Shown here: positions 1 to 58,277 of the stretch, in pieces
Position numbering within the stretch: the first letter of the stretch is position 1
How the letters are laid out: each line of letters opens with the position of its first letter
DNA from: Candidatus Zixiibacteriota bacterium
GTDB taxonomy: Bacteria > Zixibacteria > MSB-5A5 > JAABVY01 > JAHJOQ01
NCBI GenBank assembly: GCA_018820315.1
Contig: JAHJOQ010000152.1
Span: 1-58,277, forward strand
DNA length: 58,277 nucleotides
Reading direction: 5' to 3'
Notes under the pieces: model-generated
Seen by the model: only the letters and a program-made list of their open reading frames with translations
Told to the model about the DNA's origin: nothing
The model's database searches: none
Made by a program: the position numbers and the translations under genes

Positions 1-2
1 GT

Positions 3-1916
3 CTCTATGAGACCACCACGTCAGGCAGCAGCCCGCTGATTCTGAACGGCGTCCACCTGGAGCCCGGAACGTACTACATAATGATCGACACATGGCCGTC
101 ACCGGATTGTATCCCGACATTCGACCTCACGATCACCGCAGCCGCGGGGCCGACACCTGGCGACGACTGCACCGGTCCGGTTGAAGTCAAGATCCCGACT
201 GACCTGCCGTATGCCGACATCGCCAACTACACTTGTGGCAGAGGCGAGTTTGCTGATGCAACCTGTCTCGGTTACTACGATGGTGGCGACGACATCTTCT
301 ACGAAGTGCAAGTTACCGTCGCGACAGTGGTGACAATCACGATGGATCCGAAGGGCACGACCTACACAGGCATTGCTATCGATGATGCCTGCCCGCCGGA
401 TCTGGACTGTATTGCTCTCGTGACTGGTTCCAGCGGAACTACTCTGAAAGTGATTGAAGACCTGTTGCTTGATCCGGGTACCTACTACATCATGATCGAC
501 ACCTGGCCGAGCCCGCAGTGTATTGCGGACTTCGACCTCTTCATCGAAGGTGGTATGGATCCGGGTGAGTTGACCTACACACCGGCATCGTTCGATTTCG
601 GTACGGTCAACGCAGGCGACAATGGTTCAGGCACACTGACGCTTGACAACATTGGCGAGATGGACCTTAACTGGGACGCCTCCGTAGTATATCATGCTCC
701 GAGTGCTCCGGAAATCGAAGGTGCGTACATTTCCGCCGGTGGCGATTACTCGCCAGGCGCGACAATGGACGTCGTCTTCACACTTCAGAATGCCAGTTCT
801 GATGCTGAGTGGCTCGATGAAGCTACCATTACATTCCCACCGGGAGTGTTCGTTAACTCAGCGACAAACTTTGTCGTTGTGACTAACGCGACGCACTACT
901 TGCAGTGGGATGGCACTGTTGGTGACAATCAGACCACAGTCTGGTTCGATCACAACGGTGGCTATGGTAACATCTATTCGACCGAAACGGCCGAAGCCAC
1001 AATCAACATCACTTTTGATGCAGGTCTTGCAGGCCCGATCACCATGCCGTACACTATTTCCGGCGACGATTGGGGCGGAGACCCGCACGATGTTTCTGGT
1101 GTGCTGGTTATGAATCAGGTCGATCCGGCAGCGGGTTGGCTGTCTGTGTCCCCGACTTCCGGTACTATTCCTGGCACTGGCTTAGCGCCTCAGGATGTTA
1201 CCGTGGGCTGGGATGCAACTGGCCTGTACAACGAGACTTATGAAGCCGACATCGTCATTTCACATGATGGCGTCAACAAGGGTTCTGCTGTCGTTCCGGT
1301 CACTATGACCGTAACCGGCGGCGACCTGAAGGCTGCTATGGGTCCGGACCCGATGTACATCTACTATCAGTTTGCTTACACTCCGTACGTCGGTTCGATA
1401 TTCGTGGGTAACTTTAATCCTGGCTACTCTGCCGCCAATGTCGCGTCTGTCGACATTAACGGCGTAGCCGGTACTTTCGTCCAGACTCATCCGAGTATGG
1501 CTGGCTTCTCAGGCGACGTGGCCGAGTTCTCATTCCCGGTTGCCGACTTCCTGGAAGGCCTCGGTGCTCCGCTTGACCTGGTGACAGTACCGTTCTCGAT
1601 CACCGGTACATTCGACGATGCCGCGGCCTTCAGTGGCGGTGGCCATGTCGACGTGTACGGTAAGAGCTCTATCAGTGGTGGCAAGAACTGGATCGTTCCT
1701 CAGGATGAAGTTGTCCTGCACGGCGACGTTGATGTGTCAGGTTATCTTGACATCGACGATGTCACATTCCTGATTTCGGTTATTTTCCAGGGTGGTATCA
1801 TGCCTGGACCGATGACCATCGGGGATTGCGACTGCTCGCACGACACCGATATTGATGACGTGGTCTACATGATTGCGTACATCTTCATTGGTGGACCTGC
1901 ACCGTGTGAATACTGA
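3..1916 (+). CDS. Exported PPC/Ig-like/dockerin protein, 5' partial
   Basis: The reading frame is open from base 3, so the true start lies left of the window; 637 residues are visible. The visible part begins inside a pre-peptidase C-terminal (PPC)-like domain ending 'YYIMIDTWPSP.C'. A complete second copy follows (Cys-rich 'TCLGYYDGGDD', 'DDACPPD'), then an Ig-like region starting 'FDFGTVNAGDNGSG', a middle region shared with the gene at 4732, and a C-terminal pair of dockerin-like calcium loops ('GDVDVSGYLDIDDV' and 'DCDCSHDTDIDDVVYMIAYIF'). The protein ends 'GGPAPCEY'. Such modules act outside the cell. From the family, dockerin loops bind calcium and usually dock onto cohesin domains; the partner here is unknown. 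It is a paralogue of the 4732 gene, aligning by eye over its full visible length. No catalytic domain is visible. Confidence 0.9.
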   Translation, partial: LYETTTSGSSPLILNGVHLEPGTYYIMIDTWPSPDCIPTFDLTITAAAGPTPGDDCTGPVEVKIPTDLPYADIANYTCGRGEFADATCLGYYDGGDDIFYEVQVTVATVVTITMDPKGTTYTGIAIDDACPPDLDCIALVTGSSGTTLKVIEDLLLDPGTYYIMIDTWPSPQCIADFDLFIEGGMDPGELTYTPASFDFGTVNAGDNGSGTLTLDNIGEMDLNWDASVVYHAPSAPEIEGAYISAGGDYSPGATMDVVFTLQNASSDAEWLDEATITFPPGVFVNSATNFVVVTNATHYLQWDGTVGDNQTTVWFDHNGGYGNIYSTETAEATINITFDAGLAGPITMPYTISGDDWGGDPHDVSGVLVMNQVDPAAGWLSVSPTSGTIPGTGLAPQDVTVGWDATGLYNETYEADIVISHDGVNKGSAVVPVTMTVTGGDLKAAMGPDPMYIYYQFAYTPYVGSIFVGNFNPGYSAANVASVDINGVAGTFVQTHPSMAGFSGDVAEFSFPVADFLEGLGAPLDLVTVPFSITGTFDDAAAFSGGGHVDVYGKSSISGGKNWIVPQDEVVLHGDVDVSGYLDIDDVTFLISVIFQGGIMPGPMTIGDCDCSHDTDIDDVVYMIAYIFIGGPAPCEY

Positions 1917-1942
1917 TAATATCTTTTATTAGATAGATCAGT

Positions 1943-1976
1943 GGAGCCTGCGTTAATGCGCAGGCTCCTTTTTTTT
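1943..1976 (+). terminator. Rho-independent terminator
   Basis: A perfect 10-bp stem (GGAGCCTGCG / CGCAGGCTCC) with a 6-nt loop is followed by eight T residues. It lies 27 bases after the stop of the first gene. The arm sequence recurs in the terminator at 4565. Confidence 0.93.
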
Positions 1977-2121
1977 GTAAGAATTTGACAGTGATCCGTG
2001 ATTATCTTCGTCGAGCTTCTGCGCTACTAATCCAGGAATATGTCTATCATCCAGGCGACATTTGTCCATGGCGAATTATGATATCTTCCGCCGATATTAG
2101 GACAGCAAGTCTACTTTTTAC

Positions 2122-2150
2122 TTGACAAACACATCCACTGTTGGCTAATT
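2122..2150 (+). promoter_or_regulatory. Putative sigma-70 promoter for the small membrane protein
   Basis: A perfect TTGACA (2122-2127) is followed after 16-17 bases by a weak -10 (GCTAAT/CTAATT, 2144-2150). It lies about 40 bases upstream of the ATG at 2190. Confidence 0.5.
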
Positions 2151-2189
2151 CATGTAACACACTTTGGACTGTACTAATCAGGAGGTGTT

Positions 2190-2444
2190 ATGAAGATAGT
2201 TCTGCTATCCATTGCACTCGTCATGATGATATCAGGTATGGTGCTGGGTATGATGTCGCGGAAACACAAGTCAGAACTGGTTCGATCAATTCCCTGGTAC
2301 AACTTCAAGTTCTGGTGCAATCCCTGGAGGCTGCCGGACATCTATACCGAGAAGGGTGTCAGGATGCACAGCTTGTCGCTGAGTCTGATCATGTCGGGAG
2401 TTGCTTTGGTCGTGGCAGTCAAGGGGTTGCCGTCACTATTCTGA
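2190..2444 (+). CDS. Small two-helix membrane protein, unknown function
   Basis: This 84-residue protein has a strong ribosome binding site (GGAGGTG at 2181-2187). Residues 2-22 form a hydrophobic N-terminal helix and residues 62-83 a second one. Between them is a basic, Trp-rich loop containing 'SIPWYNFKFWCNPWRLP'. I do not recognise the family. It stands alone between terminator- and repeat-like hairpins and appears to have its own promoter, so it is probably monocistronic. The ribosome binding site and two credible membrane segments support a real gene rather than a chance frame. Confidence 0.65.
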   Translation: MKIVLLSIALVMMISGMVLGMMSRKHKSELVRSIPWYNFKFWCNPWRLPDIYTEKGVRMHSLSLSLIMSGVALVVAVKGLPSLF

Positions 2445-2482
2445 GAGTAATACGCTGCTGCGACATCTAGCGTTCGGTACTC

Positions 2483-2560
2483 GGGCAGGACACCCGTATC
2501 CTGCCGGAGTCGCCCGGTTACAATCCCGAAGGGCCGTCAGAAGGGAATCCTGACGGCGCA
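2483..2560. repeat. Intergenic palindromic repeat
   Basis: Two hairpins lie side by side: GGCAGGA (2484-2490) with TCCTGCC (2499-2505), and GCCGTCAG (2533-2540) with CTGACGGC (2550-2557). The second hairpin, with its internal AAGGGA and trailing GCGCA, recurs at 13291-13320, where a neighbouring ATCCTGCC motif is also shared. This looks like a dispersed REP-like element. It may also end transcription of the gene at 2190, though no T-run follows. Confidence 0.55.
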
Positions 2561-2613
2561 AGAAAGACCCTTAAGTCCTTGAACAATTGCATCTTCTCCG
2601 CTCGAATACATGC

Positions 2614-2641
2614 TTGACAACATTGAGAAAAGCAGTATACT
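2614..2641 (+). promoter_or_regulatory. Sigma-70-type promoter
   Basis: TTGACA (2614-2619), a 16-base spacer and TATACT (2636-2641) form a near-consensus promoter. The predicted transcript starts near 2648 and leads to the GTG start at 2705. Confidence 0.75.
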
Positions 2642-2704
2642 ATATGTTGATATATACTTCATGGGCTTGATTACAATACGCTGTTAATAGAAAGGTAGGG
2701 ATTT

Positions 2705-4537
2705 GTGAAGTTCTTATCGACAATTGTCGTTTTACTCGCAGCTCTTCTGATAATTGCGATGCCGCTGTCAGCACAGGATACCGGAATCAAGGATACACTG
2801 CGCTTCGTCCCATCATCCGGCACGTGGACAATTGACACCGATGCCGATACTCTCTTCACGCTGGCTCTTTGGGGATGGTCCGATCAGAATATCAAAGCCA
2901 CGTCTCTGCCATTCGTGATGGCCACCAGCACCGGAGGGGGAACCGGGCATGATGACTCTCTAATTGTGCTCAAGGACTGGGTTCTGTCGATTGCCCCGAA
3001 TATCCCGGTTTTTTCATTCAGCCATATTGACGGCACGAGTTTTCCTGCCGCACTCCACAATAATTACAATGGCGCACTGATTGGAATGGTGAATCTCTTC
3101 ACCCCGCTCTTTCCACCTAATACGCTTACCAAGCTTGGGGATTTGACTGTGACGATGCTTGATCCTGAAAACGCGTCGTGTGAGTTTGACATTGTTATCG
3201 ACTCGATGTTCTTCCCGCCCGCCGGGACATTCAAGTATTCACCTGACGTGGGCAGCGGATATCCTCCACAGTTCGTGGGCACGACTATTCACGTCGTGAA
3301 CAATCTGTGCCAGGTGCCGACTAATCCGACGATAGGCGTCGACCCCGCATCGTTTGATTTCGAAGCGGTCGAAGGCGGGTCGAATCCACTCATGCAGGTT
3401 CTCAATGTCAGTAATATCGGAGACGGGACTCTCAACTGGTCGGTGCCGAACGCCGAAAGCTGGCTGTCTCTGAATCCGACATCCGGAGTGGATACTGATT
3501 CGACTATGCTGTCTGTAGACATTACAGGTTTATCGGCCGCGACTTATGAAGATACCGTCACGGTCAGCGATCCTTCGGCAACAAATAATCCGGTAAAAGT
3601 GCCGGTTATGCTGACAGTACTCGAGCCTCCTCCGGTGATTGTACTCGATCCAACATCATTCTCCTTCGAGGGAGTGCTTGGAGAAACCGTCGTTGACGTT
3701 GACAGCCTCTTCATCACGAATGGTGGTGGAAGGACGCTGAACTGGACAACATCGGATGATGTCGACTGGCTCACGCTAGCCCCGACTTCTGGTTCGGGTG
3801 ACGGCATTGTTGAATTCGTGGTCGATATATCGTCACTCGATTCGGCCGGAACATACCTTGCGACAGTAACGGTATCCGATCCTGAGGCCACGAACAATCC
3901 GCAGACAGCTGCAGTGACATTGAATGTTGCTGAAGTTTCGTCAGATCTGGCGGCAGTCTTCGATCCCGATCCGGCATACATCTATTACAAATTTGCTATC
4001 GACTCAATCATGGCGACTGTTTTCATCGGCAACTTCTCGGAACATGTTCCGGAGGATGTTGTCGGGACCAGCATTTTGGTGAATGGCACGGTTGAAGCGC
4101 GGTCAACGATTATAACCACTCATCCAGACTTCGTCGATCCGGTGCTTGCCGTGACAATTGCAATCGGAACTTTCCTCGATACTTACGGACCGGTGCTCGA
4201 TACCGCGGCAAGTGAATTCACTGTCGAAGGTATCTATGATGATAGTATTCCGTTCAGTACTATTGGCACGCTTGACATAATTGGCCATTATTCGAGAAAT
4301 CCGAAGCAGTACATTGTCCCAGATAATTTCACTGCCTTGCCGGGCGATATAGATCAGTCAGGCGGCATCGACATTGATGATATAATCATGACTGTCGGAT
4401 ATGTTTTCCTCGGAAGACCGCTGCCGGGATCGATAGTAAAGGCAGACTACGACTGCTCGCACTCTGTTGATATCGACGATATTATACACCTTGCCGAGTA
4501 TGTATTTCTCGGCGGGGAGTTGCCGTGTGTGTCGTAG
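2705..4537 (+). CDS. Exported BACON/dockerin protein
   Basis: The 610-residue protein begins at GTG after GGTAGGG. Residues 1-23 are a Sec signal peptide ending 'LSAQ'. Residues 24-200 form an N-terminal beta domain ('FFPPAGTFKYSP') shared with the 4732 protein. Two BACON-type Ig-like domains follow (about 205-310 and 312-415; 'DWLTLAPTSGSGDG', 'ATVTVSDPEATNNP'), then a region shared with neighbouring paralogues ('YIYYKFA ... VFIGNF'). The end is a paired dockerin-like module from about 545 ('[15 protein letters not shown]', 'DYDCSHSVDIDDII'). It is predicted to be secreted and calcium-binding with adhesive modules; no enzyme domain is seen. It has its own promoter (2614) and terminator (4565). 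Confidence 0.9.
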   Translation: MKFLSTIVVLLAALLIIAMPLSAQDTGIKDTLRFVPSSGTWTIDTDADTLFTLALWGWSDQNIKATSLPFVMATSTGGGTGHDDSLIVLKDWVLSIAPNIPVFSFSHIDGTSFPAALHNNYNGALIGMVNLFTPLFPPNTLTKLGDLTVTMLDPENASCEFDIVIDSMFFPPAGTFKYSPDVGSGYPPQFVGTTIHVVNNLCQVPTNPTIGVDPASFDFEAVEGGSNPLMQVLNVSNIGDGTLNWSVPNAESWLSLNPTSGVDTDSTMLSVDITGLSAATYEDTVTVSDPSATNNPVKVPVMLTVLEPPPVIVLDPTSFSFEGVLGETVVDVDSLFITNGGGRTLNWTTSDDVDWLTLAPTSGSGDGIVEFVVDISSLDSAGTYLATVTVSDPEATNNPQTAAVTLNVAEVSSDLAAVFDPDPAYIYYKFAIDSIMATVFIGNFSEHVPEDVVGTSILVNGTVEARSTIITTHPDFVDPVLAVTIAIGTFLDTYGPVLDTAASEFTVEGIYDDSIPFSTIGTLDIIGHYSRNPKQYIVPDNFTALPGDIDQSGGIDIDDIIMTVGYVFLGRPLPGSIVKADYDCSHSVDIDDIIHLAEYVFLGGELPCVS

Positions 4538-4564
4538 TCGGACAATAGTCTGATTCCGATATCA

Positions 4565-4597
4565 TGAGCCTGCGTAACCGCAGGCTCATTTTGTTTG
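4565..4597 (+). terminator. Rho-independent terminator
   Basis: A 10-bp perfect stem (TGAGCCTGCG / CGCAGGCTCA) with loop TAAC is followed by TTTTGTTT. The stem core is the same as in the terminator at 1943. Confidence 0.9.
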
Positions 4598-4645
4598 GTA
4601 TATGGGTCGCATCGCAGCATCGACAAAAGCGGGCGCGATAACAAC

Positions 4646-4674
4646 TTGACATACTCGCCTATGTTCGTTATAAC
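4646..4674 (+). promoter_or_regulatory. Sigma-70-type promoter
   Basis: TTGACA (4646-4651), an exact 17-base spacer and TATAAC (4669-4674) lie upstream of the gene at 4732. Confidence 0.78.
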
Positions 4675-4731
4675 TTAATGTATACATCCATTTCTGACCA
4701 TTTATGATCGCATATCGAAAGGAAGGATATC

Positions 4732-7700
4732 ATGAAATCCTCCGCAATACTTGCCGTAATGATTCTCGTCTTTCTTGGAGGTGTATCTCCGGCTACCGGA
4801 CAGGATACCGGCATCCCCGACTCTGCACGGTTTGAGCCGAATCCAGCCACGTGGACGATAAACTCCGATGCCGATTCGGTATTCTCAATCGAGCTCTGGG
4901 GATTCAGTGACCAGAACATAGGTGCTTTGTCACTTGGTTTCGAGTTGCTTATCGATGGCGGGAGTGGAATCAGTCTTTATGACTCGCTAATTGTGGTTGA
5001 TACATTCATTTTCGATGCAGCATTAGAGTGGGATATCTTCGGCTATGCTAGATCGTGTCTGCAGCCGGAATACGGATCGCAGCACCTGGGCTTCAATGGT
5101 TTTCTGATGGGCGGGCTGGGATTTTATGGTTACATGCTGCAGCCCTCCATGCCAACCAAGCTCGGTGATCTGTATGTGAAAGTAATAAATGCATATGATC
5201 TTCTGGAGTCGTTTGAGATTGTTGTCGACTCGGCGTTCTATCCGCCGGCAGGTTCCTTCAAATTCTCGCCCGGCAGGCGGACATTCTTGGTCGGCTATGC
5301 TCCGCAATTCGCATCAGAGACGATCATCGTTGAGAATAATCTCGGAATACCAGTGATTCCGGAGATTAATCTGACACCTGATGTATTCGAATTTACTGCC
5401 GAACCTGATGGCGTTGATCCGTTTCCTCAGATGATGCAGATCAGTAACTCCGGCAACGGAACGCTCCAATGGACGGCGTCTGACGATGCTGATTGGCTGA
5501 CGTTATTCCCATCAGACGGTGTCGGTGACAGCCCCTGCACGCTAGCTGTTGACATAACCGGCCTCCCAGTGGGTCAATACACTGCGACGGTGATGGTCTC
5601 AGATCCCGAAGCAGCCAATAGCCCGCAATATGCAACGGTGACTCTGAACATGGTGGATGTGCCGGCAATCATTGCACTCGATCCCACGAGCTTCCTGTTT
5701 GAAGCAATAGAGGGGGGTGAGAACCCTATCGGGCAGATTCTATCGATTTACAACGGCGCGAAGGGAGAATTGAACTGGTTGGCATCCGATGATGCTGATT
5801 GGCTTGCGCTAAGTCCTGAGTCGGGAGTCGGCAACGGTACCTGCACGCTGTTTGTCGACATCTTTGGGCTTGCAGATGGAGACTACAGCGCGACTGTGAC
5901 AATCTCTGATCCGGAGGCACCGAACAGCCCGCAGACAGCCGGTGTAGCCTTGCATGTTCAGGACAATTTGCCTCTTATCATGCTCACTCCGTCATCATTC
6001 CAGTTTTATATATCTTCAGGCAGCCTGGATCCGCCTCCGCAGGAAATGTCGATCCTTAACGGTTGGATGGGCGAACTGAATTGGTCGGTATCGGATGATG
6101 CAGACTGGCTCACGCTTGATCCTGTTTCCGGAATCGGTGATGGCATTTCCACGCTATCGGTTGCAACCAGCGGTCTTCCAGACGGAGTTTACAATGCCAC
6201 CGTAACTGTCACTGACCCGGGAGCATCGAACAGTCCACAGACTGCACCTGTCTTACTGATTGTGGAACCACAACCGGGAGAACCGGGGGATGATTGCTCG
6301 GAGCCTATCCTGGTTTCTCTGCCTGCCGATCTCTACGATCATTACTTGAACACTACATGCGGCAGGTTGAACTACTATGATGAAACTTGTCTCGGATCAT
6401 ACGATGGCGGTGAAGACATCATCTATGAAATCACCGTTGACTATCCGATTATGGTAGACTTCAACCTCGATCCCAACGGCACTCCTTGGAGTGGCATGCT
6501 GCTGGATGACGCATGTCCGCCCGATCCGGTGAACTGCCTGGCGATGACGACCAACAGTTCCGGTTCTCCAATGTTCATGGATGCTCAGTTTCTCGACGCT
6601 GGCGTATACTATGTTATGATCGATACATGGCCTGCGCCCGATTGCATACCGAGCTTTGACTTTTGCATCACTGAGATAGCTCCGCCTGGCTGGGGATTCG
6701 ACTGCGATGCACCTATAGAGGTTCTGCTACCGGATGATCTGCCGTATGTCGATCCGAATCAGACGACTTGTGGGATGACCAATGCTTATAGCAGTACGTG
6801 TCTCGGGTATTACGATGGTGGCGAGGATGTTCTGTATGAGTTGCAGGTTTCGATACCATCCACCGTTCTGGTCTCGCTGGATCCCAAAGGTACTAACTAT
6901 ACTGGTTTTGTGCTGGATGATAACTGTCCTCCAGATCCGGCCGACTGCATAGCGTTTGCAACTGCCGGAAGCAGTGGTAGTCCGTATGAGATTCCACCGG
7001 TATTTCTCAGCACAGGAACATACTATATCATGGTTGACACTTGGCCAAGCCCCAACTGTATCCCTGACTTCGACCTGTATCTGGATGTTCCTATTCCGCC
7101 GGGTAACCTGACAGTAGATCCATCAGAGTTTGATTTTGGCACCGTTGATGAAGGTGAGAATGGTTCTGATGTGCTGACTTTGGGCAATGAAGGCGGTTCT
7201 TCAATTGAGTACTCTGTATCTGTGGAGTATGGTCCGACGGTTCCGCCCGAAATCGACGGCGCATATGTGATGACTAACGACAAGTACTTACCCGGGACAA
7301 CGATGGATGTTGAATTCGTACTCGCCAACGACAGCCAGGATGCGGAATGGCTCGATGAGGTCACCATTACATTTCCGGCGGGAGTGATAGTGAACTCTTC
7401 GACCGACTTCGTCGTGCAGGAAGCTCCGGGTCACTATCTGCAGTATGACGGCTCGACTGGAGAAGAGGTCACCGTTACATGGTTTGACTACAATGGCGGA
7501 TACGGCAACATCTATGCTACCGAAGTCGCGGTAGCTACGATGAATCTCACCTTCGCCGATTCGCTTGATGGCGATGTCTCTTTCGACTTCACGATATCTG
7601 GCGACGACTATGGCGGTGATCCGCATGATGTTGCTGGGTCTTTTGTAATCAGCCAGGCTGATCCGAGTGAGAGCTGGCTCACCCTGACTCCACCATCCGG

Positions 7701-8439
7701 AACGGTGATGCCGGGCGAAACCACCCCACTTGCAGTGGCATGGCATACTTCCGGCCTGTACAACGGTACACACGAGGCAGACATTGTAATATCACACAGT
7801 GGTATGAGCTCGATAGAAATCGTGCCGGTTCAGATCACTATCATCAATGGACCCGCCAAGGCGGAATTCGCCAATGCTGTGTACTATATGTATTACATGT
7901 TTGCTTATGATCCCATGTATGCTTCTGCGTACGTCGGCAACTTCAGCCCTCCGTATACTGCTAACGATGTGGCATTGTTGACAGTGAATGGCGAACTTGC
8001 CGAAATCGTTGGAGTACTGTCCGACTACCCGGGATTTGATGGAGAAGTACTAGAGGTCTCCGTGGCGCTGACTCCATTCCTGGAGCCGTATGGAGCTCCT
8101 GTCGATACATCGCGGCATCTATTCTCTGCGGACGGTGTGTACGGAGACGCTTTTGCCTTTGAAGGCGCTGGCAGTGTCAATCTGATCGGCAAGTACTCCG
8201 GGGACACGAGGCAGTGGATTCTCCCGGACGATGAAGTCGTTCTGCACGGTGATGCCGATGCTTCCGGATATCTGGATATAGACGACGCAGTGAAGGTGAT
8301 CGAGTTGATATTTACTGGCGGGATTATTCCCGGTCCGATGATGATAGCCGATTGCGATTGCTCAGACTCCGTCGACATTGACGATGTCGTATATCTGATT
8401 GCGTATATCTTTTTGCACGGTCCATATCCTTGCCATTAG
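4732..8439 (+). CDS. Large exported BACON/PPC/dockerin protein
   Basis: The 1235-residue protein starts at ATG behind GAAAGGAAGG. Residues 1-24 are a signal peptide ending 'ATGQ'. Residues 25-200 are the N-terminal domain shared with the 2705 gene. Three BACON-like domains follow (about 205-310, 310-410, 410-515; recurring 'SDDADWLTL'), then two PPC-like domains (about 520-655 and 658-785; 'TCLG.YDGGED', 'YYVMIDTWP'). Next come the 'FDFGTV..GENGSD' Ig-like region and the long region shared with the first gene, and finally a dockerin pair (from about 1165; 'GDADASGYLDIDD', '[21 protein letters not shown]'). It looks like a fusion of the architectures of its two upstream neighbours, a sign of module shuffling after tandem duplication. 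Expected to be cell-surface or secreted; the function is unknown. Confidence 0.92.
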   Translation: MKSSAILAVMILVFLGGVSPATGQDTGIPDSARFEPNPATWTINSDADSVFSIELWGFSDQNIGALSLGFELLIDGGSGISLYDSLIVVDTFIFDAALEWDIFGYARSCLQPEYGSQHLGFNGFLMGGLGFYGYMLQPSMPTKLGDLYVKVINAYDLLESFEIVVDSAFYPPAGSFKFSPGRRTFLVGYAPQFASETIIVENNLGIPVIPEINLTPDVFEFTAEPDGVDPFPQMMQISNSGNGTLQWTASDDADWLTLFPSDGVGDSPCTLAVDITGLPVGQYTATVMVSDPEAANSPQYATVTLNMVDVPAIIALDPTSFLFEAIEGGENPIGQILSIYNGAKGELNWLASDDADWLALSPESGVGNGTCTLFVDIFGLADGDYSATVTISDPEAPNSPQTAGVALHVQDNLPLIMLTPSSFQFYISSGSLDPPPQEMSILNGWMGELNWSVSDDADWLTLDPVSGIGDGISTLSVATSGLPDGVYNATVTVTDPGASNSPQTAPVLLIVEPQPGEPGDDCSEPILVSLPADLYDHYLNTTCGRLNYYDETCLGSYDGGEDIIYEITVDYPIMVDFNLDPNGTPWSGMLLDDACPPDPVNCLAMTTNSSGSPMFMDAQFLDAGVYYVMIDTWPAPDCIPSFDFCITEIAPPGWGFDCDAPIEVLLPDDLPYVDPNQTTCGMTNAYSSTCLGYYDGGEDVLYELQVSIPSTVLVSLDPKGTNYTGFVLDDNCPPDPADCIAFATAGSSGSPYEIPPVFLSTGTYYIMVDTWPSPNCIPDFDLYLDVPIPPGNLTVDPSEFDFGTVDEGENGSDVLTLGNEGGSSIEYSVSVEYGPTVPPEIDGAYVMTNDKYLPGTTMDVEFVLANDSQDAEWLDEVTITFPAGVIVNSSTDFVVQEAPGHYLQYDGSTGEEVTVTWFDYNGGYGNIYATEVAVATMNLTFADSLDGDVSFDFTISGDDYGGDPHDVAGSFVISQADPSESWLTLTPPSGTVMPGETTPLAVAWHTSGLYNGTHEADIVISHSGMSSIEIVPVQITIINGPAKAEFANAVYYMYYMFAYDPMYASAYVGNFSPPYTANDVALLTVNGELAEIVGVLSDYPGFDGEVLEVSVALTPFLEPYGAPVDTSRHLFSADGVYGDAFAFEGAGSVNLIGKYSGDTRQWILPDDEVVLHGDADASGYLDIDDAVKVIELIFTGGIIPGPMMIADCDCSDSVDIDDVVYLIAYIFLHGPYPCH

Positions 8440-8480
8440 CGATTATTCGCGCATGACGATTCGAATTGATCGATAAGAAG

Positions 8481-8505
8481 ACGCCGGAGGATTGCTCCGG
8501 CGTTT
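8481..8505. terminator. Hairpin between convergent genes
   Basis: The stem ACGCCGGAG / CTCCGGCGT (9 bp, loop GATTG) sits between the end of the 4732 gene and the end of the minus-strand dehydratase gene. T-runs are weak on both sides (TTTC; TCTTCTT on the other strand), so it could serve as a bidirectional terminator. Confidence 0.65.
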
Positions 8506-8567
8506 CATGTTCTCACCTATCAAGTGTGCGCGGTGACTGTTCCGCTGTTGACAGTGATGACCGTTGC

Positions 8568-9818
8568 TCACACCTTCCTGAAATCGATTATCTCACCCGC
8601 AAGCGCCGCTGCCGCGACTGTCGCCGGAGACGCGAGGTAGACGTACGCCTTCTTCGATCCCATACGCCCCTTGAAATTGCGGTTCGCAGTCGAAATGACA
8701 ACTTCATCGGGAGCAGGTACGCCCATATGCGCGCCGAGGCAGGGGCCGCAATTCGAATTAGTGATATACGCACCGGATTCCATGAGTGTCTCGACCGTGC
8801 CGTCTTTCACTGCATCCAGATACACCTGTTGCGACGCTGGCGTCACCTGGAAACGAACGCCTTTCGCGATTTTCTTACCCTTGACCATCGCCGCCGCTAC
8901 GTGAAGATCTTCGAGCCGCGCGTTACAGCACGTTCCAAGGAATGCCATGTTGATCTTCGTGCCCGCGACTTCACTTACAGGTTTGACATTGTCAACCGTG
9001 TGCGGGCATGCCACCTGCGGTTCGAGTTTATTAAGATCGAAATGCAATTCCTGCTCGTATTCGGCGTCGGCGTCGGGTAAGACATTCTCGTATTCACGTC
9101 TTGCGCGACCTTTGAGATAGTCCGCTGTCTTCTGATCTGGCGGGATGATACCGGCCTTGGCTCCCATCTCGACCGACATATTCGAGAATACCATGCGTGA
9201 GTCGAACGACATATCTTTGATAGTCTCTCCGTGGAACTCGACGCATTTGTACAGCGCGCCGTCAGCACCGATCGTGCCGATGATGTGAAGGGTCAGGTCT
9301 TTTGTTGTGATACCCTCCTGAAGGCTACCGTCGAAAGTCATTTTGATTGTCTCCGGGCAGCGCAGCCACAACTGACCGGTGGCCATCACAACCGCCATCT
9401 CCGATCTGCCGATTCCGGCACCGAATGCACCGAGGCATCCGTAGTGTGTAGTGTGCGAGTCCGATCCCACCACCACGCTTCCGGGCGTTATGAATCCCTC
9501 CTCAATTAACACCTGATGGCAAATGCCACGATTGACATCGAAGAAGTTCTTGATTCCCTGCTTCTCCACAAACTCGCGAACGGTCCTGTGATTCTCTGCA
9601 TATTTTTCGGTCGCGGGGGGGGAGCAGTGATCGAGCACGATCACATGGATGTCTGGCCGGGCGACTTCGTCGACGCCTATTTTGTAGAACGTGTTCGAGA
9701 TGTCCGCGGTATTGTCGTGAGACATGGCAATGTCGGGTGCAATCTCCACGATTTCTCCCGGTACAACCTTGCGTCCCGACTTATTAGAAAATATCTTCTC
9801 TGCTATAGTCTGACCCAT
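8568..9818 (-). CDS. LeuC/homoaconitase-family dehydratase large subunit
   Basis: The 416-residue start is chosen at the ATG complementary to 9816-9818, preceded by AAGGAG; an in-frame ATG 22 codons upstream lacks this and lies in the promoter. The protein matches the large subunit of 3-isopropylmalate dehydratase / homoaconitase ([4Fe-4S] hydro-lyases). Visible motifs are 'AMSHDNTA', 'DHCSPP', 'GSDSHTTHYGCLGAFGAGIG' and the cluster ligands in 'GTCCNAR' and 'NCGPCLGAHMG'. The length of about 416 fits the LeuC2/HacA branch. Family members need a small LeuD-type subunit, and none is encoded next to it, so the substrate (isopropylmalate, citramalate-derived or homocitrate) cannot be fixed from context. 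It has a near-perfect promoter of its own. Confidence 0.88.
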   Translation of the reverse strand: MGQTIAEKIFSNKSGRKVVPGEIVEIAPDIAMSHDNTADISNTFYKIGVDEVARPDIHVIVLDHCSPPATEKYAENHRTVREFVEKQGIKNFFDVNRGICHQVLIEEGFITPGSVVVGSDSHTTHYGCLGAFGAGIGRSEMAVVMATGQLWLRCPETIKMTFDGSLQEGITTKDLTLHIIGTIGADGALYKCVEFHGETIKDMSFDSRMVFSNMSVEMGAKAGIIPPDQKTADYLKGRARREYENVLPDADAEYEQELHFDLNKLEPQVACPHTVDNVKPVSEVAGTKINMAFLGTCCNARLEDLHVAAAMVKGKKIAKGVRFQVTPASQQVYLDAVKDGTVETLMESGAYITNSNCGPCLGAHMGVPAPDEVVISTANRNFKGRMGSKKAYVYLASPATVAAAALAGEIIDFRKV

Positions 9819-9840
9819 TGCTTTCTCCTTTGCTGGCTGC

Positions 9841-9869
9841 AATATATATGAGAACTGCCCGAGTGTCAA
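9841..9869 (-). promoter_or_regulatory. Sigma-70-type promoter for the dehydratase
   Basis: On the minus strand TTGACA (complement of 9864-9869), a 17-base spacer and TATATT (complement of 9841-9846) lie just upstream of the ATG at 9818. Confidence 0.8.
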
Positions 9870-9939
9870 TTTCGTTGCATGCATCTTTCGGTGTGTAGAC
9901 TATTTATCGGGGAATTCGAAAATCGTGTCAGCCGGGGCT

Positions 9940-9967
9940 TTGAAATCAGGGCTACTTGTGCTACATT
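9940..9967 (+). promoter_or_regulatory. Putative promoter for the TPR-protease gene
   Basis: TTGAAA (9940-9945), a 16-base spacer and TACATT (9962-9967) lie 25 bases before the ATG at 9993. Confidence 0.45.
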
Positions 9968-9992
9968 GTCTGGCGATATTGATCGGAGTACT

Positions 9993-11489
9993 ATGTTGAG
10001 AACATCGATTTTCATTCTGTTTGCGTTCATGCTATCTGTTCTGGCGGGTACATCGGGGATAGCTGCCGATGAAATTGACCGGCTCTATTATGAGATGGAC
10101 TATGACAGTGTAATCGCACTCCTTGAAGAGAAACCGACCGATAGCCTGGTTCTTAACGATAGACTTGTTCTTCTGGAGAGCCGGGCTCGTTCCGGACATG
10201 GCCACCAAGCTCTTGCTCAAATAGATGGCATCGTAGATCTTTTCCCACGTAATGACACAATCTACACTGCTGCAGCGATAGTATATCATTCCGTCGGGCG
10301 CTTTACAAAGGCGCAAGAATTCATCAAATGGGCGCTCAGGATGAATCCGGACAACTTCAAAGCTCTCCACGAGCATGCGATGCTGTCACTCCATACCGGC
10401 GATTGCGAGGATGCGGACAGCTGTCTCTCGGAGGCAATCGCCAGGCGCCCGGATCTTGAATCGACGACCTTCTGCACATGGACCGCATCTGAGATATACA
10501 GAGCCTGTCTTTTTGCTGAGTCATCGAGTATTATCTACAAAGACCGGGCGGAGCGATTCGACAGTCTTGGTGATAGGGCAGAAGCCGGAAACTGTCGCAA
10601 GACATCGGAGATGCACAGCCAGTTGATAGGGCGCGATATGTTTAGCATAGAAACCGATTCTGACAAAGTCGTCCTGCCCCTTGTCGATTTCGAAGAGGGG
10701 TCATCACACAAATGCCTGGTGCTGACAATCGATGGCAAGGATTACCTCGTGTTGCTCGATACCGGCAACGCGGCTGCCTGGACTATTCACAGCAATGATC
10801 TACGGAGGAAGCTGATCTCTCTGTCGGGTGGCTTCACATCATCGAGGACAGGCCTTGACAATCGCGGCACGGCGAGTCAGAATATCGTAACCGACAGCAT
10901 CGTGATCGGCAATGTCAAGTTTCGAAATCTTGTCGGACTCTTTTTCAGGAAGCCTTCAGAGCACTACTATGACGCGAATCTCAATCCTTTCTGGATTCGT
11001 GACCATGTCGTAACGATAGACTTAGCCAGGAATGAGCTCATTTTGAGATCCAAGGAGAGGTTCGAATCGGATATGGCGACTGTGCCGAGATCGTCGATCA
11101 CACGACTCCCATGTTATGGCTACGACCGCCCGTATGTGCCGGTTATGATTAACAGCAGTGCTGTAGGCATGGCGCTCATCGAGACCGGTGCCCAGGACAT
11201 CAGCCTGAGGCGTGAATTTGCCGACTTCATGGGGCTGCAATATTCGGAGAGGATTATTACCGACACTGACGGCAAAGAACACATTGTCGGAACGGCAGAA
11301 GTTCAGGCTCAGGTCGGGGAGTTTTCGTTTTATCGACCCTCGGCGTGGATCTGGCCAATGAGATTCCACAACAAGATTACCGGTGTTTATGATCATATCA
11401 TGATCGGACCGCTCGCTCTTGAAGGTCAGTTCGTGCTCTCGTTTGATCCATTTGCCCGGACGGCGATTCTTCAGAAATATACCGAGTGA
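9993..11489 (+). CDS. Exported TPR and aspartyl-protease-like protein
   Basis: The 498-residue form starts at the ATG preceded by GGAG and opens with a signal-like hydrophobic segment (residues 1-24, 'GIAADE'); an upstream in-frame ATG would bury this signal. Residues 30-215 look like degenerate tetratricopeptide helices ('FTKAQEFIKWALRMNPDNFKAL'). Residues 220-498 resemble a pepsin/retropepsin-like fold: 'VLLDTGNAAAWTI' around 256-258 carries the canonical D-T-G, and 'ALIETGAQDISL' around 397-399 sits where a second lobe's D-T-G would be, with Asp replaced by Glu. The protein is probably periplasmic. Whether it is proteolytic is unclear because the second catalytic motif is altered. No partner gene is evident. 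Confidence 0.78.
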   Translation: MLRTSIFILFAFMLSVLAGTSGIAADEIDRLYYEMDYDSVIALLEEKPTDSLVLNDRLVLLESRARSGHGHQALAQIDGIVDLFPRNDTIYTAAAIVYHSVGRFTKAQEFIKWALRMNPDNFKALHEHAMLSLHTGDCEDADSCLSEAIARRPDLESTTFCTWTASEIYRACLFAESSSIIYKDRAERFDSLGDRAEAGNCRKTSEMHSQLIGRDMFSIETDSDKVVLPLVDFEEGSSHKCLVLTIDGKDYLVLLDTGNAAAWTIHSNDLRRKLISLSGGFTSSRTGLDNRGTASQNIVTDSIVIGNVKFRNLVGLFFRKPSEHYYDANLNPFWIRDHVVTIDLARNELILRSKERFESDMATVPRSSITRLPCYGYDRPYVPVMINSSAVGMALIETGAQDISLRREFADFMGLQYSERIITDTDGKEHIVGTAEVQAQVGEFSFYRPSAWIWPMRFHNKITGVYDHIMIGPLALEGQFVLSFDPFARTAILQKYTE

Positions 11490-11565
11490 TTTGGATGCGT
11501 CAGTTTTTGCTTGATCTATCGCAACGCAGCTTTGATATTTCGACTCAACACTTGAGAGCGACAGT

Positions 11566-12948
11566 ATGAGCATCTTCGATAGCCCCGCAAAGAAATCCGC
11601 GCTTCTGGTTTTCACTCTGACATCGCTTCTGACGCCATTTATGGCGGCATCGATTAACATCGCCCTTCCGCAGATTGGTGAGTATTTCGCTATAGATGCT
11701 GTCCTGCTGAGCTGGGTGGCAACGTCATTCCTGCTTACCGCAGCGATGTTCCTGGTTCCGTTTGGGAGAATGGCGGACATTTACGGTCGCAAGAAAATAT
11801 TCACTATTGGTATCTTGGCGTACACGCTTTTTTCGCTGGCGTGCGGGTTATCGACCTCTGTCACAATGCTGATTGTGTTCCGAGTCCTGCAGGGAATTGG
11901 CAGCGCGATGATCTTCGGAACCGGTATAGCAATCCTGACATCTGTCTTTCCGGCGGACGAGAGAGGGCAGGTGCTCGGCATAAACGTAGCAGCAGTCTAT
12001 TTCGGCTTATCCGCAGGGCCGTTTTTCGGGGGACTGCTGACCGAACACCTCGGTTGGCGGAGTGTATTCTATGTGAACGTACCCGTCGGGATTCTGATTG
12101 TCCTGATAGTTCTCTGGCGGTTGAGAGGTGAGTGGGCGGAGGCGAAAGGAGAGAGGTTCGACCTTTTCGGATCGTTCATCTACTGCATCTCTCTTGTTCT
12201 CATCATGTACGGCTTCTCATTGCTGCCAAATCTTCCCGGTTTCTGGTTCATTGCCGCTGGAATCGCGGCTGTGCTCCTGTTTGTGTGGTGGGAGCTGCGT
12301 GTCGAAAGTCCTGTATTCAATATGAATCTGTTCAGAAAGAACAGCGTATTCGCTCTTTCAAATCTTGCGGCACTCGTGAACTACGCCGCAACATACGCGG
12401 TCACGTTCCTGCTCAGTCTATATCTTCAATATATCAAGGGCTTCGGAGCTGAGAGCGCTGGAATCATACTGGTTTCGCGACCGATTGTGATGGCTGTGAC
12501 ATCTGTGTTTGCCGGGCGGCTTTCTGACAGGATCGAGCCGAGAGTGGTGGCGTCGATTGGCATGGCGCTCGTCACGGTCGGCCTTGTGTTGCTAATCCCA
12601 ATCGGCAGTTCAACTTCGCTTGGGTTTATCATCACCGCCCTAATGATACTCGGTCTCGGGTTCGGGCTTTTTTCGTCACCGAATATGAACGCAATTATGG
12701 GTTCAGTCGAACGCAAGTACTACGGCGTGGCATCGGGGACTGCCGGCACGATGCGCCTTCTGGGACAGATGTTCTCGATGGGCATTGCGACGTTACTGTT
12801 TGCGGTGTATATCGGACGGGTCCCGATCACACCATCAAACCACGATGTATTCCTAAGCAGTGTCCGGGCAGCATTCGTGATCTTCTCAGCACTCTGTTTC
12901 GCAGGTATTTTCGCTTCGCTGGCGAGGGGGAAGCTTAGAGGAAGGTAG
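11566..12948 (+). CDS. MFS drug-exporter-type transporter (DHA2-like)
   Basis: This 460-residue polytopic membrane protein has around 14 hydrophobic segments. It carries major facilitator signatures: 'FGRMADIYGRKKIF' between helices 2 and 3 (motif A) and 'RVLQGIGSAMIFGTGIAILTSVFPADERGQ' split over helices 4 and 5. The helix 5 region 'AAVYFGLSAGPFFGG' resembles motif C of drug:proton antiporters. The family exports hydrophobic compounds using the proton gradient; the substrate cannot be read from sequence. It starts at ATG, 76 bases after the preceding gene, with only a weak GAGAG ribosome site. No regulator or membrane-fusion partner lies next to it. Confidence 0.88.
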   Translation: MSIFDSPAKKSALLVFTLTSLLTPFMAASINIALPQIGEYFAIDAVLLSWVATSFLLTAAMFLVPFGRMADIYGRKKIFTIGILAYTLFSLACGLSTSVTMLIVFRVLQGIGSAMIFGTGIAILTSVFPADERGQVLGINVAAVYFGLSAGPFFGGLLTEHLGWRSVFYVNVPVGILIVLIVLWRLRGEWAEAKGERFDLFGSFIYCISLVLIMYGFSLLPNLPGFWFIAAGIAAVLLFVWWELRVESPVFNMNLFRKNSVFALSNLAALVNYAATYAVTFLLSLYLQYIKGFGAESAGIILVSRPIVMAVTSVFAGRLSDRIEPRVVASIGMALVTVGLVLLIPIGSSTSLGFIITALMILGLGFGLFSSPNMNAIMGSVERKYYGVASGTAGTMRLLGQMFSMGIATLLFAVYIGRVPITPSNHDVFLSSVRAAFVIFSALCFAGIFASLARGKLRGR

Positions 12949-12991
12949 AGCAACATCTCATAGCGGAGCAGGTGGCTCGGCCTCTCCATCT

Positions 12992-13140
12992 TCATATCTT
13001 CCTGCAAACCAGCAACCCCTTGCCAATCGGCACCACCAGCGAATCGACGCGATCATCCGATTCGGCGTGATCTATGACCGTCTGAAGCGTTTCCCGATGG
13101 CTGATGTCGACATCTGTCCCCCACGGAATGCCGGAGAGTA
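12992..13140 (-). pseudogene. C-terminal remnant of an O-methyltransferase-like gene
   Basis: About 48 codons on the minus strand end like the last strand-helix-strand of class I SAM-dependent O-methyltransferases. The tail '[20 protein letters not shown]' corresponds to the family's 'R(V)ES.LLPIGDGL...RK', preceded by 'WGTDVD...RETL' (family: 'W.G.V.D...DT'). The SAM-binding core is absent. Upstream the frame runs into a REP-like sequence at 13144, so the gene appears cut by repeat accumulation. This is recognition by eye over a short stretch. Confidence 0.45.
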
Positions 13141-13143
13141 GGC

Positions 13144-13171
13144 ATGACCGCTCCGCTTCGCTCGCAATTGA
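13144..13171. repeat. Degenerate 'GAGCGAAGCG' REP-like element
   Basis: The minus strand reads TTGCGAGCGAAGCGGAGCGG, close to the 'ATTGCGAGCGAAGCG' repeats scattered in intergenic regions of many bacteria. A better copy lies at 13329. Confidence 0.4.
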
Positions 13172-13255
13172 CGGCGTTTGGGGTTTTTCAACAAGCCCTG
13201 CAATCGTCATCTCTGAGAGAATCCTTTCAGTCTCGGCTTCTCACAACGAACTTCC

Positions 13256-13319
13256 GCGCTGTCAGGAATCCTATCCTGCCCGATCTCTTCAACTGTCAGG
13301 AAGGGATTCCTGACAGCGC
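13256..13319. repeat. Long inverted repeat
   Basis: A perfect 16-bp inverted pair (13256-13271 and 13304-13319; arm GCGCTGTCAGGAATCC) is separated by 32 bases. The right part (13293-13320) also forms a shorter hairpin nearly identical to that at 2533-2560, which marks it as a second copy of a dispersed intergenic element. Confidence 0.7.
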
Positions 13320-13328
13320 AGGGTTGGA

Positions 13329-13360
13329 GATCGCCACGTCGCTTCGCTCCTCGCGATGAC
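13329..13360. repeat. 'GAGGAGCGAAGCGACGTGGC' type intergenic repeat
   Basis: Read on the minus strand, this is the widespread 'GTCATCGCGAGGAGCGAAGCGACGTGGCGATC' type of REP-like unit (split here: GTCATCGCGAGGAGC + GAAGCGACGTGGCGATC). With 13144 and 13256 it fills a 670-base non-coding stretch (12949-13617). TCAACAAGCCC is also repeated directly at about 13187 and 13386. No open gene is apparent in the stretch beyond the methyltransferase remnant. Confidence 0.6.
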
Positions 13361-13508
13361 GCTGCTTCACAGCATCGGGACTTTATCAACAAGCCCGAAG
13401 GCGGGAATCCATTGGCAGCAGCGCCAGAAGCATGACAACGTGCGGGGCGTACCCACCCCCGGGAGTGGATTGGCGGCATTTATTCCTTGGTCAGGCAAGA
13501 AAAGCTCT

Positions 13509-13537
13509 TGAAATGTCTGGCAGGATTGTTTATTCTC
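13509..13537 (+). promoter_or_regulatory. Promoter for the GlpX-like gene
   Basis: TTGAAA (13509-13514), a 17-base spacer and TATTCT (13532-13537) lie 80 bases upstream of the ATG at 13618. Confidence 0.6.
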
Positions 13538-13617
13538 GATCAGGCAGTTACTGCATTCAATTGCCCATAACAGGGAAAGGGAACTGCCCTGAATCCGCAC
13601 AGCAATTGAGGTGAGAG

Positions 13618-15297
13618 ATGAGCGATGATCTCAGATTCAATATAGGCGACCAAAGGCTTTCGTATCAGGGAGGCAAGGAAGTCCGCCAGTATACTCATGA
13701 GAACATTATGGAGTTTAATCAGAGGCATCATTCTGTTCTCTCGAAATATTCCCTCGAGTTGGTCGGGAATGCTGTCACGACGATAGATGGTAGAATCAAC
13801 AACAGATCGAACCTGGGAGCGCTACGCAACCGTCAGCTTCGGGAAGCTGTGAAGCTGTCTGCGGCTTTGTCGGCAATGGCTGTCGGGCTTCATGGGTTTG
13901 GAAGCTGGAAGAATGTCCCAGAAGCGGAGCAGACCAACGATAAGAAAAACGAACTCAAACGTGCGAATGACAGGACTGCGGCACAGATAATGGCTGAAGT
14001 GCTTCAGACAACGACCGAGTCTCTTCCCGTCGGCGAAGAGGTCGTGATCGAGTCGACCATCACCGAGGGTGTGCGGGTTAAGCCGGGTAAAGAGGCAGGT
14101 GGCAATCCTACGATAGCTGTCGGCGCTCTTTTTGGCAAGAAAGAGCACAGATCCACGTACGGGCTGAAGATGCCGGAATCAGTCACTCTGTTGACAATGG
14201 GGAATGATGTCGTTGAGGGAACAGGCAAGTCGGTTGCGGGCCAGCATTCGAGCATGACCACGCTTTTCATCAGTGAATCAGGTGTCAAGCGGCATCTGCC
14301 CGATATTTATGTGCAACGCTGGATGTCCGGTGCTTACTTCGAAGAGTTTGATCCTCGCGAAGCGAGTGTGATCGATGCTGCTGAAGTGATTGCAAAAGCC
14401 TATGGCATGTCCGGCATCGACAAACTATCGGCGTTTTTCCTCAACCGTAAGCGCCATCATCCGGCAATGGATGATCTGAACGCAAATGGTGTCGCGACAC
14501 CGTTTGATCAAGATGGCGATCTATTTCCATCGATTCTTCTCGGGCTGGACGGCCTCAAGTTTCCGAACGGCAGAGGCCTCCATTCTATGATAGGGGAAAT
14601 CGGCGGTTCAGCCGAATGGGCCGTTGGGGTGTTGCCATTGATTTGGCGCGGCGGCCAGGCCATAGGCATGCTGACCAGTCAGTCGTCGCTTACTAAACCG
14701 AATATGACTCCGGAGAAACTCTGGGCCGAGCGATTCCACTACACCGAGGATGAGTTTATACAGATTCAGGACGGGCGATTCGAGCACAAGCCGTACTTTA
14801 CGGTAAAGGATATAATGGAAGATCCGTTCGCGGGTGGAATTGCGGCATTCGGAGCCATATCCGACAACTACTTCTATCCCGACATGAAAGGCGTGACGTG
14901 CGATCGGGATAAAGACCTCGCTCACGTGAATGTTTTCATCGTAAATTCACTTGGCGTAATGGAGCTGTGGTCGATGACATTCAAATGTCTCAAGGGCATC
15001 GATTGTTCGATTGAGAAGATGGTTTCTCCCAAAGAGATGATCGAGGATCTCAGAGGATCAGAACTGATGAGTACTATCACTGAAATGCTTGCTGACGAAA
15101 ATATGCGGAAACGGTTCAGGATCTTCTTCAACAATGAGTACTACCCCGCGCTGATTCCGGTTCGTGACAAGATGGTGCTTCTACACCGCACGATCGACGC
15201 GCTCATAGAACGAAAAGCTCTCGCTGAAGTGGATAGAGAAATCACCAGCATAGTCGAGGATGTTGCATCGGATTGGTTCATTAGGGCTGAATCTTGA
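13618..15297 (+). CDS. Divergent class II fructose-bisphosphatase (GlpX)-like protein
   Basis: The 559-residue protein starts at ATG after GAGGTGAG. Its centre is collinear by eye with GlpX, the inositol-phosphatase-fold class II FBPase. 'DVVEGT' (197-202) matches GlpX 'DPIEGT', which supplies two metal ligands. 'DQDGDLFPSIL' (297-307) matches 'PDGDVAASIL'. 'HSMIGEIGGSAEW' (322-334) matches 'GIGGAPEG', whose Glu is the third ligand. 'FAGGIAAFGAISDNYF' corresponds to the C-terminal 'FSATGIT.GDLL'. Canonical GlpX is about 320-340 residues; this protein has roughly 75 extra at the N terminus, a longer insert before the metal site and a C-terminal extension of about 90. The substrate may be a sugar bisphosphate or something else. 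It is followed by a PruA-type gene with its own promoter. Confidence 0.62.
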   Translation: MSDDLRFNIGDQRLSYQGGKEVRQYTHENIMEFNQRHHSVLSKYSLELVGNAVTTIDGRINNRSNLGALRNRQLREAVKLSAALSAMAVGLHGFGSWKNVPEAEQTNDKKNELKRANDRTAAQIMAEVLQTTTESLPVGEEVVIESTITEGVRVKPGKEAGGNPTIAVGALFGKKEHRSTYGLKMPESVTLLTMGNDVVEGTGKSVAGQHSSMTTLFISESGVKRHLPDIYVQRWMSGAYFEEFDPREASVIDAAEVIAKAYGMSGIDKLSAFFLNRKRHHPAMDDLNANGVATPFDQDGDLFPSILLGLDGLKFPNGRGLHSMIGEIGGSAEWAVGVLPLIWRGGQAIGMLTSQSSLTKPNMTPEKLWAERFHYTEDEFIQIQDGRFEHKPYFTVKDIMEDPFAGGIAAFGAISDNYFYPDMKGVTCDRDKDLAHVNVFIVNSLGVMELWSMTFKCLKGIDCSIEKMVSPKEMIEDLRGSELMSTITEMLADENMRKRFRIFFNNEYYPALIPVRDKMVLLHRTIDALIERKALAEVDREITSIVEDVASDWFIRAES

Positions 15298-15441
15298 TAC
15301 CTGCTTTCCGTAATAAGCCATAGAGCAGGAGTACCCCCGCTCCTGCCATTTGTAATCGCCAGCAGGCGTCTTGGAGAGATTTGCTTTACTCTATGTCTGA
15401 TTGTCACTTATCTCTTCACCACGTCGATTTTCACGTATCAC

Positions 15442-15468
15442 TTGACAGTCCGCGGCATTTGATATAAA
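15442..15468 (+). promoter_or_regulatory. Promoter for the PruA-type gene
   Basis: TTGACA (15442-15447) is followed after a short 15-base spacer by TATAAA (15463-15468). It lies 57 bases before the GTG start at 15526. Confidence 0.55.
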
Positions 15469-15525
15469 TAGGCTCAGTGTTTTGTATCGTATATTCGGTT
15501 TGCTTGATAAATAACGGAGGTCAGA

Positions 15526-17145
15526 GTGGGTAATTTCAGAATTCCATACCCGAAAAATGAGCCGATTCATAGTTATGCGCCCGGCTCTCCCGAGAGAAAG
15601 AAACTCGAGGATGCGATAGAGAAGTTGAAATCTCAAAAAGCCGACATTCCGATGGTGATAAACGGCGAAGAGATAAGAGTCGGCATTCCTATTAAGATCA
15701 CTGCCCCACACGATCATAGCTTAGTGCTCGGTCAGAATTATCAGGGGGGAGCGGAGCAGGTTGCCGCAGCAGTCAAAGCTGCTATGGACGCCAAACAGAT
15801 GTGGTCTGCGATGCCTGCGTGGGAGCGTGCTTCGGTATTCCTGAAAGCCGCAGACCTGCTGGCGGGACCGTATCGGTATATCATGAATGCAGCGACCATG
15901 CTGACTCACTCGAAGAATGCATTTCAGGCCGAAATCGACTGCGTCTGCGAGCTTGTCGATTTCTTCAGGTTCAACGCTTACTACATGCAGATGATTTATG
16001 ACCAGCAACCGGACAGCTCTCCGACCATGTGGAATCGTCTCGACTACAGGCCGCTCGAAGGATTCGTATTCGCGGTGACGCCATTCAATTTCGTGTCGAT
16101 TGCCGGAAATCTTCCCTCCGCGCCGGCAATCATGGGAAATACTACAGTCTGGAAACCGGCATCTTCGGTGGTGTATACTGCATACATTATCATGCAGATA
16201 TTCAAAGAAGCGGGTCTTCCGAATGGTGTGATTAACATGGTCACCGCGCGGGGCGCTGACATTGGCAAACTCGTTCTTGAGAATCCCGATCTCGGTGGCA
16301 TTCATTTCACCGGCAGCACGGGCGTGTTTCAGTCAATGTGGAAGACAGTCGGCGCGAATATCGCAAACTACAAGTCTTATCCGAGAATCGTCGGCGAAAC
16401 CGGCGGCAAGGATTTCGTGTTTGTTCACAATTCCGCGGATATCAGTCAAACCGTCACAGCGCTGGTGCGTGGCGCATTTGAATATCAGGGGCAGAAATGC
16501 TCGGCAGCTTCACGCGCTTATATTCCGAAATCGATCTGGCCGGCTCTGAAGGACAGTCTCCTATCCCAGGTCGGCAGTCTAAAGATGGGTGATCCGACAG
16601 ATTTCAAGAATTTCTTCAACGCAATAATCGATAAGTCGGCATACGACAGCATCGTCGAATACGTCGACTACGCCAACGGATCGAGCGACTGTGAGGTTCT
16701 CTGTGGGGGGAAATACGATGATTCCAAGGGGCATTTCATCGAACCGACAGTTGTTCTCGCGAAAGATCCTCATTTCAAGCTGATGGAAGAGGAGATTTTC
16801 GGGCCGGTGCTGACCCTGTACGTCTATGATGATGCCAAGTTCACCGAAACACTGCATATCTGTGATGAGACTTCGCCCTACGCTCTGACTGGCGCGATTT
16901 TCTCGAGAGAGAGAGCTCCTATCGAGGAGGCAATCAAGATCCTGCGCAATGCTGCCGGGAATTTCTATATCAATGACAAGCCGACCGGAGCAGTCGTAGG
17001 GCAGCAGCCGTTCGGAGGCGCGCGGGCATCGGGAACGAACGATAAAGCGGGAAGTTTCCTCAATATGATTCGGTGGGCGTCGCCGATGACAATAAAAGAG
17101 ACTTTTGTACCACCGACCGATTACAGATATCCGTTTATGGGATAA
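15526..17145 (+). CDS. pruA: L-glutamate gamma-semialdehyde (P5C) dehydrogenase
   Basis: This 539-residue aldehyde dehydrogenase starts at GTG behind a strong CGGAGG. The long N-terminal part ('NGEEIRVGIPIKITAPHDHS') and the overall length match the stand-alone P5C dehydrogenase (ALDH4/PruA group 1), which oxidises glutamate semialdehyde to glutamate with NAD+. Visible motifs are 'FVFAVTPFNFVSIAGN', 'GNTTVWKPAS' (NAD site), 'IHFTGSTGVF', 'GETGGKDF' and the catalytic Cys in 'YQGQKCSAASR'. Then come 'EEIFGPVL' and 'QPFGGARASGTNDKAG'. In proline catabolism it would act after PutA/PRODH, but no proline dehydrogenase is in the window. Confidence 0.92.
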   Translation: MGNFRIPYPKNEPIHSYAPGSPERKKLEDAIEKLKSQKADIPMVINGEEIRVGIPIKITAPHDHSLVLGQNYQGGAEQVAAAVKAAMDAKQMWSAMPAWERASVFLKAADLLAGPYRYIMNAATMLTHSKNAFQAEIDCVCELVDFFRFNAYYMQMIYDQQPDSSPTMWNRLDYRPLEGFVFAVTPFNFVSIAGNLPSAPAIMGNTTVWKPASSVVYTAYIIMQIFKEAGLPNGVINMVTARGADIGKLVLENPDLGGIHFTGSTGVFQSMWKTVGANIANYKSYPRIVGETGGKDFVFVHNSADISQTVTALVRGAFEYQGQKCSAASRAYIPKSIWPALKDSLLSQVGSLKMGDPTDFKNFFNAIIDKSAYDSIVEYVDYANGSSDCEVLCGGKYDDSKGHFIEPTVVLAKDPHFKLMEEEIFGPVLTLYVYDDAKFTETLHICDETSPYALTGAIFSRERAPIEEAIKILRNAAGNFYINDKPTGAVVGQQPFGGARASGTNDKAGSFLNMIRWASPMTIKETFVPPTDYRYPFMG

Positions 17146-17192
17146 TCCGGCAGTTTATGGATGCAGGCGCGGACTATCAGAGAGGCAATCTC

Positions 17193-17807
17193 ATGAGAAA
17201 TCTAGCATTCTCAACAGTAGTATTTGCTGTAATTGTCGCCGCTGGATGCAGCAGCGACAAAGGTCCAAATGGCGGCGACCCGATTCCGAATGTGATTGCG
17301 CCGTTAGCGCTCGGCAACACCTGGGGAGGAACGCAGATAGAGTACGACTCTACCGGTGCAGAAGTGGTGAACTTCTATCAGACCTTTTTTATCAATCAAG
17401 ACACGACGATTGCCGACGCAAGGTGGTTTGCCATAGCCGGTGCAAGGAGCCTGCTAGCTAACCGCGATGACGGACTCTGGATCAGATACGGTTTCCAGGA
17501 CACTCTTGACCTGCAGGATCCTTCAATGTATGCCATGTATCCAGCTACCGCCGGTCAATCATGGCAGTCGGGCATTGGTCTGTCCGCCACGGTGACCGCA
17601 GTTTCGGTAGATACGAGCGTAACAGTTCCAAGCGGTACGTACAAGTGTCATCTCTTTCGCTGGGTGCGTAATTCTGGCACCCGGATCGACCACTACTTCA
17701 TCGCCCCCAAGACCGGTTGGGTGAAGACCGAATACTACAGGTTTACTGATGGCGGATCTCAGTATCTGTATGGCAGCTGGGAGCTTGAGGAGCTTGTACT
17801 TGAATAG
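17193..17807 (+). CDS. Predicted lipoprotein, unknown function
   Basis: The start is placed at the ATG preceded by AGAGGC. This gives a 204-residue protein with a clean lipoprotein signal: 'AVIVAAGCSSDKG' with the lipobox Cys at residue 19. An in-frame ATG 40 codons upstream, inside pruA, would bury the signal. The mature part is rich in beta strand and aromatic residues ('LGNTWGGTQIEYDSTG', 'YFIAPKTGWVKTEYYRFTDGG') and resembles the many small FCB-group lipoproteins with a 'P...G..W.Y' opening, but no named domain is recognised. It lies 47 bases after pruA and may be cotranscribed with it. It is probably anchored in a membrane facing the periplasm. Confidence 0.78.
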   Translation: MRNLAFSTVVFAVIVAAGCSSDKGPNGGDPIPNVIAPLALGNTWGGTQIEYDSTGAEVVNFYQTFFINQDTTIADARWFAIAGARSLLANRDDGLWIRYGFQDTLDLQDPSMYAMYPATAGQSWQSGIGLSATVTAVSVDTSVTVPSGTYKCHLFRWVRNSGTRIDHYFIAPKTGWVKTEYYRFTDGGSQYLYGSWELEELVLE

Positions 17808-17863
17808 TCGCTTCGCTGCCTCTCCGCGCCCTGATAAGTAGCCGTGCCTCCCGCTCAAACTTC

Positions 17864-17892
17864 TTGCGGGTTATCTGGTTCTTGTATATAAT
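17864..17892 (+). promoter_or_regulatory. Promoter of the menaquinone operon
   Basis: TTGCGG (17864-17869), a 17-base spacer and a perfect TATAAT (17887-17892) are followed by a leader of about 60 bases before menG at 17959. No other clear promoter is seen until 28524, so the whole menG-to-menE run may be one transcript. Confidence 0.75.
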
Positions 17893-17958
17893 AACTAGCT
17901 TGGGGCTCGGTTCGATCACGCTGGTGTGAGCGGATAGCAGCGTAGGTCAGGTCGCAGT

Positions 17959-18723
17959 ATGAAACCATTGGAGCACGCTATTCCAGAGTCGACGGATTAT
18001 TCGGTGAACCGGAGGGAAGATACTCCATCCCGGGTCGATTCACATATCATGTTCGACCGGATTTCCGCCCGCTACGACTTTCTGAATCATCTCCTCTCAT
18101 TTGGGCAGGATTTTCTCTGGCGCAGGAAGGTCGCTCTGCTGATGAAGCGGTATGCTCATGAGACAGTCCTCGATCTTGCATGCGGCACCTGTGATCTGAT
18201 TTTGACTGCATTCAAATATAATCGCGATATCAGGCTTGGCCTCGGCATCGACATGGCTGACAGAATGCTAGCGCTTGGGTCTCACAAGGTGGACAGGAGT
18301 GGCCTTTCGAATAAGATATCTCTCACTCGGGGCGACGGCATGAGCCTGCCGGTCAGGGATAACTCCGTCGATTTCTCGATGATTTCATTCGGCATCAGGA
18401 ACATGGTCGATCCTCCCAGGGCGCTCTCCGAGCTTTGCAGAGTTCTTAAGCCGCGCGGCAGGTTAGCGGTACTCGAGTTTTCGCTGCCGCAGAACAGGTT
18501 TCTCAGGGCGATATATCTGGTCTATTTCAGGAAGATTCTACCGCGTCTCGGTGGATTGATCTCAGGCGACTACCAAGCGTACAACTATCTCGACAAGACT
18601 GTCGAAACTTTTTCCTACGGGGAGAAGTTCTGCAGAATGATGCTCGAAGCAGGCTTCGGTGATGTGCAAATGAGACCGATGACGTTTGGAACCGTCATTC
18701 TCTATGTAGGGGTGAAGGGATGA
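17959..18723 (+). CDS. menG: Demethylmenaquinone methyltransferase
   Basis: The 254-residue protein is of the UbiE/MenG family and uses S-adenosylmethionine to methylate demethylmenaquinone, the last step of the pathway. Family signatures are 'MFDRISARYDFLNHLLSFGQDFLWRRK', here split around residues 31-57, the SAM motif 'VLDLACGTCDL', 'GIDMADRMLALG', 'DNSVDFSMISFGIRNM' and 'LAVLEFSLP'. UbiE and MenG cannot be told apart by sequence alone; the eight adjacent men genes decide for MenG. It starts the operon, and its stop overlaps the next start (ATGA). Confidence 0.93.
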   Translation: MKPLEHAIPESTDYSVNRREDTPSRVDSHIMFDRISARYDFLNHLLSFGQDFLWRRKVALLMKRYAHETVLDLACGTCDLILTAFKYNRDIRLGLGIDMADRMLALGSHKVDRSGLSNKISLTRGDGMSLPVRDNSVDFSMISFGIRNMVDPPRALSELCRVLKPRGRLAVLEFSLPQNRFLRAIYLVYFRKILPRLGGLISGDYQAYNYLDKTVETFSYGEKFCRMMLEAGFGDVQMRPMTFGTVILYVGVKG

Positions 18724-19679
18724 TATACAGTTTCGAGAAAACAGATCCTGTGAAGACAGACTTCCTGGGAGTCTTGCGGCAGCATGACGTCGACTTCGAA
18801 CTGATAGACCATGACCGATCGGTCGTGAGGATTCTCGGGTCTGTGCAGAACGGCATCGGCGAGAAGCTCGCGGAGGTCTATGGGGGACGCAGGCGTCTGA
18901 CTGTCACAAAAGAGCCGCTGGACAATATCTACTCTGATTTCAAAGACAGAAGTCGCATCAGTCTGATAGCGGGGCCATGCTCGGTCGAATCGGAAGAGCA
19001 GCTTGCGTCGATTGCGTCGTTCATAAGAAGCAAAGGTTTGCGATATATCCGTGGCGGGGCATACAAGCCCAGAACATCACCCGATTCGTTTCAGGGCATG
19101 GGAATGCCGGGACTGCGGATTATCTCAACCGCTGCGAAAGCAGCCGGATTGAAAGTAGTATCCGAAGTGATGGACCGCTCACAAATCGACACGCTCGTGG
19201 AGCACGCGGACATCATTCAAATCGGGTCACGGAATATGTTCAACTACACGCTTCTCACGGCGCTCGGGTCTATAGATAAGCCGGTGCTTCTCAAGCGGGG
19301 AATGGCTGCGACAGTTGACGAATGGCTGAAAGCCGCAGAATATATAAGCAGGGGTGGAAACAATTCGATCATACTCTGCGAACGAGGTATCCGTACTTTC
19401 GAACCGAGAACGAGAAATACACTCGACATTGCAGCGATACATCTTGCGAAGCAGCTTTCCGACTATCCTGTGATCGCCGATCCGTCACACGCCGCCGGCC
19501 ATCGAGATATTGTAATTCCTCTCGCCGTGGCCGCTGTAGCATCCGGAGCAGACGGCATTATGGTCGAGATTCATCCTGAACCGGACTCTGCTCTTTCAGA
19601 TCGCGATCAGGCACTTTCTTTTGACCGGTTTGAGAAGTTGCTCCAACGTCTGGATGATCTCCACATTTCTCACAAATGA
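18720..19679 (+). CDS. aroF: 3-deoxy-7-phosphoheptulonate (DAHP) synthase
   Basis: The 319-residue type I-beta enzyme condenses phosphoenolpyruvate with erythrose 4-phosphate, the first step of the shikimate pathway. An N-terminal ferredoxin-like regulatory domain (about 1-75, 'NGIGEKLAEVYGGRRRLTV') precedes the TIM barrel: 'SLIAGPCSVESEEQL', 'YIRGGAYKPRTSPDSFQGMG', 'IQIGSRNMFNYTLL', 'VLLKRGMAAT', 'CERGIRTFE', 'DPSHAAGHR' and 'IMVEIHPEPD'. It overlaps menG by 4 bases, so chorismate supply is coupled to menaquinone synthesis. The N-terminal domain in relatives mediates feedback by aromatic amino acids or prephenate. Confidence 0.93.
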   Translation: MIYSFEKTDPVKTDFLGVLRQHDVDFELIDHDRSVVRILGSVQNGIGEKLAEVYGGRRRLTVTKEPLDNIYSDFKDRSRISLIAGPCSVESEEQLASIASFIRSKGLRYIRGGAYKPRTSPDSFQGMGMPGLRIISTAAKAAGLKVVSEVMDRSQIDTLVEHADIIQIGSRNMFNYTLLTALGSIDKPVLLKRGMAATVDEWLKAAEYISRGGNNSIILCERGIRTFEPRTRNTLDIAAIHLAKQLSDYPVIADPSHAAGHRDIVIPLAVAAVASGADGIMVEIHPEPDSALSDRDQALSFDRFEKLLQRLDDLHISHK

Positions 19680-19694
19680 GTTGCGGGGTGAACT

Positions 19695-21104
19695 GTGCCT
19701 GTCTCTGGTAGGTCAAATTCTTCAATCAACGACATTGTGTCCAGAGAAGAGTTGGAACATCGATTCCACAATCTTCAGAATGAGCTCACCGGCGATATCA
19801 GCGAATTGCCACTGACGCTCTGTGTGAGAATCGACGAGGTCAAACTACTCCATTGGCTGCATTCTTGTGGCCAATCTCCAAGATTCTACTGGTCATCCAG
19901 AGATGGAAAGACTGAGATTGCTGGTTACGGAAGTGCTCTGAAGATTGAATCGGCCGATATTGAAAGCTCTATGAAAGAGTGCTTCGACCTCGCAGAGAGA
20001 ATCACCAGTCTGTGTGATGACGACTCTGTCATCTTTCTCGGTGGATGCAGATTCGATGCAAATTCCCGGCGAGGCAGTGAATGGAATGGTTTCCATGATG
20101 CCCGGTTCACACTGCCTGAGGTTTCGATTCATCGCAATGACAGCGACTACTTCGCTTGTTTCGCGGCCACTGTCAGAGTTGACTCAGCCATTGATAAGGT
20201 TTTGTCACGCCTCGAATCTTCGGTAACTCGACTGAGCTTGCGAACCGAGGCGTTTGGAGCCGTGGATCACGCAGTTATCGCGCGCATCGATACTCCAGAT
20301 CAATCAGGCTGGACACCGACCGTTGATGCATATCTCGATCTGATCAAGAGAGGCCGGGTCGACAAAATCGTCGCGGCAAGGCGCACGGACTTTAGGTTCA
20401 CCGAAGCGGTCGATCCGTGTACATTCCTCGATGAGTTACTGTCATCGAATCGAAGCTGTTTCGGATTTATGTTGGAGCCGCAGCGAGGCCACGCATTTGT
20501 CGGTGCCTCACCGGAAAGGCTCTTCAGACTGCATAAAGGCAGGATCGAAACAGAGGCGCTATCCGGTACGGCGGTCAGAGGCGAGACCGATGAGGAGAAT
20601 GGATCGACCGGACGCGACCTTCTTGCAGACGATAAGAATCTTCGCGAACACCGATTTGTCCTGGATGACATCACCACCAAGATGGATGCTCTCTGCTCAA
20701 GCAAGGTCGACAGGGATGACCTGTCGCTTATGAAGTTGAGCAATGTGATGCACATCTATGCGAAGCTATCAGGAACGATTCGTTCGGATATTTCTATCGG
20801 TGATATCGTATCTCGAATGCATCCGACCCCGGCAGTCGGTGGTGTTCCTTGCGACGCGGCTTTGGAGATCATAAGAGAGTACGAGCCATTTGATCGCGGG
20901 TGGTATGCCGCCCCTGTCGGCATCATCGGCAAGGACTTTGCCGAGATGACGGTAGCAATACGCTCCGCTCTGATTGCTAAAAAGAATCTATCGTTGTTTG
21001 CCGGAGCCGGCATAGTTGATGGATCGGAAGCACGCTCCGAATGGATGGAACTCGAACATAAAACAGCACCGGCGTTGAAACTGCTCGGTGGAGTCCTGGT
21101 TTGA
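19695..21104 (+). CDS. menF: Isochorismate synthase
   Basis: The 469-residue protein starts at GTG. It belongs to the chorismate-binding (anthranilate synthase component I-like) family and converts chorismate to isochorismate, the committed menaquinone step. Family motifs lie in the C-terminal half: 'KIVAARRTDF', 'GHAFVGASPERLFRLHKG', 'ETEALSGTAVRG', 'NLREHRFVLDDI', 'LMKLSNVMHIYAKLSG' and 'MHPTPAVGGVP'. The N-terminal 200 residues are less conserved, as usual in MenF. Its stop overlaps the TTG start of menD (TTGA). Confidence 0.92.
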   Translation: MPVSGRSNSSINDIVSREELEHRFHNLQNELTGDISELPLTLCVRIDEVKLLHWLHSCGQSPRFYWSSRDGKTEIAGYGSALKIESADIESSMKECFDLAERITSLCDDDSVIFLGGCRFDANSRRGSEWNGFHDARFTLPEVSIHRNDSDYFACFAATVRVDSAIDKVLSRLESSVTRLSLRTEAFGAVDHAVIARIDTPDQSGWTPTVDAYLDLIKRGRVDKIVAARRTDFRFTEAVDPCTFLDELLSSNRSCFGFMLEPQRGHAFVGASPERLFRLHKGRIETEALSGTAVRGETDEENGSTGRDLLADDKNLREHRFVLDDITTKMDALCSSKVDRDDLSLMKLSNVMHIYAKLSGTIRSDISIGDIVSRMHPTPAVGGVPCDAALEIIREYEPFDRGWYAAPVGIIGKDFAEMTVAIRSALIAKKNLSLFAGAGIVDGSEARSEWMELEHKTAPALKLLGGVLV

Positions 21105-22867
21105 TTGCACCTAACATCACGTATCTCTGGTCCAGCCTCATTATTGAGGAATTGGTGCGTTGCGGCGTGACAAGATTTTGCATATCACCCGGCTACCGGA
21201 ACACACCTCTCGTGCTCGCCGCCGCAGAGAATCCGGGAGTGGATTCGACTATTCACGTAGATGAGCGAGGCGCTGCATTTTATGCCATTGGCTATGCAAA
21301 GGCCTGCGGAAAACCTGTGGCATTGATATGCACGTCCGGCACTGCAGTTGCGAATTACTTTCCGGCAATCATCGAGGCATCGCAGTCAACAACTCCGCTC
21401 ATAGTGCTCACAGCCGACAGGCCCATCGAACTTCGCGACACCGGCGCGAATCAGACGATAGATCAGGTCGACATATATGGGAGATACTCCCGGTGGAGCG
21501 TCGATCTTCCGAAACCGTCTGCAGCCGTGTCCGCAGATTTTATCTTGACGACCGTCGATCAAGCCGCCTATAGAGCGAGGAGAGCTCCGGCTGGACCGGT
21601 TCATCTCAATTGCCAATTTGCAGAGCCGCTGACTCCCGAACAGGATGATTCTATTCCCACCATGTATCGGTCCAAAATCACCGGATGGGAGAATGACGTT
21701 GCTCCGTACACAGAATATGCTCAACCCCGCATAGAACCGACCGTGGACATGTGGGACAATATCAGCAATATGATAGCTGAGTCCCGGCGCGGCATAATCG
21801 TGGCTGGCTGTCTCGGTGCTGAGCAAGATAGTGCGATCACCAGCGTGCTTTCGAAAGACTTGAAAATGCCGCTTCTGGCGTGCGTGTCATCGGGACTGAG
21901 ATTTTCGCGAGAAGTCTCAGATAACTTGATCAGCACGTATGATCTGATTCTCAGAGACTCACGAATCTCCAGCCGGCTGCGCCCCGATCTGATCCTCCAT
22001 CTGGGAGGACCAATTGTCTCCAGGACTCTCGCGAAGTATGTCGAAAACTCCGGCGCGAGATATATCGTTGTAAATGAGACACCTTTCAGACAAGACGCCG
22101 GACACTGTGTCTCTGTGAGAATCGAGATGGATCCGGGCAGCTTCTGTCGCGGTTTGCGCGGATATGATGCGAGTGGAGAATCGGAACTGCTGCCACTGTT
22201 CAAGCAGCTCGATTCAATCTGCACCGATGAGCTTAATTCCCTGCATGCAGCGAGCAGCATCACCAATGAGTTTGCAGTTGCGCGCGAGTTGCTCAAGCTA
22301 ATTCCAAGTGATTGTGGTCTATTTCTGGCAAACAGTATGCCGGTGCGCGATGCTGATGGCTGCGGTTTCAAAACCTCTCGATCGATCAGCGTGGGAGTGA
22401 ATCGTGGCGCGAGCGGGATCGATGGGAACATTGCATCGGCAGTTGGATTCGCGCAGGGTCTCGAGCGTCGGACAGTCCTTCTGATCGGTGATCTTGCGTT
22501 CCTGCACGATTTGAATTCGCTGTTTCTTGTAAGGCAATCTCAGTATCCAATGACGATAGTACTGATCAACAATAATGGCGGCGGGATTTTCTCCCTGCTG
22601 CCGATTGCGGATCAAACAGAGCGTTTCGAGACGTTTTTTGGAACGCCGCACGGTGTCGATGTTCAACACGCCTCGTCGTTGTTCGATATTCATTATTCCC
22701 GCGCTCGGAGCACGGCTGAGTTCATAAGTTTGTGTCAGGACTCGTTTGCAGGCGGCAAGAGTTCGATTATTGAGGTCAGGACAGACCGCCAGCAGAATGC
22801 AAAAGAGCACCGCGATATCTGGGATCGAGTATCAGATGCGATCGGAAAGCACTTCCGGCAGGATTGA
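21101..22867 (+). CDS. menD: SEPHCHC synthase
   Basis: The 588-residue thiamine-diphosphate enzyme adds the succinyl semialdehyde unit from 2-oxoglutarate to isochorismate. It starts at TTG, overlapping the menF stop. MenD-specific motifs include 'CISPGYRNTPL', 'VDERGAAFYAIGYAKA', 'CTSGTAVANYFPAIIEA', 'LTADRPIELRDTGANQTIDQ', 'LANSMPVRD', 'NRGASGIDGNIASAVG' and 'INNNGGGIFSLLP'. Length agrees with the family. The intact ThDP and Mg2+ motifs indicate a functional enzyme. Confidence 0.94.
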   Translation: MIAPNITYLWSSLIIEELVRCGVTRFCISPGYRNTPLVLAAAENPGVDSTIHVDERGAAFYAIGYAKACGKPVALICTSGTAVANYFPAIIEASQSTTPLIVLTADRPIELRDTGANQTIDQVDIYGRYSRWSVDLPKPSAAVSADFILTTVDQAAYRARRAPAGPVHLNCQFAEPLTPEQDDSIPTMYRSKITGWENDVAPYTEYAQPRIEPTVDMWDNISNMIAESRRGIIVAGCLGAEQDSAITSVLSKDLKMPLLACVSSGLRFSREVSDNLISTYDLILRDSRISSRLRPDLILHLGGPIVSRTLAKYVENSGARYIVVNETPFRQDAGHCVSVRIEMDPGSFCRGLRGYDASGESELLPLFKQLDSICTDELNSLHAASSITNEFAVARELLKLIPSDCGLFLANSMPVRDADGCGFKTSRSISVGVNRGASGIDGNIASAVGFAQGLERRTVLLIGDLAFLHDLNSLFLVRQSQYPMTIVLINNNGGGIFSLLPIADQTERFETFFGTPHGVDVQHASSLFDIHYSRARSTAEFISLCQDSFAGGKSSIIEVRTDRQQNAKEHRDIWDRVSDAIGKHFRQD

Positions 22868-22870
22868 AGC

Positions 22871-23677
22871 ATGAATCTGAAACACATAACAGTAGGAGCT
22901 TCATCGCTCCCAGCGGTAATACTCCTGCACGGCTTTCTCGGCAGTGGTGCCGATTGGATGGCAATAGCGGCACGGTTGTCGGACCACTTCTTCTGCGTGA
23001 TGCCGGATCTTCCCGGCCATGGAAGGAGCATGTCTCCAGATGCCGAACAATACACATTCGAATCGACAGCACGATCGATTGTCGCGGTTGCTGATATGCA
23101 GGGCCTGCAGAAGCCGGCTCTTCTCGGTTACTCGATGGGTGGGAGAATAGCGCTCTACACCGCTCTTCAAAACCCGGGGTTGTTCTCAGGGCTCATTCTC
23201 GAAAGCTCCAGCCCGGGACTGAAATCTGATGAGGAGAGGCAGCAGCGCATCAAGGAGGATGATAAGAGAGCATTAAGACTGAAAGAGATCGGGGTCGCTG
23301 CATTTGTTGAGGAATGGTACCGTATGCCGCTCTTTGACAGAATGAGAAAGAACGACAAACAGTACAGCAAATTCATGGCACGAAGGCAGCAGTTAGACAC
23401 AGATGGAATTGCTTTGTCACTTCGTGGAGCAGGAACCGGTACACAGGTCCCACTCTGGAGTAGACTCCGTGAACTGTCGATTCCTGTTTTGCTTGTAGTT
23501 GGGGCAGAGGACAGTAAATTTAGAGACATAAATCGAGAAATGACGGTATCGCTCAGGAATTGTCGGTTGGAAGAAGTGCCGAACGCGGGCCACAATGTTC
23601 ATTTCGAGCGACAGGTGCTTTTCGGTGATCTTATTCGCGAATTCATAGCAAAATCAGTGTCTGTACCGAGGAGATAG
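22871..23677 (+). CDS. menH: SHCHC synthase (alpha/beta hydrolase)
   Basis: The 268-residue alpha/beta-hydrolase sits 3 bases after menD. Motifs are 'LHGFLGSGADW', 'DLPGHGRS', the nucleophile elbow 'GYSMGGRIAL', a late Asp in 'VGAEDSKF' and the catalytic His in 'NAGHNVHFE'. In the pathway MenH eliminates pyruvate from SEPHCHC to give SHCHC. The sequence alone would only say alpha/beta-hydrolase, but 'LHGFLGSG.DW' and the position between menD and menB are typical of MenH. Confidence 0.9.
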   Translation: MNLKHITVGASSLPAVILLHGFLGSGADWMAIAARLSDHFFCVMPDLPGHGRSMSPDAEQYTFESTARSIVAVADMQGLQKPALLGYSMGGRIALYTALQNPGLFSGLILESSSPGLKSDEERQQRIKEDDKRALRLKEIGVAAFVEEWYRMPLFDRMRKNDKQYSKFMARRQQLDTDGIALSLRGAGTGTQVPLWSRLRELSIPVLLVVGAEDSKFRDINREMTVSLRNCRLEEVPNAGHNVHFERQVLFGDLIREFIAKSVSVPRR

Positions 23678-24505
23678 ATGGCAATGTCAAATGTCAAATG
23701 GGAAACGGCTATTCAGTTTGAGGATATCAGGTATGAGAAAGGGGAGGGCATAGCCAAGGTCACGATCAATCGGCCTGAAGTCAGAAATGCATTCAGACCG
23801 AAGACTGTCAATGAAATGATAGCCGCATTCATGGATGCCAGGGAGGACGCTGACATCGGCGTTGTTATTCTGACTGGCGAAGGTAAGGAGGCTTTCTGCT
23901 CCGGCGGTGATCAGAAAATACGGGGAGAGGCCGGTTACAAAGACGGTGAGGGAGTGCAACGCCTCAACGTGCTCGATCTGCAACGTCTGATACGCACACT
24001 TCCCAAGCCTGTGATCGCAATGGTGGCAGGATATGCCATCGGCGGCGGACATGTGTTGCATCTCATGTGTGACCTGACTATCGCAGCCGACAATGCACGG
24101 TTTGGTCAGACCGGACCGAAGGTCGGATCGTTTGACGGCGGCTATGGCTCAAGTTACATGGCTCGAATTGTCGGCCAGAAGAAAGCGCGGGAAATTTGGT
24201 TCCTGTGTCGTCAGTACGACGCAAAACAGGCGCTCGACATGGGACTTGTCAATCATGTCGTGCCATACGAACGCCTGGAGGAAGAGACCATCGCCTGGTG
24301 CCGTGAGATTCTTGCCAATAGTCCGATGGCAATACGATGCCTGAAGGCAGCTCTAAATGCCGACTGTGATGGTCAGGCGGGTCTGCAGGAATTGGCGGGC
24401 AATACGACGATGCTGTTTTACATGTCTGAGGAAGGTCAGGAGGGGCGCAACGCTTTCGTCGAAAAGAGAAAGCCAGATTTCTCCAAGTTCAGGAGACATC
24501 CATAA
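23678..24505 (+). CDS. menB: 1,4-dihydroxy-2-naphthoyl-CoA synthase
   Basis: The 275-residue crotonase-fold enzyme begins directly after the menH stop. It closes the naphthoquinone ring from o-succinylbenzoyl-CoA. MenB motifs include '[12 protein letters not shown]', 'FCSGGDQ', '[40 protein letters not shown]' (split here around residues 115-155), '[12 protein letters not shown]', 'GLVNHVVP' and a C-terminal 'EGQEGRNAF'. 'GSFDGG' and 'LCRQYDA' separate MenB from general enoyl-CoA hydratases. Confidence 0.95.
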
Positions 24506-24513
24506 GCAAAAAG

Positions 24514-25410
24514 ATGACAGCCGAAACAGATCTTAGCAAGCCACGAATCTGGCTTCTCGCAGCCCGTCCGAAGACATTGTGGGCTGGAATCGTGCCGGTC
24601 GTGATCGGGGGTGCGATTGCCTACGATACCGGCGTCTTCCATACTCTCTCATTTGTCTTCGCTTTCATAGGGTCCGTTCTCATTCAAGTAGGTACGAACT
24701 TCGCCAACGACCTGTTCGACTACTTGAAAAAAGTCGATGACAGCGAGAGGATAGGTCCGTTGCGTGTCACACAGGCGGGTCTGGTATCTCCGAAGAAGAT
24801 GAAGTTCGCGACAATGGCCATGTTCACTCTCGCATTTCTAATCGGCATCTATCTCGTCTGGCGAGGCGGAATACCGATTGTGATAATCGGACTGTCGTCG
24901 ATACTTTTCGGGATACTATACACAGCCGGCCCATATCCTCTCGGCTATCACGGCCTCGGAGATGTTTTCGTGTTGATTTTCTACGGACCGGTCGCAGTCT
25001 GTGGTACGTATTATGTCGTCACGCTTGATTACAACGCGACTGTTCTGCTTGCGGGCTTGCCTCCCGGCATGCTATCAGCGGCGATTCTGACCGTTAACAA
25101 CCTGCGTGATTACGACACCGACAGCAGGACAGGCAAGAAAACTCTGGCCGTCAGATTCGGCAGGTCGTTCGCCAGGGTCGAGTACATTCTGTTTCTGGTC
25201 GTAGCTGCACTCTTTCCATTGATTATAAGCCTCTGCGATGGAACACATCCATACTCAATTCTGACCGCCCTGATTCTGATCCCCGGTGCATCTGTGGTGA
25301 AGGCGGTTCTCACTGAATCATCCGGCGAAGTTCTCAACGGCACACTCGCGAAAACAGGGGGACTGCTTGCCCTGTATGGACTGCTGTTCTCGGTTGGATG
25401 GATGTTGTGA
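24514..25410 (+). CDS. menA: DHNA polyprenyltransferase
   Basis: The 298-residue UbiA-family integral membrane protein has about eight to nine helices. It attaches the polyprenyl chain to 1,4-dihydroxy-2-naphthoate. The two Asp-rich motifs are 'NFANDLFDYLKKVDD' and 'NNLRDYDTDSRTGKKTLAVRFG'; the opening 'WLLAARPKTLWAGIVPV' is typical of MenA. It lies 8 bases after menB. Its last codons overlap the start region of menC. Confidence 0.94.
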   Translation: MTAETDLSKPRIWLLAARPKTLWAGIVPVVIGGAIAYDTGVFHTLSFVFAFIGSVLIQVGTNFANDLFDYLKKVDDSERIGPLRVTQAGLVSPKKMKFATMAMFTLAFLIGIYLVWRGGIPIVIIGLSSILFGILYTAGPYPLGYHGLGDVFVLIFYGPVAVCGTYYVVTLDYNATVLLAGLPPGMLSAAILTVNNLRDYDTDSRTGKKTLAVRFGRSFARVEYILFLVVAALFPLIISLCDGTHPYSILTALILIPGASVVKAVLTESSGEVLNGTLAKTGGLLALYGLLFSVGWML

Positions 25411-26486
25411 TGAAGTTTCATTTCCATCTGAGGCCGTACGAAGTCCCGTTCAAACAGGAGTTCCTGACCTCCAGAACAGCCACTGTTCTTCGTCGGGGAC
25501 TATTTGTGATTGCCGAATCCGAAGATGGCATTCGAGGTGCGGGGGAGATCGCTCCGCTCGAGCATTTCAGCGACGAAAGTCTTGAAACAGCGAAGGCTGC
25601 TGCGGAGGCGTTGAGCCGCCGACTAGACAATACAGACGTGCCGCGCGATATATCGCGACTGACATCATTTCTCGAAGAATGCGTTGATGGCAGTCTTCCT
25701 CCATCAGTGATATTTGGCTTCGAGACTGCAGTCTCGGATGCGATCTCAAGATCGAAAGGCATGCCGCTTGCACAACTTGTCGATCCGGGCTTCACTCGAC
25801 AGGTGCCGGTGAATGCGGTGATGTCAGGATATACAGATTCCATTGACCGTCACAATTTGGCGGGCTTCACGGCTGTTAAGATCAAAGTTGGTGCAGCATC
25901 GGTAGATGAAGATATACTGAGGATCCAAGCTGCGCGCGATGCCCTCGGTGGTGACGTATCAATCCGCATCGATGCGAACCGGGCGTGGGACTTCGAGAGC
26001 GCAGCATTTGCATTATCCCAGATGCGAGACTTGCGAATCGAGTATGTTGAGGAGCCTCTGCAGGAGTCTGAACTGTCGCGATTCGATGAGCTTTTCTCCG
26101 GATGTGCAGTGCCGATTGCGCTCGATGAGACTGTTCGAGACAGAGACATGTTCCAGCGCCTGATCAAGTTGGATGCTGTCACGACCGTCGTTATCAAGCC
26201 GACAGTGCTTGGCGGTATCGCGCGATCGCGCGAGCTGATCGATCATGCCCACAAATTCGGTAAGAAAGCTGTCGTTACATCGACACTGGAGACCGGAATC
26301 GGCATAGCAGCATGTCTACATCTGGCTGCGTCACTCGGCGAAAGAGTACTCCCGTGCGGGTTCGACACGCTGAGGTACCTGACAGATAGCCTCATTGAGG
26401 AGTCTCTGATTATTTCTGATGGCAGAATGGCAATACCAGAGGCGCCGGGACTCGGTGTCACACTTCGACCGGGACCAGCCCAATGA
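25410..26486 (+). CDS. menC: o-Succinylbenzoate synthase
   Basis: This enolase-superfamily enzyme dehydrates SHCHC to o-succinylbenzoate. The start at 25410 (TGATG overlap with the menA stop; 'MKFHFHLRPYEVPFK') fits the usual MenC opening; ATG at 25398 in the same frame is an alternative that adds four residues. Superfamily signatures are the Lys base in 'AVKIKVGA', the Mg2+ ligands in 'RIDANRAWDF', 'EYVEEPL' and 'IALDETVRD', and the second Lys in 'VVIKPTVLGG'. It overlaps menE by 4 bases (ATGA). Confidence 0.93.
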   Translation: MKFHFHLRPYEVPFKQEFLTSRTATVLRRGLFVIAESEDGIRGAGEIAPLEHFSDESLETAKAAAEALSRRLDNTDVPRDISRLTSFLEECVDGSLPPSVIFGFETAVSDAISRSKGMPLAQLVDPGFTRQVPVNAVMSGYTDSIDRHNLAGFTAVKIKVGAASVDEDILRIQAARDALGGDVSIRIDANRAWDFESAAFALSQMRDLRIEYVEEPLQESELSRFDELFSGCAVPIALDETVRDRDMFQRLIKLDAVTTVVIKPTVLGGIARSRELIDHAHKFGKKAVVTSTLETGIGIAACLHLAASLGERVLPCGFDTLRYLTDSLIEESLIISDGRMAIPEAPGLGVTLRPGPAQ

Positions 26487-27976
26487 CCAAAGAGGGGATC
26501 GTTTGTCCCGTTCATAAACTCGCCGAGAGCAGCCCTGACTCTCTCGCATTGGTGAATGAGAATGCTAGTCTCAGCTACGGCGAACTTGAAGAGCGCATTC
26601 ATAGATGCGCAATCGGACTGCACGATCTCGGCATCGAGACGGGAGATAGGATCGCGGTCATCGCTCAGAACTCGGTCGAATACGCAATCCTGATTTTCGC
26701 AGCGTACCGTATTGGAGCTACTCTTGCTCCAATCAATACACGGCTCGATCCTCGCAGTTGGGAAGATTGCATCATGAAACTCACGCCAAGCGCTCTTGTG
26801 ATTGACCGCGAGCGGATTGCCTTTGCGGATGACATAGGCATGAGATACTTGCTTATGGAGGATGTAGGAGGGGGGATAGGCAGCGAGCCATATTCGGCAG
26901 ATTCGTTTTCGGTGTTGCATGAAGTGTCGACAGAACATGAAGCATCTATTGTCTTCACCTCCGGAAGCTCCGGTGATCCGAAGGGAGTGATTCTCACACT
27001 TGGCAATCACTTCTGCAATGCGCTCGCATCGAATGAAAACATCAAGCTCACACATCAAGACTGCTGGCTTGCAGCCTTGCCGTTCTGTCATGTCGGAGGC
27101 ATGTCTATCCTTTTCAGGACCGCGCTTGACGGATGCTCTGCATATGTTGCAGATAGCTTTGCTCCGGATGTGGTCAATCGGCTCATAGATCGCGGTCAAC
27201 TGACACATCTATCACTTGTTCCGACGATGCTCGATTCACTTCTTGCTTCAAGGAAAATGAGAAAATTCCCCGACAGCCTCAGAGCGATCCTCCTTGGTGG
27301 TGCAGCGGTATCGGAACGGTTGATCGAAACGATAAGAGAACTCAATTTGCCGGTGCTGCCAACGTATGGATTGACCGAAGCGGCATCGCAGCTTTGCACT
27401 CTCTCCCCGGAGAGCCCCCCAGAGAAGCTATCTTCATCCGGATCGCCTCTGGAAAATACCGAACTCAAGATCGTCGATGATGAAGACGAGACGGTAGAAT
27501 CGGGGATGAACGGAGAGATTTGTATAAGAGGGAAGAAGGTTTTCAAAAGTTATCTCGGCAGGGATCGATCTGAGGTGTTCGACAAGGACGGCTGGTTCCG
27601 CACCGGTGACATCGGCTGGCTCGATGATGATTCTTATCTGCATGTTGTTGGACGCAGGGATGACATGTTCATATCGGGCGGTGAGAATATTCACCCTGCG
27701 CAGATAGAGAAGGCAGCACTCGCTTTTCCCGGAGTCACAGAATGTGCGGTTATCGGCGTCGAAGATAGAAAGTGGGGAGCGAGACCTGTGCTATTTGTAT
27801 GTCATGACGATTCAGGCTCTGAAATGAATGGACTACATGAACATCTAAATGCGAATTTGCCGGATATGTTCATCCCAAAAGCGATAATCGAACTCGATCA
27901 ACTTCCACGAACTTCAATCGGAAAAATAGACAGGAAACAACTCCACACTCTCTGGCGCCATAACGAGAACACTTAG
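26483..27976 (+). CDS. menE: o-Succinylbenzoate-CoA ligase
   Basis: The 497-residue member of the adenylate-forming (ANL) family activates o-succinylbenzoate with ATP and CoA. Signatures are the P-loop 'IVFTSGSSGDPKGV', 'LPFCHVGGMSILFR' (typical of MenE), 'PTYGLTEAASQ', 'WFRTGDIGWLD', the hinge 'GRRDDMFISGGENIHPAQIE' and the C-terminal Lys motif 'TSIGKIDRKQL'. It is the last gene of the plus-strand men run and ends 2 bases from the end of the convergent thioesterase gene, with no terminator hairpin between. Confidence 0.94.
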   Translation: MTKEGIVCPVHKLAESSPDSLALVNENASLSYGELEERIHRCAIGLHDLGIETGDRIAVIAQNSVEYAILIFAAYRIGATLAPINTRLDPRSWEDCIMKLTPSALVIDRERIAFADDIGMRYLLMEDVGGGIGSEPYSADSFSVLHEVSTEHEASIVFTSGSSGDPKGVILTLGNHFCNALASNENIKLTHQDCWLAALPFCHVGGMSILFRTALDGCSAYVADSFAPDVVNRLIDRGQLTHLSLVPTMLDSLLASRKMRKFPDSLRAILLGGAAVSERLIETIRELNLPVLPTYGLTEAASQLCTLSPESPPEKLSSSGSPLENTELKIVDDEDETVESGMNGEICIRGKKVFKSYLGRDRSEVFDKDGWFRTGDIGWLDDDSYLHVVGRRDDMFISGGENIHPAQIEKAALAFPGVTECAVIGVEDRKWGARPVLFVCHDDSGSEMNGLHEHLNANLPDMFIPKAIIELDQLPRTSIGKIDRKQLHTLWRHNENT

Positions 27977-27978
27977 GA

Positions 27979-28392
27979 TTATGCATTGCGGTATCTTTCC
28001 AGACCTTCCCGCAACCTGTCCGGAAGCGGGATCTTCTTGAGGTCAGATTTGCCGGCGGTCACATGTACCGTCCTGCATGTTCCGACCACGCTGTCATCTT
28101 CTGATTTCAGGACGTACGCCAGAGCAAATGATGTGGTGCCGATATTCTCGACCGTGAGTTCAACCTCCAGAGGCTGCCCGACGCGAAGTTTCTCATTGTA
28201 ATCAGCCTCGGCATGAACGAGCGGGATTAGGAAGGATTCGTGCTCGAATATGTGGGCAAAGCTGACTCCGATATCTTCCATCAGCTTCTCATATGTCTCG
28301 TGTGCATAGACGAATTGGTTTGCAAAGAAGAGAATACCGGCAGCATCGGTATCCTGAAGACGAACTGTGATTCTGTTTCTGAAAATTGCCAC
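27979..28392 (-). CDS. menI: Hot-dog thioesterase, probable DHNA-CoA thioesterase
   Basis: The 137-residue 4HBT-type hot-dog protein has the active-site region 'RLQDTDAAGILFFANQFVYAHETYE', which spans about residues 11-35. The 'DTDAAG(I/V)(L/Y)FAN' form resembles the cyanobacterial DHNA-CoA thioesterases of the Slr0204 type. Its place beside menE completes the pathway: MenB makes DHNA-CoA, this enzyme would release DHNA, and MenA prenylates it. Sequence alone supports an acyl-CoA thioesterase; the DHNA-CoA role is inferred from context. It has its own promoter at 28431-28459, divergent from aroC. Confidence 0.78.
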   Translation of the reverse strand: MAIFRNRITVRLQDTDAAGILFFANQFVYAHETYEKLMEDIGVSFAHIFEHESFLIPLVHAEADYNEKLRVGQPLEVELTVENIGTTSFALAYVLKSEDDSVVGTCRTVHVTAGKSDLKKIPLPDRLREGLERYRNA

Positions 28393-28430
28393 ACGCGAAC
28401 CCTGATAAATCGTACTCGATTATAGGCATG

Positions 28431-28459
28431 AATATACGGTTGTTGTTAAACCTGCGCAA
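28431..28459 (-). promoter_or_regulatory. Promoter of the thioesterase gene
   Basis: On the minus strand TTGCGC (complement of 28454-28459), a 17-base spacer and TATATT (complement of 28431-28436) are followed by a leader of about 30 bases. Confidence 0.6.
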
Positions 28460-28523
28460 TTCATAAACCACTGGTTGTCTGTGAACTCGCGGTTGGCTGG
28501 AATGCCGGGTCATGCAGTTTTGC

Positions 28524-28551
28524 TTGCGCTATGCCGATCAGATGTTATAGT
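28524..28551 (+). promoter_or_regulatory. Promoter of aroC, near-leaderless
   Basis: TTGCGC (28524-28529), a 16-base spacer and TATAGT (28546-28551) end only 9 bases before the ATG at 28561, and no Shine-Dalgarno is present. The predicted start of transcription falls within about 3 bases of the ATG. Confidence 0.6.
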
Positions 28552-28560
28552 TATACCGAT

Positions 28561-29979
28561 ATGAAGATAGTTATCACAGGACACAGGGACTCGCAGGTCG
28601 GAGTCATAGGTCAGGTAGTAGCCAGCCACCTCGGGCTTAAGTGCGCGAGTGTAGGTACCTGGTCAGATATTGCTTCACTTGATTGGCATGCAATTGCGGT
28701 CGAGGCGTCAGACATGCTCGATCCCGACAGGCGTCGAGTGCTGCGCGACGATTCTATCATTGTTCTGATCGTCGATTCATTGGGGCAATCTGCTCTGGAT
28801 GCGATCAGCCCGTTTGCTGATATTCGAATCGAAAATGGAGACAGATCAGTCGATGAAATTGCGATGGAAATCGCAGATCTGGTCGGCAGCGAGCTTGTGA
28901 TCAGATTCAAGTCGGCGAATACGTTCGGAGAGATCATTCGTGTAACTACTTTCGGAGAGAGCCACGGTCCGGCAATTGGAGCTGTGCTCGATGGTGTCAG
29001 GCCCGGCATCGAAATCACTGCCGCTGACATTCAGTCCGAGCTTGATCGTCGCCGTCCGGGGCAGAGCACTGTTACTACTCCGCGAAGAGAATCGGATCAG
29101 GTGCACATCTTGTCTGGTGTGTTCAAAGGTCTGACCACCGGAGCGCCGATTGCAATGGTGATTTACAATCGCGATCAGGACCCGTCCAAGTATGAAAGCC
29201 TGCGCGACATCTTCAGGCCGGGGCACGCTGATTTTACATTCTACAAGAAATACGGACTGCGAGATTATCGCGGCGGAGGGAGATCATCGGGGCGCGAGAC
29301 CGCCGGAAGGGTCGCGTGCGGAGCGATCGCAAAGAAGCAGCTTGCAGAGAAGGGCATACGCGTCGTTGCACACTCGGTTGAAATTGCCGGTGTGAAGGCT
29401 CAGGCATATGATTTGGATGCAATTGAAAAGAACATAGTTCGCTGCGCCGATCCTGTCGCCGCCAAGAAGATGGAAGAAGCGATCCTCAAGGTGAAAGAGT
29501 CCAACGACTCGGTCGGTGGCATAGCACAGCTTGAAATCCATGGCGTACCTGCAGGGCTCGGCGATCCGGTATTCTTCAAGCTCGACGCCCGACTGACGTA
29601 TGCGATCATGACTATCGGCGCAACAAAAGGTGTCGAGGTGGGCAGAGGATTTGAGCTGGCTCGTTTGCGCGGAAGCGAATCAAATGATCCGATGACAGAT
29701 GGCGGATTCGTGAGCAATAATGCCGGAGGAATCACGGGCGGCATTTCTACCGGCCAGCCAATAACTCTGCGAGTAGCTGTCAAACCGACTTCTTCGATAG
29801 CGCAACCTCAGAAGACTATTGATCTCAGCGGGCAAAACCGCGAAATTGAGGTGCATGGGCGTCACGATCCATGCATCATGCCCCGGATTATACCGGTGAT
29901 CGAGAATATGGCGGCACTTGTCATTCTCGATGCATGGGAGATTCAGTCGCGGCTGCGACCGGAGTGGGATAGAGCTTAG
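28561..29979 (+). CDS. aroC: Chorismate synthase with N-terminal degenerate shikimate-kinase-like domain
   Basis: Residues 119-472 are a full chorismate synthase, which makes chorismate from EPSP using reduced FMN: 'FGESHGPAIGAVLDG', 'RRRPGQSTVTTPR', 'RPGHADFTFYKKYGLRDYRGGGRSSGRETA' (split around 220-250), 'DGGFVSNNAGGITGGISTGQPI' and 'HDPCIMPR'. Residues 1-118 are an extension whose opening aligns in exact register with a shikimate kinase P-loop: 'GHRDSQVG...G...A..LGL' against 'GxxGxGKST.G...A..LGL'. The Walker Lys is Val, and the first two conserved Gly positions after it are lost. The extension ends 'ADIRIENGDRSVDEIAMEI', like the C terminus of shikimate kinases. The ATG at 28561 is chosen because the upstream ATG (28531) lies inside the promoter. 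Confidence 0.93.
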   Translation: MKIVITGHRDSQVGVIGQVVASHLGLKCASVGTWSDIASLDWHAIAVEASDMLDPDRRRVLRDDSIIVLIVDSLGQSALDAISPFADIRIENGDRSVDEIAMEIADLVGSELVIRFKSANTFGEIIRVTTFGESHGPAIGAVLDGVRPGIEITAADIQSELDRRRPGQSTVTTPRRESDQVHILSGVFKGLTTGAPIAMVIYNRDQDPSKYESLRDIFRPGHADFTFYKKYGLRDYRGGGRSSGRETAGRVACGAIAKKQLAEKGIRVVAHSVEIAGVKAQAYDLDAIEKNIVRCADPVAAKKMEEAILKVKESNDSVGGIAQLEIHGVPAGLGDPVFFKLDARLTYAIMTIGATKGVEVGRGFELARLRGSESNDPMTDGGFVSNNAGGITGGISTGQPITLRVAVKPTSSIAQPQKTIDLSGQNREIEVHGRHDPCIMPRIIPVIENMAALVILDAWEIQSRLRPEWDRA

Positions 29980-30031
29980 CACTGAACATTATGCTGTTGA
30001 GTGCGTTTCATTGGTGAAGGGAAAGTGAGCT

Positions 30032-30847
30032 GTGAGCGCAGTGAAGACAGCATACACTCTTTTGATACTGGCGCTGGCTGGCAGTCTTGTTCTAGTATCC
30101 TGCGGCCGCAGCGTAGATCCGGAACCTGAGCCGCCTGACGATCTTGTCGATCTACAGAATCAGCTCGCCGAATCGCCGCGTGATAATGAAGAGGCAGAGT
30201 TGATGGCTCTCTGGATGGTCGGTAAGGTCGTTGCCTACACGAGGGATTACAACAGAATTGTCGATGCGTTGAACATCGTGCGGCAGACATATTCCGACAG
30301 CGTGCCGCAGCTCGACAGCATTCAGTTCGCATATCCATTCCAGCCGAGTGAAATCATTGTCCTCGTTGATTCCGCTGCCAGAGCGAAATTGCGAATCGGA
30401 GCTTACACCGACTGGGACTCGCTGAATTCACTCTTTCGCGTAACGGATATAGATACTACCGATCTGGGAATCTCGCAGCAGGTGCAACTCTCATTTCTGG
30501 GAAGGCTCAACCCTGATCTGCTCGCGGACAGCTACTGGGATTTGGGGCAATTACGAGGCGGAATCACCGGAACCGGGATTTATGTCAACGTTGGCGATCA
30601 ATCCAATCTCTATCCCTGGGAAGTAGGGACTTTTATGACATTTCTCCTCCGGCGAGCAGATGGCGACTGTCCGGCCGGCTGCATCAACAGCCACTTCTGG
30701 TATTTCAGAGTGTCGGAGGGGCATGCCGAGTTAGTCGGTGATTTCGAGGCCGAAGACGGCGTCCCATTTCCCGACTGGTGGGACGTCGCCAATGCGGGAT
30801 TCTGCGAATATTTCCATTACCGCCACGGATACTGCGACGGCCTTTAG
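30032..30847 (+). CDS. Predicted lipoprotein, unknown function
   Basis: The 271-residue protein starts at GTG behind AAGGGAAAGTG. A lipoprotein signal is visible ('LAGSLVLVSCGRS', Cys at residue 24). A Pro/Glu/Asp-rich linker follows, then a mostly helical region (about 45-135) and a C-terminal part with several Cys and aromatic residues ('DGDCPAGCINSHFWYF', 'WWDVANAGFCEYFHYRHGYC'). No named domain is recognised. The four late Cys may form disulfides, in keeping with export. It lies 52 bases after aroC and could share its transcript. Confidence 0.78.
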   Translation: MSAVKTAYTLLILALAGSLVLVSCGRSVDPEPEPPDDLVDLQNQLAESPRDNEEAELMALWMVGKVVAYTRDYNRIVDALNIVRQTYSDSVPQLDSIQFAYPFQPSEIIVLVDSAARAKLRIGAYTDWDSLNSLFRVTDIDTTDLGISQQVQLSFLGRLNPDLLADSYWDLGQLRGGITGTGIYVNVGDQSNLYPWEVGTFMTFLLRRADGDCPAGCINSHFWYFRVSEGHAELVGDFEAEDGVPFPDWWDVANAGFCEYFHYRHGYCDGL

Positions 30848-31070
30848 CCCTGGCTTTTTCCCAGCTTTGTTGTATCTTCTCAGAAACATACCGATCTGTA
30901 CTCACGTAGGTAGCTAGTAGACCGAGTTTTGACATCGGCAGAATCTTTACGTCTCTTATTTAGCGCCTGACTGACCAGTCTGCGCTAAGTCGTATTTCAA
31001 GTCAGAAGTCAACAAATCGCCCGGATTGTAGGATCAGATCAAATCCGGGCTAATATCTGGAGGACTGCTC

Positions 31071-33230
31071 ATGCATTATCGACACTCACCACTGCTGATG
31101 CTTATCAGTGCGACCCTCGTCGCTCTCTTGGCTGTCTCAGCCCTTGCAACACCACCAAATGTGAAATTGAATTCAGATACGACACCGTATCTTCAGAATG
31201 AAGAACAGATCTGGGTCAGCCCCGTGAATTCCAATATTGTCATTGCCGACTGGCGCGATTGGCGTCTCGGCTATCGCAGAGTCGGGATTGGAGTCTCGAC
31301 CGATGGCGGCGCTACCTGGTCAGACTCTCTGTTCACCGATGTACCGTATGACAGGCAGTCCGATCCCTGTCTTGTTGGCGATCAATTCGGGACTTTCTAT
31401 GCAAACATGCTGAACTATAACTCAGGGGGCATCGGCGAGAGCTTCATCGTCGTCTATCGCTCGACCGATGGAGGCGTCTCATGGACGGGCCCCGTCGCAA
31501 CAAACCCGTGGATTCCCGGTACATTCGAGGACAAGCAGTTCACTGCTGTCGATAGAACCGGTGGTGCCCATGACGGCAACTACTACTGCTCATGGACAAG
31601 ATTCTATAGTGGCCCGACACGAATGATACTTGTCAGATCAACCGACGGGTGCCAGACATTTGATGACACGGTGAAAGTTGGCCCCTCTCCATATTATGAG
31701 AACTGCGGTGGGTTCTTCGATGCAGGGCAGTTCTCAATTCCGATTGTCGACGCCGACGGAGACGTGCATGTCTTCTGGCAGGGTTATGATATCGATCCAT
31801 GGGAGTGCAGTTTCCAGTGGGCGATTCAACACACATGGTCTACCGATGGTGGGTTGACGTTCAATCTGGCAGCTCCGGCATTCTACAGCAACTTCGGCTA
31901 CAATAATGTCGATGGCGGAATTGACACGTACGGAATGCCGAATGGCGATTGCGACATATCTGGCGGCCCATACAACAATACCATTTACATCTCACAATGC
32001 CAGTACGCACCGGGCGGCGCTCCTGAGACTGATGTCACCGTTCGCAAATCGACCGACAACGGACTGACCTGGACCGATAGACAGGTGGTCAACGATGATC
32101 CTCCCGATCAGAACATCGATCAATTCCATCCCTGGTTGGTCGTTAACGAAGACGGTGTCGTACTGCTGATTTTCTACGATCAGCGCGTCGGCCCCGTTTT
32201 GCGCGAGTTTGATGCATTCTTCAGCGCATCATTTGATGGTGGCGAGACTTATATCACGAATATGCGCCTCTCAGAAGTATCGAGCAGTCCCGATTTTGCT
32301 TTTTCGATGAAGTCGCATGTTCCGAACGATGTCGTAGAACCAGACGGCACTATGCTGGTGAAGAATCAGCCGGTGCGCCAGCCGATGGCTGGTCTGTTTG
32401 CTGAGTATATCGGCGTTCATTCAAACCACGATACGGTTAACACTGTCTGGACAGATACCAGAAATGGCAATCAGGATGCGTACGGTGCGAGATTCATGAT
32501 GCCATTCCTTAAACCGAGACTATATCTGCCGGAAAATGGTGATGCGGATTTCACTGAATTCCCTGCATTCAGGTGGTCGACCTGCTGGCACGAGGATCAG
32601 GATTCCTATCGTCTCGAGCTCAGCGAGGATCCTCTCTTCTCCTCAATCGACTATTCGTTTGATGGCTTGACCGATAACAACTACGTTCCGTCGATTGCTC
32701 TCGACAGCAATGTCTATTTCTGGAGAGTTAAGGCGTTCAGGCCAGATGGCGATTCAACTGAGTATTCCGACCTTTTCCACTTCGGAGGCGAGTATACATG
32801 CGTCGATTCAGACGGAGACTATTATGGTGACCCGGGGCATCCGGAGAACACTTGCGAACTTGATAACTGCCCTGATACCTACAATCCAAACCAGGCAGAC
32901 TCCGACGTCGACGGTGTCGGCGATCTGTGTGATAATTGCATTGATGTGTTCAATCCGGGTCAGGAAGATTCTGACGGTGATCAGATCGGTGACGCGTGTG
33001 ATCACATCTGTGGAGATGTTGACACCAGCGGGGCAGTTGATATAGATGACGTTGTCTATCTCATAGCCTACATATTCTCCGGCGGCCCAGCACCTGCGCA
33101 GTTGGAATCAGGCGACGCCGACTGCAGCGGAGGCATCGATATCGACGATGTCGTTTATATCATCGGATACATATTCTCTGGTGGACCACCACCATGCGAC
33201 ACCGACAACAACGGTGTTGCTGACTGCTAA
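31071..33230 (+). CDS. Exported BNR-repeat / thrombospondin-3 / dockerin protein
   Basis: The 719-residue protein starts at ATG after TGGAGGA. Residues 1-25 are a signal peptide. Residues 35-460 hold sialidase-type BNR (Asp-box) repeats: '[11 protein letters not shown]', '[10 protein letters not shown]', 'STDGGLTF', '[10 protein letters not shown]' and 'SFDGGETY', which points to a beta-propeller. About 485-575 is an Ig/Fn3-like domain ('[21 protein letters not shown]'). Residues 578-650 are calcium-binding thrombospondin type 3 repeats ('[21 protein letters not shown]'). The end is a dockerin-like pair ('[25 protein letters not shown]' split over both loops) plus a short '[10 protein letters not shown]' tail. 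Asp boxes alone do not prove sialidase activity; catalytic Arg/Tyr residues were not identified. Confidence 0.9.
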
Positions 33231-33250
33231 CGTATCATTGGTGATACAAG

Positions 33251-33273
33251 GGCAGGTTTCACCGAAACCTGCC
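33251..33273 (+). terminator. Hairpin after the BNR/dockerin gene
   Basis: A perfect 10-bp stem (GGCAGGTTTC / GAAACCTGCC) with loop ACC is followed by TCTTGAG, a weak T-run. It lies 20 bases after the stop codon. Confidence 0.65.
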
Positions 33274-33348
33274 TCTTGAGTTGAGTTGGCAGGCTTGAGG
33301 ACAATCCTTCCCTACCTTTGTTCCTCCGCTACATGATGTAAAAACCAC

Positions 33349-33378
33349 TTGACAGATAGTAATGTATACTTTACATTA
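33349..33378 (+). promoter_or_regulatory. Promoter with inverted-repeat operator for the XRE regulator
   Basis: TTGACA (33349-33354) with TACATT (33372-33377; spacer 17) forms a promoter. An inverted repeat TAATGTA (33360-33366) / TACATTA (33372-33378) covers the -10 region and spacer. This is a good place for autorepression by the HTH protein encoded 20 bases downstream (inference). Confidence 0.55.
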
Positions 33379-33397
33379 GTGTCAGACGGAGATTGAG

Positions 33398-33619
33398 ATG
33401 GGTGTTGAGCACGCGAAGCTAAGAAACCACATTAAGCAGCACAGGGCGCGGCTCGATCTGACGCAGCAGGCTCTTGCTGACATAGTCGGCGTCAGCCGTC
33501 AGACGATCATTTCGACGGAGAAAGGGCAATATGTGCCGTCAACGCTCCTAGCGTTTCGCATTGCGAGAGCTCTCGGAATGAGCGTAGAAGAACTGTTCGA
33601 GCTGGAGGTAGAGTCATGA
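33398..33619 (+). CDS. Small XRE-family HTH regulator
   Basis: The 73-residue protein is almost entirely a Cro/CI-type helix-turn-helix: 'LDLTQQALADIVGVSRQTIISTEKGQYVPSTLLAFRIARALG' spans about residues 19-60, followed by 'MSVEELFELE'. Such short regulators bind DNA as dimers. The gene overlaps the next by 4 bases (ATGA), giving a two-gene unit with a membrane protein. That pairing is common for minimal XRE regulators and suggests the membrane protein senses or tunes the regulator (inference). Confidence 0.88.
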   Translation: MGVEHAKLRNHIKQHRARLDLTQQALADIVGVSRQTIISTEKGQYVPSTLLAFRIARALGMSVEELFELEVES

Positions 33620-33834
33620 AGAGTGAGATGGATGTGATGGGAATGGACGAGAGACAGCGGCTATGCTGGCTTTTGGCTAACCGGGTGACCCTGATGGTTG
33701 TCGGTGTATTTTGGATCGGTATGATCGGCTGGGAAGTCATCAACCATAGAGTGCCATACTTCCTGATCGCGATGGTGCCTGCATTTGCAGCAATTCGTTT
33801 CTTCACATATCTGGTCTATTTCAGACGAAGCTGA
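33616..33834 (+). CDS. Small two-helix membrane protein paired with XRE regulator
   Basis: The 72-residue protein has helices at about 25-41 ('VTLMVVGVFWIGMIGW') and 48-68 ('YFLIAMVPAFAAIRFFTYLVYF'), a charged N terminus and a basic C terminus. It overlaps the HTH gene (ATGA), so translation is likely coupled. The family is not recognised. A role in controlling or being controlled by the upstream regulator is inferred from context. Confidence 0.72.
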   Translation: MKSEMDVMGMDERQRLCWLLANRVTLMVVGVFWIGMIGWEVINHRVPYFLIAMVPAFAAIRFFTYLVYFRRS

Positions 33835-33936
33835 TGTGTGGCGTTTAAGAGTCTGAGCATCTTCCTCAACACGCACCGACAGCAGGAACATCTGCCGCTG
33901 CTTCTTGTCAGCTGAAAAGTATGCACGACAAATTTA

Positions 33937-33956
33937 GTTGACATTTGAATGTCGAC
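33937..33956. promoter_or_regulatory. 20-bp near-perfect palindrome upstream of fabL
   Basis: GTTGACATT-TG-AATGTCGAC is a palindrome with one mismatch and contains TTGACA. TCAAAT recurs further on at 33971 and 33987, in inverse orientation to ATTTGA inside the palindrome. It may be an operator for the reductase gene at 34051; the regulator is unknown. Confidence 0.4.
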
Positions 33957-34050
33957 TGACGATTTTGGTCTCAAATCTAAATTGGACTCAAATGGAACAT
34001 GTTAGGCTGACATCGGTTGCGTATCTCTGACTCCAGTAAGAGGTGATGAT

Positions 34051-34866
34051 ATGACTGAACTTGTGAAAGAAACTGCTGCAAGAACGAGAGATCAACAAGC
34101 GAGGAGCCAGATGTACCCTGAACTGAAGGGACGACATGCGCTCGTGACTGGAGCATCGCGCGGGTTTGGCCGAGCAATAGCTCTCAGGCTTGCGCAGGAG
34201 GGCGTCAATGTGGTGGTCAACTACCGCAGGAGCATGTCTGAGGCCGAGTCTGTTGTCGATGATATCAAGACCATCGGTACTAAATCGTTCTCACACCGCG
34301 CTGATGTAGGCAAAGAAGAGAGTTTGGCCAAGATGTTCGACGAGATCAAGTCGCAATTCGGTCAGCTCGACATCCTTGTAGCCAATGCCGCCTGGGGCGT
34401 ACCGGGCAACCTTATGGACACTAAATCCCGCCACTGGGATGTCACTCTTTCGGCATCTGCTCGATCACTTCTCGACATGACTAAGCTCGCAGTCCCGCTG
34501 ATGAACGGCTGGGGGAGAATAATCAGTATCACCAGTGATGGCGGGCAGAAAGTGCTCCCCGGTTACGGCGTTGTCGGTCCGGCGAAAGCGGCGCTTGAGT
34601 CTGTCACTCGAGGGCTGGCGTTCGAACTGGGTCGAAAAGGAATCGTAGTCAACGGAATCCTGGCCGGTCTCGCTGACACCAAGTCATTCCGCTCTATACC
34701 GGGGTCCGAGAAAGTTATAGAGCATGCGGCTTTCCACACTCCTACCGGCAGGATAGTCGAGCCGGAAGATGTCGCCAATGTGGCAGCGTTCCTTGCATCG
34801 AATCAAGCCAGTATGATTTGCGGTCACTTCGTCGTTGTCGATGGTGGCCGGAATATTGTTGGATAG
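34051..34866 (+). CDS. fabL: SDR enoyl-ACP reductase, FabL type
   Basis: The 271-residue short-chain dehydrogenase starts at ATG after AGAGGTG. The NADP site is 'ALVTGASRGFGRAIALRLAQEG'-like at about 30-48, followed by 'NYRRS', where Arg favours NADPH. The catalytic region 'GYGVVGPAKAALES' has the Y-x6-K spacing of FabL/FabI enoyl reductases instead of the usual Y-x3-K. 'VNGILAGLADTKSF', 'HTPTGRIVEPEDV' and 'MICGHFVVVDGGRNI' match Bacillus FabL. The likely reaction is reduction of enoyl-ACP, the last step of fatty-acid elongation. Other SDRs are possible but the catalytic spacing argues for FabL. Confidence 0.72.
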   Translation: MTELVKETAARTRDQQARSQMYPELKGRHALVTGASRGFGRAIALRLAQEGVNVVVNYRRSMSEAESVVDDIKTIGTKSFSHRADVGKEESLAKMFDEIKSQFGQLDILVANAAWGVPGNLMDTKSRHWDVTLSASARSLLDMTKLAVPLMNGWGRIISITSDGGQKVLPGYGVVGPAKAALESVTRGLAFELGRKGIVVNGILAGLADTKSFRSIPGSEKVIEHAAFHTPTGRIVEPEDVANVAAFLASNQASMICGHFVVVDGGRNIVG

Positions 34867-34883
34867 ATGTTCAAAGAGTTGTG

Positions 34884-36053
34884 CTATTCCTGCAAGTGAA
34901 TCTCGTTGGCTCTTGCGAGAGCCAATCTTGTCAGGAAGGGGCCGATCCCCTCGTATACTATCACTGATGACAAAATAACCGCGGTAATAACCTGTCCAAT
35001 ATCGGGGTGGGTCTGCGAAATTGTGTAGGCCAGCCCGATAGCAACCCCCGCTTGCGGCAGGAGAGCCATGCCGAGGTTCTTTGTTACCTGTGGTGGCTCC
35101 TGCGTTCTCGATGCCGCAAAATATGATCCTATGAATTTCCCGAGAGGCCTCGCCACAAGATATGCAACTCCGAGCAACCCGAGACTGGACATCATGTGTA
35201 ACTCGAGACTTGCTCCCGAGAGCACGAAAAACGCTATGTAAAATGGCATTTCTGTCTGGCGGAGCTCGGGGTAGACAAGCTTGTGCATAACGGATAGATT
35301 GTTGGTAACTGCGCCGATTATCAGGCAGACCAGCAGCGGCGAAATCCCGATACTTCTCGCGAGACCGATCCCGACAATCAGTCCGCCGACGATTACCAGC
35401 AGCAGCTCAGAGAGGTCATCGATTTTCTTCTCCCACAGCGTGATGACTCCAGCGATAGCTGCACCAATTGTGACCGATATTATGAGCTCTTTGAACAGAT
35501 CAAAGGCGACTGTGCTGACGGGATCTCCTTGAGCAAGCGAATAGAACGAGAAGAAGAACCGGAACACAACCAGGCTTAGAACATTGTTGATCGCTACCAC
35601 AGCCAGGAGCGATTCGGTGAGTGGTCCTCTCGAAGAGTACTCCCTGATGACCAGGAGAGTGACGCCGGGTGCGGTTGCCATGCTGATCGATCCGAGGAGT
35701 ATCGCAAGGCCGAAATCGTTTGTTATCAGAACTGTGGCGGAGAATACCAGCACAAATGCGCCGAAACTCTCGGCCAGAGCAATGAAGATAATCCTCCTGC
35801 CCATTGCGCGGATGTGGCTCCATTCGATTTCGCCACCTATGGCGAAGAGTATCATTCCAAGCGCGAGATCATTCACCATGCGGATGTCTCTGAGTGTTTC
35901 TGATGATATCAGACCGAGTACGGAGGGTCCAAATAGCAGGCCGACAAGCATGTAGCCGGTGACCCTCGGGATTTTGAAGCGGTGCGAGAGTTTGCCGCCT
36001 ATCAAACCGATTAGAATTATTCCGCCAACACTGAGGAGTTCGTCAACACGCAT
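34884..36053 (-). CDS. CPA2-family cation:proton antiporter
   Basis: This 389-residue membrane protein of the Na+/H+ exchanger superfamily has about 12-13 helices. Helix 2 'RFKIPRVTGYMLVGLLFGPSVLG' is typical of KefB/GerN/NapA relatives. The helix 5 region reads 'MATAPGVTLLVIREY', where many family members have 'S.T.....V'. No cytoplasmic RCK/TrkA-N domain follows, unlike KefB. The start is the ATG at 36053, although the TTG directly before it is also in frame. The cation (Na+ or K+) cannot be told. Confidence 0.86.
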   Translation of the reverse strand: MRVDELLSVGGIILIGLIGGKLSHRFKIPRVTGYMLVGLLFGPSVLGLISSETLRDIRMVNDLALGMILFAIGGEIEWSHIRAMGRRIIFIALAESFGAFVLVFSATVLITNDFGLAILLGSISMATAPGVTLLVIREYSSRGPLTESLLAVVAINNVLSLVVFRFFFSFYSLAQGDPVSTVAFDLFKELIISVTIGAAIAGVITLWEKKIDDLSELLLVIVGGLIVGIGLARSIGISPLLVCLIIGAVTNNLSVMHKLVYPELRQTEMPFYIAFFVLSGASLELHMMSSLGLLGVAYLVARPLGKFIGSYFAASRTQEPPQVTKNLGMALLPQAGVAIGLAYTISQTHPDIGQVITAVILSSVIVYEGIGPFLTRLALARANEIHLQE

Positions 36054-36151
36054 CAAGAGTCCAATCTTGAACCAGTTCGGCCGAAAATATAGAAATCAGG
36101 CCGAATTATGTCAACTTGAATAAGGCCGGATAGAGGCGCCGATGCCTGAGG

Positions 36152-36967
36152 CTACCAGAAGCGCTCCAAGTGAAGCTCGCCCGGTTCTTTAAAGGTCTGT
36201 TCTTTGTATCCTTCAGCAAGCAGGATATCGGTCATCGAATCGCACATGGCGGGGTTTCCGGAAACGAATACATGTGTATTGTCTGGGGTTGGAGGGAAAC
36301 CCCAAGCTTTTTCGATCAGGCTTTTGCTCCATAGATCCTGGACATACCCGGTGTTGCCTTTCCACGGCTCGGCCTCTTCGTGCGGGCGGCTGATAGATTT
36401 GATGTACGTGAAATTGTATCGGCGTTTCTCCAATTCTGCGAGCTCAGAACTGAAACCGAGTTCGGAGCTGCGTCTGGCACTATGGATAAGAGCTATCCTG
36501 CGCTTTGAGGCGGTGCCGGTCTCCGACCTGATCATGCTAAGGCAGGGCGATAGGCCTGTGCCGGTGGCAAGAAAGATCAGGTTTGATTCTTCGGGAACCC
36601 TCAGCAGTGTAAAGAGACCGGAGAAGTTTTTCGACATCCGGAGTTTGTCCCCGACATTCAGGGCGAAAAGCCGTGGGGAGAATGCGCCCGATTTGACAAG
36701 GGTAACATAAAACTCCACGTACTCAAGATTGTCAGGGGTCGACGTTATCGAATAGGATCGCTGAAAGAACATATCAGGCCCGTTATCGGTTTGTTCGGGG
36801 TCGGAATCGGGGCAGCGGGGGGCGGATGCTGGAAGGCCGAGCATAGCGTACTGACCGGGAAAGAATTCGGACAGGCTCCATCCAACCGGAGCTATCCGTA
36901 GTATCATCAGGCCCGGAGCTATCTCGGTTTTTTCAATCAATTTTGCGTTCAACTCAATTTCCGGCAT
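36152..36967 (-). CDS. Ferredoxin/flavodoxin-NADP+ reductase-like protein
   Basis: The 271-residue flavoprotein has the FNR layout: an FAD-binding beta barrel with 'FFPGQYAMLG' and 'QRSYSITSTP' (R-x-Y-S motif), then the NADP domain with 'LIFLATGTGLSPCLSMIR' and 'VFVSGNPAMCD'. The C-terminal 'ERFW' is the aromatic end common in Fpr-type enzymes. It would move electrons between NADPH and ferredoxin or flavodoxin. An acidic insert of around 20 residues (about 50-70, 'PRCPDSDPEQTDNGPD') before the FAD motif is unusual. It starts at ATG after GAGAGACGAG. It lies 96 bases upstream of the antiporter gene on the same strand and may be cotranscribed. Confidence 0.88.
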   Translation of the reverse strand: MPEIELNAKLIEKTEIAPGLMILRIAPVGWSLSEFFPGQYAMLGLPASAPRCPDSDPEQTDNGPDMFFQRSYSITSTPDNLEYVEFYVTLVKSGAFSPRLFALNVGDKLRMSKNFSGLFTLLRVPEESNLIFLATGTGLSPCLSMIRSETGTASKRRIALIHSARRSSELGFSSELAELEKRRYNFTYIKSISRPHEEAEPWKGNTGYVQDLWSKSLIEKAWGFPPTPDNTHVFVSGNPAMCDSMTDILLAEGYKEQTFKEPGELHLERFW

Positions 36968-37109
36968 TCTGCACTCGTCTCTCTTAAACAGTGATTTCGT
37001 GGAATTTAGCAGATGCAGACCGCTCTGAACAGTTTAAAAGGCATAAATAAGGGTTTTGAGGGAACCTGAGACCGTCCCCGGAAGTTAGGTAATGGTGGGC
37101 ACAATTAGC

Positions 37110-37137
37110 TTGATTTTTGCCGGAAAAGAAATACATT
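37110..37137 (+). promoter_or_regulatory. Promoter of rpmE
   Basis: TTGATT (37110-37115), a 16-base spacer and TACATT (37132-37137) lie 28 bases before the GTG start at 37165. Confidence 0.5.
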
Positions 37138-37164
37138 AGGGCAAAATTCTTGAAGGAGATTCTC

Positions 37165-37404
37165 GTGAAAGAGAAAATTCATCCGAAGTATCATAAGGCC
37201 ATGGTTACCTGCGCTTGCGGCAATGCATTCGAAACTCGTTCTACGGTTAAGGAACTCAAGGTAGAGATTTGCTCTTCCTGCCATCCATTCTTTACTGGAA
37301 AGCAGAAGCTGATTGACACGGCAGGACGTGTCGAGCGCTATAGACGCAAGTATAATCTGGCCGATAAGTCGAAGGCTTCTGAAGAAAAAGAAGCTTCCAA
37401 GTAG
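37165..37404 (+). CDS. rpmE: 50S ribosomal protein L31
   Basis: The 79-residue protein starts at the GTG giving '[10 protein letters not shown]', the normal L31 N terminus, with GAAGGAG 7 bases upstream; a longer in-frame reading begins within the promoter region. The zinc-binding form is present: 'CACG' and '[12 protein letters not shown]'. '[13 protein letters not shown]' matches the family. A Lys/Glu/Ser-rich tail of about 12 residues extends the usual length. It is the first gene of the rpmE-DUF1385-prfA arrangement known from several phyla. Confidence 0.95.
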
Positions 37405-37415
37405 CTGAGTTCATG

Positions 37416-37450
37416 GCGGCATTTCAACGGTGAAATGTCGCTATTTGTTT
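37416..37450 (+). terminator. Hairpin terminator or attenuator after rpmE
   Basis: An 11-bp stem (GCGGCATTTCA / TGAAATGTCGC, one G-U pair) with loop ACGG is followed by TATTTGTTT. A second short hairpin (GCGACT / AGTCGC) lies at 37459-37475. It may limit read-through into the DUF1385 gene. Confidence 0.7.
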
Positions 37451-37491
37451 GCCTAATAGCGACTGGAATAGTCGCATATCCAGGTAGAAGC

Positions 37492-38445
37492 ATGCCGGAT
37501 TTGAGTGTAGGTGGGCAGGCGGTAATTGAAGGCGTAATGATGCGTTCCACCGACCGCGTCTCTACGGCAGTGAGACGGAGCGACGGGACTATCGAAGTCA
37601 GGAATGAGGACTTCGTCCCAATCTCCAAACGGAAAAAATTCTTTGGGATTCCGATAGTGCGTGGAGCGATCTCTTTTGTGGAGATGCTCATCATCGGGAT
37701 TAGATCGCTGAACTACTCCGCCGAGGTCGCTGCCGCCGATATCGAGCGGGAACAGGGCAAGGACGTCGAAGCCGATAAGCCTGCCAGTTCCACAAGCACA
37801 ATGCTGATACTGACAGCGGTTGCCGCTATTGCGCTCGGAGTCGGCATATTTTTCTTCCTTCCTCTGTGGTTTTCATCACTGCTGCATGTGAAGAAAGATG
37901 CGCTCTCATTTAACCTCGTGGCCGGTGTCTTTCGCGTGGCGATGTTCTTGGTTTATATCTGGGCTATCTCACACTTCAATGATCTCAGGCGTGTGTTTCA
38001 ATATCATGGCGCAGAACATAAGTCTATTTGGGCGTTCGAATCGGGCAAAGATCTTTTGCCGGAAGAGGCGCAGAAATTCACAACACGCCATCCGAGATGC
38101 GGAACAAGTTTTATACTTATAGTAGCAATTCTGGCAATAATCATCTACAGCATATCCGACACGATTTACGCGGTTGTGACCGGTGCTCCCCCGACTCTCC
38201 CGATGAGATTCCTCGTGCATTTCTCCCTGCTTCCTCTTGTGGCAGGCGGTTCTTATGAACTCCTGAAGCTATCAGGTCGCACGAGGGAGAATATCATCAC
38301 TAAGATTTTCATTTCGCCGGGGCTTTGGCTTCAGGCAATGACTACCAGGGAGCCGTCTCTTGATCAACTTGAAGTCGCAATCGTCGCACTGAAGAATTCG
38401 CTCAGAATGGAAGGCCAATCGGAGAAAGTGATCATCGAGAAGTGA
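37492..38445 (+). CDS. DUF1385 (YqhQ-like) membrane protein
   Basis: The 317-residue protein starts at the ATG giving '[19 protein letters not shown]', the hallmark opening of DUF1385; an in-frame ATG 19 codons upstream lies inside the terminator hairpin and is rejected. Further family marks are '[11 protein letters not shown]', '[21 protein letters not shown]', 'HPRCGTSF' and several hydrophobic helices (about 105-130, 145-165, 215-240, 250-270). The molecular role is unknown. The gene is often found next to rpmE and prfA, as here. It overlaps prfA by 4 bases (GTGA). Confidence 0.9.
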
Positions 38446-39545
38446 GTACGATGCTTGCTGTCATCGATAAGCTTGAGGCGAAGCTGGCAGAACTGTCGGA
38501 TCAGCTTGCGTCCCCCGAGGTAATCAACGATCTGAAGAAACTTCGCAAGATCTCCAAGCAGCACAGAGATGTAAGCGAGATTCTGGAGGTCGGGAGAAGG
38601 TACAGGAAGATATCGCGGCAGCTCGAGGATAACGAGCAGATTTGCCGTGACGATAGCGACAAGGAATTGGCAGAGCTGGCTAGATCAGAGCTCGATGATC
38701 TCTACACTGAGATGGAGAGTGCCGAGAAAGAACTGAAGCTGCTCCTTATCCCGCGCGATCCCAACGATTCGAAGAACACTGTGATGGAGATTCGGGCCGG
38801 GACGGGAGGCGACGAGGCGGCCTTGTTCGCTGCAGACATGTATCGCATGTACACTCGCTTTGCAGATAATATGGGCTGGAGAACAGATATTTTGTCATCT
38901 CATCCAACCGGCGTTGGTGGTTTCAAGGAGATTATTGTACTTGTAGTTGGTGATGGCGCGTATGGGAAGCTGAAATACGAATCGGGTGTGCACAGAGTCC
39001 AGCGTGTTCCGGTGACTGAATCATCTGGGCGAATCCATACTTCAGCCGCATCAGTCGCAGTTCTCCCTGAGGCTGAAGAAATTGATATCGCTATCAATCC
39101 CAATGAACTCAAAATCGATGTCTTCCGATCTTCAGGACCTGGCGGACAGTCTGTCAACACTACCGATTCCGCTGTCCGCATCACGCACATTCCGACTGGC
39201 ATGGTCGTGACCTGTCAGGATGAGAAGTCGCAGTTAAAGAACAAGAACAAGGCGATGAAGGTGCTGCGCACGAGGCTCCTTGAACAGGCGGAGGAGAAGC
39301 AGCATGGTGAAATTGCGGATCAGCGCAAGTCGATGGTCTCGACCGGAGACAGGTCGGCCAAGATCCGCACTTACAACTTCCCGCAGGGAAGAGTCACCGA
39401 TCACAGGATCGGACTGACCATTCATCAACTCGATAATATCCTTCAGGGTGATCTCAACCAGATCATCGAAGCGCTCAGCCTTGCCGATCAGCAGGAGAAA
39501 CTCAAGCTGACCGAAAAAGAGGCCACTGTAGTCGGCGGAGAGTGA
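38442..39545 (+). CDS. prfA: Peptide chain release factor 1
   Basis: The 367-residue class I release factor reads UAA and UAG. It contains the tripeptide anticodon 'PVT' in '[17 protein letters not shown]' (RF1 P-x-T type) and the catalytic '[18 protein letters not shown]', whose Gln is methylated by PrmC. '[16 protein letters not shown]' ends domain 3. The start is GTG at 38442 overlapping the upstream stop; ATG at 38451 is an alternative. prmC lies about 4 kb downstream, separated by four genes. Confidence 0.96.
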
Positions 39546-40441
39546 CATTGAGGCCCTGGAAAGTCATCTCCGCAATTATCCTGACACTCGCTGTTCTTTT
39601 TGCTTCGAGGTTCATCCAATCTCACAAAGATCGTCCGATCGAAATCACTGCGAAGACCAGTGCATTCACGATGAAGCATACGGCATCATTTGTGCATGCA
39701 GGTAAAGACACTTCTCCGTTGTTCACGGTCAGAGTCTCGGGTCCGAAAGCTCCCGGCGCGTTCAAGGTTTTCCTGATGTATCGACCGGAGATGGAAGTAA
39801 AGGAGAACATTGGAGTGAATTTCATACGGCAGGAAGCACCTCTGGGAGAGGATGCGCTGGATGATTATGAAGTCTGGCTGGCACCTTATTCACCCGGAAA
39901 GAAATTGGATTACTATTTCCGGGCAGAGTTGCCTGACAGCACTTTGCTTGCAATTCTTCCGGAGAATGCCGAGTCTAATGACGAGACTCTTCCTTTCAGG
40001 TTTGAGGGCATTCCGCCTGCATGGCTCGTGATCGTGCAGTACGGTTTCATGGTGGCAGCTCTCTTCACTGCATCGCTTCTGCTGTTTTCTGCATTTGGGT
40101 TGACAGCAAACACTCCGACGATCAAGCTTTTCAGCAAGCAGGTTCTCTGGACGACAGTTTTCCTGGTTCTGGGAGCAGGGCTGTTCCACATCTGGCTTGC
40201 ACGAATCGTTCATGACGGCTTAGGATGGGGGGGGTGGCCGATTGGCAAATTCAGCCTGGTGGACACTGTTGCGCAGATTGCAATGCTGTACTGGATTGTT
40301 CTGACGATTCTTCTTAAAGGCTCAGTCTTTGCAGGCCGAGAATCCTGCAATCTCGTGTCTGTCGGCACCGCGCGGATGTTGGGGATTGTGGGGTATATTC
40401 TGGTCGTTGTCATTCTTGTCGTGCTGCAATTTCTCGCATAG
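39542..40441 (+). CDS. Membrane protein with extracytoplasmic beta domain, unknown
   Basis: The 299-residue protein starts at GTG overlapping the prfA stop. A hydrophobic segment at about 8-26 leads into an extracytoplasmic stretch (30-155) with Fn3-like character ('[21 protein letters not shown]', '[16 protein letters not shown]'). Four membrane helices follow at about 160-182, 200-220, 236-258 and 275-298. Trp/Gly-rich '[15 protein letters not shown]' sits between helices. I do not recognise the family. Overlap with prfA indicates cotranscription. Confidence 0.8.
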
Positions 40442-40473
40442 CCAACTCGCATCTCTTGTCCGCCATCTTTCCC

Positions 40474-40502
40474 TTGATGTTTGAACTCAATTGATTTAGT
40501 AT
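40474..40502 (+). promoter_or_regulatory. Promoter of tldD, leaderless
   Basis: TTGATG (40474-40479), a 17-base spacer and TAGTAT (40497-40502) end 6 bases before the ATG at 40509. No Shine-Dalgarno is present, so the transcript would begin at or next to the start codon. Confidence 0.5.
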
Positions 40503-40508
40503 AGCTGC

Positions 40509-41951
40509 ATGCAGATCGACAAGTTAGCGCAATTGGCTGTAGCCGAGGCAACCCGTCTCGGAGCATCGTACGCCGATTTCCGATTCGAGGAGATCCGTAA
40601 CGAGAATATAGAAGTATCTGATGGCAAACCGGGGCTGCTCGATCGCAATACGTCAGCCGGCTTTGGCATTCGTGTGCTTGCAAATTCTGCGTGGGGCTTT
40701 TCAGCGAGCTATGATCTCACCGAGGACTCAGTGCGCAGAATGGCGAGGCAGGCTGTTGAGATTGCGAAAACTTCTGCGAAGATCAATGACCGCAAGGTTG
40801 AACTCGCACCTATCGATGCAGTCAAGGATACGTACAAGACTCAATTCAAGATCGACCCATTCACGATATCACTGGCAGAGAAGATCGAGAAGCTGAAAGA
40901 GTACGATGCGATCATGCATAAGCTCTCGGAAATCAACTCTTCCAATTGCTTCATGAATTTCAGACGCATCAACAAGTTTTTTGCATCGTCAGATGGCTCC
41001 GAGATCGAACAAGTGTTGCTTCATTCAGGAGCGGGGGCATCGTGTGGAATCGCCAAATCGCGCCACGAACGCTCTGAGAGATCATTTCCGTCATCGTCGG
41101 GACAGTACATGGCCAGGGGTTATGAGCTGATTGACGAGATCGGTTTCGAGGAAGGTCTTCCGAGAATCGCTGAGCAGGCTGTTGCGCTAATGTCTGCCAA
41201 AGATGCGCCATCGGGCGTTTATGATATCGTCCTGTCGGCCGATCAGGTCTCGCTGCAAATACATGAGTCGATAGGTCACGCGCTCGAACTCGATCGCGTG
41301 TTCGGATCGGAGCGTAATTTCAGCGGGACATCGTTTGCTACGAGTGACAAACTCGGAGAGCTTCAGTATGGCTCATCGATCATCAATGTGGTCGCAGACT
41401 CGACCCACCCCGGCGGTCTTGCCACCTGGGGATACGACGACGAGGGCGTGAAGGCTCGGCCTGCTGACTTGATAAAGAATGGCATTTTTGTGGGATACCT
41501 CTCGAATCGTGAGAGTGCAGCGCGTATCGGCAGAGCGTCAACCGGTGCCGGTATGGCTGATGGTTGGCAGAATCCGCCGATTGTCAGAATTACAAATGTC
41601 CTTCTGCGGCCGGGGGATTCGTCGTTTGATGATTTGATCGGCGGGATCGATGATGGTATATACATGGAAACAGTCGATAGCTGGTCAATCGATGACAATC
41701 GCGAGAGTTTCCAGCTCGGATGCGAAGTTGGTTGGGAAATCAAGAACGGTCAACTTGGCGAGATGGTGAAGGCTCCAAACTACTCCAGCAGTACGGTCAA
41801 TTTTTGGAATGCATGCGACGCTATAGGCGATAGCTCTCTCTGGACGCTTTGGGGAACGCCGAATTGCGGCAAGGGGCAGCCGTCGCAGAATGGCCGCACA
41901 GCGCAGGGCGCTGCACCATGCAGGTTCAGGCAGATCAAGGTGGGTGCATAG
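40509..41951 (+). CDS. tldD: Metalloprotease TldD
   Basis: The 480-residue protein belongs to the TldD/PmbA family. It has the zinc motif 'QIHESIGHALELDRVFG' (H-E-x3-H) that marks the catalytic TldD subunit, plus 'ADSTHPGGLATWGYDDEGV' and 'ARIGRASTGAGMADGW'. With TldE it forms a heterodimeric protease that degrades unfolded peptides inside a closed chamber and trims leader peptides of some modified peptides (microcin B17, and CcdA in E. coli). tldE follows with no gap. The C-terminal 'TLWGTPNCGKGQPSQNGRTAQGAAPCRF' is typical. Confidence 0.94.
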   Translation: MQIDKLAQLAVAEATRLGASYADFRFEEIRNENIEVSDGKPGLLDRNTSAGFGIRVLANSAWGFSASYDLTEDSVRRMARQAVEIAKTSAKINDRKVELAPIDAVKDTYKTQFKIDPFTISLAEKIEKLKEYDAIMHKLSEINSSNCFMNFRRINKFFASSDGSEIEQVLLHSGAGASCGIAKSRHERSERSFPSSSGQYMARGYELIDEIGFEEGLPRIAEQAVALMSAKDAPSGVYDIVLSADQVSLQIHESIGHALELDRVFGSERNFSGTSFATSDKLGELQYGSSIINVVADSTHPGGLATWGYDDEGVKARPADLIKNGIFVGYLSNRESAARIGRASTGAGMADGWQNPPIVRITNVLLRPGDSSFDDLIGGIDDGIYMETVDSWSIDDNRESFQLGCEVGWEIKNGQLGEMVKAPNYSSSTVNFWNACDAIGDSSLWTLWGTPNCGKGQPSQNGRTAQGAAPCRFRQIKVGA

Positions 41952-43295
41952 ATGTCGCAGCGGGATCAGATCCTTTCGATACTGCATGAGGCAATGAAAT
42001 CCTCGCCTGCCGATCAGACGGAGCTTGTCTTTGACGGCGAGGCGTTCAGTCTTACTCATGTTGCTGAGAGCCAAATCCAGCAGAACATGATGAGCGATGA
42101 CTGCTCGATCGTTGCCCGCACGGTCATCGGCAAGAAAATCGGTATTGCATCTACGAACAGACTGACGATAGAAGATGTCAGGAAAGCTATCTCCGATGCA
42201 GTCGATATCAGCACGTTTCAGGATGACGATGAAGACTTTGTATCCCTTCCCAAGTCTCCGAAGGCGGCCGAGGTCGCGGCTCTTTTTGAGTCGACTGCGA
42301 ATTTCTCACCGGTGGATCGTGCAAACGCTGTCTGGCAGATGAACAAAATCGCTGCGATGCACAATCTCAAGACTGCAGGTGCGTTCAAAACTGTCACTAA
42401 CAGAGTGGCTGTGATAAATTCGCTCGGCACGGAACAGTATTTTGAAGGCACGAGTGCTGAATTGTCATTGACAGTCAGCGGAGAAACAGGCGCTTCCGGA
42501 TACGGTATTGCGTACAACCGCGATGTCTCCAAAATCAATCTGGGGGCGGTAGCAGAGACTGCCGTAGACAAGGCTATGCGCACCGTCGATCCGATTTCGC
42601 TTCCATCCGGAAGCTACACTGTACTACTTGAACCAGCCGCTGTCGGTCAGTTGCTTCTGTTTCTCGCGTTCATGGGATTCGGCAGCAAGACGTTTGTCCA
42701 GCACAGGTCGTTTATGGCCGGCAAGATCGGCACGCCGATAGCCGGTGGCAACTTCAGCGTGCGCGATGAGGCCTACAATTCCCAAATGCTCGGTATGCCG
42801 TTTGACTACGAAGGCGTGCCGCGCAAAGAAGTCGAGCTGATCACAAACGGAGTTGCGAAAGGTGTAGTTTCGAATTCCTACGATGCGAATCTCCTGGGTG
42901 AAGGTGTCGAGTCGACCGGTCACGCGCATATCGCCACCAGGAGTTTCACACCATATCCAAAACACATGGTGATGAAAGGCGGTGACGTAACTGTTGACGA
43001 GATGATCCGTTCTGTCGACCGCGGCATCTATGTCACGCATTTCTGGTACGTGAACTACCTCAACCCCATGAAAACAATGGTGACAGGCACGACGCGTGAC
43101 GGTACATTTCTGATCGAAAATGGTGAAGTGACAAATGCAATCGTGAATATGCGCATGCAGCAGTCGATTCTTGAAGCGTTCTCGAATTGCCGGATGTTGT
43201 CGAAGGAGAGAGTGCTGTATCCGCAGTATTCAGTCGTGATGCTGGTGCCGTATGCATTGGTCGCTAATTTTCAGTTGACCGAGGAGACATCCTGA
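41952..43295 (+). CDS. tldE: TldE/PmbA subunit
   Basis: The 447-residue partner of TldD starts directly after the tldD stop. It shares the fold but lacks the H-E-x3-H zinc motif, as expected for the non-catalytic subunit. Visible family sequences include 'IASTNRLTIEDVRKAISDAV', 'FGSKTFVQHRSFMAGKIG', 'DEAYNSQMLGMPFDYEGVPRK', 'GVAKGVVSNSYDANLLG' and 'GIYVTHFWYVNYLNPM'. Its stop overlaps by one base the start of a small Tat-signal gene. Confidence 0.93.
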   Translation: MSQRDQILSILHEAMKSSPADQTELVFDGEAFSLTHVAESQIQQNMMSDDCSIVARTVIGKKIGIASTNRLTIEDVRKAISDAVDISTFQDDDEDFVSLPKSPKAAEVAALFESTANFSPVDRANAVWQMNKIAAMHNLKTAGAFKTVTNRVAVINSLGTEQYFEGTSAELSLTVSGETGASGYGIAYNRDVSKINLGAVAETAVDKAMRTVDPISLPSGSYTVLLEPAAVGQLLLFLAFMGFGSKTFVQHRSFMAGKIGTPIAGGNFSVRDEAYNSQMLGMPFDYEGVPRKEVELITNGVAKGVVSNSYDANLLGEGVESTGHAHIATRSFTPYPKHMVMKGGDVTVDEMIRSVDRGIYVTHFWYVNYLNPMKTMVTGTTRDGTFLIENGEVTNAIVNMRMQQSILEAFSNCRMLSKERVLYPQYSVVMLVPYALVANFQLTEETS

Positions 43296-43519
43296 TGAGA
43301 CGGCGTGCATTCATCAAAATGATCGGTACCGCATCGGTGGCAGCAGTCACAGTACCTTATCTGCCGGCATTCGCAGAGTCCGTGTCGCGGACGCGGTCTG
43401 CATCTATCCAGACTTCCCGTTACCGCATTCAAGGCAACAAGAAGCTCGGCTGCTCGGGGTTCGATTTTCCGGATGATCCCGATATTATCGACAACGGGTA
43501 TTTTATGCCGAAGGTTTGA
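43295..43519 (+). CDS. 74-residue Tat-signal peptide, unknown
   Basis: The start ATG overlaps the tldE stop (TGATG), implying translational coupling. The N terminus is a twin-arginine signal: 'RRRAFIKMIG', a hydrophobic stretch and 'LPAFAES', with likely cleavage after residue 27. This leaves a mature peptide of about 47 residues with one Cys ('KLGCSGFDFPDDPDIIDNGYF'). No known domain is recognised. It ends 6 bases before prmC, so it sits fully inside the operon. Possibilities are a substrate or product of TldDE, a small exported factor, or the remnant of a longer Tat protein. The perfect spacing and signal argue for a real gene. Confidence 0.7.
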   Translation: MRRRAFIKMIGTASVAAVTVPYLPAFAESVSRTRSASIQTSRYRIQGNKKLGCSGFDFPDDPDIIDNGYFMPKV

Positions 43520-43525
43520 TGAGAC

Positions 43526-44404
43526 ATGGCTGAGAAAAATATCATCGATCTCATCAATTCAGCTTCCCTAAGACTCAAACGTATCGAAATTGATGCTCCC
43601 CGCGTGAATGTCGAACGAATGCTGTGTTCGATCCTCAACTGCAATCGTGTCGACTTATATCTCGACCCCGTCAGGATGTTGCCATCGGATCAGGTGGCCA
43701 AATTCGAATGGCTGTTCTCCAAGAGGATGGCATTCGAGCCGCTGCAATACATCCTCGGCGAGACAGAGTTTTTCGGAATCGAAATCAAATGCGACAAACG
43801 AGCACTGATACCACGCCCTGAAACGGAGTTTGTTGTCTCCAAGGCAATCGACACTCTCGAGAGCCTTGACCGCCTCTATATTCTCGATCTCGCATGCGGA
43901 ACCGGCTGCATCGGAATCGCACTCGCAATAAACCTGCCACAGGCGACTATCCACGCTACGGATATATCCGAGGATGCTGTTTCGCTCGCGAAAGAGAATG
44001 CACTCATGCACGGTTTGATCACAAGATTCAGCTTCTCGGCGGGCGACATGTTTACGCCGGTCGCAGGGAAGGGCGTCCTCTACGACGCTTTAGTCTGCAA
44101 CCCGCCATATATCAGAGATGGAGAGTGGGAACTGCTTCACGAGCAGATACGAGAATTCGAACCGAGGCGGGCGTTGCTATCTGGCACCGACGGTCTCGAT
44201 TTCATCAGACGCATGCTCTCAGAGGTCAGCGAGGTGCTCGTACCGGGCGGCCATCTCATCTTCGAGATGGGGCAGGGGCAGGCGAATTCGGTGAGACAGT
44301 TGGTCGACCAGATCGACAGCCTCGAATTCATAGAGACAGTCCAGGACTATAGCGCAATCGAACGAGTAGCCGTTGTGAGACGGAGACCGAGCTCGAAACT
44401 GTAG
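43526..44404 (+). CDS. prmC: Release factor glutamine methyltransferase
   Basis: The 292-residue protein methylates the Gln of the GGQ motif in release factors. An N-terminal helical RF-binding domain (about 1-80, ending 'MAFEPLQYILGETEFFG') precedes 'LIPRPETE', the SAM motif 'ILDLACGTGCIGIALA', 'ATDISEDAVSLAKENA' and the catalytic 'VCNPPYI'. Then come 'FEPRRALLSGTDGLDFIRR' and 'LIFEMGQGQ'. Its substrate RF1 is encoded in the same gene cluster. Confidence 0.95.
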   Translation: MAEKNIIDLINSASLRLKRIEIDAPRVNVERMLCSILNCNRVDLYLDPVRMLPSDQVAKFEWLFSKRMAFEPLQYILGETEFFGIEIKCDKRALIPRPETEFVVSKAIDTLESLDRLYILDLACGTGCIGIALAINLPQATIHATDISEDAVSLAKENALMHGLITRFSFSAGDMFTPVAGKGVLYDALVCNPPYIRDGEWELLHEQIREFEPRRALLSGTDGLDFIRRMLSEVSEVLVPGGHLIFEMGQGQANSVRQLVDQIDSLEFIETVQDYSAIERVAVVRRRPSSKL

Positions 44405-44560
44405 CATGGAAGAACGCACGCGGTTTTATACGGCCACATCGGACGCAAACATCTTACTATTGGATTCCTCCCATACTTTTCCCCATGTGAGTATGTGATC
44501 AGATTCTTCGGGATGCACCTATCCTACTGTATTCCAATCACATGCAAATCATAGATTCGT

Positions 44561-44575
44561 GGGCATTCTGTTTGC
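44561..44575 (+). promoter_or_regulatory. Sigma-54-like -24/-12 site
   Basis: GGGCAT-N5-TTGC matches the sigma-54 consensus TGGCAC-N5-TTGC at 8 of 10 positions, with GG and GC correctly 10 bases apart. It ends 32 bases before the flagellin-like ATG. Sigma-54 often drives flagellin genes, but no activator site was found. The predicted leader is short, though it still contains the ribosome site. Confidence 0.4.
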
Positions 44576-44607
44576 GCAGTCAGGCAGTGGGGCAGAAGGA
44601 TCGATTT

Positions 44608-45381
44608 ATGTCCGGTCTGAATATCGCATCGACCATCGGCTCTCTGAATACTGTGCGGAATCTTTCCGCCATGCACCGGTCTATCCGTAAGACTGCGTCG
44701 AGGCTGGCGTCCGGCAAGAGAATCACCAGAGCGGCTGATGATTCCGCCGGACTGGTGGTGTCAGAGCAAATGCGCGCACAGGTGGCATCGCTGACTCAAC
44801 AGATCGTTAATCTTGACAATGTCATCAAAAGAAACAAGACAGCCGATTCGCATCTGGTCGAGATGGAGGATCATCTGATCGAAATGCGCGAGATTGCGAC
44901 CGCAGCCGCCTCAACTGGCGGCATCGAACAGGGGCAGGTAGAGGCTTATGAGGATGAGCTGGATCGCTCTGCTGAGGCTCTGGACAAGATGGCTGACGAT
45001 ACCATGCTCGGTGACTCCGCACTGCTCGACGGTTCCGAGAACAGCGTCGCTGAAATCCAGCGACTTGGACATTTCGATCTGTCCGACGTAGAGAAGGTCA
45101 AGGAAGCGGTGACCAGAATAGATGAAAGAATTAAGGACATTCAAAAAGTGCATGCGGGACTCGGTGCGGCAATTTCTCGTGAAATCGAGTCGATGCGCGA
45201 GAGCCTCGCAGTCGCACACAGAAATCTCGTTGAAACTGAATCTGATATTCGCGATAGCGGCATGGCATTGGAGCAGTCGGGCTTTGTATCACGGCTTGTG
45301 CGATCCGATCTCGGCAGTTCCCTTCTCGCGCAGGGGAATCTGGTGTCACAGTCGGTATTCGGCCTTGTGACCGATCCATAG
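44608..45381 (+). CDS. Flagellin-like protein
   Basis: The start is the ATG after AGAAGGA, giving 257 residues and a flagellin-like N terminus: 'SGLNIASTIGSLNTVRNL', 'RLASGKRITRAADDSAGLVVSEQMRAQV', then a coiled-coil D1 region ('TADSHLVEMEDHLIEMREIATAAAS'). The C-terminal D1/D0 half follows ('ESMRESLAVAHRNLVETESDIRDSGMA', end 'ASLLAQ'-like 'SSLLAQGNLVSQSVFGLV'). It consists only of D0/D1 with no variable D2/D3, shorter than usual flagellins. It could be a minor flagellin or a hook-junction-like protein. No other flagellar gene is in the window. Confidence 0.8.
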   Translation: MSGLNIASTIGSLNTVRNLSAMHRSIRKTASRLASGKRITRAADDSAGLVVSEQMRAQVASLTQQIVNLDNVIKRNKTADSHLVEMEDHLIEMREIATAAASTGGIEQGQVEAYEDELDRSAEALDKMADDTMLGDSALLDGSENSVAEIQRLGHFDLSDVEKVKEAVTRIDERIKDIQKVHAGLGAAISREIESMRESLAVAHRNLVETESDIRDSGMALEQSGFVSRLVRSDLGSSLLAQGNLVSQSVFGLVTDP

Positions 45382-45456
45382 ATTTTGTTGAAACAGGCAA
45401 TGCCTGCTCGGGGCAGCAGAGGGGCTCACAACACGATAGGGTAGTGTATCGTCAGG

Positions 45457-45480
45457 AGTGCGTCGATTCGTCGGCGCACT
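45457..45480 (+). terminator. Hairpin with TTCG loop after the flagellin-like gene
   Basis: A 10-bp stem (AGTGCGTCGA / TCGGCGCACT, one G-U pair) is capped by a TTCG tetraloop, with TCTT following. It lies 75 bases after the flagellin-like stop. Confidence 0.55.
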
Positions 45481-45655
45481 TCTTGAATCACCTGATGCAC
45501 TGAGTGAATTCAGACCTTCCAGGCTTTATGTCTGGCGGCATCGCAGATGGCCGTAAGCTGAATTATCGAAATCAAATGGTCTGTACTGAAAAGATATGCA
45601 GAGCTGTGCCGTGCTGCAAGAAGTTTCCGTGTTCGCAGAGTGGCGATGACCCCGA

Positions 45656-45700
45656 GTCAACCGGTTTCCGGTTGACATCCGCCTGTTTCGCTGCTATTCT
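45656..45700 (+). promoter_or_regulatory. Promoter overlapped by operator-like palindrome (GNAT gene)
   Basis: A perfect 9-bp inverted repeat (GTCAACCGG, 45656-45664; CCGGTTGAC, 45668-45676; spacer TTT) overlaps TTGACA (45672-45677). A 17-base spacer leads to TATTCT (45695-45700). A repressor bound there would block the -35. The remaining stretch 45382-45763 holds the hairpin at 45457 and no convincing gene. Confidence 0.65.
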
Positions 45701-45763
45701 ATTATTACATTTCCGAAAACAGTGCACTATGCCCGGCATCCGAGATCTCACACGGAATAAGGT

Positions 45764-46324
45764 ATGACATTAAGCGATCACAAGATTGACATCATCGCCG
45801 CTGATGAAGTTGTACATCTGCGGCGCATTATCAAGGAAGACTTGGATGCATTCTATCGCTGGTATAAAGACCCCGACATACAGAGGTTCATGGCTGCCCC
45901 ACACTGGGATTCCAATTGTTCGAAGGATCAATATCGGTCCATCTTCCTGCGCAGACACCTTCTGCAGACTGGCTCGGCAGTTACCGTGGCGGTGTGTATG
46001 GCGAATGACGATCGTCCGATCGGGATGGTGAACTACTTCGATCTGGATCGTGATAAGGGCAGTTGCGAAATCGGTGTGGTTGTTGGCGAGAAGGACTTCT
46101 GGAGCCGGGGTGTTGGAAGTGCGGCCGTGAAACTCACATCAACCTACCTCTTCTCGACAGTGCATCTTAATCGAATCTACTGCCACATTCTCTATGGGAA
46201 TACGCGGTCGATCTTACTATTCGAGAAGTGCGGGTTTGAGTTTGACAAAATCGTCTTCATCTCCGATACTGAGTTTCTCAGATATGAACTGAGGAACCTC
46301 GACTGGAATAGCCTCTTCAGGTGA
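45764..46324 (+). CDS. GNAT acetyltransferase, RimJ/RimL-like
   Basis: The 186-residue protein starts at ATG after GGAATAAGG. It has the layout of the RimJ/RimL/SpeG branch of GNAT N-acetyltransferases: an early 'VHLRRIIKEDLDAFYRWYKDPDIQRFM', the acetyl-CoA loop 'EIGVVVGEKDFWSRGVGSAAVKL' and 'LNRIYCHILYGNTRSILLFEKCGFEFD'. It would acetylate an amine; the acceptor (protein N terminus, polyamine or antibiotic) is not evident. It appears monocistronic and is preceded by a regulated-looking promoter. Confidence 0.85.
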   Translation: MTLSDHKIDIIAADEVVHLRRIIKEDLDAFYRWYKDPDIQRFMAAPHWDSNCSKDQYRSIFLRRHLLQTGSAVTVAVCMANDDRPIGMVNYFDLDRDKGSCEIGVVVGEKDFWSRGVGSAAVKLTSTYLFSTVHLNRIYCHILYGNTRSILLFEKCGFEFDKIVFISDTEFLRYELRNLDWNSLFR

Positions 46325-46355
46325 TCGACTGCACTGGAAATATTCAGTCAGCTTG

Positions 46356-47249
46356 TCAACTGTCAAACACGTGCTTTTCGGATTGGTAAATCTCGGCCAG
46401 GTTCTCCAAGATCATATCAATCTCAACCTGCGTCAACCCCAACTTACAGGCGAATGGTAACGTGGAGAGGTCTTCAATCTTAGCATCGTTGAAACCGCAG
46501 CCTATATACCTCGCGAGCTGATCGCAGAAATTCACGATATAGGCTAATGGAATCTTAGCGATTGACTCGGACGCTTCCCTGCAATCTGGTTCGCCTGCAG
46601 GATCATGGTGATAATAGACCGCCGACGAAAGGAAAGAGGGGAAGTTCCATTTATCAAACAATGCCTTGGCAACATCTACATGATTGAAGCCAATACTCTC
46701 CGTTTCAATTTCGAGGAAACTGCGCTGTGAATTCTGTACCTCCGCTAAGATTAGATTATACTCAGCCGGCATTTTCTGGCAAAGAATCAACTTGCCGAGA
46801 TCATGCATCAGGCCTGAGATGAAGGCTTCTTCTACGTTGTTGTGGTGTATTTCCCGTCCTATCACTTTGCACGCGATCGCTGTCGCCAGTGAGTGCTCCC
46901 ACAGTGCCTGCTCCAGCGAGTTTGATTCCTTTCTCTTGTAAAGGCTGTGTGTCGAGGAGGCGATCACGAGCGATCTGAGCGTATAGAAGCCAAGTATCAG
47001 AATCGCCTCTTTCAGCGTACTGACTCCCTTCGACCGCCCGTAGAAAGATGAATTCGACAATTTGAGGACTTTCGCTGTCAAAGCTTGATCGACCGAAAGC
47101 ACCTTGACAAGCTTCTCGATGTCAGTTTCGACACTCGATGTCATTCCCATCACGGCTGATACGATAGCAGGCGAGGCAGGCAGTTCACCAATCGTCGATA
47201 TGACTTTCTCAGCCGCGAAATTCGCTGATATTGCTGCTGTTTGTTCCAT
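46356..47249 (-). CDS. HDOD-domain protein
   Basis: The 297-residue protein starts at ATG behind AGAAAGGACAG. It carries the HDOD signature: 'LPASPAIVSAVMGM', 'VDQALTAKVLKLSNSSFYG' and 'VSTLKEAILILGFYTLRSLVIAS'. A degenerate HD motif follows ('AFISGLMHDLGKLIL', 'HVDVAKALFDKWNFPSFLSSAVYYHH'). HDOD proteins are regulatory, often tied to signalling, motility or stress, and usually lack hydrolase activity. It is not fused to GGDEF or EAL here. The flagellin-like gene is about 1 kb away, which hints at motility but does not prove it. Confidence 0.9.
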   Translation of the reverse strand: MEQTAAISANFAAEKVISTIGELPASPAIVSAVMGMTSSVETDIEKLVKVLSVDQALTAKVLKLSNSSFYGRSKGVSTLKEAILILGFYTLRSLVIASSTHSLYKRKESNSLEQALWEHSLATAIACKVIGREIHHNNVEEAFISGLMHDLGKLILCQKMPAEYNLILAEVQNSQRSFLEIETESIGFNHVDVAKALFDKWNFPSFLSSAVYYHHDPAGEPDCREASESIAKIPLAYIVNFCDQLARYIGCGFNDAKIEDLSTLPFACKLGLTQVEIDMILENLAEIYQSEKHVFDS

Positions 47250-47944
47250 TCTGTCCTTTCTGGTTTCTGTTGGTTGTATCGGCGTCAGGCGGAATTCATT
47301 TAGTCGTAGCGGCTTACAGACAGACAGAAGTCATTGCTCCAACGATCTGAGGGCAGCCTTTGTCCATGCGGCTATGCGAGCGAAAGGTAATATGCACGGC
47401 ATAGCGAGTGAAACCGGAGGGCACTCCGACAGGAAACTGGATATGTGTATCTTCGATGCTGTTCAAAATTTGGGCAATATGGGCGATTATTCCATGTATA
47501 ACCCTGTGAACCTCAAGCCAGCCAACGTCAAACGAAGTCTCAACAGCGTGGAAAATGCTCGCGGATGATGAAAATAACTATTGACAAAAAGGCACTCTGG
47601 GCATATATTGCGTTCGTCTTGAAGGGAAACTTGGTTACAGCAATTCCTCACAGTTCAAGCTGATGCGGTTTTCGGCTAAACGTTAAGGACAACATTTCTT
47701 CTTTCGTTACTGATTTGTGCAAACAAAGACCGGTGTACTGACCAAACCTGAAATTATGTGCAGTCCAAGACTGCATGCGATGTTTGAGACTGTAACTTGA
47801 GATCACTCTGCGGCAAATGCAAGGAGTAATTGGAACGGTTGCTTGCTACTAAACTAACTGCCCAACAGGGCGATAACAATTAAGAGCAGGTATGTATCTG
47901 AAATTACTGTGGCTTCTCGATATAGGTTCCAAGGAGGACTGCAA
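47250..47944. other. Intergenic stretch with promoter and long leader
   Basis: This 695-base stretch lies between the divergent HDOD gene and the dockerin gene at 47945. The promoter at 47581 leaves a leader of about 330 bases upstream of the start codon. A 154-codon frame (47104-47568) runs through the first part but lacks coding character. I found no tRNA or recognisable riboswitch; the leader could hold an unrecognised regulatory RNA. Confidence 0.4.
47581..47609 (+). promoter_or_regulatory. Sigma-70-type promoter
   Basis: TTGACA (47581-47586), a 17-base spacer and TATATT (47604-47609) form a near-consensus promoter, about 330 bases upstream of the dockerin gene at 47945. Confidence 0.7.
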
Positions 47945-49135
47945 ATGAGAACATCCATGCGCCGCATTGTGCCGACTTTGGCGATTTTACTCGTTTTGTC
48001 GATCGTGGGGGCGAGCAATATTCACGCTTCGCCTGACGCGGTTCAACTCTACGTCAATGTAGAGGATACTGTTATGAAGAGAGATGCAGACAGTGTTGTC
48101 GTCTCGGTATATATGGAGACTTTCTCTGACAGTGTCGGAGGGTTCGAGCTCTGGTTCTTCATCGGCCAGGATGAGGTCCTCAGGTTCAGATCGGATTCAG
48201 TCTGGACATGTGACACAGTCTACACTGGTTGCACAGACTCTACGTGTACCGCATATATCGAGGATTCCTGTATCGCATGGGAATACATTCCGTCCAGTTG
48301 CGCGGATACGACTGAAACGTGCGATTGGGTGATGCTCGGCGCCTCAATCCTTGATGGTTCGCTGATTGAGAACTGGGACTATGTTTCGACGAATGTGCTC
48401 GATGCGAACAGGAGGCAGCTGAAAATCGTCGGTATCGCTAACGAATCTCCCGGACCACCGAAAGCTATTCCACCGAATGCGTCTAACAACCTGCTGTTGA
48501 GAATAGTCGCTGAGGTCCGCGAGGACAAGCTCGATTCGCTTGAATGCGCCGATTCGACCTGCCTTGAGTGGGATGGGCCGGACTGTCTTTATTGGCATCG
48601 CTATAATTGCGAGATCGCGCTGGTTCCGGATTCTCTCTGCCCGGATAGCGTGGCCCAGCAGTGGGGAATTACTCCCATTCTCATCTGGGACAATTCAACC
48701 AGATTCTCAAATCCTCGGGATGAACTCATCGGATGGCACTGGCAATACGCGTGTATCGATTCGGAGTGCATCCTGTGGGAGGACACGGTTTGCATTGGTT
48801 GGGAGTGCACTGCGTGGGATTATGAGGACTCTTCATACGTTGTCGACACGACCAAAATCAAGTATTTCGATGGCCAGGTTAACCTCAATTGCGCCACGTG
48901 CGATTACAATGTCGGCAATGCCGATGCATCGATTGATGTCGATATCGACGATGTTGTGTACCTGATTGCCTATATCTTCGTTGGAGGGCCGGCTCCGGTA
49001 CCGGAGTATGGCGCCGGTAACGCAGATTGCAACGGCGAGATTGATATCGACGATGTGGTATTCCTGATAGCATACATTTTTGTCGGTGGCCCGGCACCAT
49101 GTGATTGTGAAGACCTACCGCCAGCTCCGTTTTGA
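47945..49135 (+). CDS. Exported Cys/Trp-rich dockerin protein
   Basis: The 396-residue form starts at the ATG after AAGGAGGA, giving a signal peptide (residues 1-29, '...NIHASPD'). The N-terminal region resembles a cohesin-like beta domain ('VVSVYMETFSDSVGGFELWFF'). It is interrupted by three Cys/Trp-rich inserts of the form C-x-D-S-x-C-x3-(W/Y)-x3-5-C-x2-(W/Y): 'CTDSTCTAYIEDSCIAWEY', 'CADSTCLEWDGPDCLYW' and 'CIDSECILWEDTVCIGW'. A paired dockerin-like module ends the protein ('[19 protein letters not shown]', 'CNGEIDIDDVVFLIAYIFVGG'). It has no C-terminal sorting domain, unlike its three downstream neighbours. The many Cys suggest disulfides outside the cell. Confidence 0.87.
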   Translation: MRTSMRRIVPTLAILLVLSIVGASNIHASPDAVQLYVNVEDTVMKRDADSVVVSVYMETFSDSVGGFELWFFIGQDEVLRFRSDSVWTCDTVYTGCTDSTCTAYIEDSCIAWEYIPSSCADTTETCDWVMLGASILDGSLIENWDYVSTNVLDANRRQLKIVGIANESPGPPKAIPPNASNNLLLRIVAEVREDKLDSLECADSTCLEWDGPDCLYWHRYNCEIALVPDSLCPDSVAQQWGITPILIWDNSTRFSNPRDELIGWHWQYACIDSECILWEDTVCIGWECTAWDYEDSSYVVDTTKIKYFDGQVNLNCATCDYNVGNADASIDVDIDDVVYLIAYIFVGGPAPVPEYGAGNADCNGEIDIDDVVFLIAYIFVGGPAPCDCEDLPPAPF

Positions 49136-49486
49136 TGCCTGGCGGCGCATACGACTGAACCTGCATTTAAGAGAAGTGAATTGGTTTGGAGATAAGTCGG
49201 AAATGAAGATAGAAGAGAGAACACGGCTGCAAGCCGAAGAAGGAAAAAAGAGAAGGGAGGTAACGAAGGAAGTTGAAGAGGCGTTAGACGTTCAAACCAA
49301 CTGTCCGTTTTCTTACCGGCCCCGATAGAGAGGCATGGCTAAGGAAAGTGCTCCCTCTGTGTAAGCCTAAATGCACGGTGGGGCGATGCTTCACAAGACG
49401 TTCTGAGGGGGAACAGATTTACTAGAGTGTCAGGCAAGCGTTACCTGACACAGACAACTTGAATTCTTAAGTTAAAGGAGCACAAG
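49136..49486. other. Intergenic leader with hairpin
   Basis: These 351 bases precede the 49487 gene. An 8-bp inverted repeat GTGTCAGG (49427-49434) / CCTGACAC (49444-49451) with a 9-base loop sits 35 bases before the start codon and may shape the leader. I see no clear promoter, tRNA or gene; a purine-rich stretch at 49200-49280 is low-complexity. Confidence 0.4.
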
Positions 49487-52096
49487 ATGAAACGCAGTCT
49501 TTTGGCAATCTTATTGCTTCTTCTCGCTTGCAGTTTTGCATTTGGCCAGATCACTGACTACGTCAAGTGGAATACTCCTGTCAAGTACAATGAAGGACAG
49601 GCTGGTGACGTTGCCCTCCTGGTGACGTTCCAGTGCGCAGCTCCGGTTGGCAATGTGAAGGGTGTTAGCCTCGGCTTTGCCCTCACGGCTACCGGTGCCG
49701 CGAATTTCACTTACGTTACTTACACCAAGCACCACAACACCGACTGGTTCGATCTGGGTGGTCTGCTCGTCGATGTCTCACTGATGCCGAACTCGTTCTT
49801 GATGGGCGGTGCTGCTCTGGGTGCAGGTATGCCCCGTGTGACCGATGAGCCGCTCCTTACCGTTGGCTTGATGTTCGGTGTTGGTGTAGGCCAAATCTGT
49901 ATCGACTCCGCGTTCTTCCCGCCAGCTGGCGCATGGAAGTTCTCGAATACGACCTGCGACCCCGTTGGCGGTCCGCGTCCGTATTTTGTTGATGCAGCCG
50001 GCAGCGATGTAGCTCACCCGATCTGCGTCGATGTTCTGGAGGTTACATGCGTTGACCCGACCATCGACCCGATTGTCGGTGGTGTACTGACCGGCAACCA
50101 CTGCAATGGCCTCAGCCACACTTTCACAGGTGATCCAGGTAATCTGGATGGCGTTCCTGCCACTCCGGTGGTCTGGACAGTGACAAATGGTCCCGGTTCG
50201 TTTGCCGGCGCCGTTTACTCGGCTCCAGCAGCTACCACTGGTACCTATGCGGTTGAAGTCACTGCGACCAACAGCTGTCTTGGCACTGCCACGTATAACT
50301 TCAATCTGGTCTTCACGAACCAGGCTCCGTCGATTCTGCCGGCTACTACGCCTGCGCAGATCGGTCAGGGCGGGTTATACTCGGTCGACTTCGACGCAAC
50401 CGATCCTAACAGCTGCGATCCTCAGTTGTGGTCGGTCGTTATTACTCCGGCCCCGGCTGGCGCCTATTCCATTGATGGAACCGGTGTGCTCAACTGGCAG
50501 ACTGTTGACCCGGACGATGGTGGCATCACCTTCCAAGTCTGTGTGACAGTTGATGATGGTGAGCCCGACAAGGCGACCGCTACGCATTGCTTCGACGTCG
50601 AAGTCCTGACTCTGGTGCCTTTCGAAATCCAACTCGAGAAGGTAGAGGGTCAGCTTCAGGGTCATTATGCCAGCGTTTCGATCTTCCTGAACAAGGGGAC
50701 TGAGACGTTTGGTGGTTTTGACTTCCTGGTAGCTTACGATGCATCAGCCTTGACATTCATGGGTGCAACTCTCGGTGCTCAGCTCAATGCTAAGTGGGAG
50801 TATTTCACCTATCGTTTCGGCTGGAATGGCAACTGCGACGGTGCGTGCCCGAGCGGTATGCTCCGTGTAGTCGGTATTGCCGACATCAACAACGGCCCGA
50901 ATCATCCGGATCCTGCCTGGCTGGTCAAGCAGAACCCCGATGGTGTACCGGATGAGCTGGTTGTATTGACCTTCTACGTCACCAATGATCGCACGTTTGA
51001 GTGCATGTACGTCCCGGTCCGCTTCTTCTGGCACGACTGCGGCGACAACGCGATCTCGAGCCCCATGGGTGACATTCTCTACATCTCCAGGTTCGTGTAT
51101 GACTACGACTGGACACTCGGATACAGGGACATCACCGGCACGATCCACTACGGTGGTCACTGGTGGTTGTTTGGCCCGCCGTATCCATTTGTCGACTTCA
51201 TAGAGAACACTGCCTGTATGAACCCGGATCCTGAAAAGCCGGATCCACTTCGCTTCATCGACTTCATACAGGGTGGTGTTGACATCATCTGTTCCGAGGA
51301 TATCGATGCTCGCGGCGACCTCAACATGAATGAAGTTGCCAACGAGATCGCGGACGCGGTACTCTACACCAACTACTTCATTTACGGCCTCAGCGTATTC
51401 ACATACACTGAAGGCTCGATCGCAGCTTCCGACGTGAACGCTGACGGTCGCGTGTTGACAGTTGGTGACCTTGTTTACCTCGTACGTATTATCACGGGCG
51501 ATGCACTTCCGTACCCGAAACTCTCACCGTTCGCAAACAGCGTAACGATTGAGCAGGGCTCGGTAGTCACCACGAACTCGCAGTCCGACATCGGTGCTGC
51601 TCTGTTTGTCTTCAGTGGCGAAGGCGAAGCTAACTTGCTCGTCGACGGCATGAAGATGGAAAGCAGCGTAGTAGACGGTCAGCTTCGCGTGCTGGTATGG
51701 TCCGATGGTACGAACCATGTTCCGGCCGGCGAGCAGAACCTGATCAGCGTAACCGGCGATCTGACGATCGTCGAGGCCGAGGTTTCGGATTACTATGGTA
51801 ATCTGATGAACTCGACCGTGGTCGAGAAAGTTATCCCGACCGCATTCGCGCTGAATCAGAACTATCCGAACCCATTCAACCCATCCACCGATATTACTAT
51901 CAATCTCCCGACTCAGTCGAGCTGGAAGCTTGATATTTATAACGTCGCTGGTCAGTTGGTCAGAACATTCTCCGGTAACGCGATTGGCGAAGTCACGGTT
52001 ACTTGGGATGCTGCTGGCGCGGCTTCGGGTATTTACTTCTACAAGGCCACCGCGGGTCAGTATACTGACACCAAGAAGATGGTTTTGATGAAGTAA
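49487..52096 (+). CDS. Exported cohesin-like/Ig/dockerin-like protein with type IX-like sorting domain
   Basis: The 869-residue protein starts at ATG after AAAGGAG. Residues 1-20 are a signal peptide ('LACSFAFGQ'). About 22-190 is a cohesin-like beta domain ('FFPPAGAWKFSN'); 195-280 an Ig-like domain; 283-378 an He_PIG-type Ig domain ('VDFDATDPNSCDPQLW'). About 380-560 is a second cohesin-like domain ('VSIFLNKGTETFGGFDFLVAYDAS'). About 600-685 is a dockerin-like pair ('GDLNMNEVANEIADAVLYTNYF', 'SDVNADGRVLTVGDLVYLV'). The last 85 residues are a sorting domain ('NQNYPNPFNPSTDI', 'LDIYNVAGQLV', 'GIYFYKATAG', 'KKMVLMK') of the kind recognised by type IX secretion in FCB bacteria. Codon choice looks strongly biased to a few codons (GGT, AAC, GAC), suggesting high expression. 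Confidence 0.9.
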   Translation: MKRSLLAILLLLLACSFAFGQITDYVKWNTPVKYNEGQAGDVALLVTFQCAAPVGNVKGVSLGFALTATGAANFTYVTYTKHHNTDWFDLGGLLVDVSLMPNSFLMGGAALGAGMPRVTDEPLLTVGLMFGVGVGQICIDSAFFPPAGAWKFSNTTCDPVGGPRPYFVDAAGSDVAHPICVDVLEVTCVDPTIDPIVGGVLTGNHCNGLSHTFTGDPGNLDGVPATPVVWTVTNGPGSFAGAVYSAPAATTGTYAVEVTATNSCLGTATYNFNLVFTNQAPSILPATTPAQIGQGGLYSVDFDATDPNSCDPQLWSVVITPAPAGAYSIDGTGVLNWQTVDPDDGGITFQVCVTVDDGEPDKATATHCFDVEVLTLVPFEIQLEKVEGQLQGHYASVSIFLNKGTETFGGFDFLVAYDASALTFMGATLGAQLNAKWEYFTYRFGWNGNCDGACPSGMLRVVGIADINNGPNHPDPAWLVKQNPDGVPDELVVLTFYVTNDRTFECMYVPVRFFWHDCGDNAISSPMGDILYISRFVYDYDWTLGYRDITGTIHYGGHWWLFGPPYPFVDFIENTACMNPDPEKPDPLRFIDFIQGGVDIICSEDIDARGDLNMNEVANEIADAVLYTNYFIYGLSVFTYTEGSIAASDVNADGRVLTVGDLVYLVRIITGDALPYPKLSPFANSVTIEQGSVVTTNSQSDIGAALFVFSGEGEANLLVDGMKMESSVVDGQLRVLVWSDGTNHVPAGEQNLISVTGDLTIVEAEVSDYYGNLMNSTVVEKVIPTAFALNQNYPNPFNPSTDITINLPTQSSWKLDIYNVAGQLVRTFSGNAIGEVTVTWDAAGAASGIYFYKATAGQYTDTKKMVLMK

Positions 52097-52119
52097 CCGT
52101 TTTGCTTCATAGACTGGAT

Positions 52120-52141
52120 GAGGGGGAGGTTACTCCCCCTC
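52120..52141 (+). terminator. Hairpin terminator
   Basis: A perfect 9-bp stem (GAGGGGGAG / CTCCCCCTC) with loop GTTA begins 24 bases after the stop of the 49487 gene. The following T-run is weak (GTCTTG). Confidence 0.65.
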
Positions 52142-52616
52142 GTCTTGAAATTAACCTGAGGAGAAGGGAGTTGATGGGAAGTACTTGTACTGAAAGAATA
52201 GATGGGAATCGAAAGCAGGCATGCAAAAATGATGATCGAGCAATCAAGACCGACAGGAAATGTAGGATTGTTTGCGATCATCTTTCTTTTTTATGGTCTA
52301 GAGCATTATCTCGTATGTCTGCATACGTTTGCAGAATATCTGAAACTTGAATACTGCAACTTTGTACTTATCAATTCAGCTGCTCATGGACGAGTCGATC
52401 GAGCTGCCAGGTTAATAGTAAGAGAAGGTTGGTAGGCTTAGAGTAATTCGTTACAGGATGGGAACTTACATAACTGCTGACATGTTCAAACTCTGGACAT
52501 GTAACAGGCCTGCAATGTCGGATCGCGGCATACCTGTTGCTGAACCAGAGGTTGGGAAATCACATGTTTACGGACGGATTTCGGAAGTGAAACAAGATTA
52601 TAGGAACAGGTCAGTT
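52142..52616. other. Intergenic stretch, no confident gene
   Basis: These 475 bases separate two exported-protein genes. Overlapping frames of 82 and 77 codons (52102-52350, 52202-52435) are present. One has a purine-rich AGGAGAAGGGAG before TTGATG at about 52170, but neither product has recognisable coding character. The AT-rich composition hints at a promoter for the next gene; no clear -35/-10 pair was found. Confidence 0.35.
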
Positions 52617-55028
52617 ATGACAAGAATATTATCAGCTCTGCTTGCATTATCCATATGTGCGGTAACCGCTCTTGGCCAGGATGATCCGCACGGTATAACA
52701 GACACGATCCGTATTGCCGATGTGACTGCTGTTCCAGGCGACAAGATCCAAGTCGAAGTTTATATTTTTAGTGATATCGAGCTCCTCAGTTTGACGGTCC
52801 CCGTGAAGTTTGCTAAAGAGGTCCTCACCCTTGATTCGATCAGGTTCGACGGCTCCAAGCTGGAGTATCTGAGCAGTCACCCCTACGCAATCGATAACGA
52901 GGCAGGTACCGGGCTGATAGGCGGAATCGTGCTGACAGAAGAACCGATTCCAGCCGGAACGGGGCTTCTTGCGACACTCGATTTCACGGTCGCCCAAGCC
53001 GCTGAAATCGGGCAGACGTATATTTTTGATACTGTGTTCGTGCCCCCGGCCGGTTATGTTCTGCTGGTCACAGTCGATCATGACAAGGTTCGCCCCGCGT
53101 TCGCACCGGGTCACCTGACTATCGTCGACCAGAACAAAGCCCCCATTTTCCGTGAGATTCCTGACCAGGTTGTTTTCGAGGGCGATTCTGTCACGTTTAT
53201 GGTCAGCGCACTGGACCCGGATGGCGGGAGTATTTCATACTCTTCAATGAAATTGCCGAACGGCGCGTCGTTCGATGCTGCCACCGGTCAGTTTACCTGG
53301 ATTCCGCCTTACACCGGACCGAATTCCGCTGTCGGAAGCCCTTGTATAGTCAAATTCATTGCTTCCGATGGAGAGAACTCGAGCCACTGTGCTGTTGATA
53401 TCACGGTTCTTAATCGAAACCGCGCTCCAGTCGTGAACACTCCGGATACTGTCGGCTGTGATGTCGGTGATTCAATCTTCCTCGTCATTTCAGCAGCCGA
53501 TCCCGATCTGGAAGCTGTGGAAGTGGATGTGACCAGTCTTCCATACGGAGCTGACTATCAGCGAGGGAATCCGGGGTATGTCAGCTGGAGAACTTCTCTG
53601 TCTGACTCGGGCAGCTACGAACTACTGGTCACAGCGACCGATGCCATCGGAGCTGAAGCCACTGAGACTCTGACGCTGTTGGTACATCCCGCAGCGCCAT
53701 GCGAGTTGGATATATCTGAAACACAGGCAATCAGCGGCAATACAGGAATCGTAGAAGTCAGCCTGCGCAACAGAGTGTTAATCGATCATATAAACCTTCT
53801 GATTCACTATGATCCGACTGCCTTGACACTGCTGTCAACATCGGCGGTCGGTACTCGTGTTGATTATTGGGAGCAGTTCATTGAGACCATAAATGAGATC
53901 GACGGTCGCGTTTGGCTCGATGCTGGCGCGAACCTCCCGGGTCACGATGGTAACGATCCACTGGAGATTGGGGATGGACCTGTGATGAAACTCAATTTCC
54001 TGGTAACATCCGATCTTGATTTTGCAGGTCAGCTTGTGCGAGTTGAGTTTGAATTTGTCGACACGCTCTCTCTCCTGGACAATACGCTAATCACGCCTGA
54101 AGGAGAAGTCCTCGGTCAGGGCGATGTCAGCTATGATAACGGTTCCATTTTCATTAAACAGCATGACGCTCTGATCGGCGATATTAATCTCAATTCAGTG
54201 CCGTTTGAAGTTGGCGATATTGTCTACTTCACAAACTATTTTATCGATCCGGCATCTTACCCGCTTGACGGTGACCGTTGGGGAAACTCCGACATTAATC
54301 AGGATGGCCGACCGGGCACAATCGGCGATCTGATCTATCTTATCAACATAGTCAGCGGAAGTGGTGCAGGCAAAATCTCTGCGGACGAGCACGCCGGTAG
54401 CACGGCGAATGTAGATGCTCGTGTCGTATCCACCGGAACTGATATAACTGTCGAAAGCGCCTCACCGGTTGGTGGCGCATACTTTGTGATATCTTTGGAA
54501 GGCGAATCGTCAATTGAGGCGGTCGCGGGAGGTGATCATAGGAAGGTTGATATTCACCAGTCGTTTGACGGCGAGCTGCTGCGAGTACTGGTGCTGAGCA
54601 AGGATGCCAGCGGTATTGCTGCAGACGGTGAGCCGGTTCTCAGGCTTTTGCATGACGGTGGTTTGAGGGTCTCAATCAAAGAAATGATGTTTGCTGATCA
54701 GCAGGGGTTCTCGCTTACGGCGGAGTTGGGCAAAGCAACACAATTGCCGGCGTCGTTTACGCTCGATCAGAACTATCCTAATCCATTCAATCCATCGACA
54801 AATATCGGATTTTCATTGCCTCGCGAAGGACAGGTCAATCTAAAGATATATAATATTGAAGGTAAGCTTGTAACTACGCTGGTAGATGGGCTGATGCCTG
54901 CAGGCCGACACACCGTGGTCTGGGATGGCAGAGATAACACGGGCAGAGCTGCCGCGTCCGGCATCTATTTCTACCGACTCAATACTGGAGAATTCAGCGA
55001 CACGAGAAAGATGACGCTGATCAAGTAA
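52617..55028 (+). CDS. Exported cohesin-like/Ig/dockerin-like protein with type IX-like sorting domain
   Basis: The start is placed at the ATG giving a signal peptide ('MTRILSALLALSICAVTALGQ', 803 residues total); upstream in-frame starts would bury it. About 26-165 is a cohesin-like domain ('VTAVPGDKIQVEVYIFSDIELLSLTVPVKF'). Two He_PIG-type Ig domains follow (about 172-270 and 273-362), then a second cohesin-like domain (365-510; 'INLLIHYDPTALTLLS'). A dockerin-like pair is at about 515-590 ('GDINLNSVPFEVGDIVYFTNYF', 'SDINQDGRPGTIGDLIYLI'). The end is the sorting domain ('DQNYPNPFNPSTNIGF', 'LKIYNIEGKLV', 'GIYFYRLNTGEF', 'RKMTLIK'). The next gene starts 48 bases later and is probably cotranscribed. 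Confidence 0.9.
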   Translation: MTRILSALLALSICAVTALGQDDPHGITDTIRIADVTAVPGDKIQVEVYIFSDIELLSLTVPVKFAKEVLTLDSIRFDGSKLEYLSSHPYAIDNEAGTGLIGGIVLTEEPIPAGTGLLATLDFTVAQAAEIGQTYIFDTVFVPPAGYVLLVTVDHDKVRPAFAPGHLTIVDQNKAPIFREIPDQVVFEGDSVTFMVSALDPDGGSISYSSMKLPNGASFDAATGQFTWIPPYTGPNSAVGSPCIVKFIASDGENSSHCAVDITVLNRNRAPVVNTPDTVGCDVGDSIFLVISAADPDLEAVEVDVTSLPYGADYQRGNPGYVSWRTSLSDSGSYELLVTATDAIGAEATETLTLLVHPAAPCELDISETQAISGNTGIVEVSLRNRVLIDHINLLIHYDPTALTLLSTSAVGTRVDYWEQFIETINEIDGRVWLDAGANLPGHDGNDPLEIGDGPVMKLNFLVTSDLDFAGQLVRVEFEFVDTLSLLDNTLITPEGEVLGQGDVSYDNGSIFIKQHDALIGDINLNSVPFEVGDIVYFTNYFIDPASYPLDGDRWGNSDINQDGRPGTIGDLIYLINIVSGSGAGKISADEHAGSTANVDARVVSTGTDITVESASPVGGAYFVISLEGESSIEAVAGGDHRKVDIHQSFDGELLRVLVLSKDASGIAADGEPVLRLLHDGGLRVSIKEMMFADQQGFSLTAELGKATQLPASFTLDQNYPNPFNPSTNIGFSLPREGQVNLKIYNIEGKLVTTLVDGLMPAGRHTVVWDGRDNTGRAAASGIYFYRLNTGEFSDTRKMTLIK

Positions 55029-55076
55029 CATGAATATACCGGAGAATACTACTCAATATCAGAAGAGGTTAATCAT

Positions 55077-57356
55077 ATGTTAAGATTCAAGTTTTTGGTA
55101 GTGGCTGCCGTCATTCTGCTCGTTGCAGGGGTATGGACGGCAGCGTTCGCCCAGATCGAGACGGTAGGGGATACTATCCGCGTTGTCGACGCTTACGGCG
55201 ATCCGGGCGATACCATACCTGTGATGCTGTACCTGGCAAACACAATAGAAGTGGGCGGATTGAACTTCCTGCTCAGATTCGACAGCACTCACATGGCACC
55301 TGCCTACGACTGGGCTTCTATCAACACGTGGGGAGACGAGACGGCGCCTTTGCACTATGATCTTATCAATCGCGGGGCGGGGAAGTTCCTATACACGAAT
55401 TCCATCAATTCAATCGACACAAGTTCGACTTTCGGCCACATTGTCACTGGCGTCTTTATCGGCGATCCGGACTTGGCGGACGATATCGCGGTTGGTGCAG
55501 GTACGTTCGTTAGATTCTATGTATACATTAAACCGACTGCGATAGCAGGCGATTCCATCGCAATCACTCCGTTTGACGAGCAGTTCAGCGGCGGGCGAAT
55601 GAACGAGTATTTCGACCCGGATGGCGTCGACAGCAGATACCCGTTTAAGATACGGGGATGGGTCCATGTCAGCGGCACACCGCCAGAACCGGATCATAAC
55701 GAGCCACCTTTCTTCACGCAGCCATCGTCTACTGTGTTCACGGTGGAACAAGGCAATCAAGTGCAATTTGTGGTTGGTGCCGCTGATCCCAATACAGGGC
55801 AGAGGCTGGAACTGAGCATGGTCAGTGGCCCATCCGGTTCCACATTCTCCGATGCCATTGGCTTCGGAAGTGTGTCGAGTTCCTTCAGTTGGACGCCAAA
55901 TATCTCTCAGGCCGGCTCATTCAATGCCTCTTTCAGAGTGGAGGATGATTCTGCTGCGGTCGCCAATTTCAGTGTGGTGATCAACGTTACTGCTCCCGAA
56001 ATCGAAGAAGATTTGCTCTATACCACATCTCAGGAAGCGCATCATCTTGTTAGGGGTGGCATTCCGGGTGTGAACGATGTCAGTGTTCCGGTCAACCTGA
56101 GTGACCTCAATGTTCTTTACGGAATTCAATTCGATCTCACGTATGATTATTCCGTGATGTCGATGGATTCGATCACGCCGACAGATCGGCTTTCCGGATT
56201 CGAGACGTATACCGAGGTGATTGGGCCGGGAGTCACGAGGCTTCTAACCTTTCATCTCGACGGTGACAGGATTGCAGCCTCAGTTACATCGAACGCGATC
56301 TTCTATTGCTGGTTCACGATGAAATCTACAGCTTCACCAGGGTACTACCGTTTCAAACTTAGCAATGGTGTTGCTGCAGTAAGTCCCGACCCGGAACAGG
56401 GCTCGGTGGCCATCCTCGTGGATACGCTCGGCACAATTGCCGTCGACGCTCTCGGTGATGTGAATCTCGACAGGAAAGTCGATGTGGCTGACCTCGTTTC
56501 AGTGGTCGCATACATCATTGGAAATTCCTCTCTGTCAACCAGGAATCACCGGGCGGGCGACATAAATGCCGATAGCTATGTAAACGTGGTCGATCTCGTG
56601 GGAATCATAAACATGATCTTCACGAATGTCAGCCCGTCTCCAGTGCCGAAAGCCATGTTTGCAGGCGGGTCGGCAGAACTCGACATCGTCATGATGGCAG
56701 AGAATTCACGTGGTGATCGCACCCTTGCACTGAGAGGGGATCTACCAACTGAAGTTGCGGGAATGCAGTTCGATCTGAAATTCGATCCCGAGCTTGTCGA
56801 GCTGGGTCAGCCCGAACGGACAGAATTGACCACAGGTCTCGATCTGTTAGTGAAAGATCAGGGTAACGGCCGACTCCGCGTACTTATGTACGTCGACCCG
56901 AACGACCTGAAGGACGTCGTAGAATCGGGAGTAGGCGATTTGCTTACTGTGCCGATATACAGCATTGGTGATTATGCAGTCTCAGATGACGCGGTTACTA
57001 TCGAGGGAAGCGTTTTGTCCGACCCATCAGCGCAGGAGATTCCTGTGTCGAGAAAGACCGGACAGCTTCCGCAAACATTCAGCCTGGAACAGAACTATCC
57101 TAATCCATTCAACCCGGAAACTCACATCAGCTTTTCGATTGATGGACAACAGGTGCAGAGCGTACGATTGGATGTCTATAACATTCTGGGTCAGAAGGTC
57201 ACAACACTGCTTGATGACAATCTGGCGCCCGGGAGTTACCAGGTCACGTGGGACGGCACAAGTTCTTGCGGGGAAAAACAGGCATCCGGAGTCTACTTCT
57301 ATAACATCGTGGTAGGTGAGAGCCGCGAGACGAAGAAGATGGTGCTCGCAAAGTAA
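55077..57356 (+). CDS. Exported cohesin-like/dockerin protein with type IX-like sorting domain
   Basis: The 759-residue protein starts at ATG after AGAGG. Residues 1-26 are a signal peptide ('WTAAFAQ'). About 28-200 is a cohesin-like domain ('VVDAYGDPGDTIPVMLYLANTIEVGGLNFLLRFDS'); 205-305 an He_PIG-type Ig domain; 312-455 a second cohesin-like domain. Residues 458-530 form a classical type I dockerin ('GDVNLDRKVDVADLVSVVAYII', 'GDINADSYVNVVDLVGIINMIF'). About 535-655 is a third cohesin-like segment ('EVAGMQFDLKFDPELVEL'). The sorting domain ends it ('EQNYPNPFNPETHI', 'LDVYNILGQKV', 'GVYFYNIVVGES', 'KKMVLAK'). With its two neighbours it forms a set that carries both partners of a cohesin-dockerin pair in one chain. 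Confidence 0.9.
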   Translation: MLRFKFLVVAAVILLVAGVWTAAFAQIETVGDTIRVVDAYGDPGDTIPVMLYLANTIEVGGLNFLLRFDSTHMAPAYDWASINTWGDETAPLHYDLINRGAGKFLYTNSINSIDTSSTFGHIVTGVFIGDPDLADDIAVGAGTFVRFYVYIKPTAIAGDSIAITPFDEQFSGGRMNEYFDPDGVDSRYPFKIRGWVHVSGTPPEPDHNEPPFFTQPSSTVFTVEQGNQVQFVVGAADPNTGQRLELSMVSGPSGSTFSDAIGFGSVSSSFSWTPNISQAGSFNASFRVEDDSAAVANFSVVINVTAPEIEEDLLYTTSQEAHHLVRGGIPGVNDVSVPVNLSDLNVLYGIQFDLTYDYSVMSMDSITPTDRLSGFETYTEVIGPGVTRLLTFHLDGDRIAASVTSNAIFYCWFTMKSTASPGYYRFKLSNGVAAVSPDPEQGSVAILVDTLGTIAVDALGDVNLDRKVDVADLVSVVAYIIGNSSLSTRNHRAGDINADSYVNVVDLVGIINMIFTNVSPSPVPKAMFAGGSAELDIVMMAENSRGDRTLALRGDLPTEVAGMQFDLKFDPELVELGQPERTELTTGLDLLVKDQGNGRLRVLMYVDPNDLKDVVESGVGDLLTVPIYSIGDYAVSDDAVTIEGSVLSDPSAQEIPVSRKTGQLPQTFSLEQNYPNPFNPETHISFSIDGQQVQSVRLDVYNILGQKVTTLLDDNLAPGSYQVTWDGTSSCGEKQASGVYFYNIVVGESRETKKMVLAK

Positions 57357-57366
57357 TAATCGATCT

Positions 57367-57394
57367 GCGCTCTGCCTGAATACAGGCAGAGCGC
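57367..57394 (+). terminator. Hairpin terminator
   Basis: A perfect 12-bp stem (GCGCTCTGCCTG / CAGGCAGAGCGC) with loop AATA begins 11 bases after the stop of the 55077 gene. The T-run is weak (GTTCG). Confidence 0.75.
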
Positions 57395-57574
57395 GTTCGA
57401 GTTGGAACACCTGAACTGAAATGAATCTTATGAATTACATATTGCGCACGGAATGCACGATCACAACTCGGTCACGCGGATTCCGCGTCGACCACTGGAC
57501 TAAGCATCCAGAGTCGACAACGGAACCATTTAGCAGCCGATTCTTTGATATCTTACCTCTGAAAGGATATTGCA

Positions 57575-58277
57575 ATGGCACCTGGTGATACAAGACGAAG
57601 GTGGAATCCATGGCCGAGTGTTCGGTTCAAGGCTTGCGCTCCAGCTCTGGTTGGTCTGCTGTTGATGATGTTTCCCATAACAGCAGTAGCCCAGAATCAG
57701 GCTCCGGTATTGACTCCCATTGGTGCGAAAGCAGTAGATGAGGGCGTTAACCTGAACTTCGGTATATCGGCCTCTGATGCTGATGGAACTATTCCGACGC
57801 TGACTGCCGAGGATGTTCCTCTCAACGCTACGTTTGTAGATAATGCCAATGGCACCGGCACGTTCGACTTTAATCCCGACTTCACACAGTCAGGTCCATA
57901 TAATGTGAGATTCATCGCATCAGACGGCGCACTCGCAGACACAGAAGTTGTCGCGATCACGGTTAGTCATGTAAACCTTGCTCCTGTGCTTGCAGGTATT
58001 GGCGCTCAAGTCGTTGACGAAGGCGCGAACCTGAACATCGGTATATCGGCCTCTGATGCTGATGGAACTATTCCGACGCTGACCGCCGAAAACATTCCGA
58101 CCAACGCTACGTTTGTAGATAATGCCAATGGCACGGGAACGTTCAACTTCAATCCTGACTTCACTCAGTCTGGTCCATACAATGTCAGATTCATCGCATC
58201 TGATGGAGTACTTGCTGACACTGAAATAGTAGCTATCACAGTCAACAACGTGAATCTCGCTCCAATAATGACTGCCA
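57575..58277 (+). CDS. Exported protein of tandem Ig-like repeats, 3' partial
   Basis: The frame opens at ATG after GAAAGGA and runs off the window with no stop (234 codons visible). An Arg-rich N region and a hydrophobic stretch form a signal peptide ending 'ITAVAQN' (about residue 41). Two copies of a 93-residue Ig-like (He_PIG/cadherin-like) repeat follow: 'APVLTPIGAKAVDEG...' and 'APVLAGIGAQVVDEG...', with a third beginning 'LAPIMT'. The repeats are nearly identical even at DNA level, so the gene has expanded recently by tandem duplication. Such proteins are usually long surface adhesin- or filament-like molecules. The C terminus, and whether it has a dockerin or sorting domain, lies outside the window. 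Confidence 0.85.
   Translation, partial: MAPGDTRRRWNPWPSVRFKACAPALVGLLLMMFPITAVAQNQAPVLTPIGAKAVDEGVNLNFGISASDADGTIPTLTAEDVPLNATFVDNANGTGTFDFNPDFTQSGPYNVRFIASDGALADTEVVAITVSHVNLAPVLAGIGAQVVDEGANLNIGISASDADGTIPTLTAENIPTNATFVDNANGTGTFNFNPDFTQSGPYNVRFIASDGVLADTEIVAITVNNVNLAPIMTA
57697..58254 (+). repeat. 279-bp tandem coding repeat
   Basis: Two units with a period of 279 bp (93 codons) are visible. For example, the bases from 57761 and from 58040 (GGTATATCGGCCTCTGATGC onward) are identical for more than 40 positions, and a second identical block encodes 'NATFVDNANGTGTF' in both. A third unit begins at the window end. Confidence 0.85.

Follow-up and report, generated by a model that had tools for sequence, protein, structure and literature searches.

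Cohesin-dockerin pairs are known mainly from machines that digest cellulose. A locus in a Candidatus Zixiibacteriota bacterium raises the question of what both modules are doing together on three neighbouring exported proteins, each of which also ends in a type IX sorting tail. The window analysed here, 58,277 nucleotides long, is one contig (JAHJOQ010000152.1) of a 3.78-Mb genome. The original prediction held that the three proteins could be surface scaffolds that recruit dockerin-ended proteins or polymerise with one another, giving a cellulosome-like matrix without obvious carbohydrate-active enzymes. We call the proteins P1 (49487-52096), P2 (52617-55028) and P3 (55077-57356), boundaries that were placed correctly from the start, and use P0 for the upstream neighbour and P4 and P5 for those downstream; all features given below are on the forward (+) strand.

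P1, P2 and P3 each begin with an N-terminal hydrophobic signal, and in-house profiles reveal a common layout behind this signal peptide: cohesin-like domain A, an Ig-like region, cohesin domain B, a dockerin, cohesin-like domain C and the tail. In P1, domain A (49553-50044) and the Ig-like region are followed by domain B (50612-51298), a dockerin with 13-residue loops (51314-51517), a short domain C (51533-51832) and the sorting tail (51863-52084). P2 has domain A (52692-53129), two Ig-like domains, domain B (53694-54164), a second 13-residue-loop dockerin (54177-54365), a short domain C (54402-54731) and its tail (54774-55013), while P3 has domain A (55158-55670), one Ig-like domain, domain B (55998-56447), a dockerin with 12-residue loops (56451-56618), domain C (56655-57059) and its tail (57096-57344). 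That each protein combines cohesin-fold domains, a dockerin and a type IX sorting tail, as had been proposed, is confirmed by Pfam, TIGR and in-house profiles and by structural models, and because this architecture is kept in 19-21 of 21 orthologues of each protein, it is not a product of chance.

Pfam recognises cohesins in P2 domain A (PF00963, 1.5e-7) and P3 domain B (PF00963, 6.8e-15), and none in P1. Single-protein sequence searches of the PDB returned weak dockerin matches for P3 and FlgD for P2, and cohesins were reached only by alignment-based search: a profile of the B domains of P1, P2 (itself detected by in-house profile) and P3, P2 domain A and the P1 domain B homologue of locus L089 gave ten PDB matches, all of them cohesins (best 1.8e-4). 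AlphaFold2 models of P3 and of P1 residues 370-790, each made with ten sequences per alignment, have mean confidences of 61 and 54 and pTM values of 0.37 and 0.43, respectively. For P3 domain C (residues 527-661, with pLDDT mostly between 80 and 90), solved cohesins fill VIA rows 1-40 (Z 14.8, rmsd 2.6 over 129 aa), and in the low-confidence P1 model, residues 375-606, corresponding to domain B, match cohesins throughout Foldseek rows 1-36 (best 1e-5; VIA Z 12.4). Neither domain is recognised by Pfam, and their structural matches are almost exclusively solved cohesins, at the low identity of 10-19% to known cohesins; these include 2xdh from Archaeoglobus fulgidus and 2jh2, 2vo8 and 2w1n from Clostridium perfringens. 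The A domains of P1 and P3, like the short C domains of P1 and P2, match in-house profiles only, in regions where the models are poor or give no coverage. Wherever the fold was testable (P3 domain C and P1 domain B by structure, P2 domain A and P3 domain B by Pfam, and the PDB profile), the beta domains are cohesins in fold, as anticipated.

Two duplicated F-hand calcium loops of 12 residues are present in the P3 dockerin, which scores above the Pfam threshold (PF00404, 1.9e-6), and in the terminal dockerins described below. Pfam recognised no dockerin in P1 or P2. Both calcium loops of these two dockerins have 13 residues in the phylum consensus (21 orthologues each) and so depart from the 12-residue loops of type I-like dockerins. 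The modelled P1 dockerin (residues 604-677) resembles the R. flavefaciens dockerin 5m2o_B (VIA Z 10.4, rmsd 2.0 over 72 aa), and the P2 dockerin is homologous to that of P1.

All three tails score above the curated cut-offs of PF18962 and TIGR04183 (type A sorting domain). The type IX secretion genes expected alongside them are present in the genome, namely SprA (sum 701 bits), PorU (643 bits against an equivalog cut-off of 420) and, directly after PorU, a PorV-family gene, together with several further PorV/PorQ-family genes and about 45 type IX tails. Export by this system should leave P1, P2 and P3 on the outer surface.

Five other proteins in the window have a terminal dockerin pair and no sorting tail: those at 3-1916 (cut by the contig start; dockerin 1725-1913), 2705-4537 (4346-4534), 4732-8439 (8251-8436) and 31071-33230 (33012-33173), and exported P0 at 47945-49135 (48917-49093). 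This had been described before, with one point now corrected, as the proteins at 2705 and 4732 also bear an N-terminal cohesin-like domain. Such a domain is found in most P0 orthologues too, so the dockerin-ended and cohesin-bearing sets overlap. The absence of a tail is true of terminal-dockerin proteins by definition, and we do not count it as evidence.

Across the genome, a near-identical terminal dockerin is carried by 42 ORFs according to a strict pattern and by 56 according to a profile. The 42 have a mean pairwise identity of 61%, and 36 of them have a cysteine in loop 2 and at the end; the two dockerin halves agree at 22 of 26 consensus positions, a symmetry also seen in type I dockerins with dual-mode binding. 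When 44 dockerin-ended proteins were scanned against Pfam, 16 proved to be peptidases: C25 with propeptide and M6 (four each), M1 (three), M28 and S8 (two each) and a single trypsin. Others have propeller, FG-GAP, BACON or TSP3 domains. No glycoside hydrolase was detected among the 44 (Pfam, E <= 1e-3, with the five in the window scanned at 0.1), and no carbohydrate-binding module in P1-P3 (Pfam). The expected lack of obvious carbohydrate-active enzymes therefore stands, but a matrix free of enzymes does not, given 16 secreted peptidases genome-wide, and the cluster adds giant tandem-Ig proteins.

Eleven proteins of this genome, including P1-P3, combine an internal dockerin with a type IX tail, and in 11 of 11 domain C lies between the two, adjoining the dockerin. 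With the dockerin of P1-P3 always directly between cohesin B and cohesin-like C, each dockerin might fold onto B or C of its own chain, stiffening or switching the protein and recruiting no partner, and a cohesin also adjoins the dockerin in dockerin-ended proteins such as L223 and L258. Of the 56 profile-detected dockerin-ended proteins, however, just 10 contain a recognised cohesin themselves, and the others would have to find a partner elsewhere; the genome-specific signature described below is common to proteins without cohesins, and the pTM of the models is too low to show packing. We consider such self-binding unlikely, if the least unlikely of three alternatives. Recruitment of dockerin-ended proteins by the sorted scaffolds is the reading favoured by the conservation of P0 and P5 around P1-P3 and by that signature, and mutual polymerisation of P1-P3 is possible.

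P2 homologues (E <= 1e-50) are present in 40 of 60 genomes of the phylum, and neighbourhoods were compared in 20 of these 40, covering six families other than that of the window. The order and orientation of P1, P2 and P3 are identical in all 20 loci and in the Candidatus Zixiibacteriota MAG contig JAOUEU010000103.1 (L089), which holds full-length cluster homologues with P0, P1, P2, P3 and P4 all present; in a wider-collection scan dominated by the type IX tail, it is the only full homologue among the best 80 of 579 relatives. Upstream, 19 of the 20 loci and L089 have a dockerin-ended P0 (the L297 contig ends before it). Where the contig extends beyond P3, tandem-Ig P4 comes next, except in L298, where none was detected; in L296 and L308 it is cut off. 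As the loci were chosen on P2 only, P0, P1, P3 and P4 constitute independent evidence. P0 orthologues have a terminal dockerin in 20/20, a type IX tail in 0/20 and a cohesin-like domain in 17/20, and those of P1 and P2 have the dockerin, tail, cohesin and domain C each in 21/21. For P3, the dockerin is found in 19/21, the tail in 20/21 (one is cut by the contig end) and the cohesin and domain C in 21/21. The same profiles gave 0 to 3 matches on 63 control ORFs upstream of the cluster. In the window, only the start of P4 (57575-58277) precedes the contig end. Farther downstream, other genomes encode tandem-Ig giants, either as separate P4 and P5 or as a single fusion of 3,242-5,951 residues, and all six complete P5 or fused P4/P5 termini checked end in a dockerin without a tail. 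The dockerin-ended protein upstream and the giant tandem-Ig proteins downstream, the last with a terminal dockerin, are new relative to the original prediction. An alpha/beta-hydrolase gene upstream of P0 is also conserved in ten loci; in the window, it does not adjoin P0.

Contacts with the cohesin in type I complexes are made by residues 11, 12, 18 and 19 of the first dockerin half and by their mirror residues in the second, and a dockerin whose halves are symmetrical can bind in two modes (PMC4728124). Counting from the first calcium ligand, these residues fall at loop positions 10-11 and 17-18. At positions 10-11, the window's own genome has the pair ID in 74 of 85 loops, G019 has IL in 33 of 40 and G036 has VA or VG in 9 of 10. 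Within-genome identity at non-structural positions is 0.50 for the own genome and 0.54 for G019; between genomes it is 0.34, and none of 2000 permutations reached the observed difference. The P0 dockerin (ID/ID in the window) bears the signature of the genome it comes from in all six genomes compared, four of them through dockerins from the genome (G000, G019, G060, G043) and two through local paralogues (G013, G057). The dockerins of P1, P2, P3 and P5 show separate patterns and not the bulk signature, which suggests several dockerin specificities, one common to the bulk set and others private to the cluster. The genome-specific signature supports a shared cohesin receptor, of which it would be the mark; as domain duplication within a genome could also make the bulk dockerins uniform, this is support and not proof.

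Over the same 60 genomes, dockerins are found in 57, cohesins in 57 and type IX tails in 60, with at least one cohesin in 56 of the 57 dockerin-bearing genomes. In the three dockerin-free genomes, cohesins number 0, 0 and 1, P2 homologues are absent and tail counts are among the highest. The co-absence of dockerins and cohesins gives a Fisher p of 0.005, with two of the three genomes from one family and hence two independent cases at best. Dockerin and cohesin counts are uncorrelated across the 60 genomes (rho 0.19), and there is no quantitative correlation among dockerin, cohesin and tail counts. Pfam counts 53 dockerins and 8 cohesins in the window's genome, and G054 has 22 dockerins and zero Pfam cohesins.

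The uncorrelated counts would suit a second alternative, that the terminal repeat is a sorting or retention tag read by an export or surface machine other than a cohesin, with P1-P3 as unrelated adhesins that merely contain cohesin folds. The repeat is uniform on 42 otherwise unrelated secreted proteins and sits at the extreme C-terminus, as sorting tags do, and dockerin-ended proteins would need some route across the outer membrane. Yet Pfam places the repeat in the dockerin fold family, its variable signature positions are those that contact cohesins (PMC4728124), the dockerin-free genomes lack P2 and nearly all cohesins, and P0 and P5 neighbour cohesin proteins in the cluster, and we judge a tag of this kind improbable, a little more so than self-binding. 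Least probable of all is that cohesin folds and dockerins are plain building blocks of long adhesins (beta spacers and calcium-stabilised caps) with no specific pairing, which would suit the low identity to known cohesins, a fold that alone shows no function, and a cohesin-like domain C that precedes the tail in all eleven proteins of this genome with an internal dockerin and a tail and might just assist sorting, but which is opposed by the joint presence or absence of both domain types, their mixing in a conserved cluster and the conservation of contact positions beyond the calcium ligands.

Taken with the alternatives above, we think it probable that the cluster encodes a calcium-dependent surface scaffold, anchored by type IX secretion, cellulosome-like in working and carrying fibres and proteases. 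P1, P2 and P3 would be exported via Sec and then the type IX system onto the outer surface, where their cohesins would be the sockets into which tail-less partners plug their calcium-folded dockerins. Candidate partners are P0, the giant tandem-Ig proteins P4/P5 and the genome's many dockerin-ended secreted proteins, including the peptidases, all of which the scaffold may hold at the surface. The internal dockerins of P1-P3 probably link the three into an ordered base. Counting against the scaffold are the 53 dockerins to 8 Pfam cohesins, the uncorrelated counts and the cohesin-free G054; the need of dockerin-ended proteins for an export route across the outer membrane; and a co-loss based on three genomes of two families. 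A broader proposal, which we put forward tentatively and with the balance somewhat against it, is a surface organelle of the whole phylum, in which a type IX-anchored base of three cohesin-dockerin-cohesin proteins would bind, via dockerins of several specificities, giant tandem-Ig fibres of 3,000-6,000 residues and a variable complement of peptidases with terminal dockerins, as a protein-degrading, fibre-bearing counterpart of the cellulosome.

If this is true, cohesin-dockerin assembly would be a surface-building means of a whole Gram-negative phylum, coupled to type IX secretion and extending beyond plant-wall digestion. It would account for the dozens of dockerin-ended proteins per genome, give peptidases without a sorting tail a route to surface retention, and offer new cohesin-dockerin pairs, including the 13-residue-loop dockerins, for designed protein assembly. 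The scaffold claim is testable on small recombinant domains and requires no culture of the organism.

Like the clostridial cellulosome (type I/II), the locus has cohesin and dockerin folds, a duplicated dockerin with symmetrical contact positions, several cohesins per chain and adaptors with both modules. Unlike it, the anchor is a type IX tail and not a Gram-positive cell-wall anchor, the pairing is predicted, and the putative cargo includes peptidases and Ig fibres with no cellulase found; carbohydrate-active enzymes on dockerins (44 scanned) and a carbohydrate-binding module on the scaffold are the cellulosome features missing here. The non-cellulosomal cohesins 2xdh, 2jh2, 2vo8 and 2w1n likewise place the cohesin fold outside cellulose degradation, but those from C. 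perfringens are parts of glycoside hydrolases and 2xdh is archaeal. To our knowledge, none of the four is part of a conserved type IX-sorted gene cluster. With type A cargo of the type IX system (Bacteroidota, FCB group), P1-P3 share Por_Secre_tail, and the genome has SprA, PorU and PorV-family genes; they differ in that the cargo here carries cohesins and dockerins, and many extracellular peptidases have a dockerin instead of a tail.

Our literature search, with most subscription journals outside it, found no report linking Zixibacteria with dockerins, cohesins or type IX secretion, and none of the P0-P5 cluster, the cohesin-dockerin-cohesin-tail architecture, giant Ig partners or 13-residue-loop dockerins in such a setting. 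The closest known case is Ca. Stygibacter (Cloacimonadota), predicted to have a cohesin scaffold that bears a type IX domain, together with peptidases and glycoside hydrolases that end in dockerins (PMC8542988). Since that prediction exists, the present system is a variant of a predicted kind and not a new category. Both are Gram-negative, with a type IX C-terminal domain on a cohesin scaffold and dockerin-ended C25/S8 peptidases, and in both the complex is a prediction (PMC8542988). Ca. Stygibacter has one 3,755-aa scaffoldin with tandem cohesins, CBM2/CBM3 and dockerin-ended GH18/GH57 (PMC8542988), whereas no carbohydrate-binding module was found in P1-P3 and no glycoside hydrolase on a dockerin, and the Zixiibacteriota locus has three proteins with a dockerin between cohesins, candidate partners that are tandem-Ig giants, and a gene cluster with phylum-wide conservation.

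Two of the three neighbouring proteins with cohesin-fold domains, a dockerin and a type IX tail, P1 and P2, carry a dockerin variant (window 51314-51517 and 54177-54365, respectively) in which each calcium loop is one residue longer. This inserted-loop variant was not detected by Pfam, and is strongly conserved in P1 throughout the phylum. Among the 42 near-identical terminal dockerins of the same genome (strict pattern), 36 carry one cysteine in calcium loop 2 and another at the C-terminal end, with a third cysteine before loop 1 in 20 of these; the cysteines possibly form a disulfide clasp.

Terminal dockerins also close 16 secreted peptidases of this genome, spread over six families (loci L225, L229, L230, L231, L233, L234, L237, L240, L244, L245, L247, L248, L249, L250 and L258), including four gingipain-like C25 peptidases with a propeptide and no type IX tail. 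A small tailless protein (L223:1328-2815, minus strand) has, from N- to C-terminus, a cohesin-like domain, a dockerin, a cohesin and a terminal dockerin, an arrangement suggesting a possible soluble adaptor.

About 2.6 kb upstream of P0, the exported dockerin-ended protein preceding P1, lies a gene for a flagellin-like protein (window 44542-45381), which was not conserved beside P0 when P0 neighbourhoods elsewhere were checked. On the 3' side of P3, the third tailed protein, are tandem-Ig giants of up to 5,951 residues (window 57575-58277; L314-L321, downstream of the cluster), some ending in a dockerin. Separate P4 proteins, encoded after P3, share a conserved terminus, QSYQSRFAAGFGTNFPV...PYQANAA.

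About ten PorV/PorQ-family genes are found within the single genome G000, to which the window belongs (contigs C121, C59, C17, C87, C64, C86, C53, C72, C73 and C159). Three genomes of the same phylum (G027, G039 and G059) have no dockerins, almost no cohesins and much enlarged type IX tail sets (132-242 first-look candidates). Proteins from Kryptoniota and Ignavibacteriales (L081:3519-8945 and L092:3123-8906) end in a dockerin, a cohesin-like domain and a type IX tail, and this C-terminal module may range beyond Zixiibacteriota.
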